Source: a virus. Taken from it: a DNA stretch of 64,000 bases. Positions 1 to 64,000 of the stretch are shown here, one piece after another. The stretch is taken from IMG/VR virus record IMGVR_UViG_3300044811_000031, positions 1 through 64,000 of that record; one strand, written 5' to 3'. The position numbers and the translations under genes were made by a program. The notes below the pieces were generated by a model that saw nothing but the letters and a program-made list of their open reading frames with translations, made no database searches and was not told where the DNA came from. The stretch's first letter is position 1. Each line of letters starts with the position of its first letter.

Positions 1-47
1 ACGGGTATGAACGCCTAGCTATGACCATCCCGAGGAGGGACGACAGC

Positions 48-248
48 ATGACGCAGGACGAGGACTTCATCACGGTGGCCGGGGCAGCCCGGCTGGCTGG
101 GGTGAGCGAGATCACCGTGCGCCGCTGGATGGACGACCCGAGCACCGGGGTCCGCAAGTACAAGGACGGTCGTGGCAGGGTGTGGGCCGACCGAAATGAC
201 ATCATCCGGCACAACACGCCGGTGGCGGTACCCTACGCGAACCAGTAA
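48..248 (+). CDS. small helix-turn-helix DNA-binding protein (MerR/excisionase-like)
   Basis: 66 residues. The core 'VAGAARLAGVSEITVRRWM' is a winged-helix/MerR-type HTH, in which a recognition helix follows the turn 'AGVSE'; a basic wing 'KYKDGRGRVWADR' follows. Proteins of this shape bind DNA as small regulators or excisionases. I chose ATG 48 because GAGGAGG lies just upstream at 32-38; an in-frame ATG at 21 would put the RBS inside the gene. It heads the replication block, so a regulatory role is possible. With no integrase visible, an excisionase function is not supported. Confidence 0.75.
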   Translation: MTQDEDFITVAGAARLAGVSEITVRRWMDDPSTGVRKYKDGRGRVWADRNDIIRHNTPVAVPYANQ

Positions 249-270
249 GGCCGGGAGACAGGAGAGCACA

Positions 271-717
271 GTGGCTGTCAAGGCCATCGAGACGCGTGCG
301 TACGGGTGCCGGTTCCGGTCCCGGACGGAGGCCCGCTGGGCCACGCTGTTCAACCACATGAAGTGGGGCTGGGAGTACGAGCCGCAGGGCTTCAAGCTGC
401 CCAGCGGAGGGTACCTGCCGGACTTCCGGCTGCGTATCCAGACCAGTCACGAGCCGTTCTGGTTCGAGGTCAAGCCCGGGAACAACAAGCGTGACGACCC
501 CCGCTGGCCCGAGCTGGCCGTGGCGAGCGACATGGTGATGGTGGTCGCCCGGGGGATGCACCGCACCGGAGACAACTGCTCCACGGCTCACGGGGCCCTC
601 GCGTACTCCCCCAGTGGGGCGACCGCGCTGATGGACCTGCTGTGGCAGAAGACCGTCCCGGCTGACGTCTGGGACGTCGCCAGCTCGGCCCGCTTCGAGT
701 TCGGGGAGATCGGATGA
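271..717 (+). CDS. PD-(D/E)XK-type nuclease
   Basis: 148 residues from GTG 271, preceded by GGAGAG at 261. Three spaced motifs match the PD-(D/E)XK fold of phage and restriction nucleases: a helix 'SRTEARWA' (E), 'YLPDFRL' (the PD aspartate) and 'FWFEVKPG' (the E-x-K pair). Family members cleave or resect DNA. The aromatic run 'WGWEYEPQGF' between helix and PDF is also typical of phage members. It lies immediately before the primase-polymerase gene, so a role in DNA processing during replication or in host DNA degradation is inferred. The exact substrate cannot be read from sequence. Confidence 0.7.
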   Translation: MAVKAIETRAYGCRFRSRTEARWATLFNHMKWGWEYEPQGFKLPSGGYLPDFRLRIQTSHEPFWFEVKPGNNKRDDPRWPELAVASDMVMVVARGMHRTGDNCSTAHGALAYSPSGATALMDLLWQKTVPADVWDVASSARFEFGEIG

Positions 718-935
718 TCGCCAAAGTGCTGACCGTGACCGGTCGGCTGCCCGACGGGACCGAGGTGGGCCTCGCGGCCGCAGCCCCGACCGAGCTGTAC
801 AACGAGCTGCGCACCGGTTCCGAGGACGCCCTGAGCTACTGGCTGCGCCGGGAGCACCCCGAGGTCGGCGCCATCACCTCGGTATGGATGGACTACGACG
901 TGCCGGAGCAGGGGGACGAGGATGACGACCACTGA
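714..935 (+). CDS. hypothetical protein
   Basis: 73 residues, starting in an ATGA overlap with the nuclease gene and ending 14 bases inside the start of the polymerase gene, so it is translationally coupled on both sides. The sequence begins with a short beta-rich segment and ends in an acidic tail (EQGDEDDDH). No family recognised. Its position suggests an accessory role in replication, but nothing in the sequence proves it. Confidence 0.6.
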   Translation: MIAKVLTVTGRLPDGTEVGLAAAAPTELYNELRTGSEDALSYWLRREHPEVGAITSVWMDYDVPEQGDEDDDH

Positions 936-3900
936 AGATTCCCCGGCCGCCAAGGAGCTGTCGCAGGGCCATGCCGAAGAGCTGGCCCGATCGGTGATCA
1001 ACGCTGAAGCGATTACGGCTCGTGGCTACGAGACCCTGTACGGCTCGGACGAGGACAAGGCGCGGCTCAAGGCCCTGCACATCCCCCGCTGGGCCATCCG
1101 CGAGGACATGGCCTACCCGGGCATCCTCATGCCGATGTACCGCGTCACCGGTGAGGAGATCGGTGCGCAGTGGAAGCCCGCCATCCCCCAGGAGGCCCCC
1201 GGGGGCAAGCTGGAGAAGTACGCCAGCCAGGCCGGGGTGCCCAACCGGCTCGACGTCCCGCCGGGGGTGGCCGACTCCGTCCGCGACCCCAGCGACCCGC
1301 TGTGGATCACCGAAGGGATCAAGAAGGGCGACTGCCTGGCGAGCCTCGGCAAGGCCGTGGTCACGCTCACCGGCGTGTTCAACTGGCGCTCCAAGCACGG
1401 CACCCTGGGCGACTGGGAGGACATCCCGCTCCGGGGCCGGTCCGTGGTGATCTGCTTCGACTCCGATGCGCGGTCCAACCGCAACGTCATGGCGGCGATG
1501 CAGAGGCTCGGCCGGTGGCTGGGGTCCAAGGGTGCTCAGGACGTGCGGTACCTGATCGTCCCGGAGCAGGTCGACCAGACGCCGGTCAAGGGGGTGGACG
1601 ACTTCTTCGCCGCCGGGGGAACGATGGAGATCCTGGCCGGTGTGGCCATGACCGAGATCCCCAACGAGGCGCGGGACGCCACCTTCACCGACCGGGTGCT
1701 GGCCGACACGGTCTGCTCCGAGGAGCTGGACGGCCGCTTCCGCTGGGCCAGTGGGCTCGGCTGGATGCAGTGGACCGGCAAGGTGTGGAGGGAGGCCACT
1801 GAGGTCACCGTCACCGAGACCGTCAGCCGCTGGGCTCTGGAGCAGTTCCACCAGGCGGCGGACAATCACCTGCGGGGCAACGGCCGGGACGCTCAGGCAC
1901 TCATGGACGGCTGGCGCGGGGTGCTCTCGTCCGGCCGGGTGGGGGCGATCCTCAAGTTCGTGAAGGGGACGCTGGAGTGCGACCCGGACGCCTTCGACCG
2001 CGACCCGGATCTGCTCAACTGCCCGAACGGGATCGTGGACCTGCGGACGGGTCAGCTCCAGCCGCCGGACCCCGACATGCTGATGACCAAGATCACCGGT
2101 GCGGACTTCGTCAAGGACGCCGGGCACCCCGACTGGGACAAGGCTCTGGAGGCCCTGCCCGAGGACGTCAGGGACTGGTACCAGCTCCGCGTCGGGCAGG
2201 CTCTCACCGGCCACATGACCCCGGACGATCTGGTGGTCATCTGCCAGGGTGGCGGGAGTAACGGCAAGAGCACCGTGTACGACGGGTCCGCTCTCGCCGC
2301 CGGTAAGTACCACGTCCAGATCAGCGACCGGATGATGCTCGGGGCCGCGAGCGACAACCACCCCACCGAGATCATGGACCTGCTGGGGGCGCGGTACGCC
2401 GTGCTGGAGGAGACGCCGGAGTCAAGGAGGCTCGACACCAACCGGCTGAAGAAGGTCGCCGGTACCCGCGAGGTCACCGGCCGCCGCATCCGTCAGGACC
2501 CGGTGACCTTCAGCGCGACGCACAGCCTCTTCATCAACTCCAACTACAAGCCGGTGGTGGACGAGACCGACCACGGCACCTGGAGGCGCCTGGCGCTGCT
2601 GCGGTGGCCCTTCACCTTCAGGAAGGCCCAGAAGGACTGCCGGGGGCCGGAGGACCGGGTCGGTGACCCCACGCTGAGGGAGCGGATCAAGACCAACCCT
2701 CAGGCTCTGGAGGCCGCGCTCGCGTGGGCTGCGGCCGGGGCGAGGCGCTGGTACGAGCTGGAGAAGATCATGCCGGAGATGCCCGACCGGGTGATCGCCG
2801 ACACCCTCGAATGGCGCAAGGATGCCGACCTGATCCTGTCCTTCGTCGGGGAGGAGATCGAGTTCGATCTCGATGCGTACGTGGCCGGTACGGAGCTGCG
2901 CTCGGTGTTCAACAGGTGGGTCCGGGACAAGGGTCAGAAGGAGTGGGGGGACAAGACTTTCAACGCCCGTTTCGGGGGCCACGACGAGGTCTCCCAGCAC
3001 GGTGTGCAGTACCGCGTCGTGAAGGTTTCCAGCGGGCTGTCGACGCGGAAGCCGGATCCCCCCTCCGCATCGACCGTCAGGGCGTGGGTCGGTCTCAAAT
3101 TCCGAGACGAAAATGGAGGATCGGGCGAAACGGACATTTCGGTAAACGACCCGTTCACAGGCCCGGGAACAAGATCGGTTACGGCAGTTACACTTCCAGA
3201 CATAACCATTCCTGTACACCCCCGCGCGAGCGTTAATGCTGGAAGTGTAACTCCTGTAACCGATCATGAAACCGGAGCCGTAACGATCAAGGAATCTGAA
3301 ATCCAGGAGACCGGGGAAACCATGATCGAAAACCCGTTCGCGGATCTTTCCGTGGACCCCTTCGCGGACCCCGAGGAGGAGCCCCCCGCACCCCCCGTCA
3401 TCGACACCTCCGGACCGCTGGGATTCGACCTGGAGACTGCCGACGCGAAGGCCGCGTTCACGTACGGCCCGGGCTTCGTCCGGCTGCCGGGAGTGATCGA
3501 CCAGCACGGCACGATCCGCACCGGCGTGGACCCCGCCGAACTGGTCGAGATGATCAACGAGGCGCCGGAGGTCTACGGCCACAACATCCTCGGTTTCGAC
3601 GGCCCGGTGCTCGCGCACTGGCATGGGCTCGACTGGGAGGCGTTCACCGCCAAGGCTGTCGACACCGAGCCGCTCAGCCGTCAGGCCCACCCGCCGCACA
3701 GCCGCACCCACGGCTCGACCGACGAGTACGACCTCGATCACGTCGCGCTGCGCTACGGCCTGGTGGGCAAGATCACCGGGGAGGACGGCCTCCCGGCCCT
3801 CAAGCGCAAGTTCGGCGGGTACGACAAGATCCCTCTCGACAACCCGAAGTACAACGCCTACCTCGCGGGCGACCTGCGGGCCACCAAGGCGGTGCGGGAG

Positions 3901-5142
3901 ATCCTCCCCAGCGACGCGTACACCGCCCGGGAGCACGTGGTCCTGAAGCACATGGGACAGATGACCCTGAACGGGTTCAAAGTGGACGTCGCGCTCAACG
4001 AGCAGCGGATCCGGGAGGGGGAGGAGCGCAAGCAAGCCGCCCTCACGGCCCTCAGCGCCACCTACGGGCTCCCGCTGGGCCGCTCGGTACCCAGGGGGCG
4101 CGGGAAGGCGCGAGCGGCCGTCTGGGAGCCGCACAAGAGCCCGCTGGCCACCACGGAGGGCAACGCCTGGCTCCTCGACCTCTGGAAGCAGTTCGGGGTC
4201 CGGTACCCGCCGCGCACCAAGGAGGGCCACCTGAGCATGGCGGCCGACGCCCTGGAGACCGTGGCCCGGCACCCCCGCTGCGCGCCGGAGCTGAAGCAGG
4301 CTCTGGAGCTGATGGCCATCGTCACCAAGACCCGCACCGTCTACCAGACGGCGGCCACGTACCTCACCCCTGAGGGACGCGTCCACCCCAAGGTGAGCAT
4401 GCGCCAGGCATCCGGCCGGGGCTCCGTCACCGAGCCCGGGATGACCGTCTACGGCAAGCGCGACGGCAAGCACATCGAGCGGGACATCTTCATCGCGGAC
4501 GACGGCCACGTGATCATCACCTGCGACCTGAGCCAGGTCGACATGAGGGCGGTCGCGGGCCACTGCCAGGACCCGCTCTACATGGCGATGTTCGAGATCG
4601 GCAAGGACATGCACGCCGAGATCGCCGCGATGATGAACGTCACCCGCGACGGCGTCAAGCCGCTGAACCACGGCTACAACTACGGCATGGGCGCCCGCTC
4701 CATGATCGAGAAGGAGGGCCACGACCCGGGTCTGGTGCACGCCTTCTTCCAGGCGATGAGCCAGTTCACCGTCAAGGACACCTGGACCGGGAAGATCAGG
4801 GAGCAGGCGGAGGACGGCGGCCTGCTGGACAACGGCTTCGGCCGCCTGATGAGGTGCGACCCGAAGGCCGCCTACACCGTGGCGCCCGCGCTCATGGGCC
4901 AGGGCACGGCGCGCGACATCACCTGTCAGGTGCTGCTCCGGCTGCTGGACCGGCACCCCAACTACGCTCAGTATCTTAGGACTTGGGTCCACGACGAGTT
5001 TGTGTTCTCCGTCCCCGAGGACCAGGCCGAGCAGATCGGCAACGACATCAAGGAGGCGTTCACGTGGGAGTGGAAGGGCGTCCCGATCCTGTGCGAGCTG
5101 AGCAAGACGGGCCACAGCTGGGGAGAGTGCAGCGCCAAGTGA
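922..5142 (+). CDS. TOPRIM primase / SF3-type helicase / family A DNA polymerase fusion
   Basis: 1406 residues combining modules that are usually separate. N-terminal DUF3854/TOPRIM-like part: acidic 'WITEGIKKGD' near 127, 'VICFDSD' near 176, 'GVDDFFA' near 225. The middle is a D5/P4-type helicase with Walker A 'GGGSNGKST' near 443-451. The C-terminal half is a PolA-type replicase: exonuclease-like 'FDLETADAK' near 834, then polymerase motif A (D1202 in 'CDLSQVDMR'), motif B (R1242, K1246, Y1254) and motif C 'VHDEF' (H1357, D1358). The position equivalent to E. coli PolA F762 appears to be H1250. Together these should prime, unwind and copy DNA. The helicase and polymerase halves are joined by a lower-GC linker (about residues 710-815) that contains a strong DNA inverted repeat. 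The ORF is continuous. No separate helicase or polymerase gene is visible in the window. Confidence 0.9.
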   Translation: MTTTEDSPAAKELSQGHAEELARSVINAEAITARGYETLYGSDEDKARLKALHIPRWAIREDMAYPGILMPMYRVTGEEIGAQWKPAIPQEAPGGKLEKYASQAGVPNRLDVPPGVADSVRDPSDPLWITEGIKKGDCLASLGKAVVTLTGVFNWRSKHGTLGDWEDIPLRGRSVVICFDSDARSNRNVMAAMQRLGRWLGSKGAQDVRYLIVPEQVDQTPVKGVDDFFAAGGTMEILAGVAMTEIPNEARDATFTDRVLADTVCSEELDGRFRWASGLGWMQWTGKVWREATEVTVTETVSRWALEQFHQAADNHLRGNGRDAQALMDGWRGVLSSGRVGAILKFVKGTLECDPDAFDRDPDLLNCPNGIVDLRTGQLQPPDPDMLMTKITGADFVKDAGHPDWDKALEALPEDVRDWYQLRVGQALTGHMTPDDLVVICQGGGSNGKSTVYDGSALAAGKYHVQISDRMMLGAASDNHPTEIMDLLGARYAVLEETPESRRLDTNRLKKVAGTREVTGRRIRQDPVTFSATHSLFINSNYKPVVDETDHGTWRRLALLRWPFTFRKAQKDCRGPEDRVGDPTLRERIKTNPQALEAALAWAAAGARRWYELEKIMPEMPDRVIADTLEWRKDADLILSFVGEEIEFDLDAYVAGTELRSVFNRWVRDKGQKEWGDKTFNARFGGHDEVSQHGVQYRVVKVSSGLSTRKPDPPSASTVRAWVGLKFRDENGGSGETDISVNDPFTGPGTRSVTAVTLPDITIPVHPRASVNAGSVTPVTDHETGAVTIKESEIQETGETMIENPFADLSVDPFADPEEEPPAPPVIDTSGPLGFDLETADAKAAFTYGPGFVRLPGVIDQHGTIRTGVDPAELVEMINEAPEVYGHNILGFDGPVLAHWHGLDWEAFTAKAVDTEPLSRQAHPPHSRTHGSTDEYDLDHVALRYGLVGKITGEDGLPALKRKFGGYDKIPLDNPKYNAYLAGDLRATKAVREILPSDAYTAREHVVLKHMGQMTLNGFKVDVALNEQRIREGEERKQAALTALSATYGLPLGRSVPRGRGKARAAVWEPHKSPLATTEGNAWLLDLWKQFGVRYPPRTKEGHLSMAADALETVARHPRCAPELKQALELMAIVTKTRTVYQTAATYLTPEGRVHPKVSMRQASGRGSVTEPGMTVYGKRDGKHIERDIFIADDGHVIITCDLSQVDMRAVAGHCQDPLYMAMFEIGKDMHAEIAAMMNVTRDGVKPLNHGYNYGMGARSMIEKEGHDPGLVHAFFQAMSQFTVKDTWTGKIREQAEDGGLLDNGFGRLMRCDPKAAYTVAPALMGQGTARDITCQVLLRLLDRHPNYAQYLRTWVHDEFVFSVPEDQAEQIGNDIKEAFTWEWKGVPILCELSKTGHSWGECSAK
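3173..3265. repeat. 27-bp imperfect inverted repeat inside the polymerase gene linker
   Basis: Left arm 3173-3199, right arm 3239-3265, with 25 of 27 positions complementary and a 39-base spacer. The arms encode the linker peptides 'SVTAVTLP' and 'SVTPVTDHE'. The surrounding 150 bases are clearly poorer in GC than the rest of the gene and carry several copies of GTAAC/GTTAC. It could be a binding site, a replication start or an mRNA hairpin. Confidence 0.75.
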
Positions 5143-5312
5143 AGCACTACGAGGCAGAGGTCAGCGTCAAGATCAGCGGTCTGCCGGACCAGTACGTGGC
5201 CGACCGGCTGGTCACCTCGATCCAGGAGCTGATCACATCGCTGTACAGCGAGAGCGGCGACCTGGTACTGGGGATGTTCGTCAACGAGTACGACCCCGAG
5301 GAGGGACCGTGA
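5139..5312 (+). CDS. hypothetical protein
   Basis: 57 residues from GTG 5139, which overlaps the polymerase stop (GTGA); GGGGAGAG at 5121 serves as RBS. Alternating hydrophobic residues ('EVSVKISGL') then an amphipathic helix ('VADRLVTSIQELITSLY'), so a small alpha/beta domain. No family recognised. Confidence 0.6.
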   Translation: MKHYEAEVSVKISGLPDQYVADRLVTSIQELITSLYSESGDLVLGMFVNEYDPEEGP

Positions 5313-5839
5313 CCATCAACGAGCCGTTCCCCACCCGGCCGTGGACTGCGGCCGACTGGCGGTGGACGGACGACGAGCCCCAGCTCCAGCCGGAGCCCGG
5401 GGAGACGTTCGGCGAGGCACTGACCCGGATGTCTGCACCCCGCGCCCGTATCGAGCCGCTGAGCCCCGCTGCGAGGGAGATGATCAGGCAGCACCAGGAG
5501 ACTGAGATGACCCCGGCCGAGGCCCGGGAGTGCCTGGGGCTCCCCGACGACAACCAGGCCACCGGGCTGTGGCCCGCCATCCGGGACTTCCACCCGTTCG
5601 CCGAATCGCAGGAGGCCGCGAGGCAGGTTCTCCAGCAGTACGAAGACCTGATGCGCTACACGTACCGGGGCTCGGGGGCGTTCTCGGACGGAGAGCCCGA
5701 GACGGCCGGACCCGGGGCGACCAGCCGGTATGCCGGTTACACGTACGACTGCGGAGACGTGCCCGGGTACCGGCCTGACGGGGAACCCAGCGGGGATGCC
5801 ATGACCCGCTCCGGCGAGGACACAGGGAGCGTCTGGTGA
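5309..5839 (+). CDS. hypothetical protein
   Basis: 176 residues, GTG start in a 4-base overlap with the upstream gene. It is hydrophilic, rich in P, E and W, with one clear helix ('LSPAAREMIRQHQETEMTPAEAREC') and a Gly/Tyr-rich tail. No domain recognised. Confidence 0.6.
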   Translation: MTINEPFPTRPWTAADWRWTDDEPQLQPEPGETFGEALTRMSAPRARIEPLSPAAREMIRQHQETEMTPAEARECLGLPDDNQATGLWPAIRDFHPFAESQEAARQVLQQYEDLMRYTYRGSGAFSDGEPETAGPGATSRYAGYTYDCGDVPGYRPDGEPSGDAMTRSGEDTGSVW

Positions 5840-6024
5840 GCATCGTGCAGGTCTCCACGGCGCTCCGCTGCGACGCGTACGAGGCTGCCCCCGGGTGCCT
5901 GATCATGAGCAGGCCGGTGTACGTGAGCACCGGCCCGTCCCTCGTGACCGACGGCTGGCACCAGGCCGAGGGATACCCGGTCAGGCACATCTGCCCGTGC
6001 TGCTGGGAGAGGGGCGAAAGGTGA
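5836..6024 (+). CDS. small cysteine-containing protein
   Basis: 62 residues, GTG start overlapping the upstream stop. Cysteines at the start (ALRC, PGC) and 'CPCCWERGER' at the end suggest a metal-binding knuckle. It ends in a GTGA overlap with the next gene. Function unknown. Confidence 0.55.
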   Translation: MSIVQVSTALRCDAYEAAPGCLIMSRPVYVSTGPSLVTDGWHQAEGYPVRHICPCCWERGER

Positions 6025-6200
6025 CCTGCCACAAGACCCGGGGCTGGACCGAGCGCAAGGACGCCCGGGAGGAGCTGCTCAAGCAGTGGGCGTCCGGCCG
6101 GTACACCCTCAAAGGCACACACTGGTGCCAGGAGCACAAGGCGTACCACCTGACGAGCAAGCCCACCACCACCGGCAACAACTACAGCTACCGGGACTGA
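6021..6200 (+). CDS. hypothetical protein
   Basis: 59 residues from GTG 6021 (AGGGGCGAAAG just upstream). Basic, with 'CHKTRGWTERKDAREELLKQW' and a C-terminal 'WCQEHKAYHL' that could bind a metal. No family recognised. It sits eight bases before the hypermodification cassette. Confidence 0.5.
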   Translation: MTCHKTRGWTERKDAREELLKQWASGRYTLKGTHWCQEHKAYHLTSKPTTTGNNYSYRD

Positions 6201-6207
6201 GGACCGC

Positions 6208-6921
6208 ATGACGACAGCCGTGTACGTGACCACCGAGGAGATCGACCTCGACGCCCTCACGCCCTTCCCGGGCAACGCCTGGCAGGGCGACCCGGAGAAG
6301 ATCGCGGAGAGCATCCGGGCCAACGGCCAGTACCGCTCCATGGTCGTCCGGCGCACCGGCGAGGGCGACGTCGTGCTCGCGGGCAACCACACCCGCCTCG
6401 CCCTGAAGCACCTGGGGCGCAGCTCCGGCCGGTGCGAGGTGATCGTGTGCGACGCCGATACCGCCGTACGCATCAACCTCGCGGACAACAAGATCCCCAC
6501 GTACGGCAGCTACGACGACAACGCCCTGCTGGAGCTGCTCAAGGTCGTGGCCGACGATATGACCGGCACCGGCTACGATCCCGACGAGCTGGACGACCTC
6601 CTGGCCGCCCTCACCCCGGACGTCACCGTGCTGCCGGAGGTGGGGCCCACGGACGCCCGCTACGCCGAGAGCGACGAGGAGGAGCAGGCGCGGCGCGACC
6701 GGGTCGAGGCATACGAGCCGCGCCACGGCGGGGGCGACGGGGACGGAGCGATGACCGAGCTGATCCTCGTCATGACCGTGGCCGACCGCACCGAGGCAGC
6801 CGAACTGATCAAGACGGTGCGCGAGCGCGACGGCGACCTGACCGCCGGGCAGATCGTGCTCTACGCCCTGCGGGTGCACGCGGCCGACGACGGGCCGGAA
6901 GAGGGCGACGAGGATGCCTGA
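6208..6921 (+). CDS. ParB/Srx-fold (ParB N-terminal-like) protein
   Basis: 237 residues. The N-terminal 110 residues carry ParB-like landmarks: 'LTPFPGNAWQGDPEKIAESI', 'NGQYRSMVVRR', 'VVLAGNHTRLALKHLG' and 'INLADNKI'. ParB/Srx domains bind nucleotides, and phage versions are often found beside DNA methylases and base-modification enzymes. The rest is acidic and helical. It starts the cassette leading to the TET/JBP-type oxygenase. A partner, specificity or nuclease role in DNA modification is inferred from this position, not from catalytic residues. Confidence 0.75.
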   Translation: MTTAVYVTTEEIDLDALTPFPGNAWQGDPEKIAESIRANGQYRSMVVRRTGEGDVVLAGNHTRLALKHLGRSSGRCEVIVCDADTAVRINLADNKIPTYGSYDDNALLELLKVVADDMTGTGYDPDELDDLLAALTPDVTVLPEVGPTDARYAESDEEEQARRDRVEAYEPRHGGGDGDGAMTELILVMTVADRTEAAELIKTVRERDGDLTAGQIVLYALRVHAADDGPEEGDEDA

Positions 6922-7339
6922 GCACCACGACCTCACCGGCGTACGCCTGACCGTGTGGTCGGGCCCTCAGGACGGCGCTGAGGTCCCCGTAGGGGGCATT
7001 GTGTCCGTCAAGCTGGACCCCCGAGGAGAGGACATGGCCATGCGTGATCCCGAGACCGCGAGACTGCTCCGGGCGGTGAGCGTGGCCGTGGCCGATGCAC
7101 GGGAGGGCGGCTGCGCCGCTCGTGCCTGCATCTGGGACGCGACGGTCGCCGCTGTCGACGGGGAGTACCGCGAGCACGCCTCCCCCGAGGCACGGCGCAC
7201 CGCAGACGGCGCATGCCGCGCCGTGGATCCGCCGACCGTCAAGGCCGGGCCCCGGCCGCCGGACCCTCCCCGCCTCGCCCGCTGGCTGCTGCGCCTGGGC
7301 AACGCGCTCGCGTCCAGGAAGGCCCGGCATGGAGCTTGA
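6914..7339 (+). CDS. hypothetical protein in the hypermodification cassette
   Basis: 141 residues overlapping both neighbours. The first ~45 residues ('VRLTVWSGPQDGAEVPVGG', 'VSVKLDP') resemble a small beta domain. The rest is helical with two cysteines and a proline-rich linker before a basic C-terminus. No family recognised. Tight overlap argues that it is made together with the modification enzymes. Confidence 0.55.
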   Translation: MPEHHDLTGVRLTVWSGPQDGAEVPVGGIVSVKLDPRGEDMAMRDPETARLLRAVSVAVADAREGGCAARACIWDATVAAVDGEYREHASPEARRTADGACRAVDPPTVKAGPRPPDPPRLARWLLRLGNALASRKARHGA

Positions 7340-8453
7340 GCGGGGCATGGACTTCCGCCTGCCGGAGTACCGGCGCGAGGTGTTCATCAGGTTCTTCCTG
7401 TGGACGTGCAGGCGGCGCAGCCACCCCGGCGCGGTGTACTACCTGATGCCCTGGCTGCGGGAGCACTACGGCTGGACGGCTGAGGAGGCCCTGTGGTTCG
7501 CGTTCCTCAACGGCAACACCCAGCACCCGGTGACCTCCCTCCTGCTGATGGACCGGTGCAATGACCCGAACGACGACGCCACCGTGGAGAGGATGCTGCA
7601 CTTCTACCGGCGGCAGTACCCGTGGCTGGCGTTCGACACCGACCGCCGCCACTGGAAGAAGAGCCTGCCCCAGGCCGTGGACAGCTACCGTGCCGCGCTG
7701 AAGCCCTACGGCGGAAGCCAGGCGGACATGTGGCAGGCTGCCGCCTCCGGAGGGTTCGCCGGAGTGTGGGACCAGGCCACCGCCCTGTACGGCTTCGGCC
7801 GTCTGAGCGCCTTCAGCTACGCCGAGTACCTGTGGCTGGCCGGGGTGCCGTTCACCTGTGACGACCTGATGCTCGGGGACAAGGACGGCTCCCGCTCCCA
7901 CCGCAACGGGCTGTGCATCGCCACCGGACAGGACGGCCTCGTCTGGGACCGGGCCCTCGGGACGTACGACGGCCGCTACCCGCCGAAGACCATCGCCACC
8001 CTGACCCGGGTGGCCGCGAGCATCCTTGAGGAGGCTCAGGACCGCGCCGGGGCGGCCTGGCGGGGGGACGTCAACAACTTCACCCTGGAGTCCGCCCTGT
8101 GCACGTACAAGGGCTGGCACAAGCCCAACCGCCGGTACCCCGGCGTCTACAACGACATGCTCTACACCCGGCTCAAGCGGTACGAGGAGACGTGGCCCGG
8201 CGGGGGGCAGCAGTGGACGGCCCCCTTCTGGCAGGCGCGCCACGACAGCCTCCCCGCGTGGATGCGGCTGGAGGACAGCCCGTACGACCCCGGCTGCGTC
8301 CCGGTGAAGCAGAACTGGTACCGCACCACCGGGGAGATCCCCGTCATGGGCCACGACGATCCGGTCTTCTGGTCGGGCTTCGACTCGGGGGTCGGGCGGG
8401 GCGAGTTCGGCCTGAGGAAAGATCTCCAACGGGACAGGATGGTGCTGCGGTGA
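7329..8453 (+). CDS. putative alpha-glutamyl/putrescinyl thymine pyrophosphorylase-type enzyme (aGPT-Pplase)
   Basis: 374 residues from ATG 7329 (or ATG 7347). The N-terminus ('FRLPEYRREVFIRFF', 'PGAVYYLMPWLREHYGW', 'LWFAFLNGNTQHPVTS') matches my recollection of the aGPT-Pplase families found in phages with hypermodified bases. These enzymes replace the pyrophosphate on activated 5-hydroxymethyl pyrimidines with an amino acid or amine. No P-loop is present. The next genes supply a PLP enzyme, a P-loop kinase and an oxygenase, exactly the partners such an enzyme needs. The family call rests on motif memory and context; a profile search would settle it. Confidence 0.7.
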   Translation: MELERGMDFRLPEYRREVFIRFFLWTCRRRSHPGAVYYLMPWLREHYGWTAEEALWFAFLNGNTQHPVTSLLLMDRCNDPNDDATVERMLHFYRRQYPWLAFDTDRRHWKKSLPQAVDSYRAALKPYGGSQADMWQAAASGGFAGVWDQATALYGFGRLSAFSYAEYLWLAGVPFTCDDLMLGDKDGSRSHRNGLCIATGQDGLVWDRALGTYDGRYPPKTIATLTRVAASILEEAQDRAGAAWRGDVNNFTLESALCTYKGWHKPNRRYPGVYNDMLYTRLKRYEETWPGGGQQWTAPFWQARHDSLPAWMRLEDSPYDPGCVPVKQNWYRTTGEIPVMGHDDPVFWSGFDSGVGRGEFGLRKDLQRDRMVLR

Positions 8454-9475
8454 CCACCGGCACGATCTTCCCCGACCTCGCCCCGGCCGACGTCCACTGG
8501 GGTGACCAGACCGACAAGCTCACCCCGGTCGACACCGGCGAGAGCGGCCTGATGTACAAGCGTGAAGATTTCTTCGCCCCGCTGGGGTACGGCGGCATCA
8601 ACGGCTCCAAGCTGCGCCAGCTCATCTACCTCATGGAGCCGATGCGTGGCGGCACCGCCGTGACCGCCTGCTCCGTGCTGTCCCCGCAGAGCAGCATGAC
8701 CGCTCTGGTCGGCCGTCACTTCGGGGTCGGGGTCACGGTCATCCTGGGGGCGACGCGGTACGAGAGTGCCGTCAAGCACGAGAACGTGAAGATCGCCGTG
8801 GCTGCCGGAGCCGAGCTGAAGTTCGTCAAGGTGGCCTACAACCCGGCGCTCCAGAGGGCTGTGAAGCTCCACCAGGCGGAGCACGGGAGCTACGTGGTGC
8901 CCTACGGCATCACCACCCCGCCCGAGGCCGGACCGCGCCAGGTCGCGAGCTTCCACCTGCTCGCGTCGCGTCAGGTCGTCAACATCCCCGCCCAGACCCG
9001 CACTCTGGTGATCCCCTTCGGCTCTGCCAACTCGGCCACCGGTGTGCTCACCGGGCTGGCCCGCTACGGCCCCGGAGCCATCAGCCGGGTGGTGCTCATC
9101 GGCATCGGGCCCAACCGGCTGCCCTGGCTGTGGAAGCGGCTGGAGGTGATCGAGCGGGGACTCGGGCTCGACATCCGCAGCCTGTTCACGGTGCGCAGCC
9201 ACTTCCAGGGGGCGCAGTCCTCCGCCGACGTACAGGACACCGCCGGGCCCGTGCTGCTGGAGCACTACGACCTGCACGGCACGGGGTACGTCAGATACGC
9301 CGACCGGCGCCTCTGGAGGCAGGACGGCATCGACTTCCACCCCACGTACGAGGGCAAGGTCATGCACTGGCTCGCCGACGTCCGCCCCCACTGGCACAAG
9401 CCCGCCGACGGTACCGAACTGTTCTGGATCGTCGGTTCCGAGCCCCACCTGTCCGCGATGAAGGAGCTGCTGTGA
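8450..9475 (+). CDS. PLP-dependent enzyme, tryptophan synthase beta/ACC deaminase fold
   Basis: 341 residues from GTG 8450, overlapping the previous stop by four bases. 'KREDFFAPLGYGGINGSKLRQ' matches the fold-type II pattern in which the lysine (K54) forms the Schiff base with PLP. 'SVLSPQSSMT' follows as the substrate-binding loop and 'PFGSANSATG' as the phosphate-binding loop. In phage thymidine hypermodification such enzymes decarboxylate or rearrange the amino acid attached by the pyrophosphorylase. The amino acid used here cannot be predicted. Confidence 0.8.
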   Translation: MTTGTIFPDLAPADVHWGDQTDKLTPVDTGESGLMYKREDFFAPLGYGGINGSKLRQLIYLMEPMRGGTAVTACSVLSPQSSMTALVGRHFGVGVTVILGATRYESAVKHENVKIAVAAGAELKFVKVAYNPALQRAVKLHQAEHGSYVVPYGITTPPEAGPRQVASFHLLASRQVVNIPAQTRTLVIPFGSANSATGVLTGLARYGPGAISRVVLIGIGPNRLPWLWKRLEVIERGLGLDIRSLFTVRSHFQGAQSSADVQDTAGPVLLEHYDLHGTGYVRYADRRLWRQDGIDFHPTYEGKVMHWLADVRPHWHKPADGTELFWIVGSEPHLSAMKELL

Positions 9476-10038
9476 ACCTGCTGTACATCGTCGGACCTCC
9501 CGGCGTCGGGAAGAGCACCCTGATGACCGCGCTCACCGCACGCTGCGAACGCCGGGCACGGGTGAGCCCCTTCGCCCATTGCCACCTGCTGCGTCGCGAC
9601 CCGACCGGCCTGCTCTCCTCCGACCCGGTGGCGGTCGAGCTGGGCAAGCACCGCGACTCCTTCAGCGGCACGGACGCCCTGAGCATGAGCGTCCAGCCGA
9701 AGGCCATGGAGTGGATCTGCTCCAAGCCCTCGCCTCTCGTGCTCGGTGAGGGGGCCCGGCTCGGCACGGTCGGCTTCCTCATGGCCGCACGCAGCGCCGG
9801 GTACCGGGTGACGCTCGTGCACCTGGAGGCCGACCAGCGCACCCTCGCTGAGCGACGGAGGGCCCGGGGCAGCCTCCAGAACGAGCAGTGGATGCGGGGT
9901 GCGGAGACCCGGGCGGCCCGGCTGGCTGAGAGGATGAGCATGGATGCCGACGTTCACGTCATCCGTGCCGACCGGCCGCCCAACCGGATGGCCGACTTCA
10001 TCATCGGCCTGGACCCTGAGCTGGAGGTGCTGCGGTGA
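9472..10038 (+). CDS. P-loop kinase, probable 5-hydroxymethyl-pyrimidine DNA kinase
   Basis: 188 residues from GTG 9472 (GTGA overlap). Walker A 'GPPGVGKST' at residues 8-16. A C-terminal helical block 'ERRRARGSLQNEQWMRGAETRAARL' resembles the lid region of phage 5-hmdU DNA kinases. Such kinases put (pyro)phosphate on 5-hydroxymethyluracil in DNA and so prime it for substitution. A general nucleoside kinase is the alternative, but gene order favours the DNA-modification role. Confidence 0.75.
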   Translation: MNLLYIVGPPGVGKSTLMTALTARCERRARVSPFAHCHLLRRDPTGLLSSDPVAVELGKHRDSFSGTDALSMSVQPKAMEWICSKPSPLVLGEGARLGTVGFLMAARSAGYRVTLVHLEADQRTLAERRRARGSLQNEQWMRGAETRAARLAERMSMDADVHVIRADRPPNRMADFIIGLDPELEVLR

Positions 10039-10943
10039 TCGATCTGCGTCTGCGCTCGCGGGTGTCCGCCGACGAGCTGGCCACCAAGGCCGGGAAGATC
10101 CTCGGGCCCCAGGACTACAACCTGCTGCTGACTGGCCCGGCTCGTATCCGCATGCCCGACAACCGGCCGCTGGCGGTGTACCTGCCGGGTGTGCTCACCG
10201 GCTACCTGGACGAGCCCGGTGTCTACGACATCCTCCATTCGCTGCGCAGCAGCCGGACCAACAACCGTGGCCTGGCCAGTGGCAGTAAGAGGTTCCAGAC
10301 CCGCCATGGCGCAGCACAGGGCAGTGAGGACGGGCGCCGGGGCACCGGCCGCACCTACAGCCGTCAGGTGCCGTCGATGATCGCGGGTGCCGTGGACCCC
10401 CAGGGACAGAAGCAGCACTGCCGTCTGACCGCCTGGACCGGCACCCACATGCCGCAGTGGCAGGCTCTCCAGCCTCTGTTCCGGGCCGTGGCCGTGAACC
10501 AGAAGCTCTACGTGCCGGAGCGCGCCGCCGCGCAGCAGGAGCAGGCCGACAAGACCGACCCGGCGTGGGTGGTGCCCGGCACTCCGTTCAGCACGATCAC
10601 GGTCAACAACACCTACCCCACCGGCGTCCACACCGACAAGGGTGATCTCGACGCGGGCTTCAGCACCATCGCGGTGCTGCGCCGGGGGCCGTACGTAGGC
10701 GGTCACCTCGTCTTCCCGGAGTACCGGGTGGCCGTCGACCTGCACCATGGCGACCTGATCCTCATGGATGCGCACCAGTGGCACGGCAACACGGCCCTGG
10801 TCTGTGCGTGCGGCCGGGAGCCCAACGGGAGCTGCGAGGAGTGCGGTGCTGAGAGGATCAGCATCGTGTCGTACTTCCGCACAAAGATCACCGAGTGCGG
10901 CACTCCCGATCAGGAGCTGCGTAAGGCCACCGGCGTTCGCTGA
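10035..10943 (+). CDS. TET/JBP-family 2-oxoglutarate/Fe(II) dioxygenase
   Basis: 302 residues from GTG 10035 (GTGA overlap). The catalytic core is clear: 'FSTITVNNTYPTGVHTDKGD' supplies the iron ligands H199 and D201, 'DAHQWHGN' the distal H250, and 'RISIVSYFR' the 2-oxoglutarate-binding arginine (probably R274). The pattern is close to trypanosome JBP and phage TET-like enzymes, which hydroxylate the methyl group of T or 5-methyl-C in DNA. Between H250 and R274 lies a small insert with C258, C260, C267 and C270, likely a zinc knuckle. It closes the cassette. No cytosine-5 methylase is visible in the window, which slightly favours thymine as substrate. Confidence 0.88.
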   Translation: MIDLRLRSRVSADELATKAGKILGPQDYNLLLTGPARIRMPDNRPLAVYLPGVLTGYLDEPGVYDILHSLRSSRTNNRGLASGSKRFQTRHGAAQGSEDGRRGTGRTYSRQVPSMIAGAVDPQGQKQHCRLTAWTGTHMPQWQALQPLFRAVAVNQKLYVPERAAAQQEQADKTDPAWVVPGTPFSTITVNNTYPTGVHTDKGDLDAGFSTIAVLRRGPYVGGHLVFPEYRVAVDLHHGDLILMDAHQWHGNTALVCACGREPNGSCEECGAERISIVSYFRTKITECGTPDQELRKATGVR

Positions 10944-10973
10944 GATCGTTAGTCCGAAAGGGAACGTTAGACC

Positions 10974-11489
10974 ATGACCAACTCGCCTGAGGAGATGCAC
11001 CGCGTCGAGGAGCGGCGGAAGAAGGCGGTCGCGCTGCGCCTGGCAGGCGTGGACCTGGAGACCATCTTTCAGCAGCTCAAGGGCATGGGGTACAGCTCGG
11101 CCGACCACGTCAGCATGGACCTGAAGCGTGCTCGTGAGCGCAGCCGGGCGCAGCTCGACTACTCCGTGGAGCAGCTGCGCGAGCTACAGCTCGACCGCCT
11201 TGAGCGCCTCCTCGCCGCCGCCTGGCCCAAGGCCGTGGGGGGCAACACCGCGAGCATCGACTCCGCTGCCCGGCTCATCGCCCAGATCGCCAAGCTGAAG
11301 GGTCTGGAGGCCCCGACCCAGGTCGAGCTGACCCACCGCATCGAGATGGAGTCCACCGCCGTGGCGGAGGCCGTACTTGCGGCCATCGAGATACTGGGAC
11401 TCGGACCGGAGATGCGCATGCGGGCTATGGAGGCCGCGCAAGGCCGACTGCTGGCCATCGCCGCTTCTCCCGAGGAGGCACAGACGTGA
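10974..11489 (+). CDS. probable terminase small subunit
   Basis: 171 residues, ATG after AAAGGGA. An N-terminal HTH-like segment ('RRKKAVALRLAGVDLETIFQQL') is followed by long helices ('VEQLRELQLDRLERLLAAAWPKA', 'SAARLIAQIAKLKGLEAPTQVEL'), the architecture of actinophage small terminases. These bind the packaging site and hand DNA to the large subunit. The large subunit lies 4.4 kb downstream, an unusually wide gap filled with accessory genes. The call rests on fold-like pattern and position. Confidence 0.7.
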   Translation: MTNSPEEMHRVEERRKKAVALRLAGVDLETIFQQLKGMGYSSADHVSMDLKRARERSRAQLDYSVEQLRELQLDRLERLLAAAWPKAVGGNTASIDSAARLIAQIAKLKGLEAPTQVELTHRIEMESTAVAEAVLAAIEILGLGPEMRMRAMEAAQGRLLAIAASPEEAQT

Positions 11490-11854
11490 TCAAGGCACTC
11501 GCTACAGCGGCCGTCGGCGCGGCACTCGTACTGGGTACGGCGGGCACGGCCGCCGCCGGTCCGGCCGACCTGGACTGCTCCGACTTCTCCCACCCCGTGG
11601 TGATCAGCCAGGGGTACGACCCAGCCCATCTCGATGCTGACGGAGACGGAGTGGGCTGCGAGGGCCTGCCCGGCCCGGCCACCACCACCGACCTGTACGC
11701 CGACCTGCGCGACCCGTCGGCCACTCCGTCCCTGGCGTCCACCGGCTTCAACGATGCCGTCCGCCGCCATCCTCTCCGCATCATGGGTGCCGGGATCGTC
11801 CTGGTGTCCGCTGGTGGAGTCCTGGTGTTCGTCACCCGCCGTAAGGAGCACTGA
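11486..11854 (+). CDS. secreted Excalibur-domain protein with LAXTG sortase signal
   Basis: 122 residues, GTG start overlapping the terminase stop. Signal peptide 1-24 (ends TAAAG). An Excalibur-type calcium motif follows: 'DLDCSDF' and 'DADGDGVGCE' (C31, C58). The C-terminus is a textbook sorting signal: LASTG at 83-87, a hydrophobic segment 98-117 and the tail RRKEH. LAXTG is the motif read by Streptomyces class E sortases. The predicted product would be linked to the host cell wall. A role in receptor masking or wall remodelling is inferred only. Confidence 0.85.
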   Translation: MIKALATAAVGAALVLGTAGTAAAGPADLDCSDFSHPVVISQGYDPAHLDADGDGVGCEGLPGPATTTDLYADLRDPSATPSLASTGFNDAVRRHPLRIMGAGIVLVSAGGVLVFVTRRKEH

Positions 11855-11856
11855 TC

Positions 11857-11925
11857 ATGCTGAGGCTCGTCGCAGCTATCGTCGTCGCCCTGCTCATCGT
11901 CTACGTGATCGTCTCGGTGCTGTGA
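11857..11925 (+). CDS. 22-residue membrane peptide
   Basis: A single hydrophobic helix ('VAAIVVALLIVYVIVSVL') after MLR, beginning two bases after the upstream stop and ending in a GTGA overlap with the next start. Small single-helix proteins of this kind are common near lysis genes. Coding status rests on spacing and overlap. Confidence 0.4.
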   Translation: MLRLVAAIVVALLIVYVIVSVL

Positions 11926-12047
11926 GGCGTCGCAGCCTGCGCTGCTGGCTCGGCCTGCACGACGACGGCACGGACGTCCTCGGGGGGTTCAGCCAGCGGT
12001 GCTACCGGTGCGGCCGGTCCGTCAGCTCGTGGTTCGGCCGTGGGTAG
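11922..12047 (+). CDS. small zinc-ribbon-like protein
   Basis: 41 residues, GTG start overlapping the previous stop. 'CWLGLHDDG..CYRCGRS' gives three cysteines and a histidine that could hold one zinc. Basic overall. Ends in TAG eight bases inside the next start. Confidence 0.45.
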   Translation: MRRRSLRCWLGLHDDGTDVLGGFSQRCYRCGRSVSSWFGRG

Positions 12048-12300
12048 GCACTCCGGGCTCCGGCGCGGCAGGCGTACACTGCGCCGCCTGGTAGCCGACC
12101 TGGAGTGGTCGGAGGCCGACCGGGCCCGCCTGGCGGACGAGGTAGCCGAGCTGCGACGCCAGCTCAAGTCCGCCCAGGCGGAGCTGCGTTCCGAGGAGCG
12201 GACCCAGGCCGTGCCGATCATCCTGCCGGGAGGTCACCGCCTCATCACCTCCATCACCCGTTCACCGGCCCGTCACCCGGCGTGGGCCCTGTCCGACTAG
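12040..12300 (+). CDS. short coiled-coil protein
   Basis: 86 residues, GTG start. Basic N-terminus ('GRHSGLRRGRRTLRRL') then a leucine-zipper-like helix ('ADRARLADEVAELRRQLKSAQAELRSEE'). Its first residues echo the MGRHS start of the hydrolase gene downstream. Function unknown. Confidence 0.55.
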   Translation: MGRHSGLRRGRRTLRRLVADLEWSEADRARLADEVAELRRQLKSAQAELRSEERTQAVPIILPGGHRLITSITRSPARHPAWALSD

Positions 12301-13419
<1,119 letters not shown>

Positions 13420-13583
13420 CTCAGAGCCCACCGCCGCACGGAGATCATCGGGAGCAGCCGTCAGGTGCCCTACTCTGTGCGGCGGGCGGGAGAAGGCTCT
13501 CGAAATCGCGGCTGCGCAACCGCTCCCCGCTTTGCCCCGCTGCTGCTTCGTCCGGCGACACCCGGCTTCCGCAGGCGGTATGA

Positions 13584-13775
13584 CCCCAGCGTAGGTATAC
13601 GGCGCACCGGCTGTCCATACGGTTACGGTGAGCAGTTATCGGGTGAGTTACTACTACGTAGGGTAGGAAACTCCCGAGGCTGCCGTCTAAGAGCCGAACT
13701 CCGACCCGGCGGCACACGGGTAGAGCCCACCCTCTGTTCGGCATTCCGCCTGGTCAGCGCCATGATCGGTACTCC
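13584..13775 (-). repeat. dispersed non-coding element, copy 1 (inverted)
   Basis: Three exact blocks match the reverse complement of the 37.1-37.3 kb region in the same order: 13586-13602 (17 bases, core GTAGGTATACGG), 13646-13670 (25 bases, core CTACTACGTAGGGTAG) and 13738-13756 (19 bases, core GGCATTCCGCC). Spacers differ and contain different hairpins. Bases 13681-13695 also match the reverse complement of the extreme right end of the window. Confidence 0.85.
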
Positions 13776-13825
13776 CCGGTAGGCAGGCGTCCGCTCCGGC
13801 CGTATGGCTATACGGTGGCGTCGCC

Positions 13826-13854
13826 TACTCTTAACCCGAGCCGATCAAAGGAAG
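13826..13854 (+). promoter_or_regulatory. candidate promoter -10 and conserved leader
   Basis: TACTCT at 13826-13831, then CCGATCAAAGGAAG at 13841-13854, ending six bases before ATG 13860. The same 14-mer occurs before the gene at 17494. The AAAGGAAG part is the RBS. No good -35 is visible. Confidence 0.5.
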
Positions 13855-13859
13855 ACCCC

Positions 13860-14081
13860 ATGCAGCAGGGCGATGAGCCGTACGACTTCCACATCCCGGT
13901 GTCCGAGCTGACCGGCGGGGAGTCGATCCTCACGTCGGTGGCCAGCACTCCGCCCGACCCCCGCCGGGTGGAGCTGGACGGCAACCGAGTGGAGATCGTC
14001 GGCTACACGGCCGACGAGGTCGTCAAGATCATCGGCGGTCTGGGACAGGCGTCGAGCGACGCAGTGAGGTACACCCCGTGA
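13860..14081 (+). CDS. hypothetical protein
   Basis: 73 residues from ATG 13860 with AAAGGAAG as RBS. 'HIPVSELTGGESILTSV' and 'RVELDGNRVEIVGYTADEVVKIIGGL' suggest a small alpha/beta domain. First gene after the non-coding element, so it opens a new transcript. Confidence 0.6.
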   Translation: MQQGDEPYDFHIPVSELTGGESILTSVASTPPDPRRVELDGNRVEIVGYTADEVVKIIGGLGQASSDAVRYTP

Positions 14082-14248
14082 GCAAGATAGTGATCACCAT
14101 TGAGGGCGACGAGCTGGAGATCGGCGAGGCCACCGATCTCCTGGTCCGCCTCGCCGAGGATCTGGCAAGCCAGGGATTCGCGTCCTCCGGGTACGAGGTC
14201 GGCCCCGAGCAGGACACCCTCGCCCTCGTCGGTCGGAGCATGCAGTGA
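14078..14248 (+). CDS. hypothetical protein
   Basis: 56 residues, GTG start in the previous stop (GTGA), ending in a GTGA overlap with the epimerase gene. Short beta strand ('KIVITIEGDELEIG') followed by a helix ('EATDLLVRLAEDLASQG'). No family recognised. Confidence 0.55.
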   Translation: MSKIVITIEGDELEIGEATDLLVRLAEDLASQGFASSGYEVGPEQDTLALVGRSMQ

Positions 14249-15291
14249 TCAACAGAGTCCTGCTCACGGGAGCATCCGGCTTCGTCGGGGCGCACGTGCT
14301 GCGCCACCTGCTTACCCACACCGACTGGCATATCGTCTGCCCGGTAACCTTCACCCACCACGGCCTGCCCGGCCGTATCGCGTCGTCCATCTGCGACGAC
14401 GCGGAGTGGATCAATCGGGTGGACGTCGTCCACTGGGACCTGCGCTCCCCGGCGGACTCCGTCACCGTCGGCCGCATCGGCGCCATCGACTACGTGCTCA
14501 ACGTGGCGAGCGAGAGCCACGTGGACCGGTCCATCGAGCACCCGGCCGACTTCATCTCCAACAACGTCTCCCTCATGCTCAACGTGCTGGAGATGGCCGT
14601 ACAGCTCCAGCCCAAGGTCTTCCTCCAGATGAGCACGGACGAGGTCTACGGCCCGGCTCCCGAGGGCTACGACTCCCGCGAGTGGGACGTCATCGCCCCG
14701 TCCAATCCGTACAGCGCGAGCAAGGCGGCGCAAGAAGCCATCGCCTTCAGCTACTGGCGGACGTACGGCGTGCCGGTCGTCATCACCAACACGATGAACA
14801 TCGTCGGGGAGATGCAGGACCGCGAGAAGTTCATCCCGATGATCATCGGCAAGGTGCTGTCCGGCAACCCCATCACCGTGCACACCGACTCCACCGGCAA
14901 GCCGGGCAGCCGCTTCTACCTGCACGCCCGCAACCTCGCCGACGCGTGGCTCTGGCTGCTGCACGAGCGTGGCCACAGCTGGGACCTCCAGGAGTATGCC
15001 GACGGGTCCGCCCGGCCGAGCCGCTACAACATCGTCGGGGAGCGGGAGGTCGACAACATCGAGATGGTGCGGCTGGTGGCCAATGCCGTCTGGGACGCGA
15101 AGGGCATGCCCCGCACCGACCCAATGATCAACCGGGTGGACTTCCACAGCTCGCGCCCCGGGCACGACCTGCGCTACGCCCTCGACGGCAGCAAGCTCCA
15201 CGCCATCGGCTGGCAGCCGCCGGTGCCCCTGGAGTCCGCCCTCAAGAAGACCGTGGCCTGGACGCTCGACCACCCGGAGTGGCTGCGGTGA
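14245..15291 (+). CDS. NAD(P)-dependent sugar epimerase/dehydratase (extended SDR)
   Basis: 348 residues. Rossmann fingerprint 'GASGFVGAHV' near 10; active-site motifs 'STDEVYG' and 'YSASKAAQE' (Tyr and Lys), as in dTDP-glucose 4,6-dehydratase and UDP-glucose epimerase. These enzymes reshape nucleotide sugars in the cytoplasm. Together with the glycosyltransferase at 48.7 kb this points to sugar decoration of virions or DNA, but the sugar cannot be predicted. It lies in the accessory block between the two terminase genes. Confidence 0.88.
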   Translation: MINRVLLTGASGFVGAHVLRHLLTHTDWHIVCPVTFTHHGLPGRIASSICDDAEWINRVDVVHWDLRSPADSVTVGRIGAIDYVLNVASESHVDRSIEHPADFISNNVSLMLNVLEMAVQLQPKVFLQMSTDEVYGPAPEGYDSREWDVIAPSNPYSASKAAQEAIAFSYWRTYGVPVVITNTMNIVGEMQDREKFIPMIIGKVLSGNPITVHTDSTGKPGSRFYLHARNLADAWLWLLHERGHSWDLQEYADGSARPSRYNIVGEREVDNIEMVRLVANAVWDAKGMPRTDPMINRVDFHSSRPGHDLRYALDGSKLHAIGWQPPVPLESALKKTVAWTLDHPEWLR

Positions 15292-15485
15292 GCAAGCTCG
15301 TACGCGTGGTCCAGGGGCTGCCTCCCCGGCCCCCGCTGTCCATGCTCGCGGGGTGGTTCGTCTGCGGTACCGCGCTCCCCTGGGTGAGCCCCAAGCACCA
15401 CCGCTGGGTGGAGCACGCGTCCGCCGGGCTGGGTGGCACACCCATCCTCACCTGTACCCGTTGCGACAAGCAGATGGGATTCTGA
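15288..15485 (+). CDS. small zinc-binding-like protein
   Basis: 65 residues, GTG start overlapping the epimerase stop. One cysteine in 'WFVCGTALPW' and a C-terminal 'CTRCDKQMGF' suggest a metal knuckle. The last base is shared with the start of the cupin gene. Confidence 0.5.
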   Translation: MSKLVRVVQGLPPRPPLSMLAGWFVCGTALPWVSPKHHRWVEHASAGLGGTPILTCTRCDKQMGF

Positions 15486-15859
15486 TGATCCACCGCAAGA
15501 CAGTAGACGGCACAGCCCTCGCCCACGGCAACGCCGCCCGCTCCGGCCGGGAGTACCGGGAGTGGTTCACGGGGCGCTTCATCCCCCCGGAGTTCGGGCT
15601 GCGCAGCGCCCCGGTCGAACTCAAGTGGTCCCACCGGGACGAGGGCTGGACCCGGGGCTGGTCCGGCGCGGCCGAGGGCACCAGCGTCGTCGTCCTGATC
15701 GAGGGCTCCATGGCGCTGACCTTCCGTGGCTCGGGCAAGCACACCGTCGTGCTGGACGAGCCGGGGGACTACGTCATGTGGGGGCCCGGGGAGCAGCACA
15801 ACTGCCTGGCCCTGGAGGACTGCACCGTCCTCACCGTGCGGTGGGCCGAAGAGATCTAG
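15485..15859 (+). CDS. cupin-fold protein
   Basis: 124 residues. The second half shows the beta-barrel rhythm of cupins: 'VVVLIEGSMALTF', 'HTVVLDEPGDYVMWGPGEQHNCLAL', 'TVLTVRW', with a G-x-H metal-site-like histidine. Cupins include sugar epimerases/isomerases and small-molecule sensors. Being next to the nucleotide-sugar enzyme, a sugar-related reaction is plausible but not shown. Confidence 0.65.
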   Translation: MIHRKTVDGTALAHGNAARSGREYREWFTGRFIPPEFGLRSAPVELKWSHRDEGWTRGWSGAAEGTSVVVLIEGSMALTFRGSGKHTVVLDEPGDYVMWGPGEQHNCLALEDCTVLTVRWAEEI

Positions 15860-15860
15860 C

Positions 15861-15866
15861 CATACT
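15861..15866 (+). promoter_or_regulatory. candidate -10 for a leaderless terminase transcript
   Basis: CATACT ends six bases before ATG 15873, the spacing typical of actinobacterial leaderless promoters. No Shine-Dalgarno sequence precedes the ATG. Confidence 0.45.
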
Positions 15867-15872
15867 GACCCC

Positions 15873-17270
15873 ATGACCACCGACTCGCAGGAGATTGCCA
15901 AGGGCGCAGCGCAGCTGCTGCGCCTCTTCGGCGAGCAGGCCGGTAGGTGGCAGCCCCTGCCCCACCAGGTGCCTCCCGCCCCCGGCTGGTACGGCTGGCT
16001 GCTGATGGCCGGGCGTGGCGCCGGTAAGACCGACACCTGCGCCAAGTACATGGTCGATCACGTCAAGGGTCCGCCGTGCCTGCCGGGCCCTCACCCGCAC
16101 TGGATGGGCATCATCGCCCCCACCCTGGGCGACGCCGCGACCTCCTGCTTCAGCGGGCCGTCGGGCATCAGCGCCCACGACCCCACCGCCAAGATGGTCA
16201 ACACCGTCGGCGGCACGGTGATCAAGTGGGCCAACGGCAGCGAGGCGAAGCTCTTCGGCGCCCACACGGGGGAGGACGTCAACCGGCTGCGCTCCGGTGG
16301 TAACCGGTGCCTTCAATGGCTGGAGGAGCTGGCTGCCTGGCGATACCAGGACGCAGCCTGGGCTCACATGCGATTCGGTCTCCGCTCCGGCCCCCACCCC
16401 CACTGGGTCGGCAGCACGACCCCCAAGCTGCGCCCACTGATCAAGCGGCTCGACCGGGGCGACGTCGAGAACGTCGTGATCACCCGTGCCGCCATGTACG
16501 ACAACCCCCACCTTCCCGAGCACATCCGCCAGGCTCTGGAGGACGAGTACGGCGGCACCGACCTCGGCCGTCAGGAGCTGCTCGGCCAGCTGGTCGAGGA
16601 GGTCGAGGGCGCCCTGTGGAAGCACGCCACCATCGACGCCGCCCGCATCCGGCCGGAGGACATCCCCGCCCTGGCCCGTAAGGTCGTCGGGGTCGACCCG
16701 TCCGGTGGTGCCGGGGAGCAGGGCATCATCGTCGCGGGCAAGAGCGCGCTGCGCCTGCCGCTGCCGGTCATGCCGGTGGAGCAGGGCATCGTCATCCCCG
16801 TCAGCGACCGGCCGCAGTTCCAGGGCTTCGTCATCGCCGACCGCACCACCCACGTCAGCCCGTACCACTGGGGCCGCGCAGCCGTGCAGGCGGCCGTCGA
16901 CTACGAGGCAGACGAGATCCTGGTCGAGGTCAACTACGGCGGCGACATGGCCATAGAGACGATCCGCTCGGCCGCCGACAACATGGGCGTCCCCATCCCC
17001 ATCCGGAAGCTCACCGCGACGCGGGGCAAGGCCGTACGGGCGCAGCCGGTGAGCGCGATGAGCCAGCAGGGCCGGTGGCGCCATGCCGGTGTGTTCGAGG
17101 AGCTGGAAGACCAGATGTGCACCTGGACCGAAGACCTCAACTGGTCCCCCGACCGCCTTGACGGCGCCGTCTGGGACGCGCACGGCCTCAAGCTCGCCCA
17201 CCTCACCGGCGCGGGTACCGGCGCGCTCGGCGGCGGCATGTCCCGACAGATCACCAACGCGAGGCACTGA
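15873..17270 (+). CDS. terminase large subunit
   Basis: 465 residues. ATPase: Walker A 'MAGRGAGKT' at 45-53 and Walker B acidic pair at 151-152 in 'LQWLEELAAW'. C-terminal nuclease: 'VVGVDPSGG' (D275), 'EVNYGGD' and 'PDRLDGAVW'. It pumps and cuts DNA into procapsids. I chose ATG 15873 because the ORF's earlier starts lie inside the cupin gene and a -10-like box sits six bases upstream. The gene follows a lone accessory block rather than the small subunit directly. Confidence 0.93.
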   Translation: MTTDSQEIAKGAAQLLRLFGEQAGRWQPLPHQVPPAPGWYGWLLMAGRGAGKTDTCAKYMVDHVKGPPCLPGPHPHWMGIIAPTLGDAATSCFSGPSGISAHDPTAKMVNTVGGTVIKWANGSEAKLFGAHTGEDVNRLRSGGNRCLQWLEELAAWRYQDAAWAHMRFGLRSGPHPHWVGSTTPKLRPLIKRLDRGDVENVVITRAAMYDNPHLPEHIRQALEDEYGGTDLGRQELLGQLVEEVEGALWKHATIDAARIRPEDIPALARKVVGVDPSGGAGEQGIIVAGKSALRLPLPVMPVEQGIVIPVSDRPQFQGFVIADRTTHVSPYHWGRAAVQAAVDYEADEILVEVNYGGDMAIETIRSAADNMGVPIPIRKLTATRGKAVRAQPVSAMSQQGRWRHAGVFEELEDQMCTWTEDLNWSPDRLDGAVWDAHGLKLAHLTGAGTGALGGGMSRQITNARH

Positions 17271-17452
17271 TGATCGCCCTCCCGCTCACCGCCCTGTTCA
17301 TCGTCGTCGTGGTGGCGCTCATTGCCGGTCGGCGTCACCCGTCGATCCCTATCGCGCTGTTCGCCTGCGGGGCGGGCATCCTCATCGGGGACGGGCCGTG
17401 GGGCTCTTCGATGGCACACTTCATCTCGGCCGCGTTCGCTCTGTTCAGCTAG
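17270..17452 (+). CDS. small membrane protein
   Basis: 60 residues starting on the last base of the terminase stop. Two hydrophobic segments ('LPLTALFIVVVVALIAG', 'IPIALFACGAGILIG') separated by RRHPS. Function unknown. Confidence 0.6.
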   Translation: MIALPLTALFIVVVVALIAGRRHPSIPIALFACGAGILIGDGPWGSSMAHFISAAFALFS

Positions 17453-17457
17453 TGCGG

Positions 17458-17489
17458 TACCTTCGTTCCATCGGTCCGATCAAAGGAAG
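17458..17489 (+). promoter_or_regulatory. candidate promoter and conserved leader
   Basis: TACCTT at 17458-17463 followed by the 14-mer CCGATCAAAGGAAG (17476-17489) shared exactly with the leader at 13841. It lies between a TAG stop and ATG 17494. Confidence 0.45.
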
Positions 17490-17493
17490 CCCC

Positions 17494-17862
17494 ATGACTC
17501 GCATCTTCGGTCGGGAGCTGGCCGTCTGGCTCGCTCTCGTCGCCGCTGTGATCGGTGTCCTCACCTCGTTCGGCGTCAACGTCGACTCCCATGTCCAGGG
17601 CGTCGTCACTGCCGTCGTGGTCTTCGTGTTCGCGGTGGTCGCGGCCGTCGCCCTGCACGACGGGATCATCGCCCTCGCCACCGGTGTCGTCACCGCCGCG
17701 TTCTCCCTGTTCGCCGCCTTCGGCCTGGAGTGGCCTGCGGAGAAGCAGGGCTACCTGATCGGTGCCCTCACCGTCATCCTCGGGTTCTTCGTCCGCACCC
17801 AGGCGACCTCCCCCGTACCGGCCACCGCTTCCCCGGCGGGCAAGCTCGTGGTCCACGAGTGA
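17494..17862 (+). CDS. multi-pass membrane protein (holin-like)
   Basis: 122 residues with four hydrophobic segments ('ELAVWLALVAAVIGVLTSF', 'VVTAVVVFVFAVVAAVAL', 'IIALATGVVTAAFSLFAAF', 'GYLIGALTVILGFFV') and a polar tail. Size and topology would suit a holin, but the recognised endolysin is 30 kb away. Role uncertain. Confidence 0.55.
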   Translation: MTRIFGRELAVWLALVAAVIGVLTSFGVNVDSHVQGVVTAVVVFVFAVVAAVALHDGIIALATGVVTAAFSLFAAFGLEWPAEKQGYLIGALTVILGFFVRTQATSPVPATASPAGKLVVHE

Positions 17863-18125
17863 AGCTCCTCTCCGGCGCTCTCGCCGCCTCCGCAGTGCTG
17901 GCCCTCACGGTGGCCTGTGGGGGCGGTGGCGCGTCTTCCCCGTCCTCACCGAGTCCCTCTCCGAGCGCTTCCTGCCCCACGGCGGCCGAACTGTTCGCCA
18001 AGTACGAAGCCGCCGGTGAGCCCGATGACGGAGTCTGGTTCAGCCAGCAGACCCGCACCTGCACCAACGCCCAGCTCGACCAGCTCATGAGCGACATCGA
18101 CAAGATCGCGAGCCCCACTCCGTGA
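17859..18125 (+). CDS. small lipoprotein
   Basis: 88 residues, GTG start overlapping the previous stop. Signal peptide with lipobox 'LTVAC' (lipidated Cys ~20), a Gly/Ser/Pro linker, then a short folded part with two cysteines ('SCPTAAELFAKYEAAG', 'RTCTNAQL'). Predicted to be exported and lipid-anchored in the host membrane. Phage lipoproteins often act in superinfection exclusion; that is inference here. Confidence 0.7.
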   Translation: MKLLSGALAASAVLALTVACGGGGASSPSSPSPSPSASCPTAAELFAKYEAAGEPDDGVWFSQQTRTCTNAQLDQLMSDIDKIASPTP

Positions 18126-18526
18126 ACACCTGGCTCCTCCTGGTCGTGCTGTCCCTCGCCGTCTACCGGCTGACCCGTCTGGTCGTCAAGGACACGCTCC
18201 CCCCGGCGCTCTGGCTGCGCGACCGCCTGGCCGGTGGCTGGCGCAAGCCGACCGAGGACGAGTGGCGCACGATCCGCAACCCGGGCACCGAGCTGGCCAA
18301 CCCGGTCCAGAGCATCGACGGCCAGGCCCAGGTATGGATCATCAGGGCGGGCTGGTCGCCGGACTGGCTGGCCGAACTGATCACCTGCCCATGGTGCGCT
18401 AGCGGCTGGGTGTCGGGCGGGCTGGTCGGTCTGTCAGCATGGCTCTACAGCGTCCCGGCGCCGCTGCTCATGTGGCCCGCAGTGTGGGGCGCCGGGGCGC
18501 TGCTCGCGTCCCGGGAGTGGGCATGA
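18122..18526 (+). CDS. DUF1360-like membrane protein
   Basis: 134 residues. 'LLLVVLSLAVYRLTRLVVKD' at the start and 'LITCPWCASGWVSG' in the middle are hallmarks of the DUF1360 family seen in many actinophages, followed by a hydrophobic C-terminus. Function of the family is unknown. Confidence 0.75.
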   Translation: MNTWLLLVVLSLAVYRLTRLVVKDTLPPALWLRDRLAGGWRKPTEDEWRTIRNPGTELANPVQSIDGQAQVWIIRAGWSPDWLAELITCPWCASGWVSGGLVGLSAWLYSVPAPLLMWPAVWGAGALLASREWA

Positions 18527-18624
18527 TCTGGCTGGCCGTGGGCATCGCCTGCGGGGTGGTCGCCGGGCTGGCCATCGGATACCTGATCCTGGTCTGGTAC
18601 TTCAGCGGGGGGTGGGGCCGGTGA
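18523..18624 (+). CDS. 33-residue membrane peptide
   Basis: ATG in an ATGA overlap with the upstream gene. One hydrophobic span ('IWLAVGIACGVVAGLAIGYLIL') with a short polar end. Coupled to the next small membrane gene. Confidence 0.5.
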   Translation: MIWLAVGIACGVVAGLAIGYLILVWYFSGGWGR

Positions 18625-18704
18625 ACTGGGGTGCGGCCATTGTGGTCGCAGGAACGATCATCATAGGAGCCGGGATCATCAAGACCATCAGGAGGAAGAA
18701 GTGA
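18621..18704 (+). CDS. 27-residue membrane peptide
   Basis: GTG in a GTGA overlap. One hydrophobic span ('AAIVVAGTIIIGAGII') and a basic end KTIRRKK, ending in a GTGA overlap with the next gene. The DNA for that basic end also supplies the RBS of the next gene (AGGAGGAAG). Confidence 0.5.
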   Translation: MNWGAAIVVAGTIIIGAGIIKTIRRKK

Positions 18705-19102
18705 AGATCCGTAAGAGGCGCATCGCCGCCCTGCTCACCCCGCTCGTCGCGCTGCTGCTGGCGTTCGCGTTCGTCAACGCGCCGTCGGCCGCCGCGAGCA
18801 CCGACATCCCCCGCTACTCGATCAACGGCTCGGCCACGTGGTTCCATGCGGCTGGAGACCACGTCTTCGTGGAGGACACCGACGCTGACGGCTACACCGC
18901 GCTGGCCCGGGTGCAGGTCGCCTACGACGGGGTCTACACCAACGTCTGGTGCCCCGGCGGATCCGGCACCACCTGCGACGGCAACTTCGACTTCACCGAG
19001 CAGAAGACCATCGGCATCGAGCCGTGCGTCGGGGTGTGGAACGGCGGCATCAATCCGGTGGTCGTGTCCTGTGCTGCGGCCTACCGGCTCGGCATCACGT
19101 GA
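18701..19102 (+). CDS. secreted protein of unknown function
   Basis: 133 residues from GTG 18701 with a strong AGGAGGAAG RBS. Signal peptide 1-33 (ends SAAAS). The mature part has four cysteines ('VWCPGG', 'TTCDG', 'EPCVGV', 'VSCAAA') likely forming disulfides outside the cell, and a calcium-loop-like 'DTDADGYTA'. No family recognised. Confidence 0.65.
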   Translation: MKIRKRRIAALLTPLVALLLAFAFVNAPSAAASTDIPRYSINGSATWFHAAGDHVFVEDTDADGYTALARVQVAYDGVYTNVWCPGGSGTTCDGNFDFTEQKTIGIEPCVGVWNGGINPVVVSCAAAYRLGIT

Positions 19103-19362
19103 GCGGCCTGCCAGCGTTCGACCCGGGACACCCCTCAGTGGGGGGCGTCCCGGCCTGGCTGAGTACCGAGGTGCGCGACGCTCCGGTCGGGCAGGTGCTC
19201 ATCCTCACGATCCGCATCCCCAACGGCACCACGACCGTCGTGCTCAACAAGGCGGACGCCGAAGCCTGGGACAAGCAGATCCATGCCGAGGTGGGCAAGA
19301 TGACCGGCCTCATCATCGCTCCGGCCGGAGCCGTGAATCCTAACGGCCACCCGCTGGTCTGA
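19099..19362 (+). CDS. hypothetical protein
   Basis: 87 residues, GTG start overlapping the previous stop. 'GQVLILTIRIPNGTTTVVLNKADAEAWDKQI' looks like two strands and a helix. It ends exactly at the start of the terminator stem, closing this operon. Confidence 0.55.
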   Translation: MSGLPAFDPGHPSVGGVPAWLSTEVRDAPVGQVLILTIRIPNGTTTVVLNKADAEAWDKQIHAEVGKMTGLIIAPAGAVNPNGHPLV

Positions 19363-19409
19363 CCCACTGAGCCCCCGCTGCCGCGCACGCAGTGGGGGCT
19401 CAGTGGGTC
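19361..19409. terminator. strong bidirectional terminator
   Basis: A perfect 16-base inverted repeat, arms 19361-19376 and 19394-19409. It serves the plus operon on its left and the minus gene ending at 19400 on its right; the right arm overlaps that gene's stop. Confidence 0.85.
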
Positions 19410-19792
19410 GCGAACCAGATGGACACCACGACACCGATCGCCCCCACGATCCCGAGGATGATCGACAGCAGGCCGCTCCGGCCGAGGGTCGCTCCTGCCA
19501 GTTGGTCAGCCCGTTTGGCCAGCTCGGTGACCACCTTCTCCAGAGCTTCCAGCTGGTCGCTGGTGGCGATGCCGGTGCGCAGCTCGTTCAGCAGCTCGAA
19601 CCGCTTGTCCGCACTCAGCTCCGCCTTCAGCACGGCCTCCTTCGCCGCGAGCAGCGCCGCCTGCACTGCCCGGTCGGCCGAGGAGAGGGCTGCGTCCAGA
19701 GCCTTCTGACTGGCCTCGTAACGCTGCTCGTACCTCCGGTCCCGCTCGTCTATGACGTCGCGCAGATGAGCGATGTCCCGATCGTCTGTCAT
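19400..19792 (-). CDS. coiled-coil protein with C-terminal membrane anchor
   Basis: 130 residues on the opposite strand to its neighbours. The first 95 residues form a long charged helix ('HLRDVIDERDRRYEQRYEASQKALDAAL', 'LLAAKEAVLKAELSADKRFE'); the last 25 are a membrane span ('LLSIILGIVGAIGVVVSIWF'). This type is common in actinophages with unknown role, sometimes proposed to be holin- or virion-related. Being reversed, it must have its own promoter in the 76-base gap before the portal gene. Confidence 0.75.
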   Translation of the reverse strand: MTDDRDIAHLRDVIDERDRRYEQRYEASQKALDAALSSADRAVQAALLAAKEAVLKAELSADKRFELLNELRTGIATSDQLEALEKVVTELAKRADQLAGATLGRSGLLSIILGIVGAIGVVVSIWFATH

Positions 19793-19834
19793 CGATCTGA
19801 CCTGCTCCCGTGAGGTGTTTCCGTAGATCGACGG

Positions 19835-19850
19835 TACCCTGACCCCGACC
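19835..19850 (+). promoter_or_regulatory. conserved upstream box before portal gene
   Basis: TACCCTGACCCCGACC differs at one base from the box at 26319-26334 before the capsid gene, and its middle resembles the box at 15863. TACCCT may be a -10. It lies in the divergent gap between 19792 and ATG 19869. Confidence 0.5.
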
Positions 19851-19868
19851 GAGGGCCGGGAGGATCAC

Positions 19869-21749
19869 ATGCCGTGGTACAACGCGCTGGGTATCGGCCG
19901 TAAGCCGCAGCCCACGCAGAAGGACGTAGAGCAGAGGATCTTCGACGCCCTGACCGCTGCCGCCGCCCCCGTCCGGGGCCCGCAGAGCCAGTTCCTCCAG
20001 CACACGCAGGAGTGGCAGAACGAGGCGTGGGCCTACTACGACAGCCTGGGCGAGTTCAGCGCCGCTGCCGACTGGCTGTCCAACATGCTCAGCCGGGTCC
20101 GCCTGCGGGCAGCCGAGATCAGCCCCGACCTGGACGAGCCGACCATCACCGACAAGGGTGCGGCAGCAGAGATCATGGGCTCGCTCGCCGGGGGCGTCGG
20201 TGGCCAGGCCAGCATCATGCGTAACCTGTCCCTCCAGCTCACCGTGCCGGGCGACTGCTACCTGATCGGAGAGGGCGACGTCGGGTCCGAGCAGTGGACC
20301 ATCCGCTCGATCGATGAGGTCCGCGTCCAGAGCGGAAAGTACCAGGTCGTCACCGACCGCATCCCCAACATCACCTGGTCCGATCTGCCCTCCGGCGCGC
20401 TGCCGGTACGCGTATGGCGCCCCCACCCCCGCTACTACCACCTGGCCAACTCGACCAGCCGCGCGGCCCTCGGAGCCATGCGCGAGCTGGAACTCGCCAA
20501 CCGGAAGATCGTGGCTCAGTACCTCAGCCGCCTGGCGTCCGCCGGTGTGCTCGTGCTGCCGAACGAGGTCACCTTCCCGGTGCGCGAGGAGTTCGAGGAT
20601 GCGCCCGATCCCTTCACCGCAGAGTGGATCGAGATCGCGGCCGAGGCCATCCGCACGCCGGGCACGGCCAGCGCCGTCATCCCGATTCCGATCAAGGTCC
20701 CGGCCGAGTACGTCGACAAGATCCGCCACATCGACTTCACGCTGAAGATCGATGAGAAGGACATCGAGCGCCGCGAGAGCGCCATCGCCCGGCTGGCCAA
20801 CAAGCTCGACATCCCGGCCGAGGTGCTCACCGGCCTGGGCAAGGTGAACCACTGGACGGCCTGGCAGCTGGACGAGGGGGCCCTCAAGACCCACATCGCC
20901 CCTCTGTCGGAGATGATCTGCGACAGCCTGACGCGTGGCTACCTGCATCCCCGGCTCAAGGCTTCGGGCATGTCCGACAAGGAGGTCGCTCAGTACGCCG
21001 TCTGGTACGACATGAGCGAGCTGGCCAACCGGCCGGACAAGAGCAAGAACGCCTTCGATGCGTACGACCGCCTGGAGCTGTCGGGTGCAGCGCTCCGGCG
21101 CGAGGGCGGCTTCGATGAGGACGACGCCCCCAACGACGAGGATCTGAAGAACCAGGCCCTCAAGGTGATCATCCATACCCTGCCGTCCGGTGCCATGTCG
21201 GCCCTGGCGCAGCTGATCAACGACCCGTCTCTCCAGCCGATCGTCCCGGTCGCCCCGCAGGCTCCCGACGTCGCCCAGAAGACCCAGGAGGGCCAGACTC
21301 CCGACACGACTCCGGTCTCCGCCGAGAGCCCCGCCGCGAGCGGGTCGGCACCATCGGCCAAGGGGGAGTCGAAGCCTCCGGAGAAGGGAGCCTCGCCCGG
21401 TCCTCCCGCCAAGGGAGAGCCCCCGGCCGACCAGACCAAGGCCAAGGCCGACCGTCTGCTCCAGCAGGCCAAGGCCACCCACGCCGTGCGCTTCAGCGCT
21501 GCGCGCGGGGCGGTGCTGCTCCATCCGCCGCTCTGTGCGGTGGCCGCCTACAGCTGCCCCCACTGGCATGCCGCGACCACGAACACCCCTGGCCAGCTCG
21601 CCTCGGGGACGTACGAGTCCCGGCTCGACGCCGCCGGGCGGATCACCGTCGGCCGTCCGGCTCCCGAGCTGGACACCCGTGAGTGGATCGTCACGCCCGT
21701 CCACTCCCTGACGGCGAAGGGGGCCAAGCGTGACCTCGTCCGTAGTTGA
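19869..21749 (+). CDS. portal protein
   Basis: 626 residues, ATG after GGGAGG. Portal-like features: 'EWQNEAWAYYDSLGEFSAAADWLSNMLSRVRL' near 60, 'PGDCYLIGEG' near 130, 'VWRPHPRYYHLANSTSRAAL' and 'IPAEVLTGLGKVNHWTAWQLDEGALKTHI'. Forms the dodecameric entry ring for DNA. The C-terminal 100 residues after a Pro/Lys/Glu-rich linker contain 'SCPHWH' and look like an added small domain. It overlaps the MuF gene by 20 bases. Confidence 0.9.
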   Translation: MPWYNALGIGRKPQPTQKDVEQRIFDALTAAAAPVRGPQSQFLQHTQEWQNEAWAYYDSLGEFSAAADWLSNMLSRVRLRAAEISPDLDEPTITDKGAAAEIMGSLAGGVGGQASIMRNLSLQLTVPGDCYLIGEGDVGSEQWTIRSIDEVRVQSGKYQVVTDRIPNITWSDLPSGALPVRVWRPHPRYYHLANSTSRAALGAMRELELANRKIVAQYLSRLASAGVLVLPNEVTFPVREEFEDAPDPFTAEWIEIAAEAIRTPGTASAVIPIPIKVPAEYVDKIRHIDFTLKIDEKDIERRESAIARLANKLDIPAEVLTGLGKVNHWTAWQLDEGALKTHIAPLSEMICDSLTRGYLHPRLKASGMSDKEVAQYAVWYDMSELANRPDKSKNAFDAYDRLELSGAALRREGGFDEDDAPNDEDLKNQALKVIIHTLPSGAMSALAQLINDPSLQPIVPVAPQAPDVAQKTQEGQTPDTTPVSAESPAASGSAPSAKGESKPPEKGASPGPPAKGEPPADQTKAKADRLLQQAKATHAVRFSAARGAVLLHPPLCAVAAYSCPHWHAATTNTPGQLASGTYESRLDAAGRITVGRPAPELDTREWIVTPVHSLTAKGAKRDLVRS

Positions 21750-23718
21750 GCAGCTGCACCAGGGCGGACACCACGTGCAGAAGGCCCACGGCCGCCGGGC
21801 AACCAAGCTCGCAGCCGACGGAAGCCACCTGTCCGGCGGGATGATTGCCCTCATGCCCACGGCGGCCGACGCCAAGCGGCTCGCCGTGGGTGGTGGGGAA
21901 CAGGCGTCAGAGCTGCACCTGACGCTGTTCTTCCTCGGTGACGACATGACCCTCTGGAGCGACGACCAGAAGGCTGAGCTGATCGACCATCTGCGCGGCC
22001 TGTCAATCCTCCAGATCGAGGGCACGATCAAGGCGAACATCTTCGGCATCGCCCACTGGAACGCGGGCGGCGACAGCCCCAGCTGGGTGTGGTCCGTCGG
22101 CGACTCGCCGGACAGCACTCCTCTCCAGCGGGCCAAGTCGGTGGCGGTGGAGGCTGTCGAGACGGTCAATGATCGGCCCGAGGTGCCCGTGCAGCACACT
22201 CCCTGGGTCGCTCATATCTGTGCCGCATACACGGACGACCTCAGCCTGGCCAAGACGCTGGAGCAGCGGCTCGGGCCGGTGGAGTTCGACCGGGTCCGCG
22301 TCAGCTTCGGCGACGAGGACACAGACATCCCTCTAGTGAAGGGGTTCACCGCCTCTGGCGTGCTGCGCCGCCAGCCCAACGAGGCTGAGCAGGGCGTCGA
22401 CTTCGAGCTGCTCCAGTCGGTGTGGGCGGCCGGAGTGGACGACGTCCTCCCCAGCCTGAGCGAGGCCATGGGCAAGTGGCGGGACTCCATCACCACGCAG
22501 ATCGCGGAGGTGGTCGACGGGGGCAACCTCGGGAAGCTGGCCCGCGTCTCCGTGGACCCCGGGGAGGCTGCCAGCCTGCTGTACGAGCAGATGCGCTCCG
22601 TCGCTCAGCAGGCCGGTGAGCAGGCTCAGCGGGAGGCTGAGGCGCAGGGCGTCAAGGTCAAGAAGTGGACGCTCACCGGCCGCAAGGAGCGGCTGATGCG
22701 CCGCACGGCCGACGCCATGACCGACATCATGGCCAGCTCTATGATCATGACGGCGAAGCGGCGTGCCCTGGCCAGCTACGGGCCCGACCGGAGCGGCGTC
22801 CAAGTCGCCAAGGAGGTCGAGCAGCAGCTCACCGACCTCAGCGACGCCGTGCCCCGGGAGGCCGTGGGCGCCTCCCTGACCGCAGCCCAGAACGCCGGGC
22901 GCCGGGCCGTACTGGAGTCCGCCCCGCCGGGCGAGTACTACGCCAGCGAGATCCTCGACAAGAGCACCTGCAAGCTCTGCCGCAAGATCGACGGCCAGCA
23001 GTTCGACAGCCTCGACAAGGCGTACGCCGACTACCCCACCGGTGGCTACCGCAAGTGCTCCGGCATGCTGCGCTGCCGGGGGATGGTCGTCGGCCGGTGG
23101 CCCGCGCAGGAGGCCGAGGTCCCCGCCGGGCCCGCGCTGGGCCAGCCCGGCTACCACGCCCTCCACCCGGGCAACGTGGGCCTGGGGCTGCGCCAGCTCA
23201 ACCCTCCCCGGGGCGGCATGGTCGGCTCTCCGGGCTTCTCCGAGGACCAGCACTACGCTGCCATGGCCAACTACGTGGACGACAGCCACGACATCAACGA
23301 GTGGCTGCGCAACCGGAACCTGCCCAGCGGCCGGGACCAGCAGAGCGTCGAGCACGACATCCACGCCCTTGACGACCTGATCGCCATCCAGCCTCTGCTG
23401 ACCGAGGCCCGCGAGGTGTACCGGGGCATGAGCCCGGTCGACCTCAACATCGGCGACGAGTTCCACGATCCGGGCTTCTCCAGCGCCACGGACGAGCGGG
23501 AGATCGCAGAGATCTTCACCATGCGCTCCAAGTTCCAGGGCAAGGGCCAGGGCAAGATCCTCAACATCAATCTGCCGGTGGGTTCGCGAGCGCTGGAGAT
23601 GTACACCGTGGCCAAGCCCGGCGACGACCACGAGAGCGAGTGGATCTTCCCTCCGGGCTCGCAGTTCAAGGTCACCGGCGTGACCCCCGACGGGTACGAC
23701 GTGGAGCTGATCGTATGA
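21730..23718 (+). CDS. MuF-like head protein fused to 2H phosphoesterase-like and ADP-ribosyltransferase domains
   Basis: 662 residues from GTG 21730. Residues ~30-200: 2H (2'-5' RNA ligase-like) fold, first motif 'LHLTLFFLG', second 'WVAHICAAY', where the usual Thr/Ser is Cys. Residues ~225-470: MuF-type minor head domain, ending in the cysteine pattern 'STCKLCRKIDG' and 'CSGMLRCRG'. Residues ~475-662: ADP-ribosyltransferase with 'REVYRGM' (Arg ~564), 'GFSSATDE' and the E-x-E pair 'ESEWIFPPGS' (~634-636). MuF proteins sit in the capsid near the portal, so the attached enzymes could be injected with the DNA. Confidence 0.85.
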   Translation: MTSSVVEQLHQGGHHVQKAHGRRATKLAADGSHLSGGMIALMPTAADAKRLAVGGGEQASELHLTLFFLGDDMTLWSDDQKAELIDHLRGLSILQIEGTIKANIFGIAHWNAGGDSPSWVWSVGDSPDSTPLQRAKSVAVEAVETVNDRPEVPVQHTPWVAHICAAYTDDLSLAKTLEQRLGPVEFDRVRVSFGDEDTDIPLVKGFTASGVLRRQPNEAEQGVDFELLQSVWAAGVDDVLPSLSEAMGKWRDSITTQIAEVVDGGNLGKLARVSVDPGEAASLLYEQMRSVAQQAGEQAQREAEAQGVKVKKWTLTGRKERLMRRTADAMTDIMASSMIMTAKRRALASYGPDRSGVQVAKEVEQQLTDLSDAVPREAVGASLTAAQNAGRRAVLESAPPGEYYASEILDKSTCKLCRKIDGQQFDSLDKAYADYPTGGYRKCSGMLRCRGMVVGRWPAQEAEVPAGPALGQPGYHALHPGNVGLGLRQLNPPRGGMVGSPGFSEDQHYAAMANYVDDSHDINEWLRNRNLPSGRDQQSVEHDIHALDDLIAIQPLLTEAREVYRGMSPVDLNIGDEFHDPGFSSATDEREIAEIFTMRSKFQGKGQGKILNINLPVGSRALEMYTVAKPGDDHESEWIFPPGSQFKVTGVTPDGYDVELIV

Positions 23719-24416
23719 CCGACAAGCCGAAGGCTCGTATGGCGATCAGGGACGCCCCTCGCTTCGTCTGGCAGCCCGACGAGATCGTGATCCGCCGGGC
23801 GCCCGCTCCGGTCGCTGCCGCTGCCGAGACCGTGGATCTCCACGGCACCCGGGGCGACCCCGGGTACGGCTCCATGCACCCCGGCAATGCGGGCAAGGGC
23901 AAGGAGCGCCTGGACTCCGGCGGCATGGTCGGCAGCCCCGACTACACCGCCAAGGAGCATCAGGACGCGCTGTCCGACTACACCATCGACACGCTGGACG
24001 TCGGCACCTACCTGCGCACCGGCGAGACCAACCCCGGCGCCGACACCGAGAAGCTGAAGCGGCAGATCGACGTCCTGAGCGACCTCATCGACGTCCAGGA
24101 CCGGACCGGGGAGGACCAGACCCTCTACCGGGGCGCCAAATCCATGCCCGACCTGGTCGTGGGGGACGTCTTCCACGACCGGTCGTTCACGAGTACGTCG
24201 ACTGCGGAGCGCCAGGCCCAGAAGCACGTCAAGTCGTACAAAGGCCAGGGACAGCTCATCACGGTCCATCTCCCCGCCGGATCCAAGGGGCTCAAGGTGG
24301 CTGAGGTGGAGCCCTGGGGCGACAGCGAGAAGGAGTTCATACTCCCGGCGGGCACCAGGTTCCGGGTGACCGGCCGGTCACCCGACGGGGGTCTGCAAGT
24401 CGAGGTGATCGAATGA
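23715..24416 (+). CDS. second ADP-ribosyltransferase (stand-alone)
   Basis: 233 residues, ATG in an ATGA overlap with the MuF gene. The R-S-E triad is canonical: 'QTLYRGAKS' (~137), 'SFTSTSTAE' (~157) and 'EKEFILPAGTRF' (~205). It repeats the whole C-terminal region of the preceding protein, including the 'GYGSMHPGNAG' and 'GGMVGSPDYT' lead-in, so it arose by duplication. Transfers ADP-ribose from NAD+ to protein or other targets; target unknown. Lacks the MuF and 2H parts. Confidence 0.88.
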   Translation: MTDKPKARMAIRDAPRFVWQPDEIVIRRAPAPVAAAAETVDLHGTRGDPGYGSMHPGNAGKGKERLDSGGMVGSPDYTAKEHQDALSDYTIDTLDVGTYLRTGETNPGADTEKLKRQIDVLSDLIDVQDRTGEDQTLYRGAKSMPDLVVGDVFHDRSFTSTSTAERQAQKHVKSYKGQGQLITVHLPAGSKGLKVAEVEPWGDSEKEFILPAGTRFRVTGRSPDGGLQVEVIE

Positions 24417-26128
24417 CCAGCGATGCCCAGCGGCGGATGTCCTGGCTTCCTGGGGATATCGTGCTGGAACCCGGCGCTCCCCGTAAGGAGAGCCTGTCAG
24501 CCGACCAGCAGGGAGGGCCCGTGCCCTGGCACAAGGTCCAGAACCATTCTGAGTGCTCAGCGGACAAGCCCTGGGCCGTAGTGAAGGACTCCGACGGATC
24601 CGTGGCCGGGTGCCACGCCTCCGAGGGCGATGCCGACAGTCAGCTGGCCGCTCTCTACGCCAACGAAGGGAAGGCGACCACCGTGGCCGAAGAGCTTGGC
24701 GGGAAGCCGACAGAAGGTACCAAGAAGGACAAGCGGCTGAAGCCGAACAAGATGGCTGAGGAGCCGGTGGAGACCGAAGAGACCGAGCCCCTGACCCTGG
24801 GCCAGGTGGTCGAGCAGCAGCTCGCCGCGAAGGCCGCCGCCCTGGAGGCGCCCGCCATTCCCGAGGACGCCACCACCGCCCCCTGGAAGGGACCGCTCGC
24901 CGTCGAGGGCAAGGTCACCGGGGACGGACGGGAGTTCGCCGCCGACGCCCTCACCTGGGCAGAGCCCCCGCTCCCGCTCCGCTGGAACAAGGAGGACTCC
25001 CACGGTGGAGACCCCCACACCGTGGCGGTCAACGTCGGCCGCATCGACAAGGTCTACCGCGAGAGCGGCCTGATCATGGGCGAGGGCGTGCTCAACCTGG
25101 CGGAGACCGACGGCCAGCGGGTGCACGACATGATCAAGGGCGGCTTCATCCGGGGCGTGTCCATCGACGCCGACTCGATCAGCGATGCGCAGATCGAGTA
25201 CGTCATGCCCGAGGACACCCCCACCGGCGACGACGCCGATCTGTTCGACCTGCTGATGACCCAGCCCGAGAAGATCGTCTTCCACGGTGGGCGGATCAGG
25301 GCGGCGACCCTGTGCGACATCCCCGCCTTTGCCGAGGCGTACATCGCCCTCACCGACGACGAGGGTGCCATCGTCGCCGGAGGTGCCCCGACCGACAAGG
25401 TCCAGGTCCACTCGGTCTACGCCCGCACGGTCGACGGCCTGGTCGCTGACGCCGGTGGTCCCCGCGACACCAACTGGCTCCCCCCGGCCGAGTGGTTCTC
25501 CGACCCCAAGCTGTCCGTCCCCACCGGCATCACCGTGGACGACCACGGCCGCATCTACGGCCACGCGGCCATGTGGGGGGCGTGCCACATCGGGCAGGCC
25601 GACGTGTGCATCCAGCCGCCGCACGAGGACCAGCACCCGTACTACATGACCGGCGAGGTCAAGACCCGCGAGGGTGACCGGGTCGCCGTCGGGCAGATCA
25701 CCGTCGGCACGGGTCACGCGTCCCTCAGCCTGGGGGCGCAGCCCGCTGCCGAGCACTACGAGCACACCGGCCACGCCGTGGCGGACGTCGCTGTCGGCAA
25801 CGATGCCCACGGCATCTGGGTCGCCGGGTCCATCCGGCCGGGGGCCGACCCGCTGCTCGTCCACGAGCTGCGCGCCAGCGGTCAGGTCTCCGGAGACTGG
25901 CGTCGCATCGGTGGCCAGATGCGGATGGTCGGGCTGCTCGCGGTCAACATCCCCGGCTTCCCCGTGCCCCGGGCCCGGGCCCTGGTCTCCAGCGGATCGC
26001 AGGTCGCCCTGGTGGCCGCCGGTCGGCCGACCGTCGCCCATGCCAAGTCGGAGAAGGAGATCATCCAGCAGGCGTTCCGCGTGATGATGGACGGCATGGC
26101 TGGAATCGTTCATGAAGGGAGGGACTGA
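24413..26128 (+). CDS. capsid maturation protease
   Basis: 571 residues, ATG in an ATGA overlap. The start contains 'HSECSADKPWAVVKDSDGSVAGCHAS', common in actinophage head proteases. The 130-300 region ('LAVEGKVTGDGREFA', 'LRWNKEDSHGG', 'GEGVLNLAETDGQ', 'GFIRGVSIDA') matches prohead protease pattern. The ~400-540 region ('YGHAAMWGACHIG', 'ASLSLGAQPAAEHYEHT') is a further domain seen in large proteases of this type. Position between MuF/ART and capsid agrees. Confidence 0.82.
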   Translation: MTSDAQRRMSWLPGDIVLEPGAPRKESLSADQQGGPVPWHKVQNHSECSADKPWAVVKDSDGSVAGCHASEGDADSQLAALYANEGKATTVAEELGGKPTEGTKKDKRLKPNKMAEEPVETEETEPLTLGQVVEQQLAAKAAALEAPAIPEDATTAPWKGPLAVEGKVTGDGREFAADALTWAEPPLPLRWNKEDSHGGDPHTVAVNVGRIDKVYRESGLIMGEGVLNLAETDGQRVHDMIKGGFIRGVSIDADSISDAQIEYVMPEDTPTGDDADLFDLLMTQPEKIVFHGGRIRAATLCDIPAFAEAYIALTDDEGAIVAGGAPTDKVQVHSVYARTVDGLVADAGGPRDTNWLPPAEWFSDPKLSVPTGITVDDHGRIYGHAAMWGACHIGQADVCIQPPHEDQHPYYMTGEVKTREGDRVAVGQITVGTGHASLSLGAQPAAEHYEHTGHAVADVAVGNDAHGIWVAGSIRPGADPLLVHELRASGQVSGDWRRIGGQMRMVGLLAVNIPGFPVPRARALVSSGSQVALVAAGRPTVAHAKSEKEIIQQAFRVMMDGMAGIVHEGRD

Positions 26129-26129
26129 C

Positions 26130-26195
26130 ATGTGCGGCTGCAACCAACCGGCTCCCCCGCCCCCGCCCGCGCCTCCGGCGCCCGACCACACCTGA
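26130..26195 (+). CDS. 21-residue Cys/Pro-rich peptide
   Basis: ATG 26130 follows AAGGGAGGG at ideal distance. The product MCGCNQ plus a run of Pro/Ala residues ends just before the terminator. Coding potential rests on the RBS. A spurious start is possible. Confidence 0.4.
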   Translation: MCGCNQPAPPPPPAPPAPDHT

Positions 26196-26198
26196 TCA

Positions 26199-26234
26199 CC
26201 AGGAGCCCCATCGTTCACCCGGTGGGGCTCCTGG
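26199..26234 (+). terminator. terminator before the capsid gene
   Basis: Perfect 12-base stem (26199-26210 with 26223-26234), 12-base loop, followed by CTTTCC. It separates the protease and capsid transcripts. Confidence 0.75.
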
Positions 26235-26264
26235 CTTTCCATGGTCCGGATGGGCCTCAGCTTT

Positions 26265-26334
26265 ATTTTCACTGGTCGAACTAAGTATATGATCTTTGGC
26301 TCCTGGGGATTTTTGCGCTACCTTGACCCCGACC
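26265..26334 (+). promoter_or_regulatory. AT-rich capsid promoter region
   Basis: The most AT-rich stretch of the head module. TTATTT and TATATG lie 17 bases apart near 26265-26292, and TACCTTGACCCCGACC at 26319-26334 repeats the portal-gene box. Located between the terminator and ATG 26360, so a strong late promoter is likely. Confidence 0.55.
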
Positions 26335-26359
26335 AACATCCATTACGCTCTCCGCGTCT

Positions 26360-28180
26360 ATGCCGGAGGTCCCCGTGCCCGAGCCGTTCGAGCCGTCCGC
26401 ACTCTTCCCCGCCCCGGATGACCTCGTTCCGGTCTCCGACGTGGATCTGTCCAATCTGGAGACCGAGGGGATCGCGGAGTTCGACCGCGTCCACGCGATC
26501 ACCGACTACACGCCGGAGATGGTGGCCTACGCCATGACTCTCCGCGAAGACCTCGACCGCATCAAGGCCGAGCTGAGCGCCCGTAAGGTCCGCGCGGACT
26601 CGACTGCCGCCGCAGCCAAGCTGCGTGCGCAGAAGACCATGACGGAACTCCAGGAGGCCGTGCACGGACCGGCGGAGGGAACTCCGGAGGGTGCGGCTCA
26701 CGAGACTGAGATGACCGCCAAGCGTGAGGACGCCATCGCTGCCGCAGCGGCCAAGGGTGCTACCGCAGCCCTGGTCCAGGTACTGGCCGACCGGCGCAAC
26801 GGAGCGGCCCTCACCGAGTCCGGCGCCCGCGCCGTGGCCTCCCTGAGCACGACCGCCGCCACGACCCCCAAGCCGAAGGCCCCGACCGCCAAGCTGGCCA
26901 TCACCGCCAGCGCCAACGGTTCGGACATCCCGAGCATGGAGGCCCTCGCCGCCGCGTTCATGGACAAGGCGACCAACATCCCCTCGACCTCGCTCGGACG
27001 CCAGGCCCCCCGTCACAAGGTCGCCAGCATCCGCAACGAGCACGCCCACACCGTGGACGACCGCCGCAACCCCATGCAGGTCCAGGAGATCTGGCGCGAG
27101 CTGGTCAACGGTGGCGGTGACACTGCCGAGGCTCTCGTCGCCGGTGGTGGCTGGTGTGCCCCGAACGAGATCATGTACGACTTCTTCAACATCGCCGGTC
27201 AGCCGAGGACCATCGACCTCCCGACCATCGGCGTGACGCGCGGCGGCATCCAGTTCCCGACGTCGCCCGCCATCGGTGATGTGTTCTTCCAGGCCGGTGG
27301 CAGCAACCCGGCCTCCGGCTTCGGCGGCTTCGCGTTCCCGTTCAACAACGCGTCCGACCCGTGGCTGTGGTCCGAGACCGATGACATCCTCACCGTCACC
27401 GGCTCCGTCAACAAGCCGACCCTCCGGATCCCGTGCTCGTCCTTCACCAGCCAGCGCCTTGAGGCCTACGGTCTCACCGTCACCGCTGGCAACCTGACCG
27501 ACAGCGCGTACCCCGAGCAGACGCAGAACTTCATCCGGCTGCTCCGTGCGGCCTACGCCCACGCGATCAACGCGCGGCTCATCGGCCTGATGGTCACCGC
27601 CTCCGGCGGTGCCAACACCGTCGGTGCGGTCACCACTGACGCAGCCGTGCCCCGCGTCCCGAACGCGGTCGGCCTGGCAGCGACGGACTACCGGACCCGC
27701 TTCGCCATGGACGAGAACGCGGTCCTTGAGGTCGTGCTCCCGTTCTGGCTCCTGGAGGTCATGCGTGCGGACCTCGGCTACAAGCCCGGCCTGAACAACC
27801 TGGCTCTCGCCGCCGCCACGGACGCCGAGATCATCGGCCTCTTCACGGCGAAGAACGTCCGCCCGCAGTTCGTCAGCGACTGGCAGGTGCGCGGAGCCAA
27901 CCAGCTCGGCAACGCGACCGTCCAGCTCGTGTGGCCTGCCTCGGTCCAGTTCATGCTCTACGCGGCCGGGACCTTCGTCCACGGCCAGGGCATGAGCCTC
28001 GACCTCGGTGTCGTCAGGGACTCGATCCTGAACGCGGAGAACGACTTCACCGCCGCATGGGCGGAGGAGACCCACCTGATCGCTCAGGTAGGCCACGCTT
28101 CCCGCCTGTACACCTGCGCCTTCCAGGTCAGCGGCCAGGTCGGCGGCGCAGTCGCCACGCCCAACGGCGCCCACGTCTGA
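26360..28180 (+). CDS. major capsid protein with N-terminal scaffold-like region
   Basis: 606 residues. Residues ~40-200 are a charged, alanine-rich helical region ('LREDLDRIKAELSARKVRADS', 'AAKREDAIAAAAAKG'-like) consistent with an HK97-type delta/scaffold domain. The rest is HK97-fold-like ('WCAPNEIMYDFFNIAG', 'GGIQFPTSPAIGDVFF', 'VLEVVLPFWLLEVMRADLG', 'FMLYAAGTFVHG'). Follows the protease, with its own promoter and terminator as expected for the most abundant protein. Processing between the two parts is inferred. Confidence 0.87.
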   Translation: MPEVPVPEPFEPSALFPAPDDLVPVSDVDLSNLETEGIAEFDRVHAITDYTPEMVAYAMTLREDLDRIKAELSARKVRADSTAAAAKLRAQKTMTELQEAVHGPAEGTPEGAAHETEMTAKREDAIAAAAAKGATAALVQVLADRRNGAALTESGARAVASLSTTAATTPKPKAPTAKLAITASANGSDIPSMEALAAAFMDKATNIPSTSLGRQAPRHKVASIRNEHAHTVDDRRNPMQVQEIWRELVNGGGDTAEALVAGGGWCAPNEIMYDFFNIAGQPRTIDLPTIGVTRGGIQFPTSPAIGDVFFQAGGSNPASGFGGFAFPFNNASDPWLWSETDDILTVTGSVNKPTLRIPCSSFTSQRLEAYGLTVTAGNLTDSAYPEQTQNFIRLLRAAYAHAINARLIGLMVTASGGANTVGAVTTDAAVPRVPNAVGLAATDYRTRFAMDENAVLEVVLPFWLLEVMRADLGYKPGLNNLALAAATDAEIIGLFTAKNVRPQFVSDWQVRGANQLGNATVQLVWPASVQFMLYAAGTFVHGQGMSLDLGVVRDSILNAENDFTAAWAEETHLIAQVGHASRLYTCAFQVSGQVGGAVATPNGAHV

Positions 28181-28200
28181 TCCGCCCCCACATCCGCACA

Positions 28201-28229
28201 GGAGGGGCAGCTACCACCGCTGCCCCTCC
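28201..28229 (+). terminator. stem-loop after capsid gene
   Basis: Perfect 11-base stem (28201-28211 with 28219-28229) and 7-base loop, 20 bases after the capsid stop. No T-run, so it may attenuate rather than stop transcription, or protect the capsid mRNA 3' end. Confidence 0.7.
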
Positions 28230-28251
28230 CGGACAGGGAAGGTGGTGACCC

Positions 28252-29169
28252 ATGGCCGGACCGCGCATCGTTGTCGACGGACCGTCCTTCACCGCGCTCC
28301 CGTACGGTCTGTGGGACGCGGTCCAGAAGCCGACGGCTCCCAACTCGCACTGGCAGAACGGCATCACCTGGGTCGACCGTTGCGGTGGCGGTGACACGCT
28401 GTACGAGGAGTGCATCGCGGTCACCGGCACCGGCGGCGCGCCCACGGGCCAGGCCGCCAAGGTGAGCAACATCACCCAGACCAACCGGGGCGCCACCAGC
28501 TTCGCGGTGTACGCCGAGTTCGACTGCTCCGCCGTTGGCCTGACCGATGCCGAGACCGTAGCGGCCGACGCTCTGGCCCGGGTCGAGCAGTACCAGGTCG
28601 AGCGTGCGTTCTGGACCGGCATCGCCGGTAAGACGTCGTCCGGCGGGGTGCCGCAGACCACTGTGTTCCCCCACCTGGCGGCCGTCACCGCGATGACCGA
28701 CCCCAACGACAGCCGCATCACCCTCCAGACCGCCGCCACTCAGATCGTCACCGGCGGTGGGGACATCGCCCACCAGCTCGGCAACCTGGAAGCCCAGCTC
28801 GCCGATTGCTACCACGGCCAGGGTGTGATCCACGTCGCTCCCGAGGTCGTGGCGACCATGGCCGCCTGGGACCTCGCCGAGGACGACGGCAACGGCGCTC
28901 TGTACACCCCCCGGGGCAACAGGATCGTCGTCGGGGACGGCTACACCGGCGGCTCCCCGGTCGGCGGCGCGGCGGCCGACCAGACGAGCTGGATCTACGC
29001 CACCGGGGCTCTGTTCGGCTACCGCAGCGACATCTTCATCCCCGGCTCGACCATCGAGCAGTTCGACCGCGTCGAGAACACGTACCGTCTGATCGCCGAG
29101 CGCACCTATGTGATCGGCTTCGAGTGCTGCCACCTCGCCACGCTCGTCAATCTGGGCGTCCCCACATAA
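28252..29169 (+). CDS. virion structural protein (head)
   Basis: 305 residues, ATG after GGTGG. 'TSFAVYAEFDCSAVGL', 'ARVEQYQVERAFWTGIAG', 'IHVAPEVVATMAAWDL', 'LYTPRGNRIVVGDGYTGG' and 'YRLIAERTYVIGFECCHLATLVNLG' give an alpha/beta protein placed directly after the capsid gene. Probably a second head protein. The exact role (cement, vertex or connector) is not determined. Confidence 0.65.
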   Translation: MAGPRIVVDGPSFTALPYGLWDAVQKPTAPNSHWQNGITWVDRCGGGDTLYEECIAVTGTGGAPTGQAAKVSNITQTNRGATSFAVYAEFDCSAVGLTDAETVAADALARVEQYQVERAFWTGIAGKTSSGGVPQTTVFPHLAAVTAMTDPNDSRITLQTAATQIVTGGGDIAHQLGNLEAQLADCYHGQGVIHVAPEVVATMAAWDLAEDDGNGALYTPRGNRIVVGDGYTGGSPVGGAAADQTSWIYATGALFGYRSDIFIPGSTIEQFDRVENTYRLIAERTYVIGFECCHLATLVNLGVPT

Positions 29170-29180
29170 GGAGTTGAACC

Positions 29181-29885
29181 GTGGCCACTACGTCTAACTG
29201 TGCAGCTCCGATCAAGGGGACGCACTACCGCATGGTCAAGGTCGACGTCTGCGGTAACCCGGTTACCGGCGCGTCGTCCGTGCAGGTCATCAGCAAGGCG
29301 TTCGTCCAGGTCGTCATGGACCCGCAGTACGAGGACGGTGTCGAGTTCTTCGAGCGCACCGCCGACGGCTCGGTCTGCGTCAACCAGAAGGACGACCCGG
29401 TACTGAAGCGCTTCAACCTGACGATCGACTTCTGTGAGGTCAACGTCACCGGCGCGGCGTACATGATGAGCGCCCGAGAGCTGGCCGTCACCAACACCGG
29501 CTACGGCTTCGCCGTGGCGGAGGGTGTGCCGAGCAACCGGTACAGCCTGGAGGTCTGGCAGCAGGTCGCCGGTTCCGGCGCCTGTGACGCCTCCGGTCTC
29601 CAGCGCTACATCTACCACGCCTGGCCGAACGTCGGCGCCACCAAGATCGGCGGGTACACGATCGAGAACGGCCGGTCCACTCTCCAGCTCATGTCGGAGA
29701 CCCGCGCCGGTAGCTCGACCGCTGTCACCGGCTGGCTCGACGGTCCCGGCACCGGCACCACCTGGCTCCCGGCCGGAGCGGCGAACGCCGTCGGTGGCGG
29801 CACCGGCGCGCTCGACCACTGGATGTGGAACATCACCACCACGCCTCCGCCCACCGCCGCCTGCTCCCCGGTGACCCTGACGTGA
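29181..29885 (+). CDS. virion structural protein, possible tail tube
   Basis: 234 residues. Beta-rich with four conserved-looking cysteines ('SNCAAPIKG', 'KVDVCGNPVTG', 'SVCVNQKDDPVLKRFNLTIDFCEV', 'GACDASGLQRYIYHAWPNVGA'). The 'LKRFNLTIDFCEVN' and 'RYIYHAWPNVGATKIGGYTIEN' segments resemble actinophage tail-tube-like proteins. No other tail-tube gene is obvious in the window. Confidence 0.55.
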   Translation: MATTSNCAAPIKGTHYRMVKVDVCGNPVTGASSVQVISKAFVQVVMDPQYEDGVEFFERTADGSVCVNQKDDPVLKRFNLTIDFCEVNVTGAAYMMSARELAVTNTGYGFAVAEGVPSNRYSLEVWQQVAGSGACDASGLQRYIYHAWPNVGATKIGGYTIENGRSTLQLMSETRAGSSTAVTGWLDGPGTGTTWLPAGAANAVGGGTGALDHWMWNITTTPPPTAACSPVTLT

Positions 29886-30187
29886 TCCCCGACCTGGGCA
29901 GGGTGGCAGTCAAGTGGTTCTGCCCGTCGTGCACCGCATACGCGGTCACGTACGGGCAGGCCAACCGCTTCCACCTGTGCCCGGGCCTGGCGGGCATCAC
30001 CGCTCCGATGCTCCCGGTCGGCTCTAAGGCTACGGTCGTAGCGCATGAGCGCGAGGACTACATCGGTAACGCCGACGTCCAGCTCGATGGCAACGGCCGC
30101 CCGATCATGAACGTTGAGACCGTCCGCGAGGACGGCACTGATCTGATCGTCTTCGCTCCAACAGTGCACATGCGAATCGAGGTGTGA
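29882..30187 (+). CDS. hypothetical structural-module protein
   Basis: 101 residues, GTG start in a GTGA overlap. A cysteine pair 'WFCPSCTAY' and 'HLCPGLAG' near the start suggest zinc binding. The rest is beta-rich. Role unknown. Confidence 0.55.
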   Translation: MIPDLGRVAVKWFCPSCTAYAVTYGQANRFHLCPGLAGITAPMLPVGSKATVVAHEREDYIGNADVQLDGNGRPIMNVETVREDGTDLIVFAPTVHMRIEV

Positions 30188-30191
30188 CCCC

Positions 30192-30704
30192 GTGGCCTGG
30201 ACCGAGAGCCGGATCTTCCAAGAGTGGCCGAAGTCGGTGTTCGGCCAGGGCCAGACTGCTGCCGTGCTCCCGGCCGCCTACGCGGGCCTGGGTGCCGACT
30301 CAGTCAAGTTCGCCCTGTTCGGGGGCAACACCCCGGACCGCACCGTGGCCATCACCGCCACCGGCTACAACGCTGCCGGATCCCAGTGGGTCGTCGCCAA
30401 CGAGAAGACCGGTGGTGGCTCGTCCGCGTGGGTGACCGCCGGGCGCGTCCTGGCGTCCAAGACTTTCACCACCCCGTCCACCGGCGTGTTCATGTTCGAT
30501 GCGGCCGACCTCACCGACGCCGCCGCGTCCACCATGTCCGGTGTTGAGGGCGGCCTCGTCTTCGATGACACGATCACCGTCGGCACCGGCGGCATCGCCA
30601 AGCAGGGTGTCTGCTACAACTGGTTCGGCGGCTCCCAGTCGGTCACGGCCGGAACTTTTTCGGTCGTTTTCAACGCCAACGGCATCCTCCGCATAACGGT
30701 CTGA
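30192..30704 (+). CDS. virion structural protein
   Basis: 170 residues from GTG 30192. Starts 'MAWTESRIFQEW', then regular beta strands ('SVKFALFGG', 'RTVAITATGYNAAGSQWVV', 'KTFTTPSTGVFMFDA', 'TFSVVFNANGILRITV'), typical of phage decoration or minor structural proteins. Ends just before the endonuclease insertion. Confidence 0.6.
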   Translation: MAWTESRIFQEWPKSVFGQGQTAAVLPAAYAGLGADSVKFALFGGNTPDRTVAITATGYNAAGSQWVVANEKTGGGSSAWVTAGRVLASKTFTTPSTGVFMFDAADLTDAAASTMSGVEGGLVFDDTITVGTGGIAKQGVCYNWFGGSQSVTAGTFSVVFNANGILRITV

Positions 30705-30726
30705 CCTGGGGTTACGCCTCTTAACC

Positions 30727-30746
30727 GGGTACGGTAAACTGTACCC
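30727..30746 (+). promoter_or_regulatory. palindromic operator-like site with leaderless -10
   Basis: GGGTAC and GTACCC form an inverted repeat around GGTAAACT; TAAACT (30735-30740) ends six bases before ATG 30747. A protein bound here would block both promoter and start, suggesting self-control of the endonuclease gene. Confidence 0.5.
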
Positions 30747-31400
30747 ATGAAGACGTGCGAGGGTTGTGGAGCAGGGCTGGTTTACAACGGGAGGGGTCGG
30801 CCTCCGAGCCGGTTCTGCTCCCGGAAGTGCAAGGACGCGGTCAAGCATCAGGAGAAGCGGGCGGCCAAGGTCGCCGAACTAGGTGAGAGGAAGTGTCCGG
30901 TCTGTGGAAACGTCATCCCGGACACTGTCACTCTCAAGGCGGTGTGCTGCTCCCGAGAATGCGGGATCGCTCACCAGAATCGGATCAGAGCCGAACGTAA
31001 GATCAAAAAGTTCGAGGCCCGGAACCCGCTCTGTGAGCGCTGCGGGCTGCCGATCCCGTCTGGCGTCGGCCGCACCAAGTTCTGCTCGTGGGAGTGCAAG
31101 CACGCCGCGATGGGTGCCCGGTACCGTGCCAGTCATCCCCGCCCGCAGCTCGTCTACAACTACGGAATCACCGAAGATCAGTATCAGGCGATGCTCGAAG
31201 ATCAGGGCAATGCGTGCGCGATCTGCGGGAGCCCCGAATGGCCTGCTGGATTGCACCCCGGCAGCCCTCACGTCGACCATGATCACGCGACGGGCGCTGT
31301 CCGGGGGCTGCTCTGTGGACACTGCAATCAAGGACTCGGGATGTTCCGTGATGACCCCGTTCGCCTCCGTGCTGCTGCTGCGTACCTCGACGGCCCGTAG
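30747..31400 (+). CDS. HNH / recombination endonuclease VII-like homing nuclease
   Basis: 217 residues. Three zinc knuckles ('CEGCGAGL..FCSRKC', 'CPVCGNVI..CCSREC', 'CERCGLPI..FCSWEC') precede the Endo VII/HNH core 'CAICGSP..HVDHDHATGAVRGLLCGHCNQGLG'. No RBS; a -10-like TAAACT six bases before the ATG suggests a leaderless message. Base composition is lower in GC than the flanking structural genes, and it interrupts a structural operon, as expected for a mobile homing nuclease. Confidence 0.88.
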   Translation: MKTCEGCGAGLVYNGRGRPPSRFCSRKCKDAVKHQEKRAAKVAELGERKCPVCGNVIPDTVTLKAVCCSRECGIAHQNRIRAERKIKKFEARNPLCERCGLPIPSGVGRTKFCSWECKHAAMGARYRASHPRPQLVYNYGITEDQYQAMLEDQGNACAICGSPEWPAGLHPGSPHVDHDHATGAVRGLLCGHCNQGLGMFRDDPVRLRAAAAYLDGP

Positions 31401-31430
31401 TATCACCGTCTGACCGGAGGGTGGTGAGCG

Positions 31431-33575
31431 ATGGCTGTCGCCTGGCGTGCCAACGGCTCGATCACCTCCGGCAGCACCGCCAACCCCGCCGCAGCATCCA
31501 CCATCCCGGCCAGCGCGGTCGATGGGGACATGCTGGTCATGGCGGTGCTGACCCGCAACACGACGCCCCCCACCGTCACCACGCCCTCCGGCTGGAACCT
31601 GCTCGGCAGCATCCAGGGCGGCACGGGCGCCTTCGCGGCTGACGCCGGGCTGGTCCTGCTCACTCTGTTTTCGCGGATCTTCGTCACCGGCGACACCGCC
31701 CCGGCGCCCGCCCTATCGGCCGCGCCCGACAACGCCATGGTCGGGATCACCGCCTTCAGCAAGGGAGCCACCGAGACCTGGGTGACGCCCCGGCTGTCCA
31801 CGGCCTCCAGCTCCACCGGCTCCGCCAGTACGTACTCCCCCTCCACCGGCACCCCCGTGCCGACGTTCCAGCCCGGGGACATGGTCTGGTGCGTGGACGC
31901 GATCAACGGAGACATCGGCACCTGGGCTGCTCCGGCCGGTACCCTCACCGCCACCGGCGTCACCTTCGGAACCATCACCAACCGCTTCGCCACGCCTAAC
32001 GGCCTGGGCACCGGCGACAGCCGCATGGACGGCTCGTCCATGCCGTACACCAGCGGCACCGCCTCCGCCGGTCTCGTCCGCTCGGTCAGCTACACCGTGG
32101 GTGGCGCCAGCACGTGTGGCTCCTCCGGATACGTGCAGCTCTCCGTCACCGTCCAAGCCACCAGCACGGATGCGGCCAGCACCGGTGCGGCGGCCGACTC
32201 CACCGCCGGTATGGAGATGCTGCCCACGGCGGCCAACGGCGCCACCGGTGCGGCGGCCGACGCACAGGGCCAGCTGAGCACGCTGCCCACGGCGGCCAAC
32301 GGCGCCACCGGCACGGCGTACGACGCGGTCGCCCAGACGTCCTCCGGAGTCACGGCCCTGCCGGACACTCCGGGCGGCACGGGCACGGCGCAGGACATGT
32401 CCGCCGCCCTGTCCGCCCTGCCGGACGCTCCGGCCGGGACAGGTGCGGCGCAGGACATGTCCGTCGCCCTGTCCGCCCTGCCGGACACCCCGGCCGGGAC
32501 CGGCGTAGCGGCCGACGCACAGGCGCAGCTGAGCACGCTGCCCACGGCGGCCAACGGCGCCACCGGCACGGCTGCGGACATGTCCACCGCGCTGTCCGTC
32601 CTGCCGGACACTCCGTCCGGTACCGGCGTGGCTCTCGACGCCCCGCTCACGATCGCCGCTGGGGGCCTCGCCTCCGGGACAGGTACCGCGAGCGACTCCT
32701 CCGCTGGGCTGAGCGCGCTACCGGACACCCCTGCGGCCACGGGTACCAGCCTGGGGGCCACAGCCTCTCAGGAGGGAGCCTCGGGAGTTTCCACCGCCAC
32801 GGGTGCGGCGGCCGACGGACAGGCTCAGATCACTGTCCTGCCGGACACCCCGGCCGGTACCGGCACGGCTCTCGACGCGGTCGCCCAAGCGGGCAGTGGG
32901 ATCACGGCTCAGGCGGACATCGCCTCCGGCACCGGCGCCGCGCAGGACATGTCCGTCGCCCTGTCCGTCCTGCCGGACACTCCGTCCGGGACGGGCGCCG
33001 GACAGGACGCCTCCGCTGGCGCAGGTGTCCTGCCCGACACTCCGGTGGGAGCCGGTGCCGCGTCCGGTCCTGTGGCGTCCCTGGGTGCCCTGCCGGACAC
33101 GCCCTCGGGGGCCGGTGCCGCGTCCGGCCCTATGGCGCCCGAGGAAGCCCTGCCAGGCACCGGCCAGGCTACCGGCGCGGCGGCCGACGGGACAGCCGGT
33201 ATCGCCGCCCTGCCCGACGCTCCGGCCGGTACCGGCACGGCCCACGACGCGACCGCGCAGACCATCACCGGGACCGTCGCCAACGCGGGGACCGCGAGCG
33301 CCACCGGCGCGGCAGCCGACGACTTCACGGCCATCATGGTCAACGCGGGCTTCCCCACCGCCGTGGCGGACGCCTTCGGCATCGGCGTCCCGGTCACCGG
33401 CAGCGAGGACGTCTCCGGCCGGGAGCCGGTGGGCGCCGTGTCCGGCCGCCGCAGCGACGTCAACTCCGCGACCGGCCGGGAGCCCGGCGGGACATTCGGC
33501 TCAGCGACGGTAACCTCAGCTCAGGGCCGGGAGCCCTCACCATCCGCTTCAGGCCGGGAGGCTGGTCATCAGTGA
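31431..33575 (+). CDS. repeat-rich virion protein
   Basis: 714 residues. Residues 1-240 form a beta domain ('VDGDMLVMAVLTRNTTPPTVTTPSGW', 'FQPGDMVWCVDAING'), homologous in pattern to the start of the tail protein at 41779. Residues ~245-650 are about 18-20 tandem repeats of roughly 20 residues, consensus 'LSALPDTPAGTGxAxDMSxA'. The last 60 residues carry four 'GREP/GREA' units. The repeats look extended and surface-exposed, possibly a fibre or capsid decoration. Repeat number may vary between strains. Confidence 0.65.
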   Translation: MAVAWRANGSITSGSTANPAAASTIPASAVDGDMLVMAVLTRNTTPPTVTTPSGWNLLGSIQGGTGAFAADAGLVLLTLFSRIFVTGDTAPAPALSAAPDNAMVGITAFSKGATETWVTPRLSTASSSTGSASTYSPSTGTPVPTFQPGDMVWCVDAINGDIGTWAAPAGTLTATGVTFGTITNRFATPNGLGTGDSRMDGSSMPYTSGTASAGLVRSVSYTVGGASTCGSSGYVQLSVTVQATSTDAASTGAAADSTAGMEMLPTAANGATGAAADAQGQLSTLPTAANGATGTAYDAVAQTSSGVTALPDTPGGTGTAQDMSAALSALPDAPAGTGAAQDMSVALSALPDTPAGTGVAADAQAQLSTLPTAANGATGTAADMSTALSVLPDTPSGTGVALDAPLTIAAGGLASGTGTASDSSAGLSALPDTPAATGTSLGATASQEGASGVSTATGAAADGQAQITVLPDTPAGTGTALDAVAQAGSGITAQADIASGTGAAQDMSVALSVLPDTPSGTGAGQDASAGAGVLPDTPVGAGAASGPVASLGALPDTPSGAGAASGPMAPEEALPGTGQATGAAADGTAGIAALPDAPAGTGTAHDATAQTITGTVANAGTASATGAAADDFTAIMVNAGFPTAVADAFGIGVPVTGSEDVSGREPVGAVSGRRSDVNSATGREPGGTFGSATVTSAQGREPSPSASGREAGHQ

Positions 33576-33910
33576 GTACCGACAGTGCGGTGATCGGTCC
33601 CTACAAGACCGGCGAGAAGCCGCTCCCCCTGACCTACACCTTCCAGGACAACGGCGGGGTGGCTATCAACCTCACCGGCTTCACGGCGAAGGTCAACGTC
33701 CGGGAGAAGTACGGCGCGGCCACCCAGTACAACGCCACGGTGAGCACCCCGCTGTCGGGCATCGTCACCTACGCCTGGACCGGTGCGGAGTTCCCGACCC
33801 CCGGCCAGTACCAGGCCGAGTTCTGGGTCGGCAACGGCGTGGCGAGGTACGACTCCATCCTGCTCAAGTTCGATGTCCGCGCGGCCGTCGGGCCCGTCCC
33901 GGCGATCTGA
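33572..33910 (+). CDS. baseplate/Ig-like structural protein
   Basis: 112 residues, GTG start in a GTGA overlap. 'LPLTYTFQDNGGVAINLTGFTAKVNVREKYG' and 'YAWTGAEFPTPGQYQAEFWV' match the BppU/Ig-like beta domain used as an adaptor in phage fibres. Likely attaches to or extends the preceding repeat protein. Confidence 0.6.
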   Translation: MSTDSAVIGPYKTGEKPLPLTYTFQDNGGVAINLTGFTAKVNVREKYGAATQYNATVSTPLSGIVTYAWTGAEFPTPGQYQAEFWVGNGVARYDSILLKFDVRAAVGPVPAI

Positions 33911-33917
33911 GGGGATC

Positions 33918-34724
33918 ATGACTGCCAACGCATTCGGCCCGTGCTCGGCCTGGACCCCCATCTGGACCTGCGACGTTTCGGCCAAGTCGCCCACCGCCAC
34001 CGGCTACGCCGCGCAGGCCGCGACCGAGGTCATCTGGGCGCTGTCCGGCCGCCAGTTCGGCCTGTGCCAGGTGACGCTACGGCCCTGCCGCCGCAGCTGC
34101 TACGACGACAGCTGGTGGTCCACGTACGGTGGTCCCTGGCAGGCCGGGTGGTGCTCCCCGGGCTTCAACGTGCAGTACGGCTTCGGCTTCTGGTTCGACC
34201 TCACCTGCGGGTCCTGCTCCGGCGGGTGCTCCTGCTCGGAGGTTCCGGAGGTCGTGCTCCCGGCGCCGGTCAGCTCCATCGTCAACGTCAAGATGGACGG
34301 CACCCCGATGGCCACCGGCGCTTACCGCGTCGACAACAACCGGCTGCTCGTCCGCACCGACGGCCAGCGCTGGCCACGCTGCAACAACATGGTCAAGGAC
34401 GACACCCAGCCGGGCACCTGGTCGGTCACCGCCCTGTACGGCCAGGACGTACCGGTCGCCGGACAGCTCGCCGTCGGGGAGATGGCCTGCGAGATCCTGC
34501 GCGCCATGGGTGGCGAGGACTGCCGCCTCCCGGCCGGGGTCCAGTCACTCATCCGGCAGGGCGTGACGATCGACTTCCCCCAGGTGGGGCAGCTCATCCG
34601 CGACGGCATCACCGGTCTGTACCTGGTGGACCAGTTCGTCGCGTCGGTCAACCCGTCCAGGCTCCCGGCCCGCAGCCGGGTCTACAGCGTGGACACCAAA
34701 CCCCATCGAAGGGCAGGCACGTGA
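33918..34724 (+). CDS. head-to-tail connector/adaptor-like protein
   Basis: 268 residues, ATG 33918. Conserved connector-like start ('PCSAWTPIWTCDVSAKSPTATGYAAQAATEVIWALSGRQFGLC'), 12 or more cysteines in the first 110 residues ('CGSCSGGCSCSE'), and a helical end ('VPVAGQLAVGEMACEILRAM'). Actinophage head-tail adaptors have this layout. Many cysteines suggest disulfides or metal. Confidence 0.7.
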   Translation: MTANAFGPCSAWTPIWTCDVSAKSPTATGYAAQAATEVIWALSGRQFGLCQVTLRPCRRSCYDDSWWSTYGGPWQAGWCSPGFNVQYGFGFWFDLTCGSCSGGCSCSEVPEVVLPAPVSSIVNVKMDGTPMATGAYRVDNNRLLVRTDGQRWPRCNNMVKDDTQPGTWSVTALYGQDVPVAGQLAVGEMACEILRAMGGEDCRLPAGVQSLIRQGVTIDFPQVGQLIRDGITGLYLVDQFVASVNPSRLPARSRVYSVDTKPHRRAGT

Positions 34725-36175
34725 GCGTAGAGGTTCCGACCATGACCGAGTTCGACGCGGTGACCGCGCGGGTGGATGCCCTCACCACGGCGGTCACCGG
34801 TATGGGCGCCCCCGCTCCCGACCTGACCGAGACCGTGTCCGCCCTGTCCTCCGCCGTGACCGGCCTGACCGAGGTGGTCGACGGCCACGGGGTCCTGCTG
34901 GGTACGGCCGTGGACGAGATCAACGACCTGGACGACCGCGTCACCGTCCTGGAGGGTGCAGCGAGCCCGGCCCCCACCGGCGTCGCCCCCAAGACCTGGG
35001 AGGTGGTGGTCAACGGCTACACGGACGCCGCCGTCCAGGCTGCCATCACCACGGCTCTGTCCGGTCGGATCGGCAACGTCGTCCAGCGCAAGGTGATCTT
35101 CCCGCCGGGCGTCTACAACCTGACGCAGCCGATCATCGACAGCGACACCGCCAACCACACCATGATCGAGGGTCTGACCCTGGAGGGCATGGGCTTCCGC
35201 TCCACCCGGATCAACTGGAACCCGGCGACCCCCGGCCCGGTCATCCGCGCCATCCGGCGGCTGCGCTTCTTCCGCATGGAGGGGTTCACGGTCAGCTCGT
35301 CCAACGCGGCCAACGAGTTCGTCTACGCGGTGAGCGACACCTCCGGTGGCTACAACCAGGCGTGGACCTTCCGCCACATGGAGTGGCAGGGCAGCTGGCT
35401 CCGGGTCGTCGGGCTCGACGGCGACGCCACCGCCAACCTCAACAGCGAGATGCTCTTCGACCGCTGCTCGACCGCGAGTGACTCGGTCTTCGCTGACGCG
35501 TTCTTCCGCTCCGGCGGCATCAGCGGCACCTTCAACCAGCAGAACCAGTTCCTCAACTACACGGTGCGGGACTGCTTCTTCACGGTGAAGAGCGGCACGA
35601 TGTTCCGCTTCGACAAGGGCGGCTCGATCACCGTCCAGGGCGGCAGCTGGTCGGCCGCGAGCAGCGCCTCCGGACCGATCACCTGGTTCCTGATGCCGAA
35701 CGACGGGGCCAACAACCGCTCCGCCTGCCAGCTCCACGTCGACCGGGTCCGTTTCGAGCCGAAGGCCAGCAACCACCTGATCATCGACTGCGGGTGGGGC
35801 ACCGGCTCCGTCGAGTTCAGCAACTGCTGCGATCTCTCCAGCCTCCAGCAGCCCGACCCCACCACGGTGAACACCTACAGCCTGCACCGCTACACCGCCC
35901 GCATCCCCTGGGGCTCCGGCGTGGGCGGCACCCTGCCGAGCGTGCGCTACGTCAACCATCAGGGCGTCGGCCATCACGCCGTGGTGGGGGTCACCAGCCC
36001 CGTCGGCCGGGGCGGCATCGTGTACGAGGGCTGCTACTTCTGGCGCGGCACCGGCGGCCAGAAGGCACCGGCGGCCGACGGCACTGCGGGCGCGGCCCTC
36101 ACCTGGACCGGGACGCAGCCTCGGTACGAGTTCATCCACTGCGACAACGTCGATGCGGCGAAGTCGTGGGTGTGA
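34721..36175 (+). CDS. tailspike-like beta-helix protein
   Basis: 484 residues from GTG 34721 (or ATG 34742). N-terminal coiled coil of heptads ('FDAVTARVDALTTAVTGM', 'DEINDLDDRVTVLEGA'), then a right-handed beta-helix of pectate-lyase type ('VIFPPGVYNLTQPI', 'IEGLTLEGMGF', 'FRMEGFTVSSSNA', 'VRDCFFTVKSGTMFRFDKGGSITVQGG'). Such proteins bind or cut surface polysaccharides. It lies between connector genes instead of after the tape measure. Confidence 0.78.
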   Translation: MSVEVPTMTEFDAVTARVDALTTAVTGMGAPAPDLTETVSALSSAVTGLTEVVDGHGVLLGTAVDEINDLDDRVTVLEGAASPAPTGVAPKTWEVVVNGYTDAAVQAAITTALSGRIGNVVQRKVIFPPGVYNLTQPIIDSDTANHTMIEGLTLEGMGFRSTRINWNPATPGPVIRAIRRLRFFRMEGFTVSSSNAANEFVYAVSDTSGGYNQAWTFRHMEWQGSWLRVVGLDGDATANLNSEMLFDRCSTASDSVFADAFFRSGGISGTFNQQNQFLNYTVRDCFFTVKSGTMFRFDKGGSITVQGGSWSAASSASGPITWFLMPNDGANNRSACQLHVDRVRFEPKASNHLIIDCGWGTGSVEFSNCCDLSSLQQPDPTTVNTYSLHRYTARIPWGSGVGGTLPSVRYVNHQGVGHHAVVGVTSPVGRGGIVYEGCYFWRGTGGQKAPAADGTAGAALTWTGTQPRYEFIHCDNVDAAKSWV

Positions 36176-36258
36176 TCGCCTACCTCTGGCATGGGATCCT
36201 GGACGGCACATGGGCCTGTCCCTGCGCCCACAGCCGCTGGCTGCGGAGGTACTCGTGA
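36172..36258 (+). CDS. 28-residue hypothetical protein
   Basis: GTG in a GTGA overlap with the tailspike gene, and its end overlaps the next start (CGTGA). Contains 'GTWACPCAHSRWLRR', a Cys-Pro-Cys-Ala-His motif. Coding is supported by tight overlaps on both sides. Confidence 0.5.
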   Translation: MIAYLWHGILDGTWACPCAHSRWLRRYS

Positions 36259-36758
36259 CCACCACCGGACCGCTCAAGTTCTACACCGTGGCGGAAGCCG
36301 TCCGCGTCGCGGTCGACGCCGCACTGACCTACTCCGTGCAGCGGTCCGGTGTGGTGCCGGGGGCCATCGCCTGGGACGAGTGCGACTGCGGCCTGCTCGC
36401 GGTGTCCACCGGCCGGGCGTACCTGAGCGACAACTTCCCCGAGGAGGAGACCACCCGGATCGGCCAGTGTGAAGCAGCATGGGAAGTGATCGAGATCGTG
36501 GTGCAGATCATCCGCTGCGCCCCCGGCCCGCAGGGTGAGAGCCAGCTCGCCCCGACCGTGGCCGCTCTGGACGCGTCGGCGCAGATCATGATGACCGACC
36601 TCCAGCAGGCCCTGGCCGCCATCGCCCTGTGGATCTGCACCAGCAAGGACTCCGGTCTGATCGTTGACGGTATGATCATGCCGTCCGATCCGCAGGGCCC
36701 CGAGGGCGACTGCGTCGGCTCCGAACTCCACGCCGTAGTCGCGCTGCCGAGGGGATGA
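36255..36758 (+). CDS. head-tail module protein
   Basis: 167 residues, GTG 36255. Helical, with 'AWDECDCGLLAVSTGRAYLSD' and 'EAAWEVIEIVVQIIRCAPGPQG', a pattern of actinophage head-tail joining/tail completion proteins. Exact role not fixed. Confidence 0.6.
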   Translation: MTTTGPLKFYTVAEAVRVAVDAALTYSVQRSGVVPGAIAWDECDCGLLAVSTGRAYLSDNFPEEETTRIGQCEAAWEVIEIVVQIIRCAPGPQGESQLAPTVAALDASAQIMMTDLQQALAAIALWICTSKDSGLIVDGMIMPSDPQGPEGDCVGSELHAVVALPRG

Positions 36759-37138
36759 TCTCCGTGGCCCAGATGAGGATCAACATCGACCAGACCGCCG
36801 TCAAGCGGATGCTCGATGAGCCCGGCGGTCCGGTGGCCTGGAACATGGACCGCCGGGCGAAGCGCGTCGCCACCCGGGCGCGGCAGCTCGCTCCCGGCAG
36901 CATGAAGCGCAAGATCACTACGTCAACCGCGAGCGGCCACGTCCGGGTCGAGTGCAGCCACCCGGCCGTGCTGTACGTCATCCAGGGCACCCGGCCGCAC
37001 ATCATCCGGCCGAACCGGCGCAAGGCTCTGCGGTGGTCCTCCGGGGGCAGGTTCGTCTTCGCCAAGCTGGTCCACCACCCCGGGAACAGGGCCAACAACT
37101 TCCTGCTCAAGGCCATGCGAGAGGCGTCCGGCCGCTGA
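36755..37138 (+). CDS. HK97 gp10-like tail completion protein
   Basis: 127 residues, ATG in an ATGA overlap. 'MDRRAKRVATRARQLAPGSMKRKI' and 'VLYVIQGTRPHIIRPNRRKALRWSSGG' are the gp10-family hallmarks. Acts at the head-tail joint. Last gene before the non-coding repeat copy 2. Confidence 0.78.
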   Translation: MISVAQMRINIDQTAVKRMLDEPGGPVAWNMDRRAKRVATRARQLAPGSMKRKITTSTASGHVRVECSHPAVLYVIQGTRPHIIRPNRRKALRWSSGGRFVFAKLVHHPGNRANNFLLKAMREASGR

Positions 37139-37141
37139 GGA

Positions 37142-37345
37142 GTTATACGGCCGTCGGGTGCCGCCTTGTTACCGGCTCGTACTGATCATGTCTTGACCAG
37201 GCGGAATGCCGAGCAGAAGAGGCTGGCCCGCTCGTACCAGGGTCTCCGGGAGAGGCCGGGAGAAGGGAACCTCCGGACTTTCCTACCCTACGTAGTAGTA
37301 ACTTCCCTGATAACTACGGATAGCTACCGTATACCTACGCTGGCC
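37142..37345 (+). repeat. dispersed non-coding element, copy 2
   Basis: Contains GTTATACG at 37142, block TGACCAGGCGGAATGCCGA ending 37212, block 37279-37303 (core CTACCCTACGTAGTAG) and block 37327-37343. Copy 1 has the same blocks inverted; copy 3 at the right window end matches the first half. It fills the gap between the gp10-like gene and the tail chaperone gene. Frames differ between copies, so it is not coding. Confidence 0.85.
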
Positions 37346-37399
37346 GCCGTATAGCGACGCCTCGGATCGAGTCCGGAAAGATCATGGTTTTCGACCGCC

Positions 37400-37405
37400 T
37401 ACGGT
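37400..37405 (+). promoter_or_regulatory. candidate -10 for leaderless tail chaperone transcript
   Basis: TACGGT ends seven bases before ATG 37413, with no RBS between. It would restart transcription after the repeat element. Confidence 0.5.
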
Positions 37406-37412
37406 GATCGGC

Positions 37413-37835
37413 ATGAAGGACTTCACCCGGGAACGCAAGAAGATCGAATTCAAGATCGATGACGACGTCTTCACCGCCAAGTCGCCGATCCCCGCGCAGA
37501 CGCTGATGGACTTCGCGTCCGCGTTCTCCTCCATGAACGAGGACTCCGCAGTGGAGGATCAGCTGGCCGCCTTTCAGGGCGTGCTGGATCTCGTGCTCAT
37601 GCCCCAGTCGCTGGAGAGGTTCAAGCAGCGCATGTCCGATGCCGACGAGCCGGTCAGCGTCGAGCAGGTCGAAGAGATCGTCAGTTGGCTCTTCGAGGAG
37701 TACGGGCTCCGCCCTACTCAGCCGTCAGAGCCCTCTGTACCTGGGCCTCCCGCCCCGGACTCTGGCATGAGCTTGACGGGGAACACGCCAGTCGTGGTAT
37801 CGACCTCCTCGGACTCCCCTGCGATCAGTTCCTGA
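37413..37835 (+). CDS. tail assembly chaperone (G-type)
   Basis: 140 residues from ATG 37413 (GTG 37404 is possible but lies inside the -10-like box). 'FKIDDDVFTAKSPIPAQTLMDFASAF' and 'VSVEQVEEIVSWLFEEYGLRPTQPSEPS' match actinophage tail assembly chaperones. The last 35 residues are low-complexity. The -1 frame is open across its 3' end and continues into the next ORF, the standard arrangement for a frameshifted G/GT pair that helps the tail tube assemble on the tape measure. Confidence 0.85.
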   Translation: MKDFTRERKKIEFKIDDDVFTAKSPIPAQTLMDFASAFSSMNEDSAVEDQLAAFQGVLDLVLMPQSLERFKQRMSDADEPVSVEQVEEIVSWLFEEYGLRPTQPSEPSVPGPPAPDSGMSLTGNTPVVVSTSSDSPAISS

Positions 37836-38071
37836 ACGTGATCTATTACGCCATGACCCAGCGCATCGGCCCCAAGGACGAGAACGACAAGCGGACCGAC
37901 AAGCAGATCCGCGACGAGCTGGACAACGGCCTCGGAGTGGTGCGGTGGATCACGCCCGGCGGGGGCACGGCCCCCGAGCCGGACGAGCAGGAAGAAGGCG
38001 CACCGCTGTGGTGGGCCGGTGAGGAGGAGGCTTCGCAGAGCTTCCTCGGGAGCATGGGGGTGATCCTCTAA
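37685..38071 (+). CDS. tail assembly chaperone frameshift extension (T-type, -1 frame)
   Basis: The open region in the -1 frame encodes 'LWHELDGEHASRGIDLLGLPCDQFLNVIYYAMTQRIG', a typical T-domain. No independent RBS or ATG is present, so it is most likely made as a G-T fusion by -1 slippage in the overlap before about 37735. I do not see a canonical heptamer; GGGGAAC at 37778-37784 is the best slip-like site but lies late. Confidence 0.75.
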   Translation: MALRGVRAPPYSAVRALCTWASRPGLWHELDGEHASRGIDLLGLPCDQFLNVIYYAMTQRIGPKDENDKRTDKQIRDELDNGLGVVRWITPGGGTAPEPDEQEEGAPLWWAGEEEASQSFLGSMGVIL

Positions 38072-38077
38072 ATGGCA

Positions 38078-38560
38078 CTAGCGCAGACCGGCACGCTTCG
38101 CTCGGGCGAACTCTCGTCCGCGCTTACGGATGCATGCGCGGCACCCTCGGCTGCCGTCCGGCCGGTCGTAAGTATTGATGTCGTCGTACGCGTGCCCGGC
38201 CGGGCAGCGAGTCTTGGCTCGCTGCCATGCCCCGTTAACCACGGAGCCGAGACCGCGTGCGAGGTTCACAGCCCGGGTGACAGGCTCTGTATGCCAGGGG
38301 TTCCAACAGGCTCTGTTCCGGCAGAGGTGGTCGAGGTCGAGCCCCTCGGGGATCTCGTCTCGCAGCTCCGCGTACGCCACTCGGTGCATGGACAGGAAGC
38401 GCCGGGTGCCGTCCGTCCGGCTACCGACCATGGCAATTCCGTAGCCCTTGCTGAGGTTTCCGGTCCACACCCAGCACAGCGGGTGGAGCCCTTTGATCAG
38501 GCACGGGACTTCTTTGGACCGAGCCACGATGCGGTCCATCACCGGAGTAACCTTGCGCAT
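38078..38560 (-). CDS. HNH homing endonuclease (reverse strand)
   Basis: 160 residues, ATG at 38560 preceded on its strand by AGGAGACGAC. 'LSMHRVAYAELRDEIPEGLDLDHLCRNRACWNPWHTEPVT' is an HNH_3 domain. The C-terminal 'CPAGHAYDDINTYDRPDGSRGCRACIRKRGREFARAKRA' is the zinc tail usual in phage homing nucleases. It sits backwards between the tail chaperone and tape measure genes, so it is a likely mobile insertion. Confidence 0.9.
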   Translation of the reverse strand: MRKVTPVMDRIVARSKEVPCLIKGLHPLCWVWTGNLSKGYGIAMVGSRTDGTRRFLSMHRVAYAELRDEIPEGLDLDHLCRNRACWNPWHTEPVTRAVNLARGLGSVVNGAWQRAKTRCPAGHAYDDINTYDRPDGSRGCRACIRKRGREFARAKRAGLR

Positions 38561-38584
38561 GTCGTCTCCTCTACAGACGGCGTG

Positions 38585-38610
38585 AGGTGTGCCCCTGGCC
38601 GGGCACACCT
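38585..38610 (+). terminator. terminator upstream of tape measure gene
   Basis: Perfect 10-base stem (38585-38594 with 38601-38610), 6-base loop, then CTATTTTA. In the plus direction this is a good intrinsic terminator, in the 5' flank of the reversed HNH gene. It would reduce readthrough into the tape measure gene. Confidence 0.75.
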
Positions 38611-38642
38611 CTATTTTACGTTCACGGGTGGGGTGATCTGAA

Positions 38643-41600
38643 ATGGCTCTCGGATCGCTTGTGGGACGTGGATTTGTGAGAATAGATGCGGACACCAAGC
38701 CCGCCAAGAAGGCCATCATGGCGCTGGGAGCGATCGGCTCCCAGGGTGGGCTGATGGCGATCAGCAGCGCGCTGTCCAGCGTCGCTGTCCCGGCCATCGC
38801 CGCCGTCACCACCGCTACCTTCGCCATGGCCAACAGCTTCGCCGCCGCCGGTGCGGCGGCCGGTATCTTTGCCCTCGCGGTCAAGCCTCAGTTCGCCGAC
38901 ATCAGCAAGGCCATGAAGGGCCAGGCAATCGCGGAGGACGCGAAGACCAAGGCTGCCGTCCAGGCGTCGCTCGCGCAGGACATCGCGACCAAGAACGGCT
39001 ACAAGTACGGCACCCAGGTCAAGATCACATCCAAGATGACCGCTGCCGCCAAGGACAAGGCGACGGAGTACAACCGGGCGCTGGCCGCCTCCGGCAGCGC
39101 GAGCAAGACCGCCACCAAGGCGCAGGCCCTGTACAAGCAGGAGCTGGACGCCATGCCCCCGGCCACCCGCAAGACGGCCGAGGCGATGCAGAACTTGAAG
39201 GACGACACCAACTCCTGGAGCCGGTCGCTGGCCGCGACCACGATGCCGATCTTCACCCGGGGGATCAACATCATCCGGGGGCTGCTGCCCAAGCTGACCC
39301 CGATCGTCCATCTGGCATCCGAGCAGATCACCCAGTTCATGGACAACTTCCGGGGGGACCGGGGCGGGCTCTTCGTCAAGTTCGGCAAGAACATGCAGCT
39401 CCTCGCCGGTGGCTCGCTGGGTGTGCTGCTCCGCTCTCTGAAGAACATCGCCCTCGGCTTCGTCGGGGTGATGAACGCCTTCGCCCCCATGGCCATGGGG
39501 ATGGGGCTGGGCTTCGAGAGCCTGACCAAGAAGTTCGCCACCTTCGGCATCAAGCTCCAGTACAGCAAGGGCTTCAAGTCGTTCATCGCGCAGGCCCGCT
39601 CCCTCAAGCAGACCAACCTGCTGAAAACCATCGGGGACCTGGCCAAGATCGCCATCACGGCGGTGCAGGCGATGGGCCCCCTCGCCGGGGTCAGCCTCAA
39701 GATCGCTCAGGCGTTCGCGTCCATGCTCGCGGCCCTGCCGCCCGCCGTACTGACCAAGCTCGTCCAGGCCATCGTGCTGGCCAACGTGGCGTTCAAGGCG
39801 TACGCCATCTACACCGCCGCCGCCGCCGGGGTCACCTGGCTCTTCAGCACGGCCAACGGCGCCAGCCGTGTACAGATGGCCCTCACCCGGATCGAGCTCT
39901 ACGCCTGGAACATCCAGCTCCGGCTGATGGCCATGCAGCAGGGCATCGCCGCTGCCGCGACCTGGGCCTGGAACGCCGCGCTCACCGCGTCCACCGCCGT
40001 GGTCAACTTCTTCCGGCTGGCCAACCTGCGCGCCGTGGCGTCGGTCATCGCCACCCGCATCCAGATCATCGCCCTGGCCGTGGCACAGCGAGCGGCAGCC
40101 GTGGCGAGCGCCGTCGTCACCGCCGCCACGTGGGCGTGGTCGGTCGCGATGAACTCCACCGGCATTCCGCTGCTGATCATCGCCATCGCCGCCCTGGTCG
40201 CAGCGATCATCTGGATCGCAGTGAAGACCACCTGGTTCCAGACCGGCTGGAAGTACACCTGGAACGCGATCAAGGTCGCGGCGTTCTACGTCTGGCATGC
40301 GCTGGAAGCCGTCTGGCACGGCATCACCGTCGGCTACGAGGCGATCCTGTCCGCCGCGCAGGCCGTGTGGCGCTGGCTGAAGTCCAACTGGCCATATCTG
40401 GTCGGCATCCTCGGTGGGCCGTTCGGCCTCGCCGTTGCGTACATCACCAAGCACTGGGGCCAGGTCAGGGACTTCCTCATCTCCGGCTGGCACTCGATCT
40501 ACAACAACGTCGTCTCCCCGATCATCCACTTCTTCACCGTGTCGATCCCCAACGCGGCCGGGCACATGAGGGACTTCGTCAAGTCGGCCTTCCGGAGCAT
40601 GGTGCTGTTCATCCTCGACCGCTTCGGGGATGTGCTCCACGGCGCGGCGCGGCTCTTCGGCTGGGTGCCAGGAGTCGGCGGGAAGCTCAAGTCGGCCGAG
40701 CGCTCGTTCCAGAAGTTCCGGGACAACGTCAACAAGGCCCTGGGCGGGGTCAACGGCCACACCGTCAAGGTGCCGGTGAGCTTCCGGACCATCGGCGGGA
40801 CGAAGGTCTTCACCCGGGCCAGCGGTGGCGCGATCGACGGTGTCGGCACGGAGACGTCCGACTCCAACCTCGCCCTGGTGTCCAAGAACGAGCACGTCTG
40901 GAGTGCCAAGGAGGTCCGGGGCGCCGGTGGCCACGGGGCGATGGTCAGCATGCGCAGGGCCGCCAAGGAGGGCAAGCTCCCCGCCTTCGCCCAGGGCGGC
41001 ACGCTCGGTGTGACGACCTCGGCCCCGAACTACAAGAGCGTCAGTTCCGCGATGTCCCGGGCGATCATGGCGGAGATCAACCTGCACAAGAAGGCCCTGT
41101 TCAACACGCTGCCCATGGCGATGCTCGCGGGCGGCTTCGCCGGAGGGGGCAAGGCCCCGGTCGGCGGCGCGAACCACTGGCGTGGCCTCGTCATCACGAT
41201 GCTCAAGATGGTCGGCCAGTCGACCGGGCTGGTCAACACGGTGCTCCGGCGCATGCAGCAGGAGTCCGGGGGCAACCCGAACATCGTCAACAAGTGGGAC
41301 AGCAACTGGAAGGCCGGGCACCCCTCCGTCGGCCTGATGCAGGTCATCGGACCGACCTTCCGGGCGCACGCCGGTAAGTACCTGCACACGGGGCCGTTCC
41401 TCTACGGCACGTCGGTCAACCCGGCGGCCAACATCTACGCGTCCTTCCGCTACGCCCTCGGCCGGTACGGATCCCTGGCCAACGCCTTCAACCGCAAGGG
41501 CGGATACGACCTGGGTGGCGTGGCCAGCGGCACCGGCCTCTTCCCGAAGATGACCAGCGCGCCGGAGCGGGTCCTGTCCCCCCGGCAGACGGCCGCCTTC

Positions 41601-41774
41601 GAGAAGTCGATGAGCGGTGGCTTCGGCCAGGGCGGCCAGATGGTCGTCCACATCCACCTGGAGAACCACGGGGTCATCGGCAGCCGGGCAGAGCTGGAGC
41701 AGTGGCTGGTGGACTCCCTGGACTCCATCGGCCGCAAGCACCGCGTGCCTGCCTCGTTCGTGAAGAACGGGTGA
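38643..41774 (+). CDS. tape measure protein with transglycosylase domain
   Basis: 1043 residues. Several hydrophobic stretches ('LALVAQ'-type helices at ~370-450, 'IPLLIIAIAALVAAIIWIAV' near 510), Trp-rich repeats 'WHALEAVWHGI', and a C-terminal lytic transglycosylase-like domain ~870-960 ('MQQESGGNPNIVNKWD', 'PSVGLMQVIGPTF', 'NPAANIYASFRYALGRYG'). Determines tail length and helps breach the cell wall. At about 1.5 angstrom per residue, the tail would be near 150 nm. Largest gene of the tail module. Confidence 0.9.
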   Translation: MALGSLVGRGFVRIDADTKPAKKAIMALGAIGSQGGLMAISSALSSVAVPAIAAVTTATFAMANSFAAAGAAAGIFALAVKPQFADISKAMKGQAIAEDAKTKAAVQASLAQDIATKNGYKYGTQVKITSKMTAAAKDKATEYNRALAASGSASKTATKAQALYKQELDAMPPATRKTAEAMQNLKDDTNSWSRSLAATTMPIFTRGINIIRGLLPKLTPIVHLASEQITQFMDNFRGDRGGLFVKFGKNMQLLAGGSLGVLLRSLKNIALGFVGVMNAFAPMAMGMGLGFESLTKKFATFGIKLQYSKGFKSFIAQARSLKQTNLLKTIGDLAKIAITAVQAMGPLAGVSLKIAQAFASMLAALPPAVLTKLVQAIVLANVAFKAYAIYTAAAAGVTWLFSTANGASRVQMALTRIELYAWNIQLRLMAMQQGIAAAATWAWNAALTASTAVVNFFRLANLRAVASVIATRIQIIALAVAQRAAAVASAVVTAATWAWSVAMNSTGIPLLIIAIAALVAAIIWIAVKTTWFQTGWKYTWNAIKVAAFYVWHALEAVWHGITVGYEAILSAAQAVWRWLKSNWPYLVGILGGPFGLAVAYITKHWGQVRDFLISGWHSIYNNVVSPIIHFFTVSIPNAAGHMRDFVKSAFRSMVLFILDRFGDVLHGAARLFGWVPGVGGKLKSAERSFQKFRDNVNKALGGVNGHTVKVPVSFRTIGGTKVFTRASGGAIDGVGTETSDSNLALVSKNEHVWSAKEVRGAGGHGAMVSMRRAAKEGKLPAFAQGGTLGVTTSAPNYKSVSSAMSRAIMAEINLHKKALFNTLPMAMLAGGFAGGGKAPVGGANHWRGLVITMLKMVGQSTGLVNTVLRRMQQESGGNPNIVNKWDSNWKAGHPSVGLMQVIGPTFRAHAGKYLHTGPFLYGTSVNPAANIYASFRYALGRYGSLANAFNRKGGYDLGGVASGTGLFPKMTSAPERVLSPRQTAAFEKSMSGGFGQGGQMVVHIHLENHGVIGSRAELEQWLVDSLDSIGRKHRVPASFVKNG

Positions 41775-41778
41775 CGCC

Positions 41779-44142
41779 GTGGCCATCGCCTTCCGCGCCG
41801 CAGGCGCCCGCACCAAGGTCGACATCGGCAACAGCGGCTCCCCGCAGAACGTCGGCCTCCCGGCCGGTCACCTCTCGGGGGACCTGCTGTTCATGGTCGT
41901 CCTCACCGACGACAACAACGGCCCCACCACCCCGTCCGGCTGGTCGAGCCTGTTCGGCTCCCAGCCCGGCAGCTCGCAGGCGTCGCCCTACATCGCCCGG
42001 CCGAGGATGCACGTCTTCTACCGCATAGACAACGGCTCCCTGGGCGCCAACGTCAGCGTCACCTTCAACACGTCCAGCTGGCCCACCGGCGACCCGTTCG
42101 TCGTCGCGTGCACCCTGGCGTACACCGGCTGCGACACCACGAGCCCTATCGGCCAGTGGCAGCAGAGCAACAACCAGAGCACCACGGCCGCGCAGGCCCA
42201 CCCGCAGATCACCGAGTCCCTCGCCAACTGCTGGCTGCTGACCTTCCGGGGCGTCAGCACCGACAGCCCTGCCGCCACCTTCACCAACTCGGTCGGCACG
42301 GATGCCGAGCGGGTGGACGACTCCGACGGCTTCAACGAGCTGGCCTTCGGCCTGTACGACTCCAACGTCGCCCTCGTGGCGGGTACCTACACCCAGCGCA
42401 CCACGACGGCCAGCCGCGCCACCACCTACGGCAACGTCCTCGCGAGCATCGCCATCCGCCCGGCGGCCGTGGCTGGGGCCGTGGTCGCCATCGCCGGTAC
42501 GGCGGAGGCCACCGGCACAGCCAACAACGTGACCGCGACCGCCCTGTCCGGCCCGTGGGACAACTGCGCCGTGCTGCCCTCCTACTCGTGGGCGATCGAC
42601 TGGGACGGCAACGGCGTCTTCACCGACCCGGGGGAGGACGTCCGGCCGGACATCCTGTCCGGTGGGGTGACGATCGAGTACGGCCGGGACCAGAGCCGAC
42701 AGCTCAGCCCGACCAAGATCGGCAGCATCGGGTTCTCGGTCAACAACACCACCCGCAAGTACAGCCCCGAGTACGCATCGGGCGTCCTGTTCGGGGACCT
42801 GGACCCGGCCCGGGAGATGAAGGGCTCGGTCGTCTTCTCCGGCACGACGTACCCCCTGGGCTTCGCCCGGATCGATGACTACAACATCCATGCCGACCGG
42901 GACAACCGGACCGTCGACTTCACCTTCCTCGACGGGCTCAAGCTGCTCGACGGCTTCCCCCTGTCCACGCCGGTGCTGTCGTCCATGCGCACCGGAGACC
43001 TGATCAGCTACATCCTCGATCAGGCCGGTTGGACCGGCACCCGGGACATCGACCCCGGCGCGACGATCGTCCCCTTCTGGTGGGTGGAGGGCCCCAGCGC
43101 GCTGTCCGCCATCCAGGATCTCGTCCGCTCCGAGGGCCCGCCCTCGATCGCCTACGTGGACCTGAACAACAACTTCATCTTCCGCGACCGGCACCACCGG
43201 CTGCTGCGGTCGTCCTCGATCAACGTCCAGGCGTCCTTCGCGGCGAAGGCCCTGGGCGACTGCACCGCCCCGGCGGTCACCGGGCTGAGCTTCACGGCGC
43301 CTTTCGACTACGCGCACGGCTGGCGGGACATCGTCAACTCGGTCAGCTTCGATGTGGACGAGCGCTCCCCCGATGCCGAGTACACCGTCGTGTGGAACTC
43401 GGACAGCTCGTACTCCCTGGCCATCGGCGAGAGCCAGACGATCGACATCTCCGGGTCCGACCCGTTCATCAACGCGCAGGATCTCACCCTCGGAACCGAC
43501 TACACCGTGACCGGCGCCGGGACGGTCACCACCACGGTCTCCCGCGACTCCGGCCAGTCGGTGCGGATCACCCTGCTGGCCATCGGCGGCTCCGTCGTCA
43601 TCTCCAACCTCCAGCTGAGGGGCAGGGCCATCCCTGTCCGGCGGACCATCAAGGTCTCCCAGACGGACGCCGCCTCGATCACGTCCCACGGTGAGCGGTC
43701 GTATCCGGACAGCGCCCCCTGGTCCAACGTCCAGGACGCCTACGCCATAGCGACGATGATCCTGCTCCACTACGCGCACCGACGCCCCACCGTCTCGCTG
43801 CGCCTGGCGGCCTCCGACCCGGAGCACTACCAGCAGATCCTGTCCCGGATGATCTCCGACCGGATCCACATCGTCAACGCCGAGATGGGCATCAACGACG
43901 ACTTCTTCGTGGAGACGATCACCCACAAGATCGACCGGATGAACCAGACCGGGAAGCCGCCGCTGCACTCGGTCGTCCTCGGCTGCGAGAAGCAGCTGAC
44001 CCTGAACACCAACCCGTTCCGCTTCGATGTGCGTGGCTCCGGGTTCGACCAGGGCGTGTTCGACCCGATCACCTCCGACGACCCGACCACCGTGTTCGTC
44101 TTCGACCAGGGCATGTTCGACACCGATCTGTACGGGACGTGA
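41779..44142 (+). CDS. minor tail / distal tail protein
   Basis: 787 residues, GTG 41779, four bases after the tape measure gene. Residues 1-235 repeat the beta domain of the protein at 31431 ('LSGDLLFMVVLTDDNNGPTTPSGW'), followed by a short 'IAGTAEATGTA' unit. The rest has tail-hub features ('WAIDWDGNGVFTDPGEDV', 'IEYGRDQSRQLSPTKIGSIGF', 'FLDGLKLLDGFPLSTPV', 'ISYILDQAGW'). Its order after the tape measure is standard for a tail-tip protein. Confidence 0.78.
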   Translation: MAIAFRAAGARTKVDIGNSGSPQNVGLPAGHLSGDLLFMVVLTDDNNGPTTPSGWSSLFGSQPGSSQASPYIARPRMHVFYRIDNGSLGANVSVTFNTSSWPTGDPFVVACTLAYTGCDTTSPIGQWQQSNNQSTTAAQAHPQITESLANCWLLTFRGVSTDSPAATFTNSVGTDAERVDDSDGFNELAFGLYDSNVALVAGTYTQRTTTASRATTYGNVLASIAIRPAAVAGAVVAIAGTAEATGTANNVTATALSGPWDNCAVLPSYSWAIDWDGNGVFTDPGEDVRPDILSGGVTIEYGRDQSRQLSPTKIGSIGFSVNNTTRKYSPEYASGVLFGDLDPAREMKGSVVFSGTTYPLGFARIDDYNIHADRDNRTVDFTFLDGLKLLDGFPLSTPVLSSMRTGDLISYILDQAGWTGTRDIDPGATIVPFWWVEGPSALSAIQDLVRSEGPPSIAYVDLNNNFIFRDRHHRLLRSSSINVQASFAAKALGDCTAPAVTGLSFTAPFDYAHGWRDIVNSVSFDVDERSPDAEYTVVWNSDSSYSLAIGESQTIDISGSDPFINAQDLTLGTDYTVTGAGTVTTTVSRDSGQSVRITLLAIGGSVVISNLQLRGRAIPVRRTIKVSQTDAASITSHGERSYPDSAPWSNVQDAYAIATMILLHYAHRRPTVSLRLAASDPEHYQQILSRMISDRIHIVNAEMGINDDFFVETITHKIDRMNQTGKPPLHSVVLGCEKQLTLNTNPFRFDVRGSGFDQGVFDPITSDDPTTVFVFDQGMFDTDLYGT

Positions 44143-44149
44143 GAGAGAA

Positions 44150-44512
44150 ATGAGCCAGCTGCTGCTGCCCAGTTCGCAGGCGTACATCTACTGCGGCGAG
44201 TGGGTGGGCGACTGCCCCCGCGAGGGCTGCGCCAACGTCGAGTTCCTCTGGATGCCGCTGGTGCCCAACGGCCCCCGGGTCCAGCCCAAGCCGATGTATG
44301 TCTGCTCGTACTGCGGCATGCAGGCGGTCATCGAGTGGCCGGACAGCGAGTTCATGGTCGGGGCGATGGCCGTGCTCATGCAGCGGCCGGTGCCCGACAA
44401 CCGGAACTGGTACCCGGCCGACCACGACGTCGCCACCCGGTTCCGCATCCCCCACGGGCAGACGCTCGATGACCTGAGGGCCGAGAACGAAGCTCACGGA
44501 GTGGAGGTGTGA
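44150..44512 (+). CDS. zinc-ribbon-like tail-module protein
   Basis: 120 residues, ATG 44150 after GAGAGA. 'YCGEWVGDCPREGCANVEFLW' and 'YVCSYCGMQAVIEWP' form a probable treble-clef zinc site. It precedes the triplicate fibre-like genes. Function unknown. Confidence 0.65.
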   Translation: MSQLLLPSSQAYIYCGEWVGDCPREGCANVEFLWMPLVPNGPRVQPKPMYVCSYCGMQAVIEWPDSEFMVGAMAVLMQRPVPDNRNWYPADHDVATRFRIPHGQTLDDLRAENEAHGVEV

Positions 44513-44513
44513 C

Positions 44514-45053
44514 ATGGCGTGGTCCAGCCCTATGACGGCAGTAGCCGGGGCGACGTTCACGGCTGCCCAGTTCAACCAGTACGTCCGGGACAACCTGAAC
44601 GAATGCCCGACGGCCAAGGCCACCGTGGCGTCGCAGATGTTCATCAGCACCGGGGCCAACGCCCTCGTCGCCCGGGCGCCGGGCACGGCCACCGTGGTCA
44701 CCAACCAGACCACGGCGTCGACCTCCTACGTCGACCTCACCACGGTCGGCCCGGCGTTCACGGTGAACACCGGCACCATCGCCATCGTCTCGTTCTCCGC
44801 CTCGGTGGCCAACAACGTGGCCAACAGCGCGGCCAACGTCTCCGTGGCGGTGTCCGGAGCGTCGTCCGTCGCCGCGAGCGACAACTGGTGCCTGCTGTTC
44901 GACGGCAACGCGGCAGGCAACTTCAGCCGGGCCGGGAACACCCACGTCTTCTCCGGCCTGACCCCCGGGTCCAACACCTTCACCACGAAGTACAAGGTCG
45001 GCTCCAACACCGGCAGCTTCCAGTTCCGCGAGATCAACGTCATCCCCCTGTGA
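44514..45053 (+). CDS. fibre-like structural protein, paralogue 1
   Basis: 179 residues. Shares with the proteins at 45370 and 45935 the start 'MAW', 'MTAVAG', 'FTAAQFNQYVRDNLNE' and the end 'GLTPGSNTFTTKYKVG..FREINVIPL'. Small beta-rich protein, likely a tail-tip or fibre component. Confidence 0.68.
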   Translation: MAWSSPMTAVAGATFTAAQFNQYVRDNLNECPTAKATVASQMFISTGANALVARAPGTATVVTNQTTASTSYVDLTTVGPAFTVNTGTIAIVSFSASVANNVANSAANVSVAVSGASSVAASDNWCLLFDGNAAGNFSRAGNTHVFSGLTPGSNTFTTKYKVGSNTGSFQFREINVIPL

Positions 45054-45066
45054 GAGGAGGGTCCGC

Positions 45067-45363
45067 ATGGCCACCATCCGCGCCTACGTCAACCAGCTCT
45101 GGGACGCTCAGCAGTTCATCGCCAGGCAGCTCGGGTCCGACCTCGCCCGGGGGCCGCTGGAGCAGCGGGCGGCCGTCCTGTCCATCGATCTGACCACGGC
45201 CGTGATCCTCAAGACCCTCGTGGACGCCGGGGTCACCACCGACGTCGCCCTCCAGGCGACCATGACCAGCGTGCGGAACGCCATTTACAAGCGGCAGCCC
45301 GGCTTCGTCCCGGCCCCCGGGGACAACGACGAAGGCGTCACCCCGCAGCCGGATCTGGGGTGA
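45067..45363 (+). CDS. hypothetical tail-module protein
   Basis: 98 residues, ATG after GAGAGGAGG. Helical ('AYVNQLWDAQQFIARQLGSDL', 'IDLTTAVILKTLVDAGVTTDVALQATM') with a Pro/Asp-rich tail. Sits between paralogues 1 and 2. Confidence 0.55.
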   Translation: MATIRAYVNQLWDAQQFIARQLGSDLARGPLEQRAAVLSIDLTTAVILKTLVDAGVTTDVALQATMTSVRNAIYKRQPGFVPAPGDNDEGVTPQPDLG

Positions 45364-45369
45364 CTGAAC

Positions 45370-45921
45370 ATGGCATGGACTGCTCCCATGACAGCGGTGT
45401 CCGGCAGCGTCTACACGGCTGCCCAGTTCAACACCCACGTCCGGGACAACCTGAACGAGACGGCCGTGGCCCACGCTGCCAACCTGGGCGGGTACTTCGT
45501 CACCGCCGGGACCAACCAGATCGTGGAGAGGCTGATCGGGCAGTCGACCCTGAACGCCTCCAGTGTGACGTCGTCCACCAGCTACACCGATCTGGACGAC
45601 GGGATCCCCGGCCCGACCGTCACCCTGACCACCGGCAGCACGGCCCTGGTCACCGTCGGCGGGCGCATCGGCCCCAACACGGTCGCCACCCCGAGCACGA
45701 AGATGAGCTGGGAGGTATCCGGCGCGTCCTCCGTCACGGCGGCCGACGACTGGGCAGCCGGGCAGGTCAACTCCGGCACGACCACCATGGTCGTCTACAC
45801 CTGCCGCACGTACCTGGCCACCGGCCTGACTCCCGGCGTGAACACCTTCACCGCGAAGTACTGCGTCAGCTCGGGCACCGGCACCTACAGCGTCCGCAAC
45901 ATCAACGTTCTGCCGTTCTGA
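45370..45921 (+). CDS. fibre-like structural protein, paralogue 2
   Basis: 183 residues. 'MAWTAPMTAVSGSVYTAAQFNTHVRDNLNE' is nearly the same as in its neighbours. The segment 'GRIGPNTVATPSTKMSWEVSGA' is identical in paralogue 3, where 41 consecutive bases are also identical, pointing to recent copying. Confidence 0.68.
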   Translation: MAWTAPMTAVSGSVYTAAQFNTHVRDNLNETAVAHAANLGGYFVTAGTNQIVERLIGQSTLNASSVTSSTSYTDLDDGIPGPTVTLTTGSTALVTVGGRIGPNTVATPSTKMSWEVSGASSVTAADDWAAGQVNSGTTTMVVYTCRTYLATGLTPGVNTFTAKYCVSSGTGTYSVRNINVLPF

Positions 45922-45934
45922 GGGAGGTGATCGT

Positions 45935-46480
45935 ATGGCCTGGACCGCCGTCCCCACGGCCGTGGCCGGGTCCGTGGTGTCCGCCGCGCAGTTCAACACC
46001 TACATCCGGGACAACCTCCTCGCCTCGGAGGCTGCCGCCTGCCTGACGCCGGGCAGCTTCCCGGTCACCTCCGGAGCCAACGCCGTGGTCGAGAGGATCC
46101 CGGCCACGGCCATCGTCGCCGCCGGTGAGACCGTGACGTCAGCTACGTACGCCGACTGTGCGACCCCCGGCCCGTCGGTGACGTGCGCTACCGGCACCAT
46201 CGCTCTGGTCATCGTCGGCGGCCGTATCGGCCCGAACACGGTCGCCACCCCGAGCACGAAGATGAGCTGGGAGGTCAGCGGGGCGACGACCATCGCGGCA
46301 TCGGACACGTGGGCGGCCGGTATGGTCAACCCCGGTACCACCACCTTCGCCATCTACACATCCCGGTGGTTCCGGACCACGGCCCTCACCCCGGGCAACA
46401 ACACCTTCAAAGCCAAGTACGCGGCCAGCTCGGGTACGGCCACCTACACCTTCCGCTCCATCCACGTCATTCCGTTCTGA
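45935..46480 (+). CDS. fibre-like structural protein, paralogue 3
   Basis: 181 residues, ATG after GGGAGGTG. Same layout as the two upstream genes. The outer beta strands and the end 'FRSIHVIPF' are conserved, the first 60 residues differ most. Possibly three subunits of one tip complex or variants for different receptors. Confidence 0.68.
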   Translation: MAWTAVPTAVAGSVVSAAQFNTYIRDNLLASEAAACLTPGSFPVTSGANAVVERIPATAIVAAGETVTSATYADCATPGPSVTCATGTIALVIVGGRIGPNTVATPSTKMSWEVSGATTIAASDTWAAGMVNPGTTTFAIYTSRWFRTTALTPGNNTFKAKYAASSGTATYTFRSIHVIPF

Positions 46481-46487
46481 GGAGATC

Positions 46488-46802
46488 ATGGACTTCAGCC
46501 GGTTCCTCAGCCCGGACGTCGGTGCCGTCGGCATCCTCGTCCTCGTCGTCCTGCTCATCCTCTGGGGACTGCTGCTCCCCCGGTCGACGGTCAAGGCCCT
46601 GCTCGACGCCAAGGACGAGCAGGTGGAGCTGTACCGGTCCGCCTACCGGGACGCCATGGAGACCGTCGGGATCAAGGACCGGCAGATAGGCCAGCTGATG
46701 GAGATGGCCCGCACCACCACCCACGTGATCGAAGCCCTTCCGGGAGCGATCGGCCGGGACGGGGGTGACACCCATGCGCTGGACCCTGCGAAGGAAGGTT
46801 GA
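46488..46802 (+). CDS. single-span membrane protein (lysis module)
   Basis: 104 residues. One membrane span ('VGAVGILVLVVLLILWGLLL') then a charged helix ('DAKDEQVELYRSAYRDAMETVGI'). Starts the lysis-type cluster before the endolysin; could be a holin or spanin-like helper. Confidence 0.6.
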   Translation: MDFSRFLSPDVGAVGILVLVVLLILWGLLLPRSTVKALLDAKDEQVELYRSAYRDAMETVGIKDRQIGQLMEMARTTTHVIEALPGAIGRDGGDTHALDPAKEG

Positions 46803-46989
46803 CATGATCAAGAGCGAAGACACCGAGGCTCGTCATGCAGCTCAGCACGCCAAGGCAGTCCGGAACAAGGCCCTCGAAGACACCGGGGAGATCGCCGCCC
46901 TGAGCAACAGGCTCCGCACCCTGCGGGAGACCAACCACTTCGCCGACCTGATCCGGGCGGCCCTGAACGGTGAGGCCCACAGACCGTGA
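46774..46989 (+). CDS. small helical protein, DUF7620-like
   Basis: 71 residues from ATG 46774, within the end of the previous gene. 'MRWTLRRKVDM' plus 'ALSNRLRTLRETNHFADLIRAALNG' follows a pattern common in actinophages. An alternative start ATG 46804 has the better RBS (AAGGAAGG); I prefer 46774 because related proteins begin with MRW. Confidence 0.65.
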   Translation: MRWTLRRKVDMIKSEDTEARHAAQHAKAVRNKALEDTGEIAALSNRLRTLRETNHFADLIRAALNGEAHRP

Positions 46990-47294
46990 ACACCTACGAG
47001 ACGATCAACTACTGGGCGAGCATGTACGCCTCCATCGCCTGCATCGCCTTCGTGATCGCCTACTCGGTCCTGGCACCATGGTGGAAGACCTCCACCGGGC
47101 GCATGATCATGATGCTGGTCGGCGGGCTGGCCGGGCTGGCGATACTGAGCATCGCCTTCTACCAGGTCCGGGACGCGGACACCGTCCGGGCCATCCGCTC
47201 CGTCCTGGTGATCCTCGTCGGCACCGCCCTGTGGTGGCAGGCCGGAGCCGTGGTCAGGGTCCAGATACAGCGCAGACGGGAGAAGCGGCGATGA
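46986..47294 (+). CDS. probable holin
   Basis: 102 residues, GTG in a GTGA overlap. Three hydrophobic segments ('YASIACIAFVIAYSVLAPW', 'MIMMLVGGLAGLAILSIAF', 'SVLVILVGTALWWQAGAVV') and a strongly basic tail RRREKRR, directly before the endolysin. This topology and position suit a class I holin. Confidence 0.65.
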   Translation: MNTYETINYWASMYASIACIAFVIAYSVLAPWWKTSTGRMIMMLVGGLAGLAILSIAFYQVRDADTVRAIRSVLVILVGTALWWQAGAVVRVQIQRRREKRR

Positions 47295-48517
47295 GTAAGA
47301 TCACCATCTGGCAGGCTCTGGCCCGCTGCGCGCTGACCACCCACTGGGCCGTCAACATGTGCGACAACTTCTGCGCCAACATGTACGGCTACGCCTTCTC
47401 CGGCTACACCGACGCCGTGGCCCACTGGAACCACCTGCCCGCTGCCGACAAGCATCCCGGGGACGACACCGTCCCGCCGGGCATGCTGGCCTTCTGGGGT
47501 GGGGGCCACGGCCACGTCGCCGTCTCCGACGGTACGGGGTACGTCTGGTCCACGGACATCTCCGGCGCGGGTACCGTGAGCCGTGTGCCCCTCGGCCTGG
47601 TCGCCTCCCGCTGGGGCAAGCCCTACCTGGGCTGGGGGGAGCCGATGTTCCAGGGCATAGCTTGGAGTGAGACCGTGCCACGAGTGATGAGGGACAGCAC
47701 CAACCCCGCCGACATCCCCCTGGCCGGGACGGACCTGGTCGCCGGATACCTGAACGGCAGCTACGCGTGGTCGGCCGCCGGGTGGGCCCGCTTCCCCGAC
47801 GCCGGGCACGTGACGATCGACGTCAACGGCACCCGGCCGGATGCCGACGTGCTCGACGTGGAGCCCGGCGACGCCACCGTGGCGGGCGGCGTGCGCTGGC
47901 TGCCCAAGGCCCTGGCCGTCAGCCGTGACTTCGTCCCGGTGATCTACTGCAACCGCAGCAACCGCACGGCCTTCGTCACCGCCGCGAAGACGGCCGGGTT
48001 CAGCATCAACACCCACTACAAGTTCTGGGTCGCGACGCTGGACGGCACCCGCACCCTGAGCGACATGACCGGCGTCGCGGCCATCCAGTGGGCGGGTGCC
48101 GGGCAGACCGGCCACCACTACGATCAGTCCGACGTGTTCGATGACACCTGGAAGGCGACCGACATGCCGCTCACCACGGCCGACAAGGCCTGGATCTCCG
48201 CCGAGTTCGTCAAGCAGCTGAAGGCCGTGGTCTACGGCCAGGTCTGGGACCAGGACAAGATGCCCGCTCCCGACACCGCGCCCGACAAGGCGACCAACGC
48301 CAACCAGCTCCCGCGCAACGTCGTGCGCAGCACGTACGACCTCGCCAACACCACCGAGCAGACCGCCCGCGCCGTTCTCGCGCAGGCCGAGACCATCGGC
48401 GTCTCGCTCAGCGAGATCAAGGCGACGCTCGCGGCTCTCGATCTCTCCCAGCTCCCGGCGGAGATCGCCGCCCGGCTGGAGACCCTCAAGCTCAACGTCA
48501 CCGTGTCGGAGGTCTGA
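47291..48517 (+). CDS. endolysin: CHAP-like domain plus glycoside-hydrolase-like domain
   Basis: 408 residues, ATG in an ATGA overlap. The first 125 residues resemble a CHAP amidase ('NMCDNFCANMYGY' with Cys, 'GGGHGHVAVSDG' with His). Residues ~140-300 look like a DUF1906/GH25-type TIM barrel ('DLVAGYLNGSYAW', 'VTIDVNGTRPDADVLDVEPGDATV', 'FVPVIYCNRSNRTAF'). The C-terminal helix region may bind the wall or multimerise. Follows the holin candidate. Confidence 0.8.
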   Translation: MSKITIWQALARCALTTHWAVNMCDNFCANMYGYAFSGYTDAVAHWNHLPAADKHPGDDTVPPGMLAFWGGGHGHVAVSDGTGYVWSTDISGAGTVSRVPLGLVASRWGKPYLGWGEPMFQGIAWSETVPRVMRDSTNPADIPLAGTDLVAGYLNGSYAWSAAGWARFPDAGHVTIDVNGTRPDADVLDVEPGDATVAGGVRWLPKALAVSRDFVPVIYCNRSNRTAFVTAAKTAGFSINTHYKFWVATLDGTRTLSDMTGVAAIQWAGAGQTGHHYDQSDVFDDTWKATDMPLTTADKAWISAEFVKQLKAVVYGQVWDQDKMPAPDTAPDKATNANQLPRNVVRSTYDLANTTEQTARAVLAQAETIGVSLSEIKATLAALDLSQLPAEIAARLETLKLNVTVSEV

Positions 48518-48519
48518 TC

Positions 48520-48747
48520 ATGTCGCAGTTCGCACAGCTCGAAGAGACCGCGCGGGCGGCTGCCGTCGCCGTACTGCGGGAGGCCCTGGAGCGTATCGAG
48601 ACCCTGGAGAAGAAGGTCGAAGACCTCCTGTCCGCCCCCGCCCCCAAGGCGCCGCCCGCCCCCGCCGCTGCTCCGGCCGCCAAGGGGTCGTCCACGACCG
48701 CGCGGGCGCAGAGCGCCACCGCCAAGGGAACGTCAGGGAACAAGTGA
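48520..48747 (+). CDS. coiled-coil protein with Pro/Ala-rich tail
   Basis: 75 residues. Helix 'QLEETARAAAVAVLREALERIETLEKKVEDLL' then a disordered Ala/Pro/Lys tail. Its first half resembles the C-terminus of the endolysin in character. Role unknown. Confidence 0.55.
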   Translation: MSQFAQLEETARAAAVAVLREALERIETLEKKVEDLLSAPAPKAPPAPAAAPAAKGSSTTARAQSATAKGTSGNK

Positions 48748-49826
48748 AGATCAAGGTCTACCCGGCGGACGTCTTCGGGTGTGGGCACTTCCGGCTCATC
48801 TGGGCCTGCGAGTTCCTGATGGCGGCCGGGCACGACATCGAGCTGGTGCCCCCCGGGGAGCGCCAGCTCGAACTCCGTGTCAGCGGGAACGAGGTGACCG
48901 ACGTCGTCCTGGGCGACGAGGACGTGATCGTGTTCCAGCGGGTGACGCACGCCTTCCTCGCTCAGGCCGTGCCGATCATCCGGGCCAAGGGCGTGGCGGT
49001 CGTGGTCGACATAGACGACGACCTGTCCGCCATCCACCCGAGCAACCCGGCCTACGCCGCGATGCACCCGCGCAACGAGATGCGCCTGGAGCCCGGCCGC
49101 CGGGAGCCCCGCCGTCACAGCTGGCACCACCTGGCCACGGCCTGCCGCGAGGCGACCCTGGTGACGACCTCGACGCCGGGGCTCATCGAGCGCTACGCCC
49201 GCCACGGCCGGGGACAGGTCATCTACAACTACCTGCCGGAGATCTACTACGGCGTCCCCCACGAGGACAGTGACCTCATCGGCTGGCCTGCCGCGCTCGT
49301 CTCCCACCCGGATGACCCGTCGGCCGTAGGTGGTGCGCTCGCACGCCTGACGGGGGCAGGAGCGGCCTTCCAGGTCGTGGGTGACCCAACGGGCGCCGGA
49401 CGGGCCTTCGGGCTCTCAGAGGACCCTCAGGGGATTCTCGGGGTCGACGTCCACCAGTGGCCCGCAGAGGTCGCCAGGCTCGGCATCGGCATCGCCCCGC
49501 TGGCCGACACGAAGTTCAACCGCAGCAAGAGCTGGCTCAAGCCGCTAGAGATGAGCGCTCTCGGTGTGCCGTGGGTGGCCAGCCCGAGCGCGGAGTACGC
49601 GCGCCTGCACCGCATGGGCGTCGGGGTGCTGGCCGACCGGCCGCGTCAGTGGTACCGCCACCTGGACCTGATCCGGCGGGACGCCGGGCTGCGCAACGAC
49701 CTCGCCGGGCAGGGCTACGAGGTCGCCGCCGGGCTCCGGCTACGCGACCACGCGTGGCGGTGGGCCGAGGCCTGGAGCAACGCTCTGGAGCTGCAACGTG
49801 GGAGTGTCGGCGCCGGGGTCCAGTAG
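48744..49826 (+). CDS. glycosyltransferase (GT-B, GT4-like)
   Basis: 360 residues, GTG overlapping the previous stop. GT-B layout: N-terminal 'VFGCGHFRLIWACEFLMAAGHDIELV', 'VVVDIDDDLSAIHPSNPAY', and C-terminal donor-site region 'ARLGIGIAPLADTKFNRSKSWLKPLEMSALGVPWVASP' with the acidic E near 'KPLEMSALG'. Transfers a sugar from a nucleotide donor. Last plus-strand gene; its 3' end overlaps the end of the convergent gene by 87 bases. Target could be virion protein or hydroxymethylated DNA. Confidence 0.8.
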   Translation: MKIKVYPADVFGCGHFRLIWACEFLMAAGHDIELVPPGERQLELRVSGNEVTDVVLGDEDVIVFQRVTHAFLAQAVPIIRAKGVAVVVDIDDDLSAIHPSNPAYAAMHPRNEMRLEPGRREPRRHSWHHLATACREATLVTTSTPGLIERYARHGRGQVIYNYLPEIYYGVPHEDSDLIGWPAALVSHPDDPSAVGGALARLTGAGAAFQVVGDPTGAGRAFGLSEDPQGILGVDVHQWPAEVARLGIGIAPLADTKFNRSKSWLKPLEMSALGVPWVASPSAEYARLHRMGVGVLADRPRQWYRHLDLIRRDAGLRNDLAGQGYEVAAGLRLRDHAWRWAEAWSNALELQRGSVGAGVQ

Positions 49827-50003
49827 GTCGCACTGCCGGGAGAGCTGCTCGATCCGCCCGGCCAGGGCGTCGATCTGTACGGTCAGGGAGGCCCGGCAGC
49901 GGGGGCTCAGGTCGGTGGCGTCCTGGATCTGACGCCGTTTGGCCTCCAGCAGGCCGGTCATGTCGGCGGCGTGGGCGGCCAGCTCCTGCAAGGTCATCAT
50001 CAT
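49740..50003 (-). CDS. hypothetical coiled-coil protein
   Basis: 87 residues starting at the ATGATGATG at 50003, in an ATGA overlap with the WhiB-like gene. Helical ('TLQELAAHAADMTGLLEAKRRQIQDATD', 'VQIDALAGRIEQLSRQCDLL'). Its last 29 codons overlap the glycosyltransferase gene antisense. Confidence 0.55.
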   Translation of the reverse strand: MMMTLQELAAHAADMTGLLEAKRRQIQDATDLSPRCRASLTVQIDALAGRIEQLSRQCDLLDPGADTPTLQLQSVAPGLGPPPRVVA

Positions 50004-50401
50004 GTGGTGGCGGCTTCCGGCTGGTGCTTCCCGGTGGGACGGCTCTCCGCCCTCCACGATGCGCCGCACCGGGTGCAGACCTCGTACTCGTCCACCGCCA
50101 CCAGGTCGACGCTCAGGCACAGCGGGCACTTGGCCCGGCTGCGCGTACGGGACATGGCCTGGCGCATGGCCCGGGTGGTCCCGGCCCACAGCCCCCAGTC
50201 CTTGTTGATCACTGCCGAGTTCAGGCACTTGCCCCGGACCGGGCAGATGTTGCAGTAGGTGCTCTGCACGAAGGCCAGAGCCACCGCGTCGTTCTCGTCG
50301 GCGGGGTAGAAGACCGCGTCGAATTCATTGAGGTCTACGCCCTTGCACCGGGCGTACTCGTGCCAGTCGGGCTTGATGGAAGCCCACACGCTGTCTGCCA
50401 T
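50000..50401 (-). CDS. WhiB-like iron-sulfur regulator with C-terminal zinc ribbon
   Basis: 133 residues, ATG at 50401. WhiB signature: C19, then C50-x2-C53-x5-C59 ('CNICPVRGKC') and the beta turn 'GLWAG' at 70-74. These residues ligate a 4Fe-4S cluster, and WhiB proteins bind sigma factors in actinobacteria. An added C-terminal ribbon 'CPLCLSVDLVAVDEYEVCTRCG' (C92, C95, C109, C112) is unusual. Probably redirects host transcription. A terminator lies just upstream, so it has its own promoter. Confidence 0.88.
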   Translation of the reverse strand: MADSVWASIKPDWHEYARCKGVDLNEFDAVFYPADENDAVALAFVQSTYCNICPVRGKCLNSAVINKDWGLWAGTTRAMRQAMSRTRSRAKCPLCLSVDLVAVDEYEVCTRCGASWRAESRPTGKHQPEAATT

Positions 50402-50455
50402 GCCGAGCCTCGATTCTTTCGCCTCCCATAGTCCGCCTGTGTGGAGAAATAGAAA

Positions 50456-50486
50456 AGGCCCAGCACCCGGGGTGGGTGCTGGGCCT
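50456..50486 (-). terminator. intrinsic terminator for minus-strand genes
   Basis: Perfect 13-base stem (50456-50468 with 50474-50486), 5-base loop; on the minus strand it is followed by TTTTCTATTTC. Separates the 50494 gene from the WhiB-like gene. Confidence 0.88.
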
Positions 50487-50493
50487 CTCGGTC

Positions 50494-51237
50494 CTAGCCT
50501 TGCCGTTCTCCCATGGGCGGATACCCGGCACCGCGCGCCGGTGCCCGCAGGTGCCACGGGATGTCCAGATCGGGGGAGGCGACGGACGCCTGCATGCTGA
50601 AGGCGTCGCCCTGTAGCTCCCAGTCCTCCCGGAACCCGGCCGTACGCGACTCGCGGTCGAGCACCGGCGGAGGAGGCAGTATCCCGCCGGGGTGGTACCC
50701 GCCGCCGCGCTGGCTGCTCGGCCGCACCGGGTACCGGTCGTCGTCCATGCCACCGGTGCGTCGTCCGCCCCCGGCCGGGATGGTCCGGCGCCCCCGCTCC
50801 GGGAAGGTCGAGCCGACGTAGTCCGTGTCCCGCCAGGCGTTCTTGACGACGTACTGGTGGGAGCCGGTCGTCGGGCTGTAGCCGATGTCGGGGACGACCC
50901 GCTGGCCGTCGGCCGTGATCCACGCGATGGGGGTCTGGTAGCTGTAGACCACGTACTCCGCGTCGCGGGCCTCGTCCTGGTACTCGGTCGGCAGGTGGCC
51001 CATCTCGGCCGCCCCACCGATCACGCCGCGCATCGACCCGGTGCCGATGCGGAACGCCTTCAACTGGGTGATGCGCGGTCCGGCCTGATCGATCGTGACG
51101 ACCATGCGCCGGTCGGTGTAGTGGCGGTGGCCGTCGACCATGTGGTCGCAGGTGCCGCACTTCCGGCCCATTCCCTCGGTGTACTGCTCGCAGCCGCACC
51201 AGCGGTTGGCGCACTCGTGCGGGGTTGCCCGGTTCAC
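50494..51237 (-). CDS. hypothetical protein with YVVYSY-TPI-W motif
   Basis: 247 residues from GTG 51237, in a GTGA overlap. Cysteines 'HECANRWCGCEQYTEGMGRKCGTCDH' at the start suggest two zinc sites. The central 'YVVYSYQTPIAWITADGQRVVPDIGYSPTTGSHQYVV' is shared with the protein at 52352. Pro/Gly-rich end. Function unknown. Confidence 0.65.
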   Translation of the reverse strand: MNRATPHECANRWCGCEQYTEGMGRKCGTCDHMVDGHRHYTDRRMVVTIDQAGPRITQLKAFRIGTGSMRGVIGGAAEMGHLPTEYQDEARDAEYVVYSYQTPIAWITADGQRVVPDIGYSPTTGSHQYVVKNAWRDTDYVGSTFPERGRRTIPAGGGRRTGGMDDDRYPVRPSSQRGGGYHPGGILPPPPVLDRESRTAGFREDWELQGDAFSMQASVASPDLDIPWHLRAPARGAGYPPMGERQG

Positions 51238-51353
51238 TTCTTCTTGCCTCCCTTGTCGCCCGGCTTCTGGCCGGTGGCGATGTACTTGAGCGTCGCTTTG
51301 ATGCCCCCGTAACCGGCCATTCCCAGCCCGGCCTCGATCACCCAGATCCACAT
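51234..51353 (-). CDS. 39-residue membrane peptide
   Basis: ATG at 51353 after GAGGAGG. One membrane-like helix ('MWIWVIEAGLGMAGYGGIKATL') and a Lys-rich end KPGDKGGKKK. Overlaps the next gene by four bases. Confidence 0.55.
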   Translation of the reverse strand: MWIWVIEAGLGMAGYGGIKATLKYIATGQKPGDKGGKKK

Positions 51354-51362
51354 GGCGCCTCC

Positions 51363-51719
51363 TCAGAGGGTGACGGTGAGCAGGTAGACGGCGCCCACCA
51401 GCTCGGCTGCGTTGACGGCCAGCTCGACCACCAGACGGCCGGGGCTCCACTCGCCGGTGTCCCGGCCGACCTTCAGGCTCATCCGGATGAGCGAGACGAA
51501 CAGGGCGGAACCCATCAGGCCCACCACCAGCAGGACCCCGGGCTCGGGGTGGCCGATGGCCAGCGACGCCAGAATGCAGCTCATCGCCAGAGCCACGAAG
51601 GCTCCGGCACCGGCGGCCTGCTGAGTGACCATCGGCCGCTTGCCGGTGCCCCGGGACGCTTCAGTGGTCAGGCCGATTGCGTAGAGAGCGGCCAGGATGA
51701 CGGCTATAGCAGTGTTCAT
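51363..51719 (-). CDS. multi-pass membrane protein
   Basis: 118 residues, ATG at 51719 after AGGAGAGATC. Four hydrophobic segments ('TAIAVILAALYAIGL', 'AGAFVALAMSCILASLAI', 'GVLLVVGLMGSALFVSLI', 'LVVELAVNAAELVGAVYLL'). Lies directly downstream of the tRNA-Arg gene on its strand. Confidence 0.6.
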   Translation of the reverse strand: MNTAIAVILAALYAIGLTTEASRGTGKRPMVTQQAAGAGAFVALAMSCILASLAIGHPEPGVLLVVGLMGSALFVSLIRMSLKVGRDTGEWSPGRLVVELAVNAAELVGAVYLLTVTL

Positions 51720-51746
51720 GATCTCTCCTGTCTCGTTGGTCTTACG

Positions 51747-51821
51747 TGCACCCGGCAGGACTCGAACCTGCGCCACGCGGCTTCGTAGGCCGCTGCTCTG
51801 TCCGGACTGAGCTACGGGTGC
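51747..51821 (-). tRNA. tRNA-Arg (anticodon ACG)
   Basis: 75 bases. Acceptor 7 bp (GCACCCG/CGGGTGC), D-stem GCTC/GAGC, anticodon stem GCGGC/GCCGC with loop CTACGAA, T-arm GCAGG-TTCGAGT-CCTGC. No CCA encoded. All stems are complete. Confidence 0.93.
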
Positions 51822-51899
51822 TCGGTGGCCGCCGCTGGCCCTCAGTGGACCGGCGGCGGCCGGGGTGGTGCTACCTCCTTGGTCGGGCCCGGCGAGCCC

Positions 51900-52352
51900 T
51901 CAGCGGGCTGTTCGGGCGCGGTCCCGCTGGCTGATGAAGCCGTGCTCCTTCGGTGCCAGCGGCAGCTCCTCCTCGCGGTGGGCGACGACCCAGCTGTCCG
52001 CGTCGCCGTCGCCGTCCGCCAGGGTGATCCGGCAGGCGACCCACAGCCCCGGGGTCTCCCGGATGTGGTCCTCCAGGTTGCCCCCGATGTACTCGGAGGA
52101 GTGCAGCCCCACGCCGCTGTAGCCGTACTGCCCAGTCCAGCCGGACAGCAGGCTCCAGCCCTGGCGCCGGACCGCGCGGATCATGTCGGCCTCGTGCTCC
52201 TTGAGGATCGAGCCGTCGTCCGTCGTCTCGGTCTCGACCTCCGGCGCCCGGACGTCCGGCACGGCCTCGACCGTGCCGTCATCCCGGACCCGGACGACCT
52301 GGCCGAACTCCATCAGGTCGCGCAGCTCCCGGCTGCGTCGTCCCCAGCCCAT
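51900..52352 (-). CDS. hypothetical protein
   Basis: 150 residues from ATG 52352 (TAATG overlap with the upstream gene). 'GQVVRVRDDGTVEAVPDV', 'VRRQGWSLLSGWTGQYGYSG' and 'GLWVACRITLADGDGDADSWVVAHREEELPL' suggest an alpha/beta fold. No family recognised. Confidence 0.6.
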   Translation of the reverse strand: MGWGRRSRELRDLMEFGQVVRVRDDGTVEAVPDVRAPEVETETTDDGSILKEHEADMIRAVRRQGWSLLSGWTGQYGYSGVGLHSSEYIGGNLEDHIRETPGLWVACRITLADGDGDADSWVVAHREEELPLAPKEHGFISQRDRARTAR

Positions 52353-52828
52353 TACGGCTTCCACTGCGATCCGCCGAAGTGCGGGTCACGCTTCATGGCC
52401 CGGGTGTAGTCGGTACCGGCCGCCACCATCGCGTCCGGGCCCGGCTCGTCCGGGTCCAGGCCGCGCTGCTTGAGCCATGCCTTACGGCCCTTGGCGGTGC
52501 CGTCGTGGTAGCTCCCCCACGCCTCGATCAGGACGGCACGGTGGGCGTTGGTCGTGGTGGAGTGGTTGACCGCCGGGATGACCCGCTCCAGCAGGCCGGT
52601 CTGCTCGTCTTCGAGGGCCCAGCCGATCGGGGTGTCGTAGCTGTAGACCACGTACACCGCCTCATGCAGGCTGGCCTTCAGCTCGGCCGCGTTGCTCTCG
52701 CTGCTCAGCCAGCCGAGGTCGCGCCCGGCGCCGGGTACGCCGCGCAGGTTGCCGGTGGACAGCTCCCACTTGCGGTGGTTGTCGAACGCGCTGATCGCCT
52801 TACGCCGTGCTTCCTGTCCCATGGCCAT
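52352..52828 (-). CDS. hypothetical protein with YVVYSY-TPI-W motif
   Basis: 158 residues, ATG at 52828 after AGGAGAC. 'AVYVVYSYDTPIGWALEDEQTG' and 'VIPAVNHSTTTNAHRAVLIEAWG' parallel the 50494 gene product and so define a family used at least twice here. Function unknown. Confidence 0.65.
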   Translation of the reverse strand: MAMGQEARRKAISAFDNHRKWELSTGNLRGVPGAGRDLGWLSSESNAAELKASLHEAVYVVYSYDTPIGWALEDEQTGLLERVIPAVNHSTTTNAHRAVLIEAWGSYHDGTAKGRKAWLKQRGLDPDEPGPDAMVAAGTDYTRAMKRDPHFGGSQWKP

Positions 52829-52848
52829 GGGTGTCTCCTGTCTCGGGG

Positions 52849-52863
52849 GATTTAATTAAACCA
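52849..52863 (-). promoter_or_regulatory. AT-rich conserved box
   Basis: GATTTAATTAAACCA; 14 of 15 bases match 58641-58655. Each lies just upstream of a minus-strand gene, so a promoter or operator is likely. Confidence 0.55.
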
Positions 52864-52865
52864 CT

Positions 52866-52889
52866 CGGAGCCCCCCGGAGGGGGCTCCG
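52866..52889 (-). terminator. minus-strand terminator
   Basis: Perfect 10-base stem (52866-52875 with 52880-52889) with a 4-base loop; on the minus strand followed by TGGTTTAATT. Separates the 52894 and 52352 genes. Confidence 0.78.
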
Positions 52890-52893
52890 GCGA

Positions 52894-53154
52894 CTACACC
52901 TCGCGGCTGGCCGCCCACAGCCGCCGGGTGGCGGCGAACACGGCGACCCGCTTCCTCGTCTTCAGGTCGGACCCGGTGACGAAGTAGGCCGGGATGTACT
53001 CGCCCCGGTACAGGATCTCCGCCAGGGCGACCTGGTGGACCAGCACCTGGCGGGTGATGACGGCCGGGCCGTCGTCCTTGACGTACTCGGTGAACACGTC
53101 GCCACCCTTCAGCTGCGGGCTGCGGACGATGAACTCGGTGAGCTTGCTCTGCAT
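52894..53154 (-). CDS. hypothetical protein
   Basis: 86 residues, ATG at 53154 after AGGAGATCG. Beta-rich ('GGDVFTEYVKDDGPAVITRQVLVHQVALAEILYRGEYIPAYFV'), basic end. No family recognised. Confidence 0.6.
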   Translation of the reverse strand: MQSKLTEFIVRSPQLKGGDVFTEYVKDDGPAVITRQVLVHQVALAEILYRGEYIPAYFVTGSDLKTRKRVAVFAATRRLWAASREV

Positions 53155-53193
53155 GATCGATCTCCTGGGCTTGCTGTGCGGTGGACGGGCGGG

Positions 53194-53538
53194 TCAGCGG
53201 CTGGACCGCTTCTTGAACGTCACCGGCGCGTCGTCCGTGTAGACGGCGTCCCGGATCTTGGGGGCCCAGCGGAACATCGGCTTGGTCCGGGCGGGGGCCA
53301 GCCAGGTCTCCCCGTTCTGCGGGTTGCGGCGCACCCGGGGCGCCTCGACCTTCGGGTACCAGGTACCGAAGTTGGTGACGTTGACCGGGTGACCGGCCAC
53401 CACGTTGCGGGGGATGACGTCGAACGTCGCCCGCAGTACCCGCTCCACGATCTCGCGGCTGACGCCGGACTCGGCCGCGACGGCCTCGGCCAGGGCCATG
53501 TGGTTCAGGCGGCCGGTGGGGATGTGTCGTGCGCTCAT
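53194..53538 (-). CDS. HU/IHF-family DNA-binding protein
   Basis: 114 residues, ATG at 53538 after GGAGATC. 'GRLNHMALAEAVAAESGVSREIVERVLRATFDVI', 'VNVTNFGTWYPK' and 'RRNPQNGETWLAPARTKPMFRWAP' follow the HU pattern, including the beta-arm 'RNPQNGE' with its proline. Bends and compacts DNA. Likely organises phage DNA or aids replication. Confidence 0.85.
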   Translation of the reverse strand: MSARHIPTGRLNHMALAEAVAAESGVSREIVERVLRATFDVIPRNVVAGHPVNVTNFGTWYPKVEAPRVRRNPQNGETWLAPARTKPMFRWAPKIRDAVYTDDAPVTFKKRSSR

Positions 53539-53545
53539 GATCTCC

Positions 53546-53998
53546 TCAATCCTTGACGACCGGCCACGGGACCGGCTTGCCGTCGCTCTTGCGGACCCAC
53601 TGTCCGCCGGATGTCTTCTCGAAGGGGTCGATCAGGTCGGCCGCGAACTCCATGCCGTCCAGACCGTGGGGCGTCCAGGTGCCGAGGCGCCTGACCCGCG
53701 CCTTGCGGATCTTCTCCGCGTCGTAGTGCTGGATCATGTCCGGCAGCCACGAGACGAACTTGCACAGGGTCTCCAGCTCGGAGTCGTCACCCTCCCAGTC
53801 GTCCGGCTGGTCCATGTCGTAGGTGACCTTGTGGACCGCGTCGGCCAGCGTGCGGTACGCCGCGTGATCGCTGTCCTCCAGCGCTCCGGCGGCGACCTTG
53901 TCGTGGAACTGCTGGATGTACTTGCTCCCGCTGTCCCACGTCCAGCCGTGAGCGATCATCGCCCCCAGGAGGACGGCCCGCTCGGTCTCTCCGTGCAT
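53546..53998 (-). CDS. hypothetical protein
   Basis: 150 residues from ATG 53998 (ATGA overlap). Helical and acidic ('GETERAVLLGAMIAHGW', 'DSDHAAYRTLADAVHKVTYDMDQPDDWEGD') with a basic C-terminal third. No family recognised. Confidence 0.6.
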   Translation of the reverse strand: MHGETERAVLLGAMIAHGWTWDSGSKYIQQFHDKVAAGALEDSDHAAYRTLADAVHKVTYDMDQPDDWEGDDSELETLCKFVSWLPDMIQHYDAEKIRKARVRRLGTWTPHGLDGMEFAADLIDPFEKTSGGQWVRKSDGKPVPWPVVKD

Positions 53999-54171
53999 CA
54001 CGATGCCTCCGTCCGGGCGAGGAACCACGCGGCGGACCGGGACGTCCTCCGTGCCCTGCTGGAGGCCCGTGAGCCCCTGGCCCGGTCGGTGGTGCCGGAC
54101 CGGTCCTGTTCGGCCGCCCTGCGCCCGTCTGTGGACGCCTTGCGGGTCTTCTGCACCTGCTCCTGCTTCAT
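53998..54171 (-). CDS. small basic disordered protein
   Basis: 57 residues, ATG at 54171 after GGAGATCG. Rich in R, S, T and A with no hydrophobic core except 'AAWFLA'. Probably disordered, perhaps nucleic-acid-binding. Overlaps the next gene by ATGA. Confidence 0.5.
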   Translation of the reverse strand: MKQEQVQKTRKASTDGRRAAEQDRSGTTDRARGSRASSRARRTSRSAAWFLARTEAS

Positions 54172-54192
54172 AACCGATCTCCTCTCACTGCG

Positions 54193-54265
54193 AGCCCCCG
54201 GCACGATTCGAACGTGCAACCTGCTCATTACGAAAGAGCTGCTCTGGCCGTTGAGCTACGGGGGC
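54193..54265 (-). tRNA. tRNA-Thr (anticodon CGT)
   Basis: 73 bases. Acceptor GCCCCCG/CGGGGGC, D-stem GCTC/GAGC, anticodon loop TTCGTAA in a stem with one T-T mismatch next to the loop, T-arm GCACG-TTCGAAT-CGTGC. U33 present. Confidence 0.85.
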
Positions 54266-54289
54266 TGGCCCGGCCGGAGCCGGGGTTGT
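54264..54289 (-). repeat. tRNA-flanking hairpin repeat, copy 1
   Basis: A 26-base sequence with stem CCCGGC/GCCGGG, identical to 58983-59008. Both copies lie at the 5' edge of a minus-strand tRNA gene. A related but diverged sequence follows the tRNA-Arg at 51850. Confidence 0.8.
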
Positions 54290-54291
54290 GC

Positions 54292-54573
54292 TCACTTCCT
54301 TCGTCCACCGCACCAGGACTCCAGCGCTCCGTCGATCACCTGCTTGTTGCTGGTGGTCTCGGCTTCGTCCTCGTCCGCGAAATCGAACCACACCGAGTGC
54401 AGCCACTCGGAGAACGGCTTGGCGCTCTCGGGCGGCAGCTCGCGGGTGTCCAGGACGTACTGGTAGATCATCCCGGCGTCGACACCGCGCTGGACGCCCG
54501 GCCTGACGTCCTCCGGCCGGGCCCCCTGCTCGTCGTACTGCTCGGCCAGGGCTTTGGGGTCCAGGGCGGTCAT
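54292..54573 (-). CDS. hypothetical protein
   Basis: 93 residues, ATG at 54573 in an ATGA overlap. Acidic and helical ('DPKALAEQYDEQG', 'SAKPFSEWLHSVWFDFADEDEAET'). Last gene before the tRNA-Thr. Confidence 0.6.
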   Translation of the reverse strand: MTALDPKALAEQYDEQGARPEDVRPGVQRGVDAGMIYQYVLDTRELPPESAKPFSEWLHSVWFDFADEDEAETTSNKQVIDGALESWCGGRRK

Positions 54574-54890
54574 CGGGGCACCTCTACTTCGGCGCTCTCG
54601 ATGGCCGTGGTGTGGACTCCGTAGACCCCGGCCTTGCTGGCTGTGATGAGGTACATGCCGACAGCTTTGGACGGGTCCTTGAAAGCCTGGCCCCACGAGA
54701 GGTCGAGCTGCTGGACGAACAGGTCGCGCTGGAAGCCGACGACCCGGTACGGGTCGCCATGCCAGACGTCCTGGCGGCCGATCATGCCCTGCTCGTCTGC
54801 GAAGAACGGGTACGGGAGCTTGGTCAGCTCCTGTCCGTCGTCGGTGATCTGATCGGTGAACGCTGCGGGTTGCAGCCGGATGATGGTCAT
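54570..54890 (-). CDS. hypothetical protein
   Basis: 106 residues, ATG at 54890 in an ATGA overlap. Beta-rich ('HGDPYRVVGFQRDLFVQQLDLSWGQAF', 'AVGMYLITASKAGVYGVHTTAIESAEVEV'). No family recognised. Confidence 0.6.
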   Translation of the reverse strand: MTIIRLQPAAFTDQITDDGQELTKLPYPFFADEQGMIGRQDVWHGDPYRVVGFQRDLFVQQLDLSWGQAFKDPSKAVGMYLITASKAGVYGVHTTAIESAEVEVPR

Positions 54891-55276
54891 AGCGGGTCCA
54901 GCCCTTCGTGCTCACGGATCAGGTTGGCGAGGGTGACCATGTCGTCGGCCCACCGCTTGCTGCTGTGGACCTCGATGCCGAGCCCCCGCAGGTACTCGCG
55001 GGCGGCGGACTCACGCCTGTCCCAGGCGAGCTGCTCGGGGGTGCGGATACGCGCCGGGCTGCCGATGCCCTTGCCCGGCGGGTAGACGGTCTTGGTCCCC
55101 ATGTGGAAGCGGTCGTCCCGGATGTACCCGCCGTCTATCGGCTTGACGGTCAGCCATACCCGGCCGACCGAGACGACCTCGACCGGGGTCTCCCGGGTGC
55201 CACGGTTCAGCGTTTCGGTGATCATCAGTTCGTCGCCGACGGCCAGCGGACCCAGCTCCGGGCGCTTGTGGTTCAT
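54887..55276 (-). CDS. hypothetical protein
   Basis: 129 residues, ATG at 55276 in an ATGA overlap. SH3-like start ('LAVGDELMITETLNRGTRETPVEVVSVGRVWLTVKP'), helical end ('REYLRGLGIEVHSSKRWADDMVTLANLIREHEG'). Function unknown. Confidence 0.6.
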   Translation of the reverse strand: MNHKRPELGPLAVGDELMITETLNRGTRETPVEVVSVGRVWLTVKPIDGGYIRDDRFHMGTKTVYPPGKGIGSPARIRTPEQLAWDRRESAAREYLRGLGIEVHSSKRWADDMVTLANLIREHEGLDPL

Positions 55277-55428
55277 CGCCACAGCGAGTCCCCCTCCTCG
55301 TCCACGGCCTCGCCGTCGATGCCCTGGCCGACGATCGTCCACTTCTCGGGGAGGTCGTCGTACGCCTGGATGATCGCGGCCTTGGGGTCGTCGGACTCGA
55401 TCTCGATGAAGATCTGTACGTGTGCCAT
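55273..55428 (-). CDS. hypothetical protein
   Basis: 51 residues, ATG at 55428 after GGAGAG. 'HVQIFIEIESDDPKAAIIQAYDDLPEKWTIVGQ' is a compact beta-alpha-beta pattern with an acidic end. Starts an overlapping four-gene run (55273-54292). Confidence 0.6.
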   Translation of the reverse strand: MAHVQIFIEIESDDPKAAIIQAYDDLPEKWTIVGQGIDGEAVDEEGDSLWR

Positions 55429-55456
55429 CTGCTCTCCTCTCCACTGTGCTGGGTGA

Positions 55457-55483
55457 ACCGTACCCCGGGGCTGACTGGGTCAA
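55457..55483 (-). promoter_or_regulatory. candidate minus-strand promoter
   Basis: On the minus strand: TTGACC (55478-55483), 15 bases, TACGGT (55457-55462), then an RBS and ATG 55428. Spacing is slightly short. The sequence between and around also forms a CCCCGGGG inverted repeat. Confidence 0.5.
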
Positions 55484-55508
55484 CCCCGGGGCAGGCTACA
55501 CGGGTTGG

Positions 55509-56228
55509 TCAGCGGTAGCCCTTCGCGGTCGTCCGGAAGGTCGATTTGGTGCCGGTCTTCCACCAGCGGCCCTGACTGAGCGGCGTGGCGCAGAACTCCA
55601 CGACGTGGAGCACCCCGGCCATCTCGTTGACGTAGTCCCGCCACTCCTCGTAGGACATGTCCTCCGGACCCTTGAAGTACAGCGTGTCGTCGCCGTCGGC
55701 CAGGTAGCCGGTGTCCCGGTCGATGATGACGTTGAGCGCCCAGTCGGCCAGGTGCGGGGGGACCTCCTTGAGCTGCTCCCGGCGGCGGCCGGACTTCCAG
55801 CCGGTCCAGCCGTTGGCCAGCTTGTCGTCCATCCACGCCATCAGGTCGAGCACCTGGCTGGTGGCCATGCGGAACGACCCGGCGACTTGGTGGGGGGTGC
55901 TGTTCCAGAACGTGGTGAAGTGCACTCCCGCGTCCGGCAGCCGCTTGGCCTGCATCGTGTTCTGTCCACCGGCGTTGGTCCAGACGTCGCCCATGCGGGA
56001 GCGGTGCAGCCACCCGGCCAGCCGCTCGAAGTCGGCCTGCTCCAGCAGGGTCGAGTCCGAGTGGGAGCTGTGCATCGGGTAGAGCGCGAGCACGGTGGTG
56101 TCGTCCAGGGGGCGCCAGTAGCGCGGTCCCATCTGGAAGCTCGATGACTTGTTCTGCTCGCCCTTGCCCGCTACCTGGTACAGCGCGGCTTCGTACGCCT
56201 GCTGCTCTTCCCTCGTGCGCCTAGGCAT
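55509..56228 (-). CDS. hypothetical protein
   Basis: 239 residues, ATG at 56228 after GAGGAGG. Alpha/beta with 'VLALYPMHSSHSDSTLLEQADFERLAGWLHR' and 'LADWALNVIIDRDTGYLADGDDTLYFKGPED'. No family recognised. Largest unknown in this part. Confidence 0.6.
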   Translation of the reverse strand: MPRRTREEQQAYEAALYQVAGKGEQNKSSSFQMGPRYWRPLDDTTVLALYPMHSSHSDSTLLEQADFERLAGWLHRSRMGDVWTNAGGQNTMQAKRLPDAGVHFTTFWNSTPHQVAGSFRMATSQVLDLMAWMDDKLANGWTGWKSGRRREQLKEVPPHLADWALNVIIDRDTGYLADGDDTLYFKGPEDMSYEEWRDYVNEMAGVLHVVEFCATPLSQGRWWKTGTKSTFRTTAKGYR

Positions 56229-56466
56229 TGTGTGTTCCTCCTCGTCCCTGCCAGCGGAGGCCGTGGCGCCTCAACCGGGTGATCTTGTTCTTGCTCTCGT
56301 GGTCCATCAGCTTGGCGGTGGTGGAGACGATCTCCCGGTAGCCGCAGGCCAAGCAGACCAGCGCCGGGTGCTTGCCCCGGCTGCGGTCCAGCTCGAACAC
56401 CTTCTGCTCCTCCGCCGCGTCGACCAGGCGGCGGAGGAGGTCGGAGCGGAAGCGGATCTTGCTCAT
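56221..56466 (-). CDS. small zinc-knuckle protein
   Basis: 81 residues, ATG at 56466 in an ATGA overlap. Helical start ('FRSDLLRRLVDAAEEQKVFEL') and 'LVCLACGYREIVSTTAKLMDHE', a Cys-x2-Cys with a later His. Basic end. Confidence 0.55.
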   Translation of the reverse strand: MSKIRFRSDLLRRLVDAAEEQKVFELDRSRGKHPALVCLACGYREIVSTTAKLMDHESKNKITRLRRHGLRWQGRGGTHNA

Positions 56467-57005
56467 CAGTCGGTGCACTGCGGGGTGTTGTGCACCCGGC
56501 CGACGTAGCCGCACGGGCACGGCTTCAGATAGGTGGCGTCGGCCGCCTTGGCCGCCCTGGCGGCGGCGGCCAGCTCCCGTCCGCAGGAGCAGAGGTGGCC
56601 CGTCCCCTTCCACCGGGGGCAGCCCTGGCAGCCGGGGAGCCCGGAGGCGCGGGCTGCCCTGACGGCTTCCTCCACGATGCCCTCCAGGTTGCGGAGGGTG
56701 TAGTCGGTGCCGCCCTCGACCCCACCACCGCGCCGGGCCTCCGCCACGACGCTGTACAGCTGGTCGGTCAGGTCGTCGCCGAGCTTGACCTCGTCCTCGG
56801 CCAGCAGCTCGTCCAGCGTGACGGAGTCGTCCTTCCGGCCGTCAGTCCACCCCTTCTGGTAACCGATAATCGACGCCTGGCCAAGGAAGCCTGCGAGGGT
56901 CCGCTTCGCGTCCTCTCGCTGCCGGGGCGGTACGTTCACCAGGAGGACCGCGTACGCCTCCTGATAGACGTCGTTGAGCGTCCTCTCGGGCTTGCTCTGT
57001 GACAT
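56466..57005 (-). CDS. hypothetical protein with C-terminal cysteine clusters
   Basis: 179 residues, ATG at 57005 after AGGAGAG. Helical first 120 residues ('TLNDVYQEAYAVLLVNVPPRQREDAKRTLAGF'), then 'CQGCPRWKGTGHLCSCG' and 'CPCGYVGRVHNTPQC', two probable zinc sites. No family recognised. Confidence 0.6.
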   Translation of the reverse strand: MSQSKPERTLNDVYQEAYAVLLVNVPPRQREDAKRTLAGFLGQASIIGYQKGWTDGRKDDSVTLDELLAEDEVKLGDDLTDQLYSVVAEARRGGGVEGGTDYTLRNLEGIVEEAVRAARASGLPGCQGCPRWKGTGHLCSCGRELAAAARAAKAADATYLKPCPCGYVGRVHNTPQCTD

Positions 57006-57026
57006 CGTGCTCTCCTCTCGTTTGAG

Positions 57027-57096
57027 TGTCCTCAACAGGATTCGAACCTGTGGACTCCGGCACTAGCAACCGGCGCGCAACCGATGCGCTGAGGAC
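57027..57096 (-). tRNA. tRNA-like gene, anticodon unresolved (CTA by standard geometry)
   Basis: 70 bases with a perfect acceptor (GTCCTCA/TGAGGAC) and T-arm (ACAGG-TTCGAAT-CCTGT). The D-arm is very small. The anticodon stem CCGGT/GCCGG leaves loop TGCTAGT, which would give CUA (amber) but with G33. The sequence TTGCTAG would give GCU but cannot pair. The variable loop is short, so it is not a class II Ser or Leu tRNA. Confidence 0.6.
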
Positions 57097-57136
57097 GTGC
57101 ACGGGATTACGGCTCCCGGCGGCCGGTCGGGCGTCC

Positions 57137-57223
57137 TCAGCGAGGAACGCGGGGGAGAGACGGGGAGTGGATCTCCCGGGGGTCCTTGGGTGTCGGCTTG
57201 GGACCGGGCTGGCTGACTGCCAT
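57137..57223 (-). CDS. 28-residue proline-rich peptide
   Basis: ATG at 57223 preceded by GAGGAG, four bases after the upstream stop. Product rich in Pro, Ser and basic residues. Supported by RBS and position only. Confidence 0.45.
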   Translation of the reverse strand: MAVSQPGPKPTPKDPREIHSPSLPRVPR

Positions 57224-57226
57224 TCT

Positions 57227-57496
57227 TCACTCCTCGTTCAGGAACGCTATAGCGATCCGTGCGGCACCCGCGTGGGTGACCGGGTGGCTGGCCGGGGTGA
57301 CCAGATCGTCGGCCTCCAGCAGGTACTGCGGTCCACGGGCGCGGGTCACCTTGTCCGCCCGCAGGCGGACGATCCACTTGCCGTGGTAGCGGGGGCCGAC
57401 GCGCCCGCCGCCCGCCTTGGCGACCTGCGCCCGGATGGTCGTGCCGGGCATCACCTTGTCGAACTCGAAGTCCTCGTCCGTGTACGGATCACTCAT
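57227..57496 (-). CDS. hypothetical protein
   Basis: 89 residues, ATG at 57496 overlapping the upstream gene. Acidic start, then 'PRYHGKWIVRLRADKVTRARGPQYLLEADDLVTP', a small beta domain. Function unknown. Confidence 0.6.
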   Translation of the reverse strand: MSDPYTDEDFEFDKVMPGTTIRAQVAKAGGGRVGPRYHGKWIVRLRADKVTRARGPQYLLEADDLVTPASHPVTHAGAARIAIAFLNEE

Positions 57497-57962
57497 CGTC
57501 TTCCTCCGGGAACATCAGGTCGAAGCAGGGACCGCAGGTGCCGGTCTTGACCAGCTCGCGCTCGTCGGCGTTCAGGTACGGCAGCGCGTTCTGGATGAAC
57601 ATGCCGCCACGCCAGTCGGCGAGGTCGGACTCGCTGACCTCCAGCGTGGTGGCCGTGCCGCACACCCGGCAGGTGTAGTCGCGGGGCAGCCGGGCCGACG
57701 ACAGGAAGATCGTCTGCGTCTCGCAGACGCGGGTGTCGGGGCTGCCTCCGGGGGCCTCGCTCAGCCAGCCGGAGATGCCGCCGGAGCTGACCGCACCGCT
57801 CACGCCGTACTCGGTCTTCATGACCTGCGCGGCCTCGCGCACCAGCTTGGTGTGCTCGGCCGCCGGGCCGTAGCTGTAGATCGCCACGATGCCGTGGCCC
57901 CGGTCCTCCGCCTCGTGACGGTAGACGTACCGGGGGTTCTCCAGGGGCTTCCTGTCAGTCAT
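57489..57962 (-). CDS. hypothetical zinc-binding protein
   Basis: 157 residues, ATG at 57962 after AGGAGGG. 'IVAIYSYGPAAEHTKLVREAAQVM' recalls the YSY motif of two other proteins here. Cys pairs 'YTCRVCGTAT' and 'TGTCGPCFDLMF' make a zinc ribbon. Acidic end. Confidence 0.6.
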   Translation of the reverse strand: MTDRKPLENPRYVYRHEAEDRGHGIVAIYSYGPAAEHTKLVREAAQVMKTEYGVSGAVSSGGISGWLSEAPGGSPDTRVCETQTIFLSSARLPRDYTCRVCGTATTLEVSESDLADWRGGMFIQNALPYLNADERELVKTGTCGPCFDLMFPEEDDE

Positions 57963-57972
57963 GCTGTCCCTC

Positions 57973-58203
57973 CTAGTTGAACTGGGATATGGCGTGCTGC
58001 TGGTCGATGTCCCAGTGGGACGCCGAAGCGGCGATCTCGCCCTCGGGGCAGAGATCCTGGATCAGGCCGGAGCCGAGAGCCATCACGTGGGAGCAGTGCT
58101 GGCAGTCGGACATGTGCTCGATCCACATGGTGTAGCTCGACCAGTACGGGAGCGACGCCAGCCGGTGTACGGCTGGCGCCACGAACTCGTTGGGGAGGTC
58201 CAT
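57973..58203 (-). CDS. small zinc-binding protein
   Basis: 76 residues, ATG at 58203 in an ATGA overlap. 'WIEHMSDCQHCSHVMALGSGLIQDLCPEGEIAASASHW' contains three Cys and several His. No family recognised. Confidence 0.6.
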   Translation of the reverse strand: MDLPNEFVAPAVHRLASLPYWSSYTMWIEHMSDCQHCSHVMALGSGLIQDLCPEGEIAASASHWDIDQQHAISQFN

Positions 58204-58601
58204 CACGCCACGGCCAGTACGGCGGCGGCGTGCATGCGGCGCTGGATGTCGGCCCACTCGTTCTGGGCGGCGGTGTCGGCCTCCGCCATGCGGGCGGCGG
58301 CGGCGCGGCTGGCGTCGCTGCGGGGCTCCGGAACGGTGAGCCGGAAGGCGTCGCCCAGGCCGTACGCGGTGACGCGGTCGAGCCGGAAGGTCCGGGTCTC
58401 CCCGGACTGCCGGTCCATCGCCCGGACGTAGCGGTCGCCCTCTGCGTTGCGGGTGATGGCGTACGGCTCGATGGTGCGGACGGTGCCGGAGCTGTTGGCC
58501 CGGGTGTAGACGATGGCCAGCGAGCGGTGCTCGCGCATCGCTCGGGTGACCGTCCGGTACAGGCTGTGCAGACGGACGTTGGTGCAGAGCTGAACTCGCA
58601 T
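58203..58601 (-). CDS. WYL-like domain protein
   Basis: 132 residues, ATG at 58601 after GGAGAAAG. 'SLAIVYTRANSSGTVRTIEPYAITRNAEGDRYVRAMDRQSGETRTFRLDRVTA' matches the WYL ligand-sensing domain without an HTH. WYL proteins bind nucleic acid or nucleotides and control defence and repair genes. Alone in a phage it could counter host regulators. The second half is a charged helix. Confidence 0.72.
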   Translation of the reverse strand: MRVQLCTNVRLHSLYRTVTRAMREHRSLAIVYTRANSSGTVRTIEPYAITRNAEGDRYVRAMDRQSGETRTFRLDRVTAYGLGDAFRLTVPEPRSDASRAAAARMAEADTAAQNEWADIQRRMHAAAVLAVA

Positions 58602-58640
58602 GATCTTTCTCCTGCTCTCCTGGTCCTGCTGGGGTGGTGC

Positions 58641-58655
58641 GATTTAAGTAAACCA
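58641..58655 (-). promoter_or_regulatory. AT-rich conserved box
   Basis: GATTTAAGTAAACCA, matching 52849-52863 at 14 of 15 bases. Upstream of the WYL-like gene. Confidence 0.55.
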
Positions 58656-58707
58656 TCAAGGGTCCGGCCGGGGACCAACCACGACGAAAATACCCGGCCG
58701 GACCTTG

Positions 58708-58788
58708 CTCACGGAGTGGGGCCCGAACCCACGTCTGCCCCCCGGGGTGCGGCCCCGGCGGCGCTCTGCCATGTTGAGCTATCCGTGA
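58708..58788 (-). tRNA. tRNA-like gene with elongated anticodon arm
   Basis: 81 bases. Acceptor TCACGGA/TCCGTGA, D-stem GCTC/GAGC and T-arm GTGGG-TTCGGGC-CCCAC are sound. The anticodon arm can extend to about ten pairs (one G-G mismatch) closing on CCGCA. With a 7-base loop the anticodon would be CGC (Ala) with C33. Function uncertain. Confidence 0.55.
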
Positions 58789-58790
58789 TC

Positions 58791-58814
58791 GGCTCCCCGG
58801 TACCCCGGGGAGCC
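58791..58814. terminator. GC-rich stem-loop between tRNA-like genes
   Basis: Perfect 10-base stem (58791-58800 with 58805-58814) and loop TACC. May end or process the tRNA transcript. Confidence 0.6.
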
Positions 58815-58913
58815 TTCGAGGCTTTCTTTGGGTTGCCCCTCAGACGGACCACCGGCCACGACACTCCGGGTGTCCCCGGCGCGACCGTCCTGGTACCTCT
58901 CCGTCCCTCATGT

Positions 58914-58983
58914 ACTCCCACCCGGTCATGATCCGGGACCTGCACCTTGAGAGGGTGCCGGGCATCCATTGCCACCATGGGAG
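58914..58983 (-). tRNA. tRNA-Glu (anticodon CTC)
   Basis: 70 bases. Acceptor CTCCCAT/GTGGGAG, anticodon stem GCACC/GGTGC with loop CTCTCAA (U33, CUC), T-stem CCCGG/CCGGG. The T-loop ATCATGA is atypical and the D-stem is short. Confidence 0.7.
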
Positions 58984-59008
58984 CTGGCCCGGCCGGAGCC
59001 GGGGTTGT
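58983..59008 (-). repeat. tRNA-flanking hairpin repeat, copy 2
   Basis: 26 bases identical to 54264-54289, again at the 5' edge of a tRNA gene. Confidence 0.8.
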
Positions 59009-59013
59009 ACGTG

Positions 59014-59508
59014 TCAGTGCCCGCACAGGGAGCGGTGCCCCTCGTCCATGCCGCAGTGATCACCATTCGAATCGTAGCCCGAGCACTGCCGGTGCGGATG
59101 GGCCAGCTGGCAGTCAGGCCCGAACTGGCAGGTGGTGTCGACCGAGGCTCGGGGGGTCATCGTCTGGGTACGCCGCAGCCAGTCGTGGGGGTCGACCAGC
59201 GTGCCCTCGACTTTCCGGGGGAGCGCGGCACCGAACCCGGCGCGCCGTCCCTCCTCCTCGGTCAGCCCATAGTCCGCACCCCGGTTGACGCTCTGGACCT
59301 GCTCCAGGGTCGCGGGCGGGGACACCGTGTGCCTGGCCAGGATGTCCCCGGCCGAGTACGTCTCGGCCTGCTCGTCCAGTGCGGCGAAGACGCCCGCGTT
59401 GTCGAGCGTGTTGATCAGCCAGGCGACCTTCCCGCTCATGCCCACCTGCCCCAGAGCCATGCCCCGGAGTTCGGCCAGGGCCTGGATCGTCTCGTCGCTG
59501 TAGTTCAT
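59014..59508 (-). CDS. hypothetical protein with C-terminal zinc site
   Basis: 164 residues, ATG at 59508 after GGAGAGATC. Helical start ('SDETIQALAELRGMALGQVG'), and a C-terminal Cys/His-rich part ('TTCQFGPDCQLAHPHRQCSGYDSNGDHCGMDEGHRSLCGH'). No family recognised. Confidence 0.6.
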   Translation of the reverse strand: MNYSDETIQALAELRGMALGQVGMSGKVAWLINTLDNAGVFAALDEQAETYSAGDILARHTVSPPATLEQVQSVNRGADYGLTEEEGRRAGFGAALPRKVEGTLVDPHDWLRRTQTMTPRASVDTTCQFGPDCQLAHPHRQCSGYDSNGDHCGMDEGHRSLCGH

Positions 59509-59530
59509 GATCTCTCCTCGATCGCTGGGA

Positions 59531-59728
59531 CTAGCTGACCTCTACGGTGTCCAGGGCGAGGCTGAGCACCTCGTCGTACGACGTTGCGTTGTGCGCGGCC
59601 GTGGTGAAATCCTCGGCAGCCTCGCGGTGACCGGCGCGCCGGAGGGCCTGGGCGACCTTGGCGATGATGCCGAAGACGTTGCCGTCCTGGCCGGTGAGCT
59701 GGACCTCGACGTCGGGGTAGTTGGGCAT
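59531..59728 (-). CDS. hypothetical protein
   Basis: 65 residues, ATG at 59728 after GGAGAGATC. 'EVQLTGQDGNVFGIIAKVAQALRRAGHREAAEDF' is a compact strand-helix pattern. Function unknown. Confidence 0.6.
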   Translation of the reverse strand: MPNYPDVEVQLTGQDGNVFGIIAKVAQALRRAGHREAAEDFTTAAHNATSYDEVLSLALDTVEVS

Positions 59729-59760
59729 GATCTCTCCTCGCTCGATCTTGTGGTGCTGAG

Positions 59761-59833
59761 TGGACCCGACAGGACTTGAACCTGCCACCCCCTGTGTGCG
59801 AAACAGGTGCTCTACCAGATGAGCTACGGGCCC
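59761..59833 (-). tRNA. tRNA-Ala (anticodon CGC)
   Basis: 73 bases. Acceptor GGGCCCG/CGGGTCC (one G-T), D-stem GCTC/GAGC, anticodon stem CCTGT/ACAGG with loop TTCGCAC, T-arm GCAGG-TTCAAGT-CCTGT. Complete cloverleaf. Confidence 0.9.
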
Positions 59834-59868
59834 GTGACGACCCCCGCAGACGGGGGCCGGTAGAAGGA

Positions 59869-59967
59869 TCAGCAGGGAGAGCCGCACTTGGTGCAGCGCC
59901 CCGCCCATTCGCCCGAGCTGCCCCGGGTGTGCTCGCCGCCCGCCGGGCAGCTACCGTAAACGATCAT
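59869..59967 (-). CDS. 32-residue zinc-knuckle peptide
   Basis: ATG at 59967 after GGAGAG. 'CPAGGEHTRGSSGEWAGRCTKCGSPC' has four cysteines in a ribbon-like spacing. Supported by RBS and motif. Confidence 0.55.
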   Translation of the reverse strand: MIVYGSCPAGGEHTRGSSGEWAGRCTKCGSPC

Positions 59968-60034
59968 CTATGCTCTCCTCTCCGTGGTGTCTGCACGTGC
60001 CCCCGGCCGGACGCCCTTTGGCAGCTCGGTCGGG

Positions 60035-60469
60035 TCAGTTGTCGGTCCCGTCGGACCCGGTCTTGCGGACCAGCTCCCAGCCGCGCTCGTAGGTGGCCTC
60101 TACGGACAGATCGACCTTGAGGACGTACCGCGTACCGGCCTGGCCGTGGAAGCCGCTCCTGATGCCGTCTCCGGCTTCCTCGGGGGTCTGGTACTGGGTG
60201 GGGTCGAAGCCCCGGGAGCCGTCGTCCGACACGACCCGGTCGTTCTCGGTCGAGACGATGTAGTGGGTGTCTGTGCGGTGGGAGCCGGTGCTCTGGCTAC
60301 GGTCCAGGTCGCGGTCCAGGTCGCGCATGTCGCGGACTCCCATGTCGTACGCCCGGACCAGGTAGGCGTCCAGGGCGGCACGCTCGCTGCCGAAGCCACC
60401 GAAGCCACCGGCGTGAATCGCCCGGAGGGCCTCGTCCTGGAGCTGCTGGAGCGGAGTGCGGTCAGTCAT
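60035..60469 (-). CDS. hypothetical protein
   Basis: 144 residues, ATG at 60469. Helical first half ('PLQQLQDEALRAIHAGGFGGFGSERAALDAYLVRAYDMG'), beta second half ('RYVLKVDLSVEATYERGWELV'). No family recognised. Confidence 0.6.
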   Translation of the reverse strand: MTDRTPLQQLQDEALRAIHAGGFGGFGSERAALDAYLVRAYDMGVRDMRDLDRDLDRSQSTGSHRTDTHYIVSTENDRVVSDDGSRGFDPTQYQTPEEAGDGIRSGFHGQAGTRYVLKVDLSVEATYERGWELVRKTGSDGTDN

Positions 60470-60475
60470 GATCGG

Positions 60476-60679
60476 TTACCTCCCCGCCGCATGGCGGATC
60501 ATCGCAGCGGCACGGGCTTTGGGGTGCTCGCGATTCAGGGCTGACGCCTTGACCACGATCATCGTCTCGGAGTTGATGAACCGGACGTTGATCATCCCGC
60601 CGTCCAGCACCTCATCGACCATGACCATCTCCGGTCCGTCGAAACGGTCCCACCAGACATACTCACCGTGTGCGAACAT
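60476..60679 (-). CDS. hypothetical protein
   Basis: 67 residues, ATG at 60679 after GAGCAGGAG. 'HGEYVWWDRFDGPEMVMVDEVLDGGMINVRFINSETMIVV' is a SH3-like beta barrel pattern. Function unknown. Confidence 0.6.
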   Translation of the reverse strand: MFAHGEYVWWDRFDGPEMVMVDEVLDGGMINVRFINSETMIVVKASALNREHPKARAAAMIRHAAGR

Positions 60680-60709
60680 CGTTTGCTCCTGCTCTGCTGT
60701 GAGGCTGAA

Positions 60710-60764
60710 TTGCCCCCGCCAACGGCCGGGCCCCGGGTAGGCGGACCGGCCGCTCGCAGCGAAC
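60710..60764 (-). repeat. intergenic hairpin repeat A
   Basis: Begins TTGCCCCCGCCAACGGCCGG and ends GGCCGCTCGCAGCGAAC. Copies B (61279-61329) and C (62547-62599) share both ends. Each lies directly 3' of a minus-strand gene's stop or 5' of the next, containing a GGCCGG/CCGGCC stem. Confidence 0.75.
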
Positions 60765-61250
60765 TCAGGCTTCATCGATCGCCTTCTTGACGGCTTCCTT
60801 GAGGTCGAAGCGGTGGGCCGCCTCCCACGCGTGGAGCGCCCGCCGGGCTTCCTGCTCGGCCTTGGCCAGCTGGACGTACTCGACCCGCTCTTCCTGGGCC
60901 AGGGGAGCGACCCGCAGGAGGTGCTCGGTGAGCTGGGTGCGGCTGCCGTCGGACCAGGTGACCAGAATGTTGCCGTTGGCCGCGTGGAAGCCAGTGGCCG
61001 TACCCGAACGGGCGTAGGGCTTGGCCGGGTAGCCGTAGCCACCGCCGGACACACCCAGCTCGGTGAAGGCCACCGCTACCTTGACGACGGCCTGCTTGGT
61101 CGCGGTGGCGATCTTGTCGATCAGCTTGGCCTTGGTCTCAGCCGAGAGGACGTTGCTCGCGACCTTCGCGCCCCAGTTGCCGAACTCGGTGACGTGGATG
61201 TCGACGGTCTGGCCGTTCTTCTCGACCTGCCCGGCCGGGTACTCGATCAT
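60765..61250 (-). CDS. hypothetical protein
   Basis: 161 residues, ATG at 61250 after AGGAGAAATC. 'VNVLSAETKAKL'-like region, 'ATATKQAVVKVAVAFTELGVSGGGYGYP' and a helical end ('EERVEYVQLAKAEQEARRALHAWEAAHRF'). No family recognised. Confidence 0.6.
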   Translation of the reverse strand: MIEYPAGQVEKNGQTVDIHVTEFGNWGAKVASNVLSAETKAKLIDKIATATKQAVVKVAVAFTELGVSGGGYGYPAKPYARSGTATGFHAANGNILVTWSDGSRTQLTEHLLRVAPLAQEERVEYVQLAKAEQEARRALHAWEAAHRFDLKEAVKKAIDEA

Positions 61251-61278
61251 GATTTCTCCTGTCTGGCTGTGAGCCCTG

Positions 61279-61329
61279 TTGCCCGCAGAACGGCCGGGCC
61301 CCCGTAGGGTACCGGCCGCTCGCCGTGCT
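61279..61329 (-). repeat. intergenic hairpin repeat B
   Basis: Shares TTGCCC, AACGGCCGGGCCC and ACCGGCCGCTCGC with copy A. Same stem. Confidence 0.72.
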
Positions 61330-61335
61330 AGGGGA

Positions 61336-62514
61336 TCACTTACCGGTCACGCCCACCAGGCCCACGGCCGCGAGCGCGTCGGCGTTCATGGCGTACGCCT
61401 TGTCCGCGTCGGCGACCGTCTGGCTGAACGACGTGATCGCGTTGAACAGCCCGCCGGTTGTGGTGTCGCCACCCTTGATGAAGTGCTCCAGGATGCCGTC
61501 CGTGTCCTCCTTGGAGAATGCGTCCCGCTTGACCAGAGCCTTGACCACGTCCTGCGGCTTGCCGGTGACGGGGCGGTCGGAGCCGGACTCGATGCGCTCG
61601 ATGACCCGCTCCATGTAGTCCGTGTCCAGGAACGTCTTGACCGCGTCCCGGGTCTGGAGGGTGATCAGCTCCAGGTTCTTGGCGGCGGTCTCCTCGCTGT
61701 AGCGGACGACGCCCTCCTCCTCCAGCCGGGAGCCGAGGTGGCGGCGGCTGACCGCGTCCTGGGTGATGGTCATGCCGTTGGTGCAGACCTCGATCTCCAG
61801 GCTCGGGGTGATGCTGAAGGCACCGCCGCCGGTCTCGGAGTTGGAAAGGACGAACCCGGCGAACACGGTCGGGTTGTCCGCGCCACGGTTACCGCTGAAG
61901 GGGCTGCGGTAGTCGCGGAGCAGCTTGGGCGCGAGCGCCTGGACCTCGGGGACGACCACCTTGACGTACATGCGGCGGTCGGTCAGGTCGGCCTGACGGA
62001 CGACGTGGGCGTCGAGCCCGGCGGACTTCATGCCGGACAGGGTCGCCATCAGGACGTCCCAGTTGTCGATCGTCTTGTAGCTGTCGGACAGCAGCGCCCG
62101 GGCGTAGCCGTTACCACCGTCCTGGCCCTTGAAGGTCCGGACGAGGAACTTGCGGGGGTCGGTCTCACGGACCAGCGTGCCGTCGTTCTTGGTGAAGCCG
62201 TGGAGCTGGCCGTTGATGTTGGAGTCGATCAGGTCGAGCTTGTTGGTGTCCCGCAGCTCCCGGACGTATGCCCGGGGGACGCGGAGCTTGGCGGCCACGC
62301 CCTCGTCGTACACGGGGGACGGCGCGTAGTGCGCGACCGGGGTGGTGACGCCGGTGTCGGTCACGGCGGCCTCTCCGGCGCCCCGGATGACGACGTTGCC
62401 CTGGTGCGACCACAGGTCGCGGGCGGGGACGATCAGGTCTTCCTTGCGGTCCCGCTGCTCGGTCAGCTCGGTGACGAGCCCCTGAAGCGAAGCGTTGCGA
62501 AGGTTGAGCTGCAT
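61336..62514 (-). CDS. DUF932-like phage/plasmid protein
   Basis: 392 residues, ATG at 62514 after AGGAGATCACC. 'VFAGFVLSNSETGGGAFSITPSLEIEVCTNGMTI' and 'RYSEETAAKNLELITLQTRDAVKTFLD' are typical of DUF932 proteins found on phages and plasmids, often in early regions. Biochemical role of the family is unknown; YubP-like proteins may bind DNA. It is the largest gene of the right arm. Confidence 0.8.
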   Translation of the reverse strand: MQLNLRNASLQGLVTELTEQRDRKEDLIVPARDLWSHQGNVVIRGAGEAAVTDTGVTTPVAHYAPSPVYDEGVAAKLRVPRAYVRELRDTNKLDLIDSNINGQLHGFTKNDGTLVRETDPRKFLVRTFKGQDGGNGYARALLSDSYKTIDNWDVLMATLSGMKSAGLDAHVVRQADLTDRRMYVKVVVPEVQALAPKLLRDYRSPFSGNRGADNPTVFAGFVLSNSETGGGAFSITPSLEIEVCTNGMTITQDAVSRRHLGSRLEEEGVVRYSEETAAKNLELITLQTRDAVKTFLDTDYMERVIERIESGSDRPVTGKPQDVVKALVKRDAFSKEDTDGILEHFIKGGDTTTGGLFNAITSFSQTVADADKAYAMNADALAAVGLVGVTGK

Positions 62515-62546
62515 GGTGATCTCCTGAGTGTGCAGTTGAGGCCCTG

Positions 62547-62599
62547 TTGCCCCCGCCAACGGCCGGACCCGTGAAGGCGCCCGGCCACTCGCAGCGAAC
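62547..62599 (-). repeat. intergenic hairpin repeat C
   Basis: Shares TTGCCCCCGCCAACGGCCGG and ACTCGCAGCGAAC with copy A. Lies between the 62604 and 61336 genes. Confidence 0.75.
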
Positions 62600-62603
62600 A
62601 GGA

Positions 62604-62834
62604 TCAGTTGGTGGCGTGGCCCCGGAGTTCCGAGAGGATCATGATGCACTCGGTCCGGGTCAGGCCCGAGGTGTCGTACTCGGGGTCGCCGTGCTCCTCC
62701 TTGAGCATCTCGTACAGCCTCGCCAACGACACCTTGTCGTACGACGCCTGCACCATCTCGAAGGCCTGGAAGGTGGTCTCGTACTGGCCGTGCCCGGCGA
62801 TCTCCGCCCGGATGGTTCCGTGTCGCTGGCTCAT
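62604..62834 (-). CDS. hypothetical protein
   Basis: 76 residues, ATG at 62834 in an ATGA overlap. Helical ('ETTFQAFEMVQASYDKVSLARLYEMLKEE', 'RTECIMILSELRG'). Function unknown. Confidence 0.6.
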   Translation of the reverse strand: MSQRHGTIRAEIAGHGQYETTFQAFEMVQASYDKVSLARLYEMLKEEHGDPEYDTSGLTRTECIMILSELRGHATN

Positions 62835-63148
62835 GATCGGCACTCCCTTGCAGCGTGCAGCGAGCGGAAGACGATGTTCATGTAGGCGTCGTACTCGTCC
62901 CGGCCGAAGCTGGCGTCGTACTTGGCGTGCATCTTGCAGAGGCCGCGTGCGACCTCCGCCACGCGGCAGGCGCCGTCGTTGGTGTCCGACCGGTCGTAGG
63001 CCGCGAGGATCATCTCGGCCTCTTCGGTGTACTTGTCCGCCAAGGTGACGCTCCGGGGGAGCTTGGCGATGCGGGCCATCAGCTCGGGCTGCGCGGAGTA
63101 CGCGCTGTCGTCGTAGGCGATGTCGTCGCCCCACTCGTTGTCGCTCAT
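62831..63148 (-). CDS. hypothetical protein, first gene of the right-arm operon
   Basis: 105 residues, ATG at 63148 after AGGAGAGATC. Acidic start then helices ('YTEEAEMILAAYDRSD', 'AEVARGLCKMHAKYDASFGRDEYDAYM'). No family recognised. Its promoter must lie in the non-coding region to its right. Confidence 0.6.
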   Translation of the reverse strand: MSDNEWGDDIAYDDSAYSAQPELMARIAKLPRSVTLADKYTEEAEMILAAYDRSDTNDGACRVAEVARGLCKMHAKYDASFGRDEYDAYMNIVFRSLHAARECRS

Positions 63149-63861
63149 GATCTCTCCTGGTGTCGCTGGGGTGGTCCGTGCGGGGCGCCGGGTTGCGACC
63201 CCGGCCGTCGTGGTGACCGGCCGGTCGATCCGGGGATCTCGTCCCCGGCGTCCCAGTGCGCGGTAAGGGTCTGACCCCCGACCGTGCCTGGCGGATTGTG
63301 GCTCCGCCGGGCCGTGTGGTGCTTGTGCCTGGCCGTGCTCGCCGGTCTGGCCGGTCGAGTCGTTCCGCAGGCGATCGTGCTCGTGTATAGGTGACGCTCT
63401 CGATGTCGCGGCTAAGTACCGTCCGGGGCGGTCCGTGAGGATCACCGCTGGGTGGCTCGCTCGATCGTTTCGTGCTGGCGCTCGATCCCTCGCGCTTACC
63501 CCGCCCGGATGTGTCCGACGTGATCAGTCAGTGCCGTATGTCCTCGGCTGATCACCGGCCGTCCCCGGGCAGCGTTTCCGCTGCTGGATCTTGCTTCCGT
63601 TTTCTTGGGGAGGGTCGGTGCCCTGTCGCCGGTCGCGCTTCCGCTTTTAGGCCCTCCCCGGTTCCCCGGGGGCTCTGCCTGGGACTTGCCGCTTGCCCCT
63701 GCCCTACAACCACAAATATACGGGCGGTAGTGAGTTATGTAAAGTCTCACTTAAGCCTCTGACCTGGGGCTTTCAAACTCGTAGGTAAAGTGTTGGTAAA
63801 GTGATCAAGGCTTCGGGGGCCCTCAACCCCCATACGAATGAGGCAAGTTCACTGACCTGGG
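63149..63861. other. right-end non-coding region
   Basis: No convincing gene. It holds GC hairpins (for example CCGGGGA/TCCCCGG near 63235), three GTAAAGT motifs (63739, 63785, 63796), two exact CTGACCTGGGG motifs (63759, 63852) and an overall AT-rich stretch 63700-63900, so it is likely a regulatory or replication region. Confidence 0.6.
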
Positions 63862-64000
63862 GTTATACGAAAACTATGCGAGGCCACCGGCCCGGAAGTT
63901 ACCGCGCCGTAGTGATCAAGCTCTGACCAGGGGAAATCCCTAGCAGAAAGAGCTGGCCCACTCGTACCGGGCCAGCTCCGAAAGGCTCTTAGACGGCAAC
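63862..64000 (+). repeat. dispersed non-coding element, copy 3 (cut by window end)
   Basis: Aligns with copy 2 from GTTATACG through GACCAGG, GCAGAA, CTGGCCC and CTCGTACC. The last 15 bases (TCTTAGACGGCA region) match copy 1 inverted. It contains a perfect GAGCTGGCCC/GGGCCAGCTC stem at 63950-63978. Confidence 0.8.

Follow-up and report, generated by a model that had tools for sequence, protein, structure and literature searches.

A contiguous phage gene cassette joining a TET/JBP dioxygenase to ADDT and PLP genes, predicted to hypermodify thymidine

Among phages, the characterised routes to hypermodified thymidine bring in 5hmU by way of the nucleotide pool. The present locus raises the question of how such a base could be built when a TET/JBP dioxygenase gene stands among genes for phosphorylation, amino-acid attachment and a PLP enzyme, and which base would result. 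Iyer et al. 2013 reportedly predicted such gene combinations computationally.

The locus is probably best explained by post-replicative thymidine hypermodification with an oxidative front end, a pathway in which we infer each catalytic step. The TET/JBP enzyme would act on thymine in phage DNA and hydroxylate its 5-methyl group, giving 5hmU; a P-loop kinase would phosphorylate the 5hmU hydroxyl, ADDT would swap the phosphate for an amino acid, and the PLP enzyme would trim this amino acid, most likely as a decarboxylase. The ParB-fold protein would probably recruit the enzymes to DNA, and the product would shield phage DNA from host nucleases.

Gene content of the cassette and its carrier

The window, that is the whole 64,000-base stretch analysed, comprised bases 1-64000 of an IMG/VR record of 87,791 bases, which was classed as linear and is possibly incomplete; no 20-base stretch was common to its last 2 kb and its first 3 kb. 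The remaining 23.8 kb of the record were included in the searches for absent genes. The carrier is a soil actinobacterial phage, with its terminase nearest to those of Streptomyces phages OnionKnight and mu1/6 (44-45%), and no useful close nucleotide relatives of the window were found in phage records. Six genes make up the cassette:

6208..6921, plus strand: ParB-fold protein, 237 aa (phrog_723, 6.6e-40; no Pfam match)
6914..7339, plus strand: 141-aa protein of no family (no Pfam or PHROG match)
7329..8453, plus strand: ADDT, amino acid:DNA transferase, aGPT-Pplase clade 2, long form (PF18724, 3.1e-15; phrog_3271, 6.6e-68)
8450..9475, plus strand: fold-type II PLP enzyme of the ViI orf00226 family (phrog_3650, 4.5e-84; PF00291, 3.9e-8, just below cut-off)
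9472..10038, plus strand: P-loop kinase, Ploopntkinase3 (PF18751, 1e-33)
10035..10943, plus strand: TET/JBP 2-oxoglutarate/Fe(II) dioxygenase (PF12851, 4.2e-16)

Neighbouring genes overlap, from 5' to 3', by 8, 11, 4, 4 and 4 nt. A previous sequence-only reading had described six overlapping genes here (ParB-like, unknown, aGPT-type pyrophosphorylase, PLP enzyme, P-loop kinase and TET/JBP dioxygenase), and all six ORFs were recovered with matching profiles. The profile searches that it had proposed gave an assignment to five of the proteins, ADDT falling into PF18724 and the kinase into PF18751 instead of the 5-hmdU kinase family, and left the 141-aa protein without a family. The name aGPT-type pyrophosphorylase is right in that aGPT-Pplase2 is the old name of ADDT, but the label itself had to give way, since the Pfam family is now that of amino acid:DNA transferases.

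The five recognisable genes are under purifying selection, with dN/dS from 0.21 (TET) to 0.63 (ParB) when the window is compared with its nearest relative (L013). Minus-strand shadow ORFs across the cassette were discarded because conservation and dN/dS supported the plus-strand frames. For the 141-aa protein, one partial relative was found among 74 loci, upstream of ParB in L016, and by sequence comparison the gene is an accessory one that is not conserved with the cassette. The AlphaFold model of the ParB-fold protein (pLDDT 86.7) had nucleotide-bound ParB CTPase structures as its top matches; that this protein brings or loads the modification enzymes on DNA is a guess.

Other genes were also observed in the record. 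A 1406-aa protein (window 922-5142), in which D5-type primase/helicase domains are fused to a family A DNA polymerase, is also found ahead of the cassette in related phages. A sugar pathway, which may serve the virion, the host surface or DNA, is represented by NAD-dependent epimerases and by two glycosyltransferase-like genes (window 14245-15291; record 69160-73076, which is L092 5160-9076), and a second ParB-like gene is possible. Seven tRNAs were predicted (window 51746-63255), and the one with anticodon cta, called tRNA-Pyl, may read amber codons or may be a false prediction.

The oxidative front end and its substrate

The dioxygenase matched Tet_JBP (PF12851) with 59 bits against a cut-off of 34.9, and its metal and 2OG residues (H199-x-D201, H250, R274/R282) were invariant in 61 distinct TETs. 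Structure matches 1-26 of its AlphaFold model (pLDDT 91.4) in PDB were all of the TET family (CcTet, TET2, NgTET1 and CMD1; E down to 8.9e-12), followed by AlkB and FTO. Sequence searches of PDB with TET, ADDT and the kinase returned nothing, and the TET was placed by structure comparison only. It is predicted to be a thymine-5-methyl hydroxylase acting on DNA. Two relatives of this enzyme, gp2 of Zemanar (L002 785-1759) and gp2 of MementoMori (L003 642-1595), carry the annotation queuine tRNA-ribosyltransferase. In a short MAG contig from an actinomycete (L098 930-2794), a PLP-family gene comes directly after a TET.

According to the passages of PMC12730594 that cite Burke 2021, the phage TETs studied experimentally act on 5-methylcytosine, as part of cytosine pathways that also involve a C5-methylase and glycosyltransferases. 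On this model, the TET of the window would oxidise 5-methylcytosine made by the host or by an undetected methylase, and the product would be a hypermodified cytosine. Such a route is unlikely in view of the methylase searches: C5-cytosine methylase (PF00145) was absent from the 87.8-kb record with positive controls, no match above cut-off was obtained in 46 of 50 relative records, and in the other four (4/50) the gene always lay tens of kb from the cassette. No match to the TET-associated glycosyltransferase (TAGT) was found near the window TET. The partners of the TET also argue against cytosine, since to our knowledge ADDT, 5hmU kinase and ViI-type PLP enzymes are known only from thymidine pathways. 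The thymidylate synthase family (PF00303) was likewise absent from the 87.8-kb record with positive controls, so that the lack of thymidylate-synthase-like and C5-methylase genes, noted before for the window, is true of the whole 87,791-base record. No TS-like gene was present in any of the 50 records with a window-type TET, absences that are provisional as the records may be fragments. Because thymine is the only abundant 5-methylpyrimidine where no C5-methylase exists, T is strongly favoured, and the choice of T over C as the predicted substrate is well supported.

How the front end relates to the rest of the pathway was seen from PLP-bearing viral records. The PLP protein alone retrieved 1 relative in the viral scan and the PLP alignment retrieved 230; the best 80 of these 230 loci gave a sample of 46 records, which is biased towards the window's own branch because it is the best-scoring part. 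TET was present in 38 of the 46, a TS-like gene in 3 and HMUDK_hel in 4, and all of the TS-like and HMUDK_hel records were among the 8 without TET, so the overlap with TET was zero in this set, some members of which may be fragments. The PF18751 kinase was present in 39 of the same 46 records, 37 of them with TET. The hypergeometric chance of zero overlap was 0.0037 for TS and 0.0004 for HMUDK_hel (0.008 and 0.001 with near-copies collapsed), figures to be taken as guides only, since the collection is non-random and its records are partly fragments. HMUDK_hel (PF18723) was absent from the record of the window, and the same search found it in the cultured phages M6, ViI and Montesquieu, the last of which also has a TS-like hydroxymethylase and gave no TET-HMM match in the stretch compared.

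From this exclusivity, with 38 TET records and neither gene in any of them, it follows that TET stands in for the nucleotide-level front end. Because TET never occurred with TS-like or HMUDK_hel genes, two interchangeable front ends would feed one ADDT and PLP tail. The order given by the sequence-only reading, in which oxidation on DNA is followed by phosphorylation, amino-acid attachment and the PLP step, is the best reading.

The kinase showed 40-48% identity to actinophage kinases, one of which is annotated as a 5-hmU DNA kinase, and its Walker A K14 was invariant in 48 kinases. From its context, the enzyme is predicted to place a phosphate on the 5-hydroxymethyl group of the base in DNA. 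The designation as a P-loop kinase is borne out by PF18751, but membership of the 5-hmdU kinase family is not: M6 gp54/gp55 gave PF18748/PF18723, and the position of the window kinase outside the characterised family PF18748, together with the missing HMUDK_hel, counts against the proposed pathway. We know of no characterised member of PF18751, and several cultured homologues carry the annotation adenylate kinase. The genes might then not act in series on DNA at all, with the kinase working on nucleotides and the TET having another role, for example erasing host methylation marks. This is highly improbable, given that ADDT occurs strictly with kinase and TET, that modules are swapped in place (see below) and that the TET excludes the TS-like/HMUDK front end. 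The kinases adjoining the TETs of Zemanar and MementoMori, and also M6 gp54, are annotated as terminase small subunit.

The ADDT and PLP tail and its likely product

ADDT matched PF18724 with 57 bits against a cut-off of 26.2, and was 46% identical to gp3 of the Mycobacterium phage Zemanar group and 39% to the ADDT of Glutamicibacter phage Montesquieu. The HMM of the window family of ADDT found ViI orf00247 (3.4e-50) and did not detect M6 gp51, which was matched by the short-ADDT HMM (3.7e-19). For the PLP enzyme, the window-family HMM found ViI orf00226 at 1.1e-91 and M6 gp52 at 5.8e-7. The motifs GINGSKLRQ and HPxYEGKVM were common to the window and ViI, the active-site motifs being near-identical in the alignment, and K54 of NGSKLR was invariant in 24 PLP proteins. 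Identity to Vibrio ViI-like phages was ~41%, and the nearest solved structures were ACC deaminases. Lee et al. 2022 reportedly showed amino-acid attachment and PLP decarboxylation, and ViI orf00226 is presumably the decarboxylase of that work; the PLP enzyme of the window is predicted to decarboxylate the attached amino acid.

The base of ViI, 5-NeOmdU, is known and is 5-(2-aminoethoxy)methyl-dU. In ViI-group phages it is found at ~40% of T (PMC11721090). Since ADDT and the PLP enzyme are both ViI-type, the simplest prediction by analogy is that the product would be 5-(2-aminoethoxy)methyl-dU or a close relative, a prediction that extends to the amino acid used and to the final base. The claim of a probably new base is not supported and was downgraded owing to this homology, ViI being the closest match for both enzymes.

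The same pathway could still end in an undescribed base, if another amino acid were attached or another PLP reaction (elimination, racemisation or deamination) took place, and this version, which differs from the best explanation in product only, is possible though doubtful. The window ADDT is distant from ViI orf00247 (family HMM 3.4e-50), PLP fold type II enzymes catalyse many reactions with ACC deaminases as the nearest structures here, and in relatives additional genes are inserted between PLP and kinase or between ADDT and PLP; but the PLP active-site motifs are nearly those of ViI, and the cassette of the window holds no extra tailoring gene. A radical-SAM gene is present in M6-like cassettes (PMC9476957), with no counterpart in the window cassette. 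The ViI-like product is thus kept as the simplest prediction.

Exchange of tails among relatives and comparison with known systems

The IMG/VR scan gave 74 loci encoding TET relatives (44-85% identity). HMMs built from these loci were used to count co-occurrence in 75 loci including the window, 37 of which had an intact neighbourhood. A kinase adjoined or lay near the TET in 60/75 loci. ParB was present in all 37 intact neighbourhoods, the kinase in 29 and any ADDT in 27, and ADDT was always accompanied by the kinase (27/27). In each of the 8 intact neighbourhoods without kinase there was a radical-SAM/SPASM gene or a glycosyltransferase of the TET-associated kind (PF20691-like). Because ADDT tracks the kinase and the kinase-less TETs have one of these genes, each TET would have a partner for its predicted hydroxyl. 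Radical-SAM/SPASM genes near a TET with kinase and ADDT missing were observed in L040, L041, L051, L052, L054, L086 and L095.

Two tails were counted, kinase with ADDT2 and PLP (27 loci) and kinase with short ADDT and a FAD-dependent oxidoreductase (12 loci). On the TET tree, tail types were clustered yet changed repeatedly. In the clearest case, L020 and L023 had ~86% DNA identity up to the end of ParB and once more starting at the kinase, whereas between these genes L020 carries ADDT-short and FAD, L023 carries ADDT2, an extra gene and PLP, and no alignment was obtained. As the swap lies exactly between ParB and kinase, the middle genes would act on the kinase/TET product. A second case was formed by the window and L013 (PLP) against L014-L016 (FAD). 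In a contig of 92,743 bases from Streptomyces africanus NRRL B-24243 (L096), the 1-kb stretch compared was an exact match to L020; the strain is a cultured one, and its phage carries the TET/kinase/ADDT-short/FAD cassette. No cultured phage with the complete cassette including PLP was found.

These swaps invite a broader and tentative idea, rather unlikely in its full form, of an exchangeable base-coding cassette. A fixed core of ParB and TET, usually with kinase, would oxidise T on DNA, while middle blocks (ADDT2 with PLP, ADDT-short with the FAD enzyme, and others) would be swapped to change the base; the combination in the window would give an undescribed base, and a ParB-type clamp would guide the TET along replicated DNA.

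Among characterised phages, the closest is Salmonella phage ViI (5-NeOmdU), which has homologous ADDT (orf00247) and PLP (orf00226) genes. It has a TS-like hydroxymethylase and HMUDK/HMUDK_hel where the window has TET and the PF18751 kinase, and its genes are scattered whereas those of the window are contiguous. Montesquieu shares the ADDT-PLP-kinase(-kinase) order (identities 39%, 32% and 29-33%) but has a TS/pyrimidine hydroxymethylase and HMUDK_hel in place of TET. In Rhodococcus phage Tonitrus, five genes have been proposed to hypermodify thymidine (PMC11955845), coding for ParB, a Tet-like J-binding protein, aGPT-Pplase2, a 5-hmU kinase and one hypothetical protein; Gordonia phage Wooper has the same five-gene annotation. 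Both resemble the window in having ParB, TET/JBP, ADDT and a PF18751-type kinase in one operon, and differ in a separate TET branch on the tree, a short-clade ADDT and no PLP match in the stretches compared. MementoMori and Ottawa carry the same genes as this set, ADDT not being seen in the stretch compared. Genes gp1-gp4 of Mycobacterium phage Zemanar (Coopervirus) likewise encode ParB, TET-like protein, ADDT and kinase, and no cultured phage comes nearer to the window in ADDT than the Zemanar group (46%), but its cassette has no PLP gene, its TET is distant, and gp2 and gp4 bear the annotations mentioned above.

The cytosine system (Burke 2021) also uses a TET to make a hydroxyl handle on DNA, whereas the cassette of the window lacks C5-methylase and glycosyltransferase and would follow the kinase/ADDT/PLP route. 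With kinetoplastid JBP1/2 (base J) it shares thymine in DNA as the inferred substrate, but glucosylation in base J is replaced by kinase and an amino-acid route.

In the readable literature, no description was found of a TET front end with a ViI-type PLP tail, of front-end exclusivity or of in-place tail swapping. The oxidative entry read from the sequence alone has a precedent: a TET-entry thymidine system without PLP has already been proposed for a cultured actinophage (PMC11955845). The parts are known, and the combination is probably a little-described, widespread variant, its front end and that of the textbook pathway being interchangeable.

If true, a front end that oxidises T once the DNA has been replicated would spare the phage the need to remodel its dNTP pool, and the pathway would be a phage counterpart of base J synthesis. 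It would also provide tools, namely TET enzymes directed at thymine and new 5hmU kinases. Front-end exclusivity and in-place tail swaps make the logic of the pathway directly testable.
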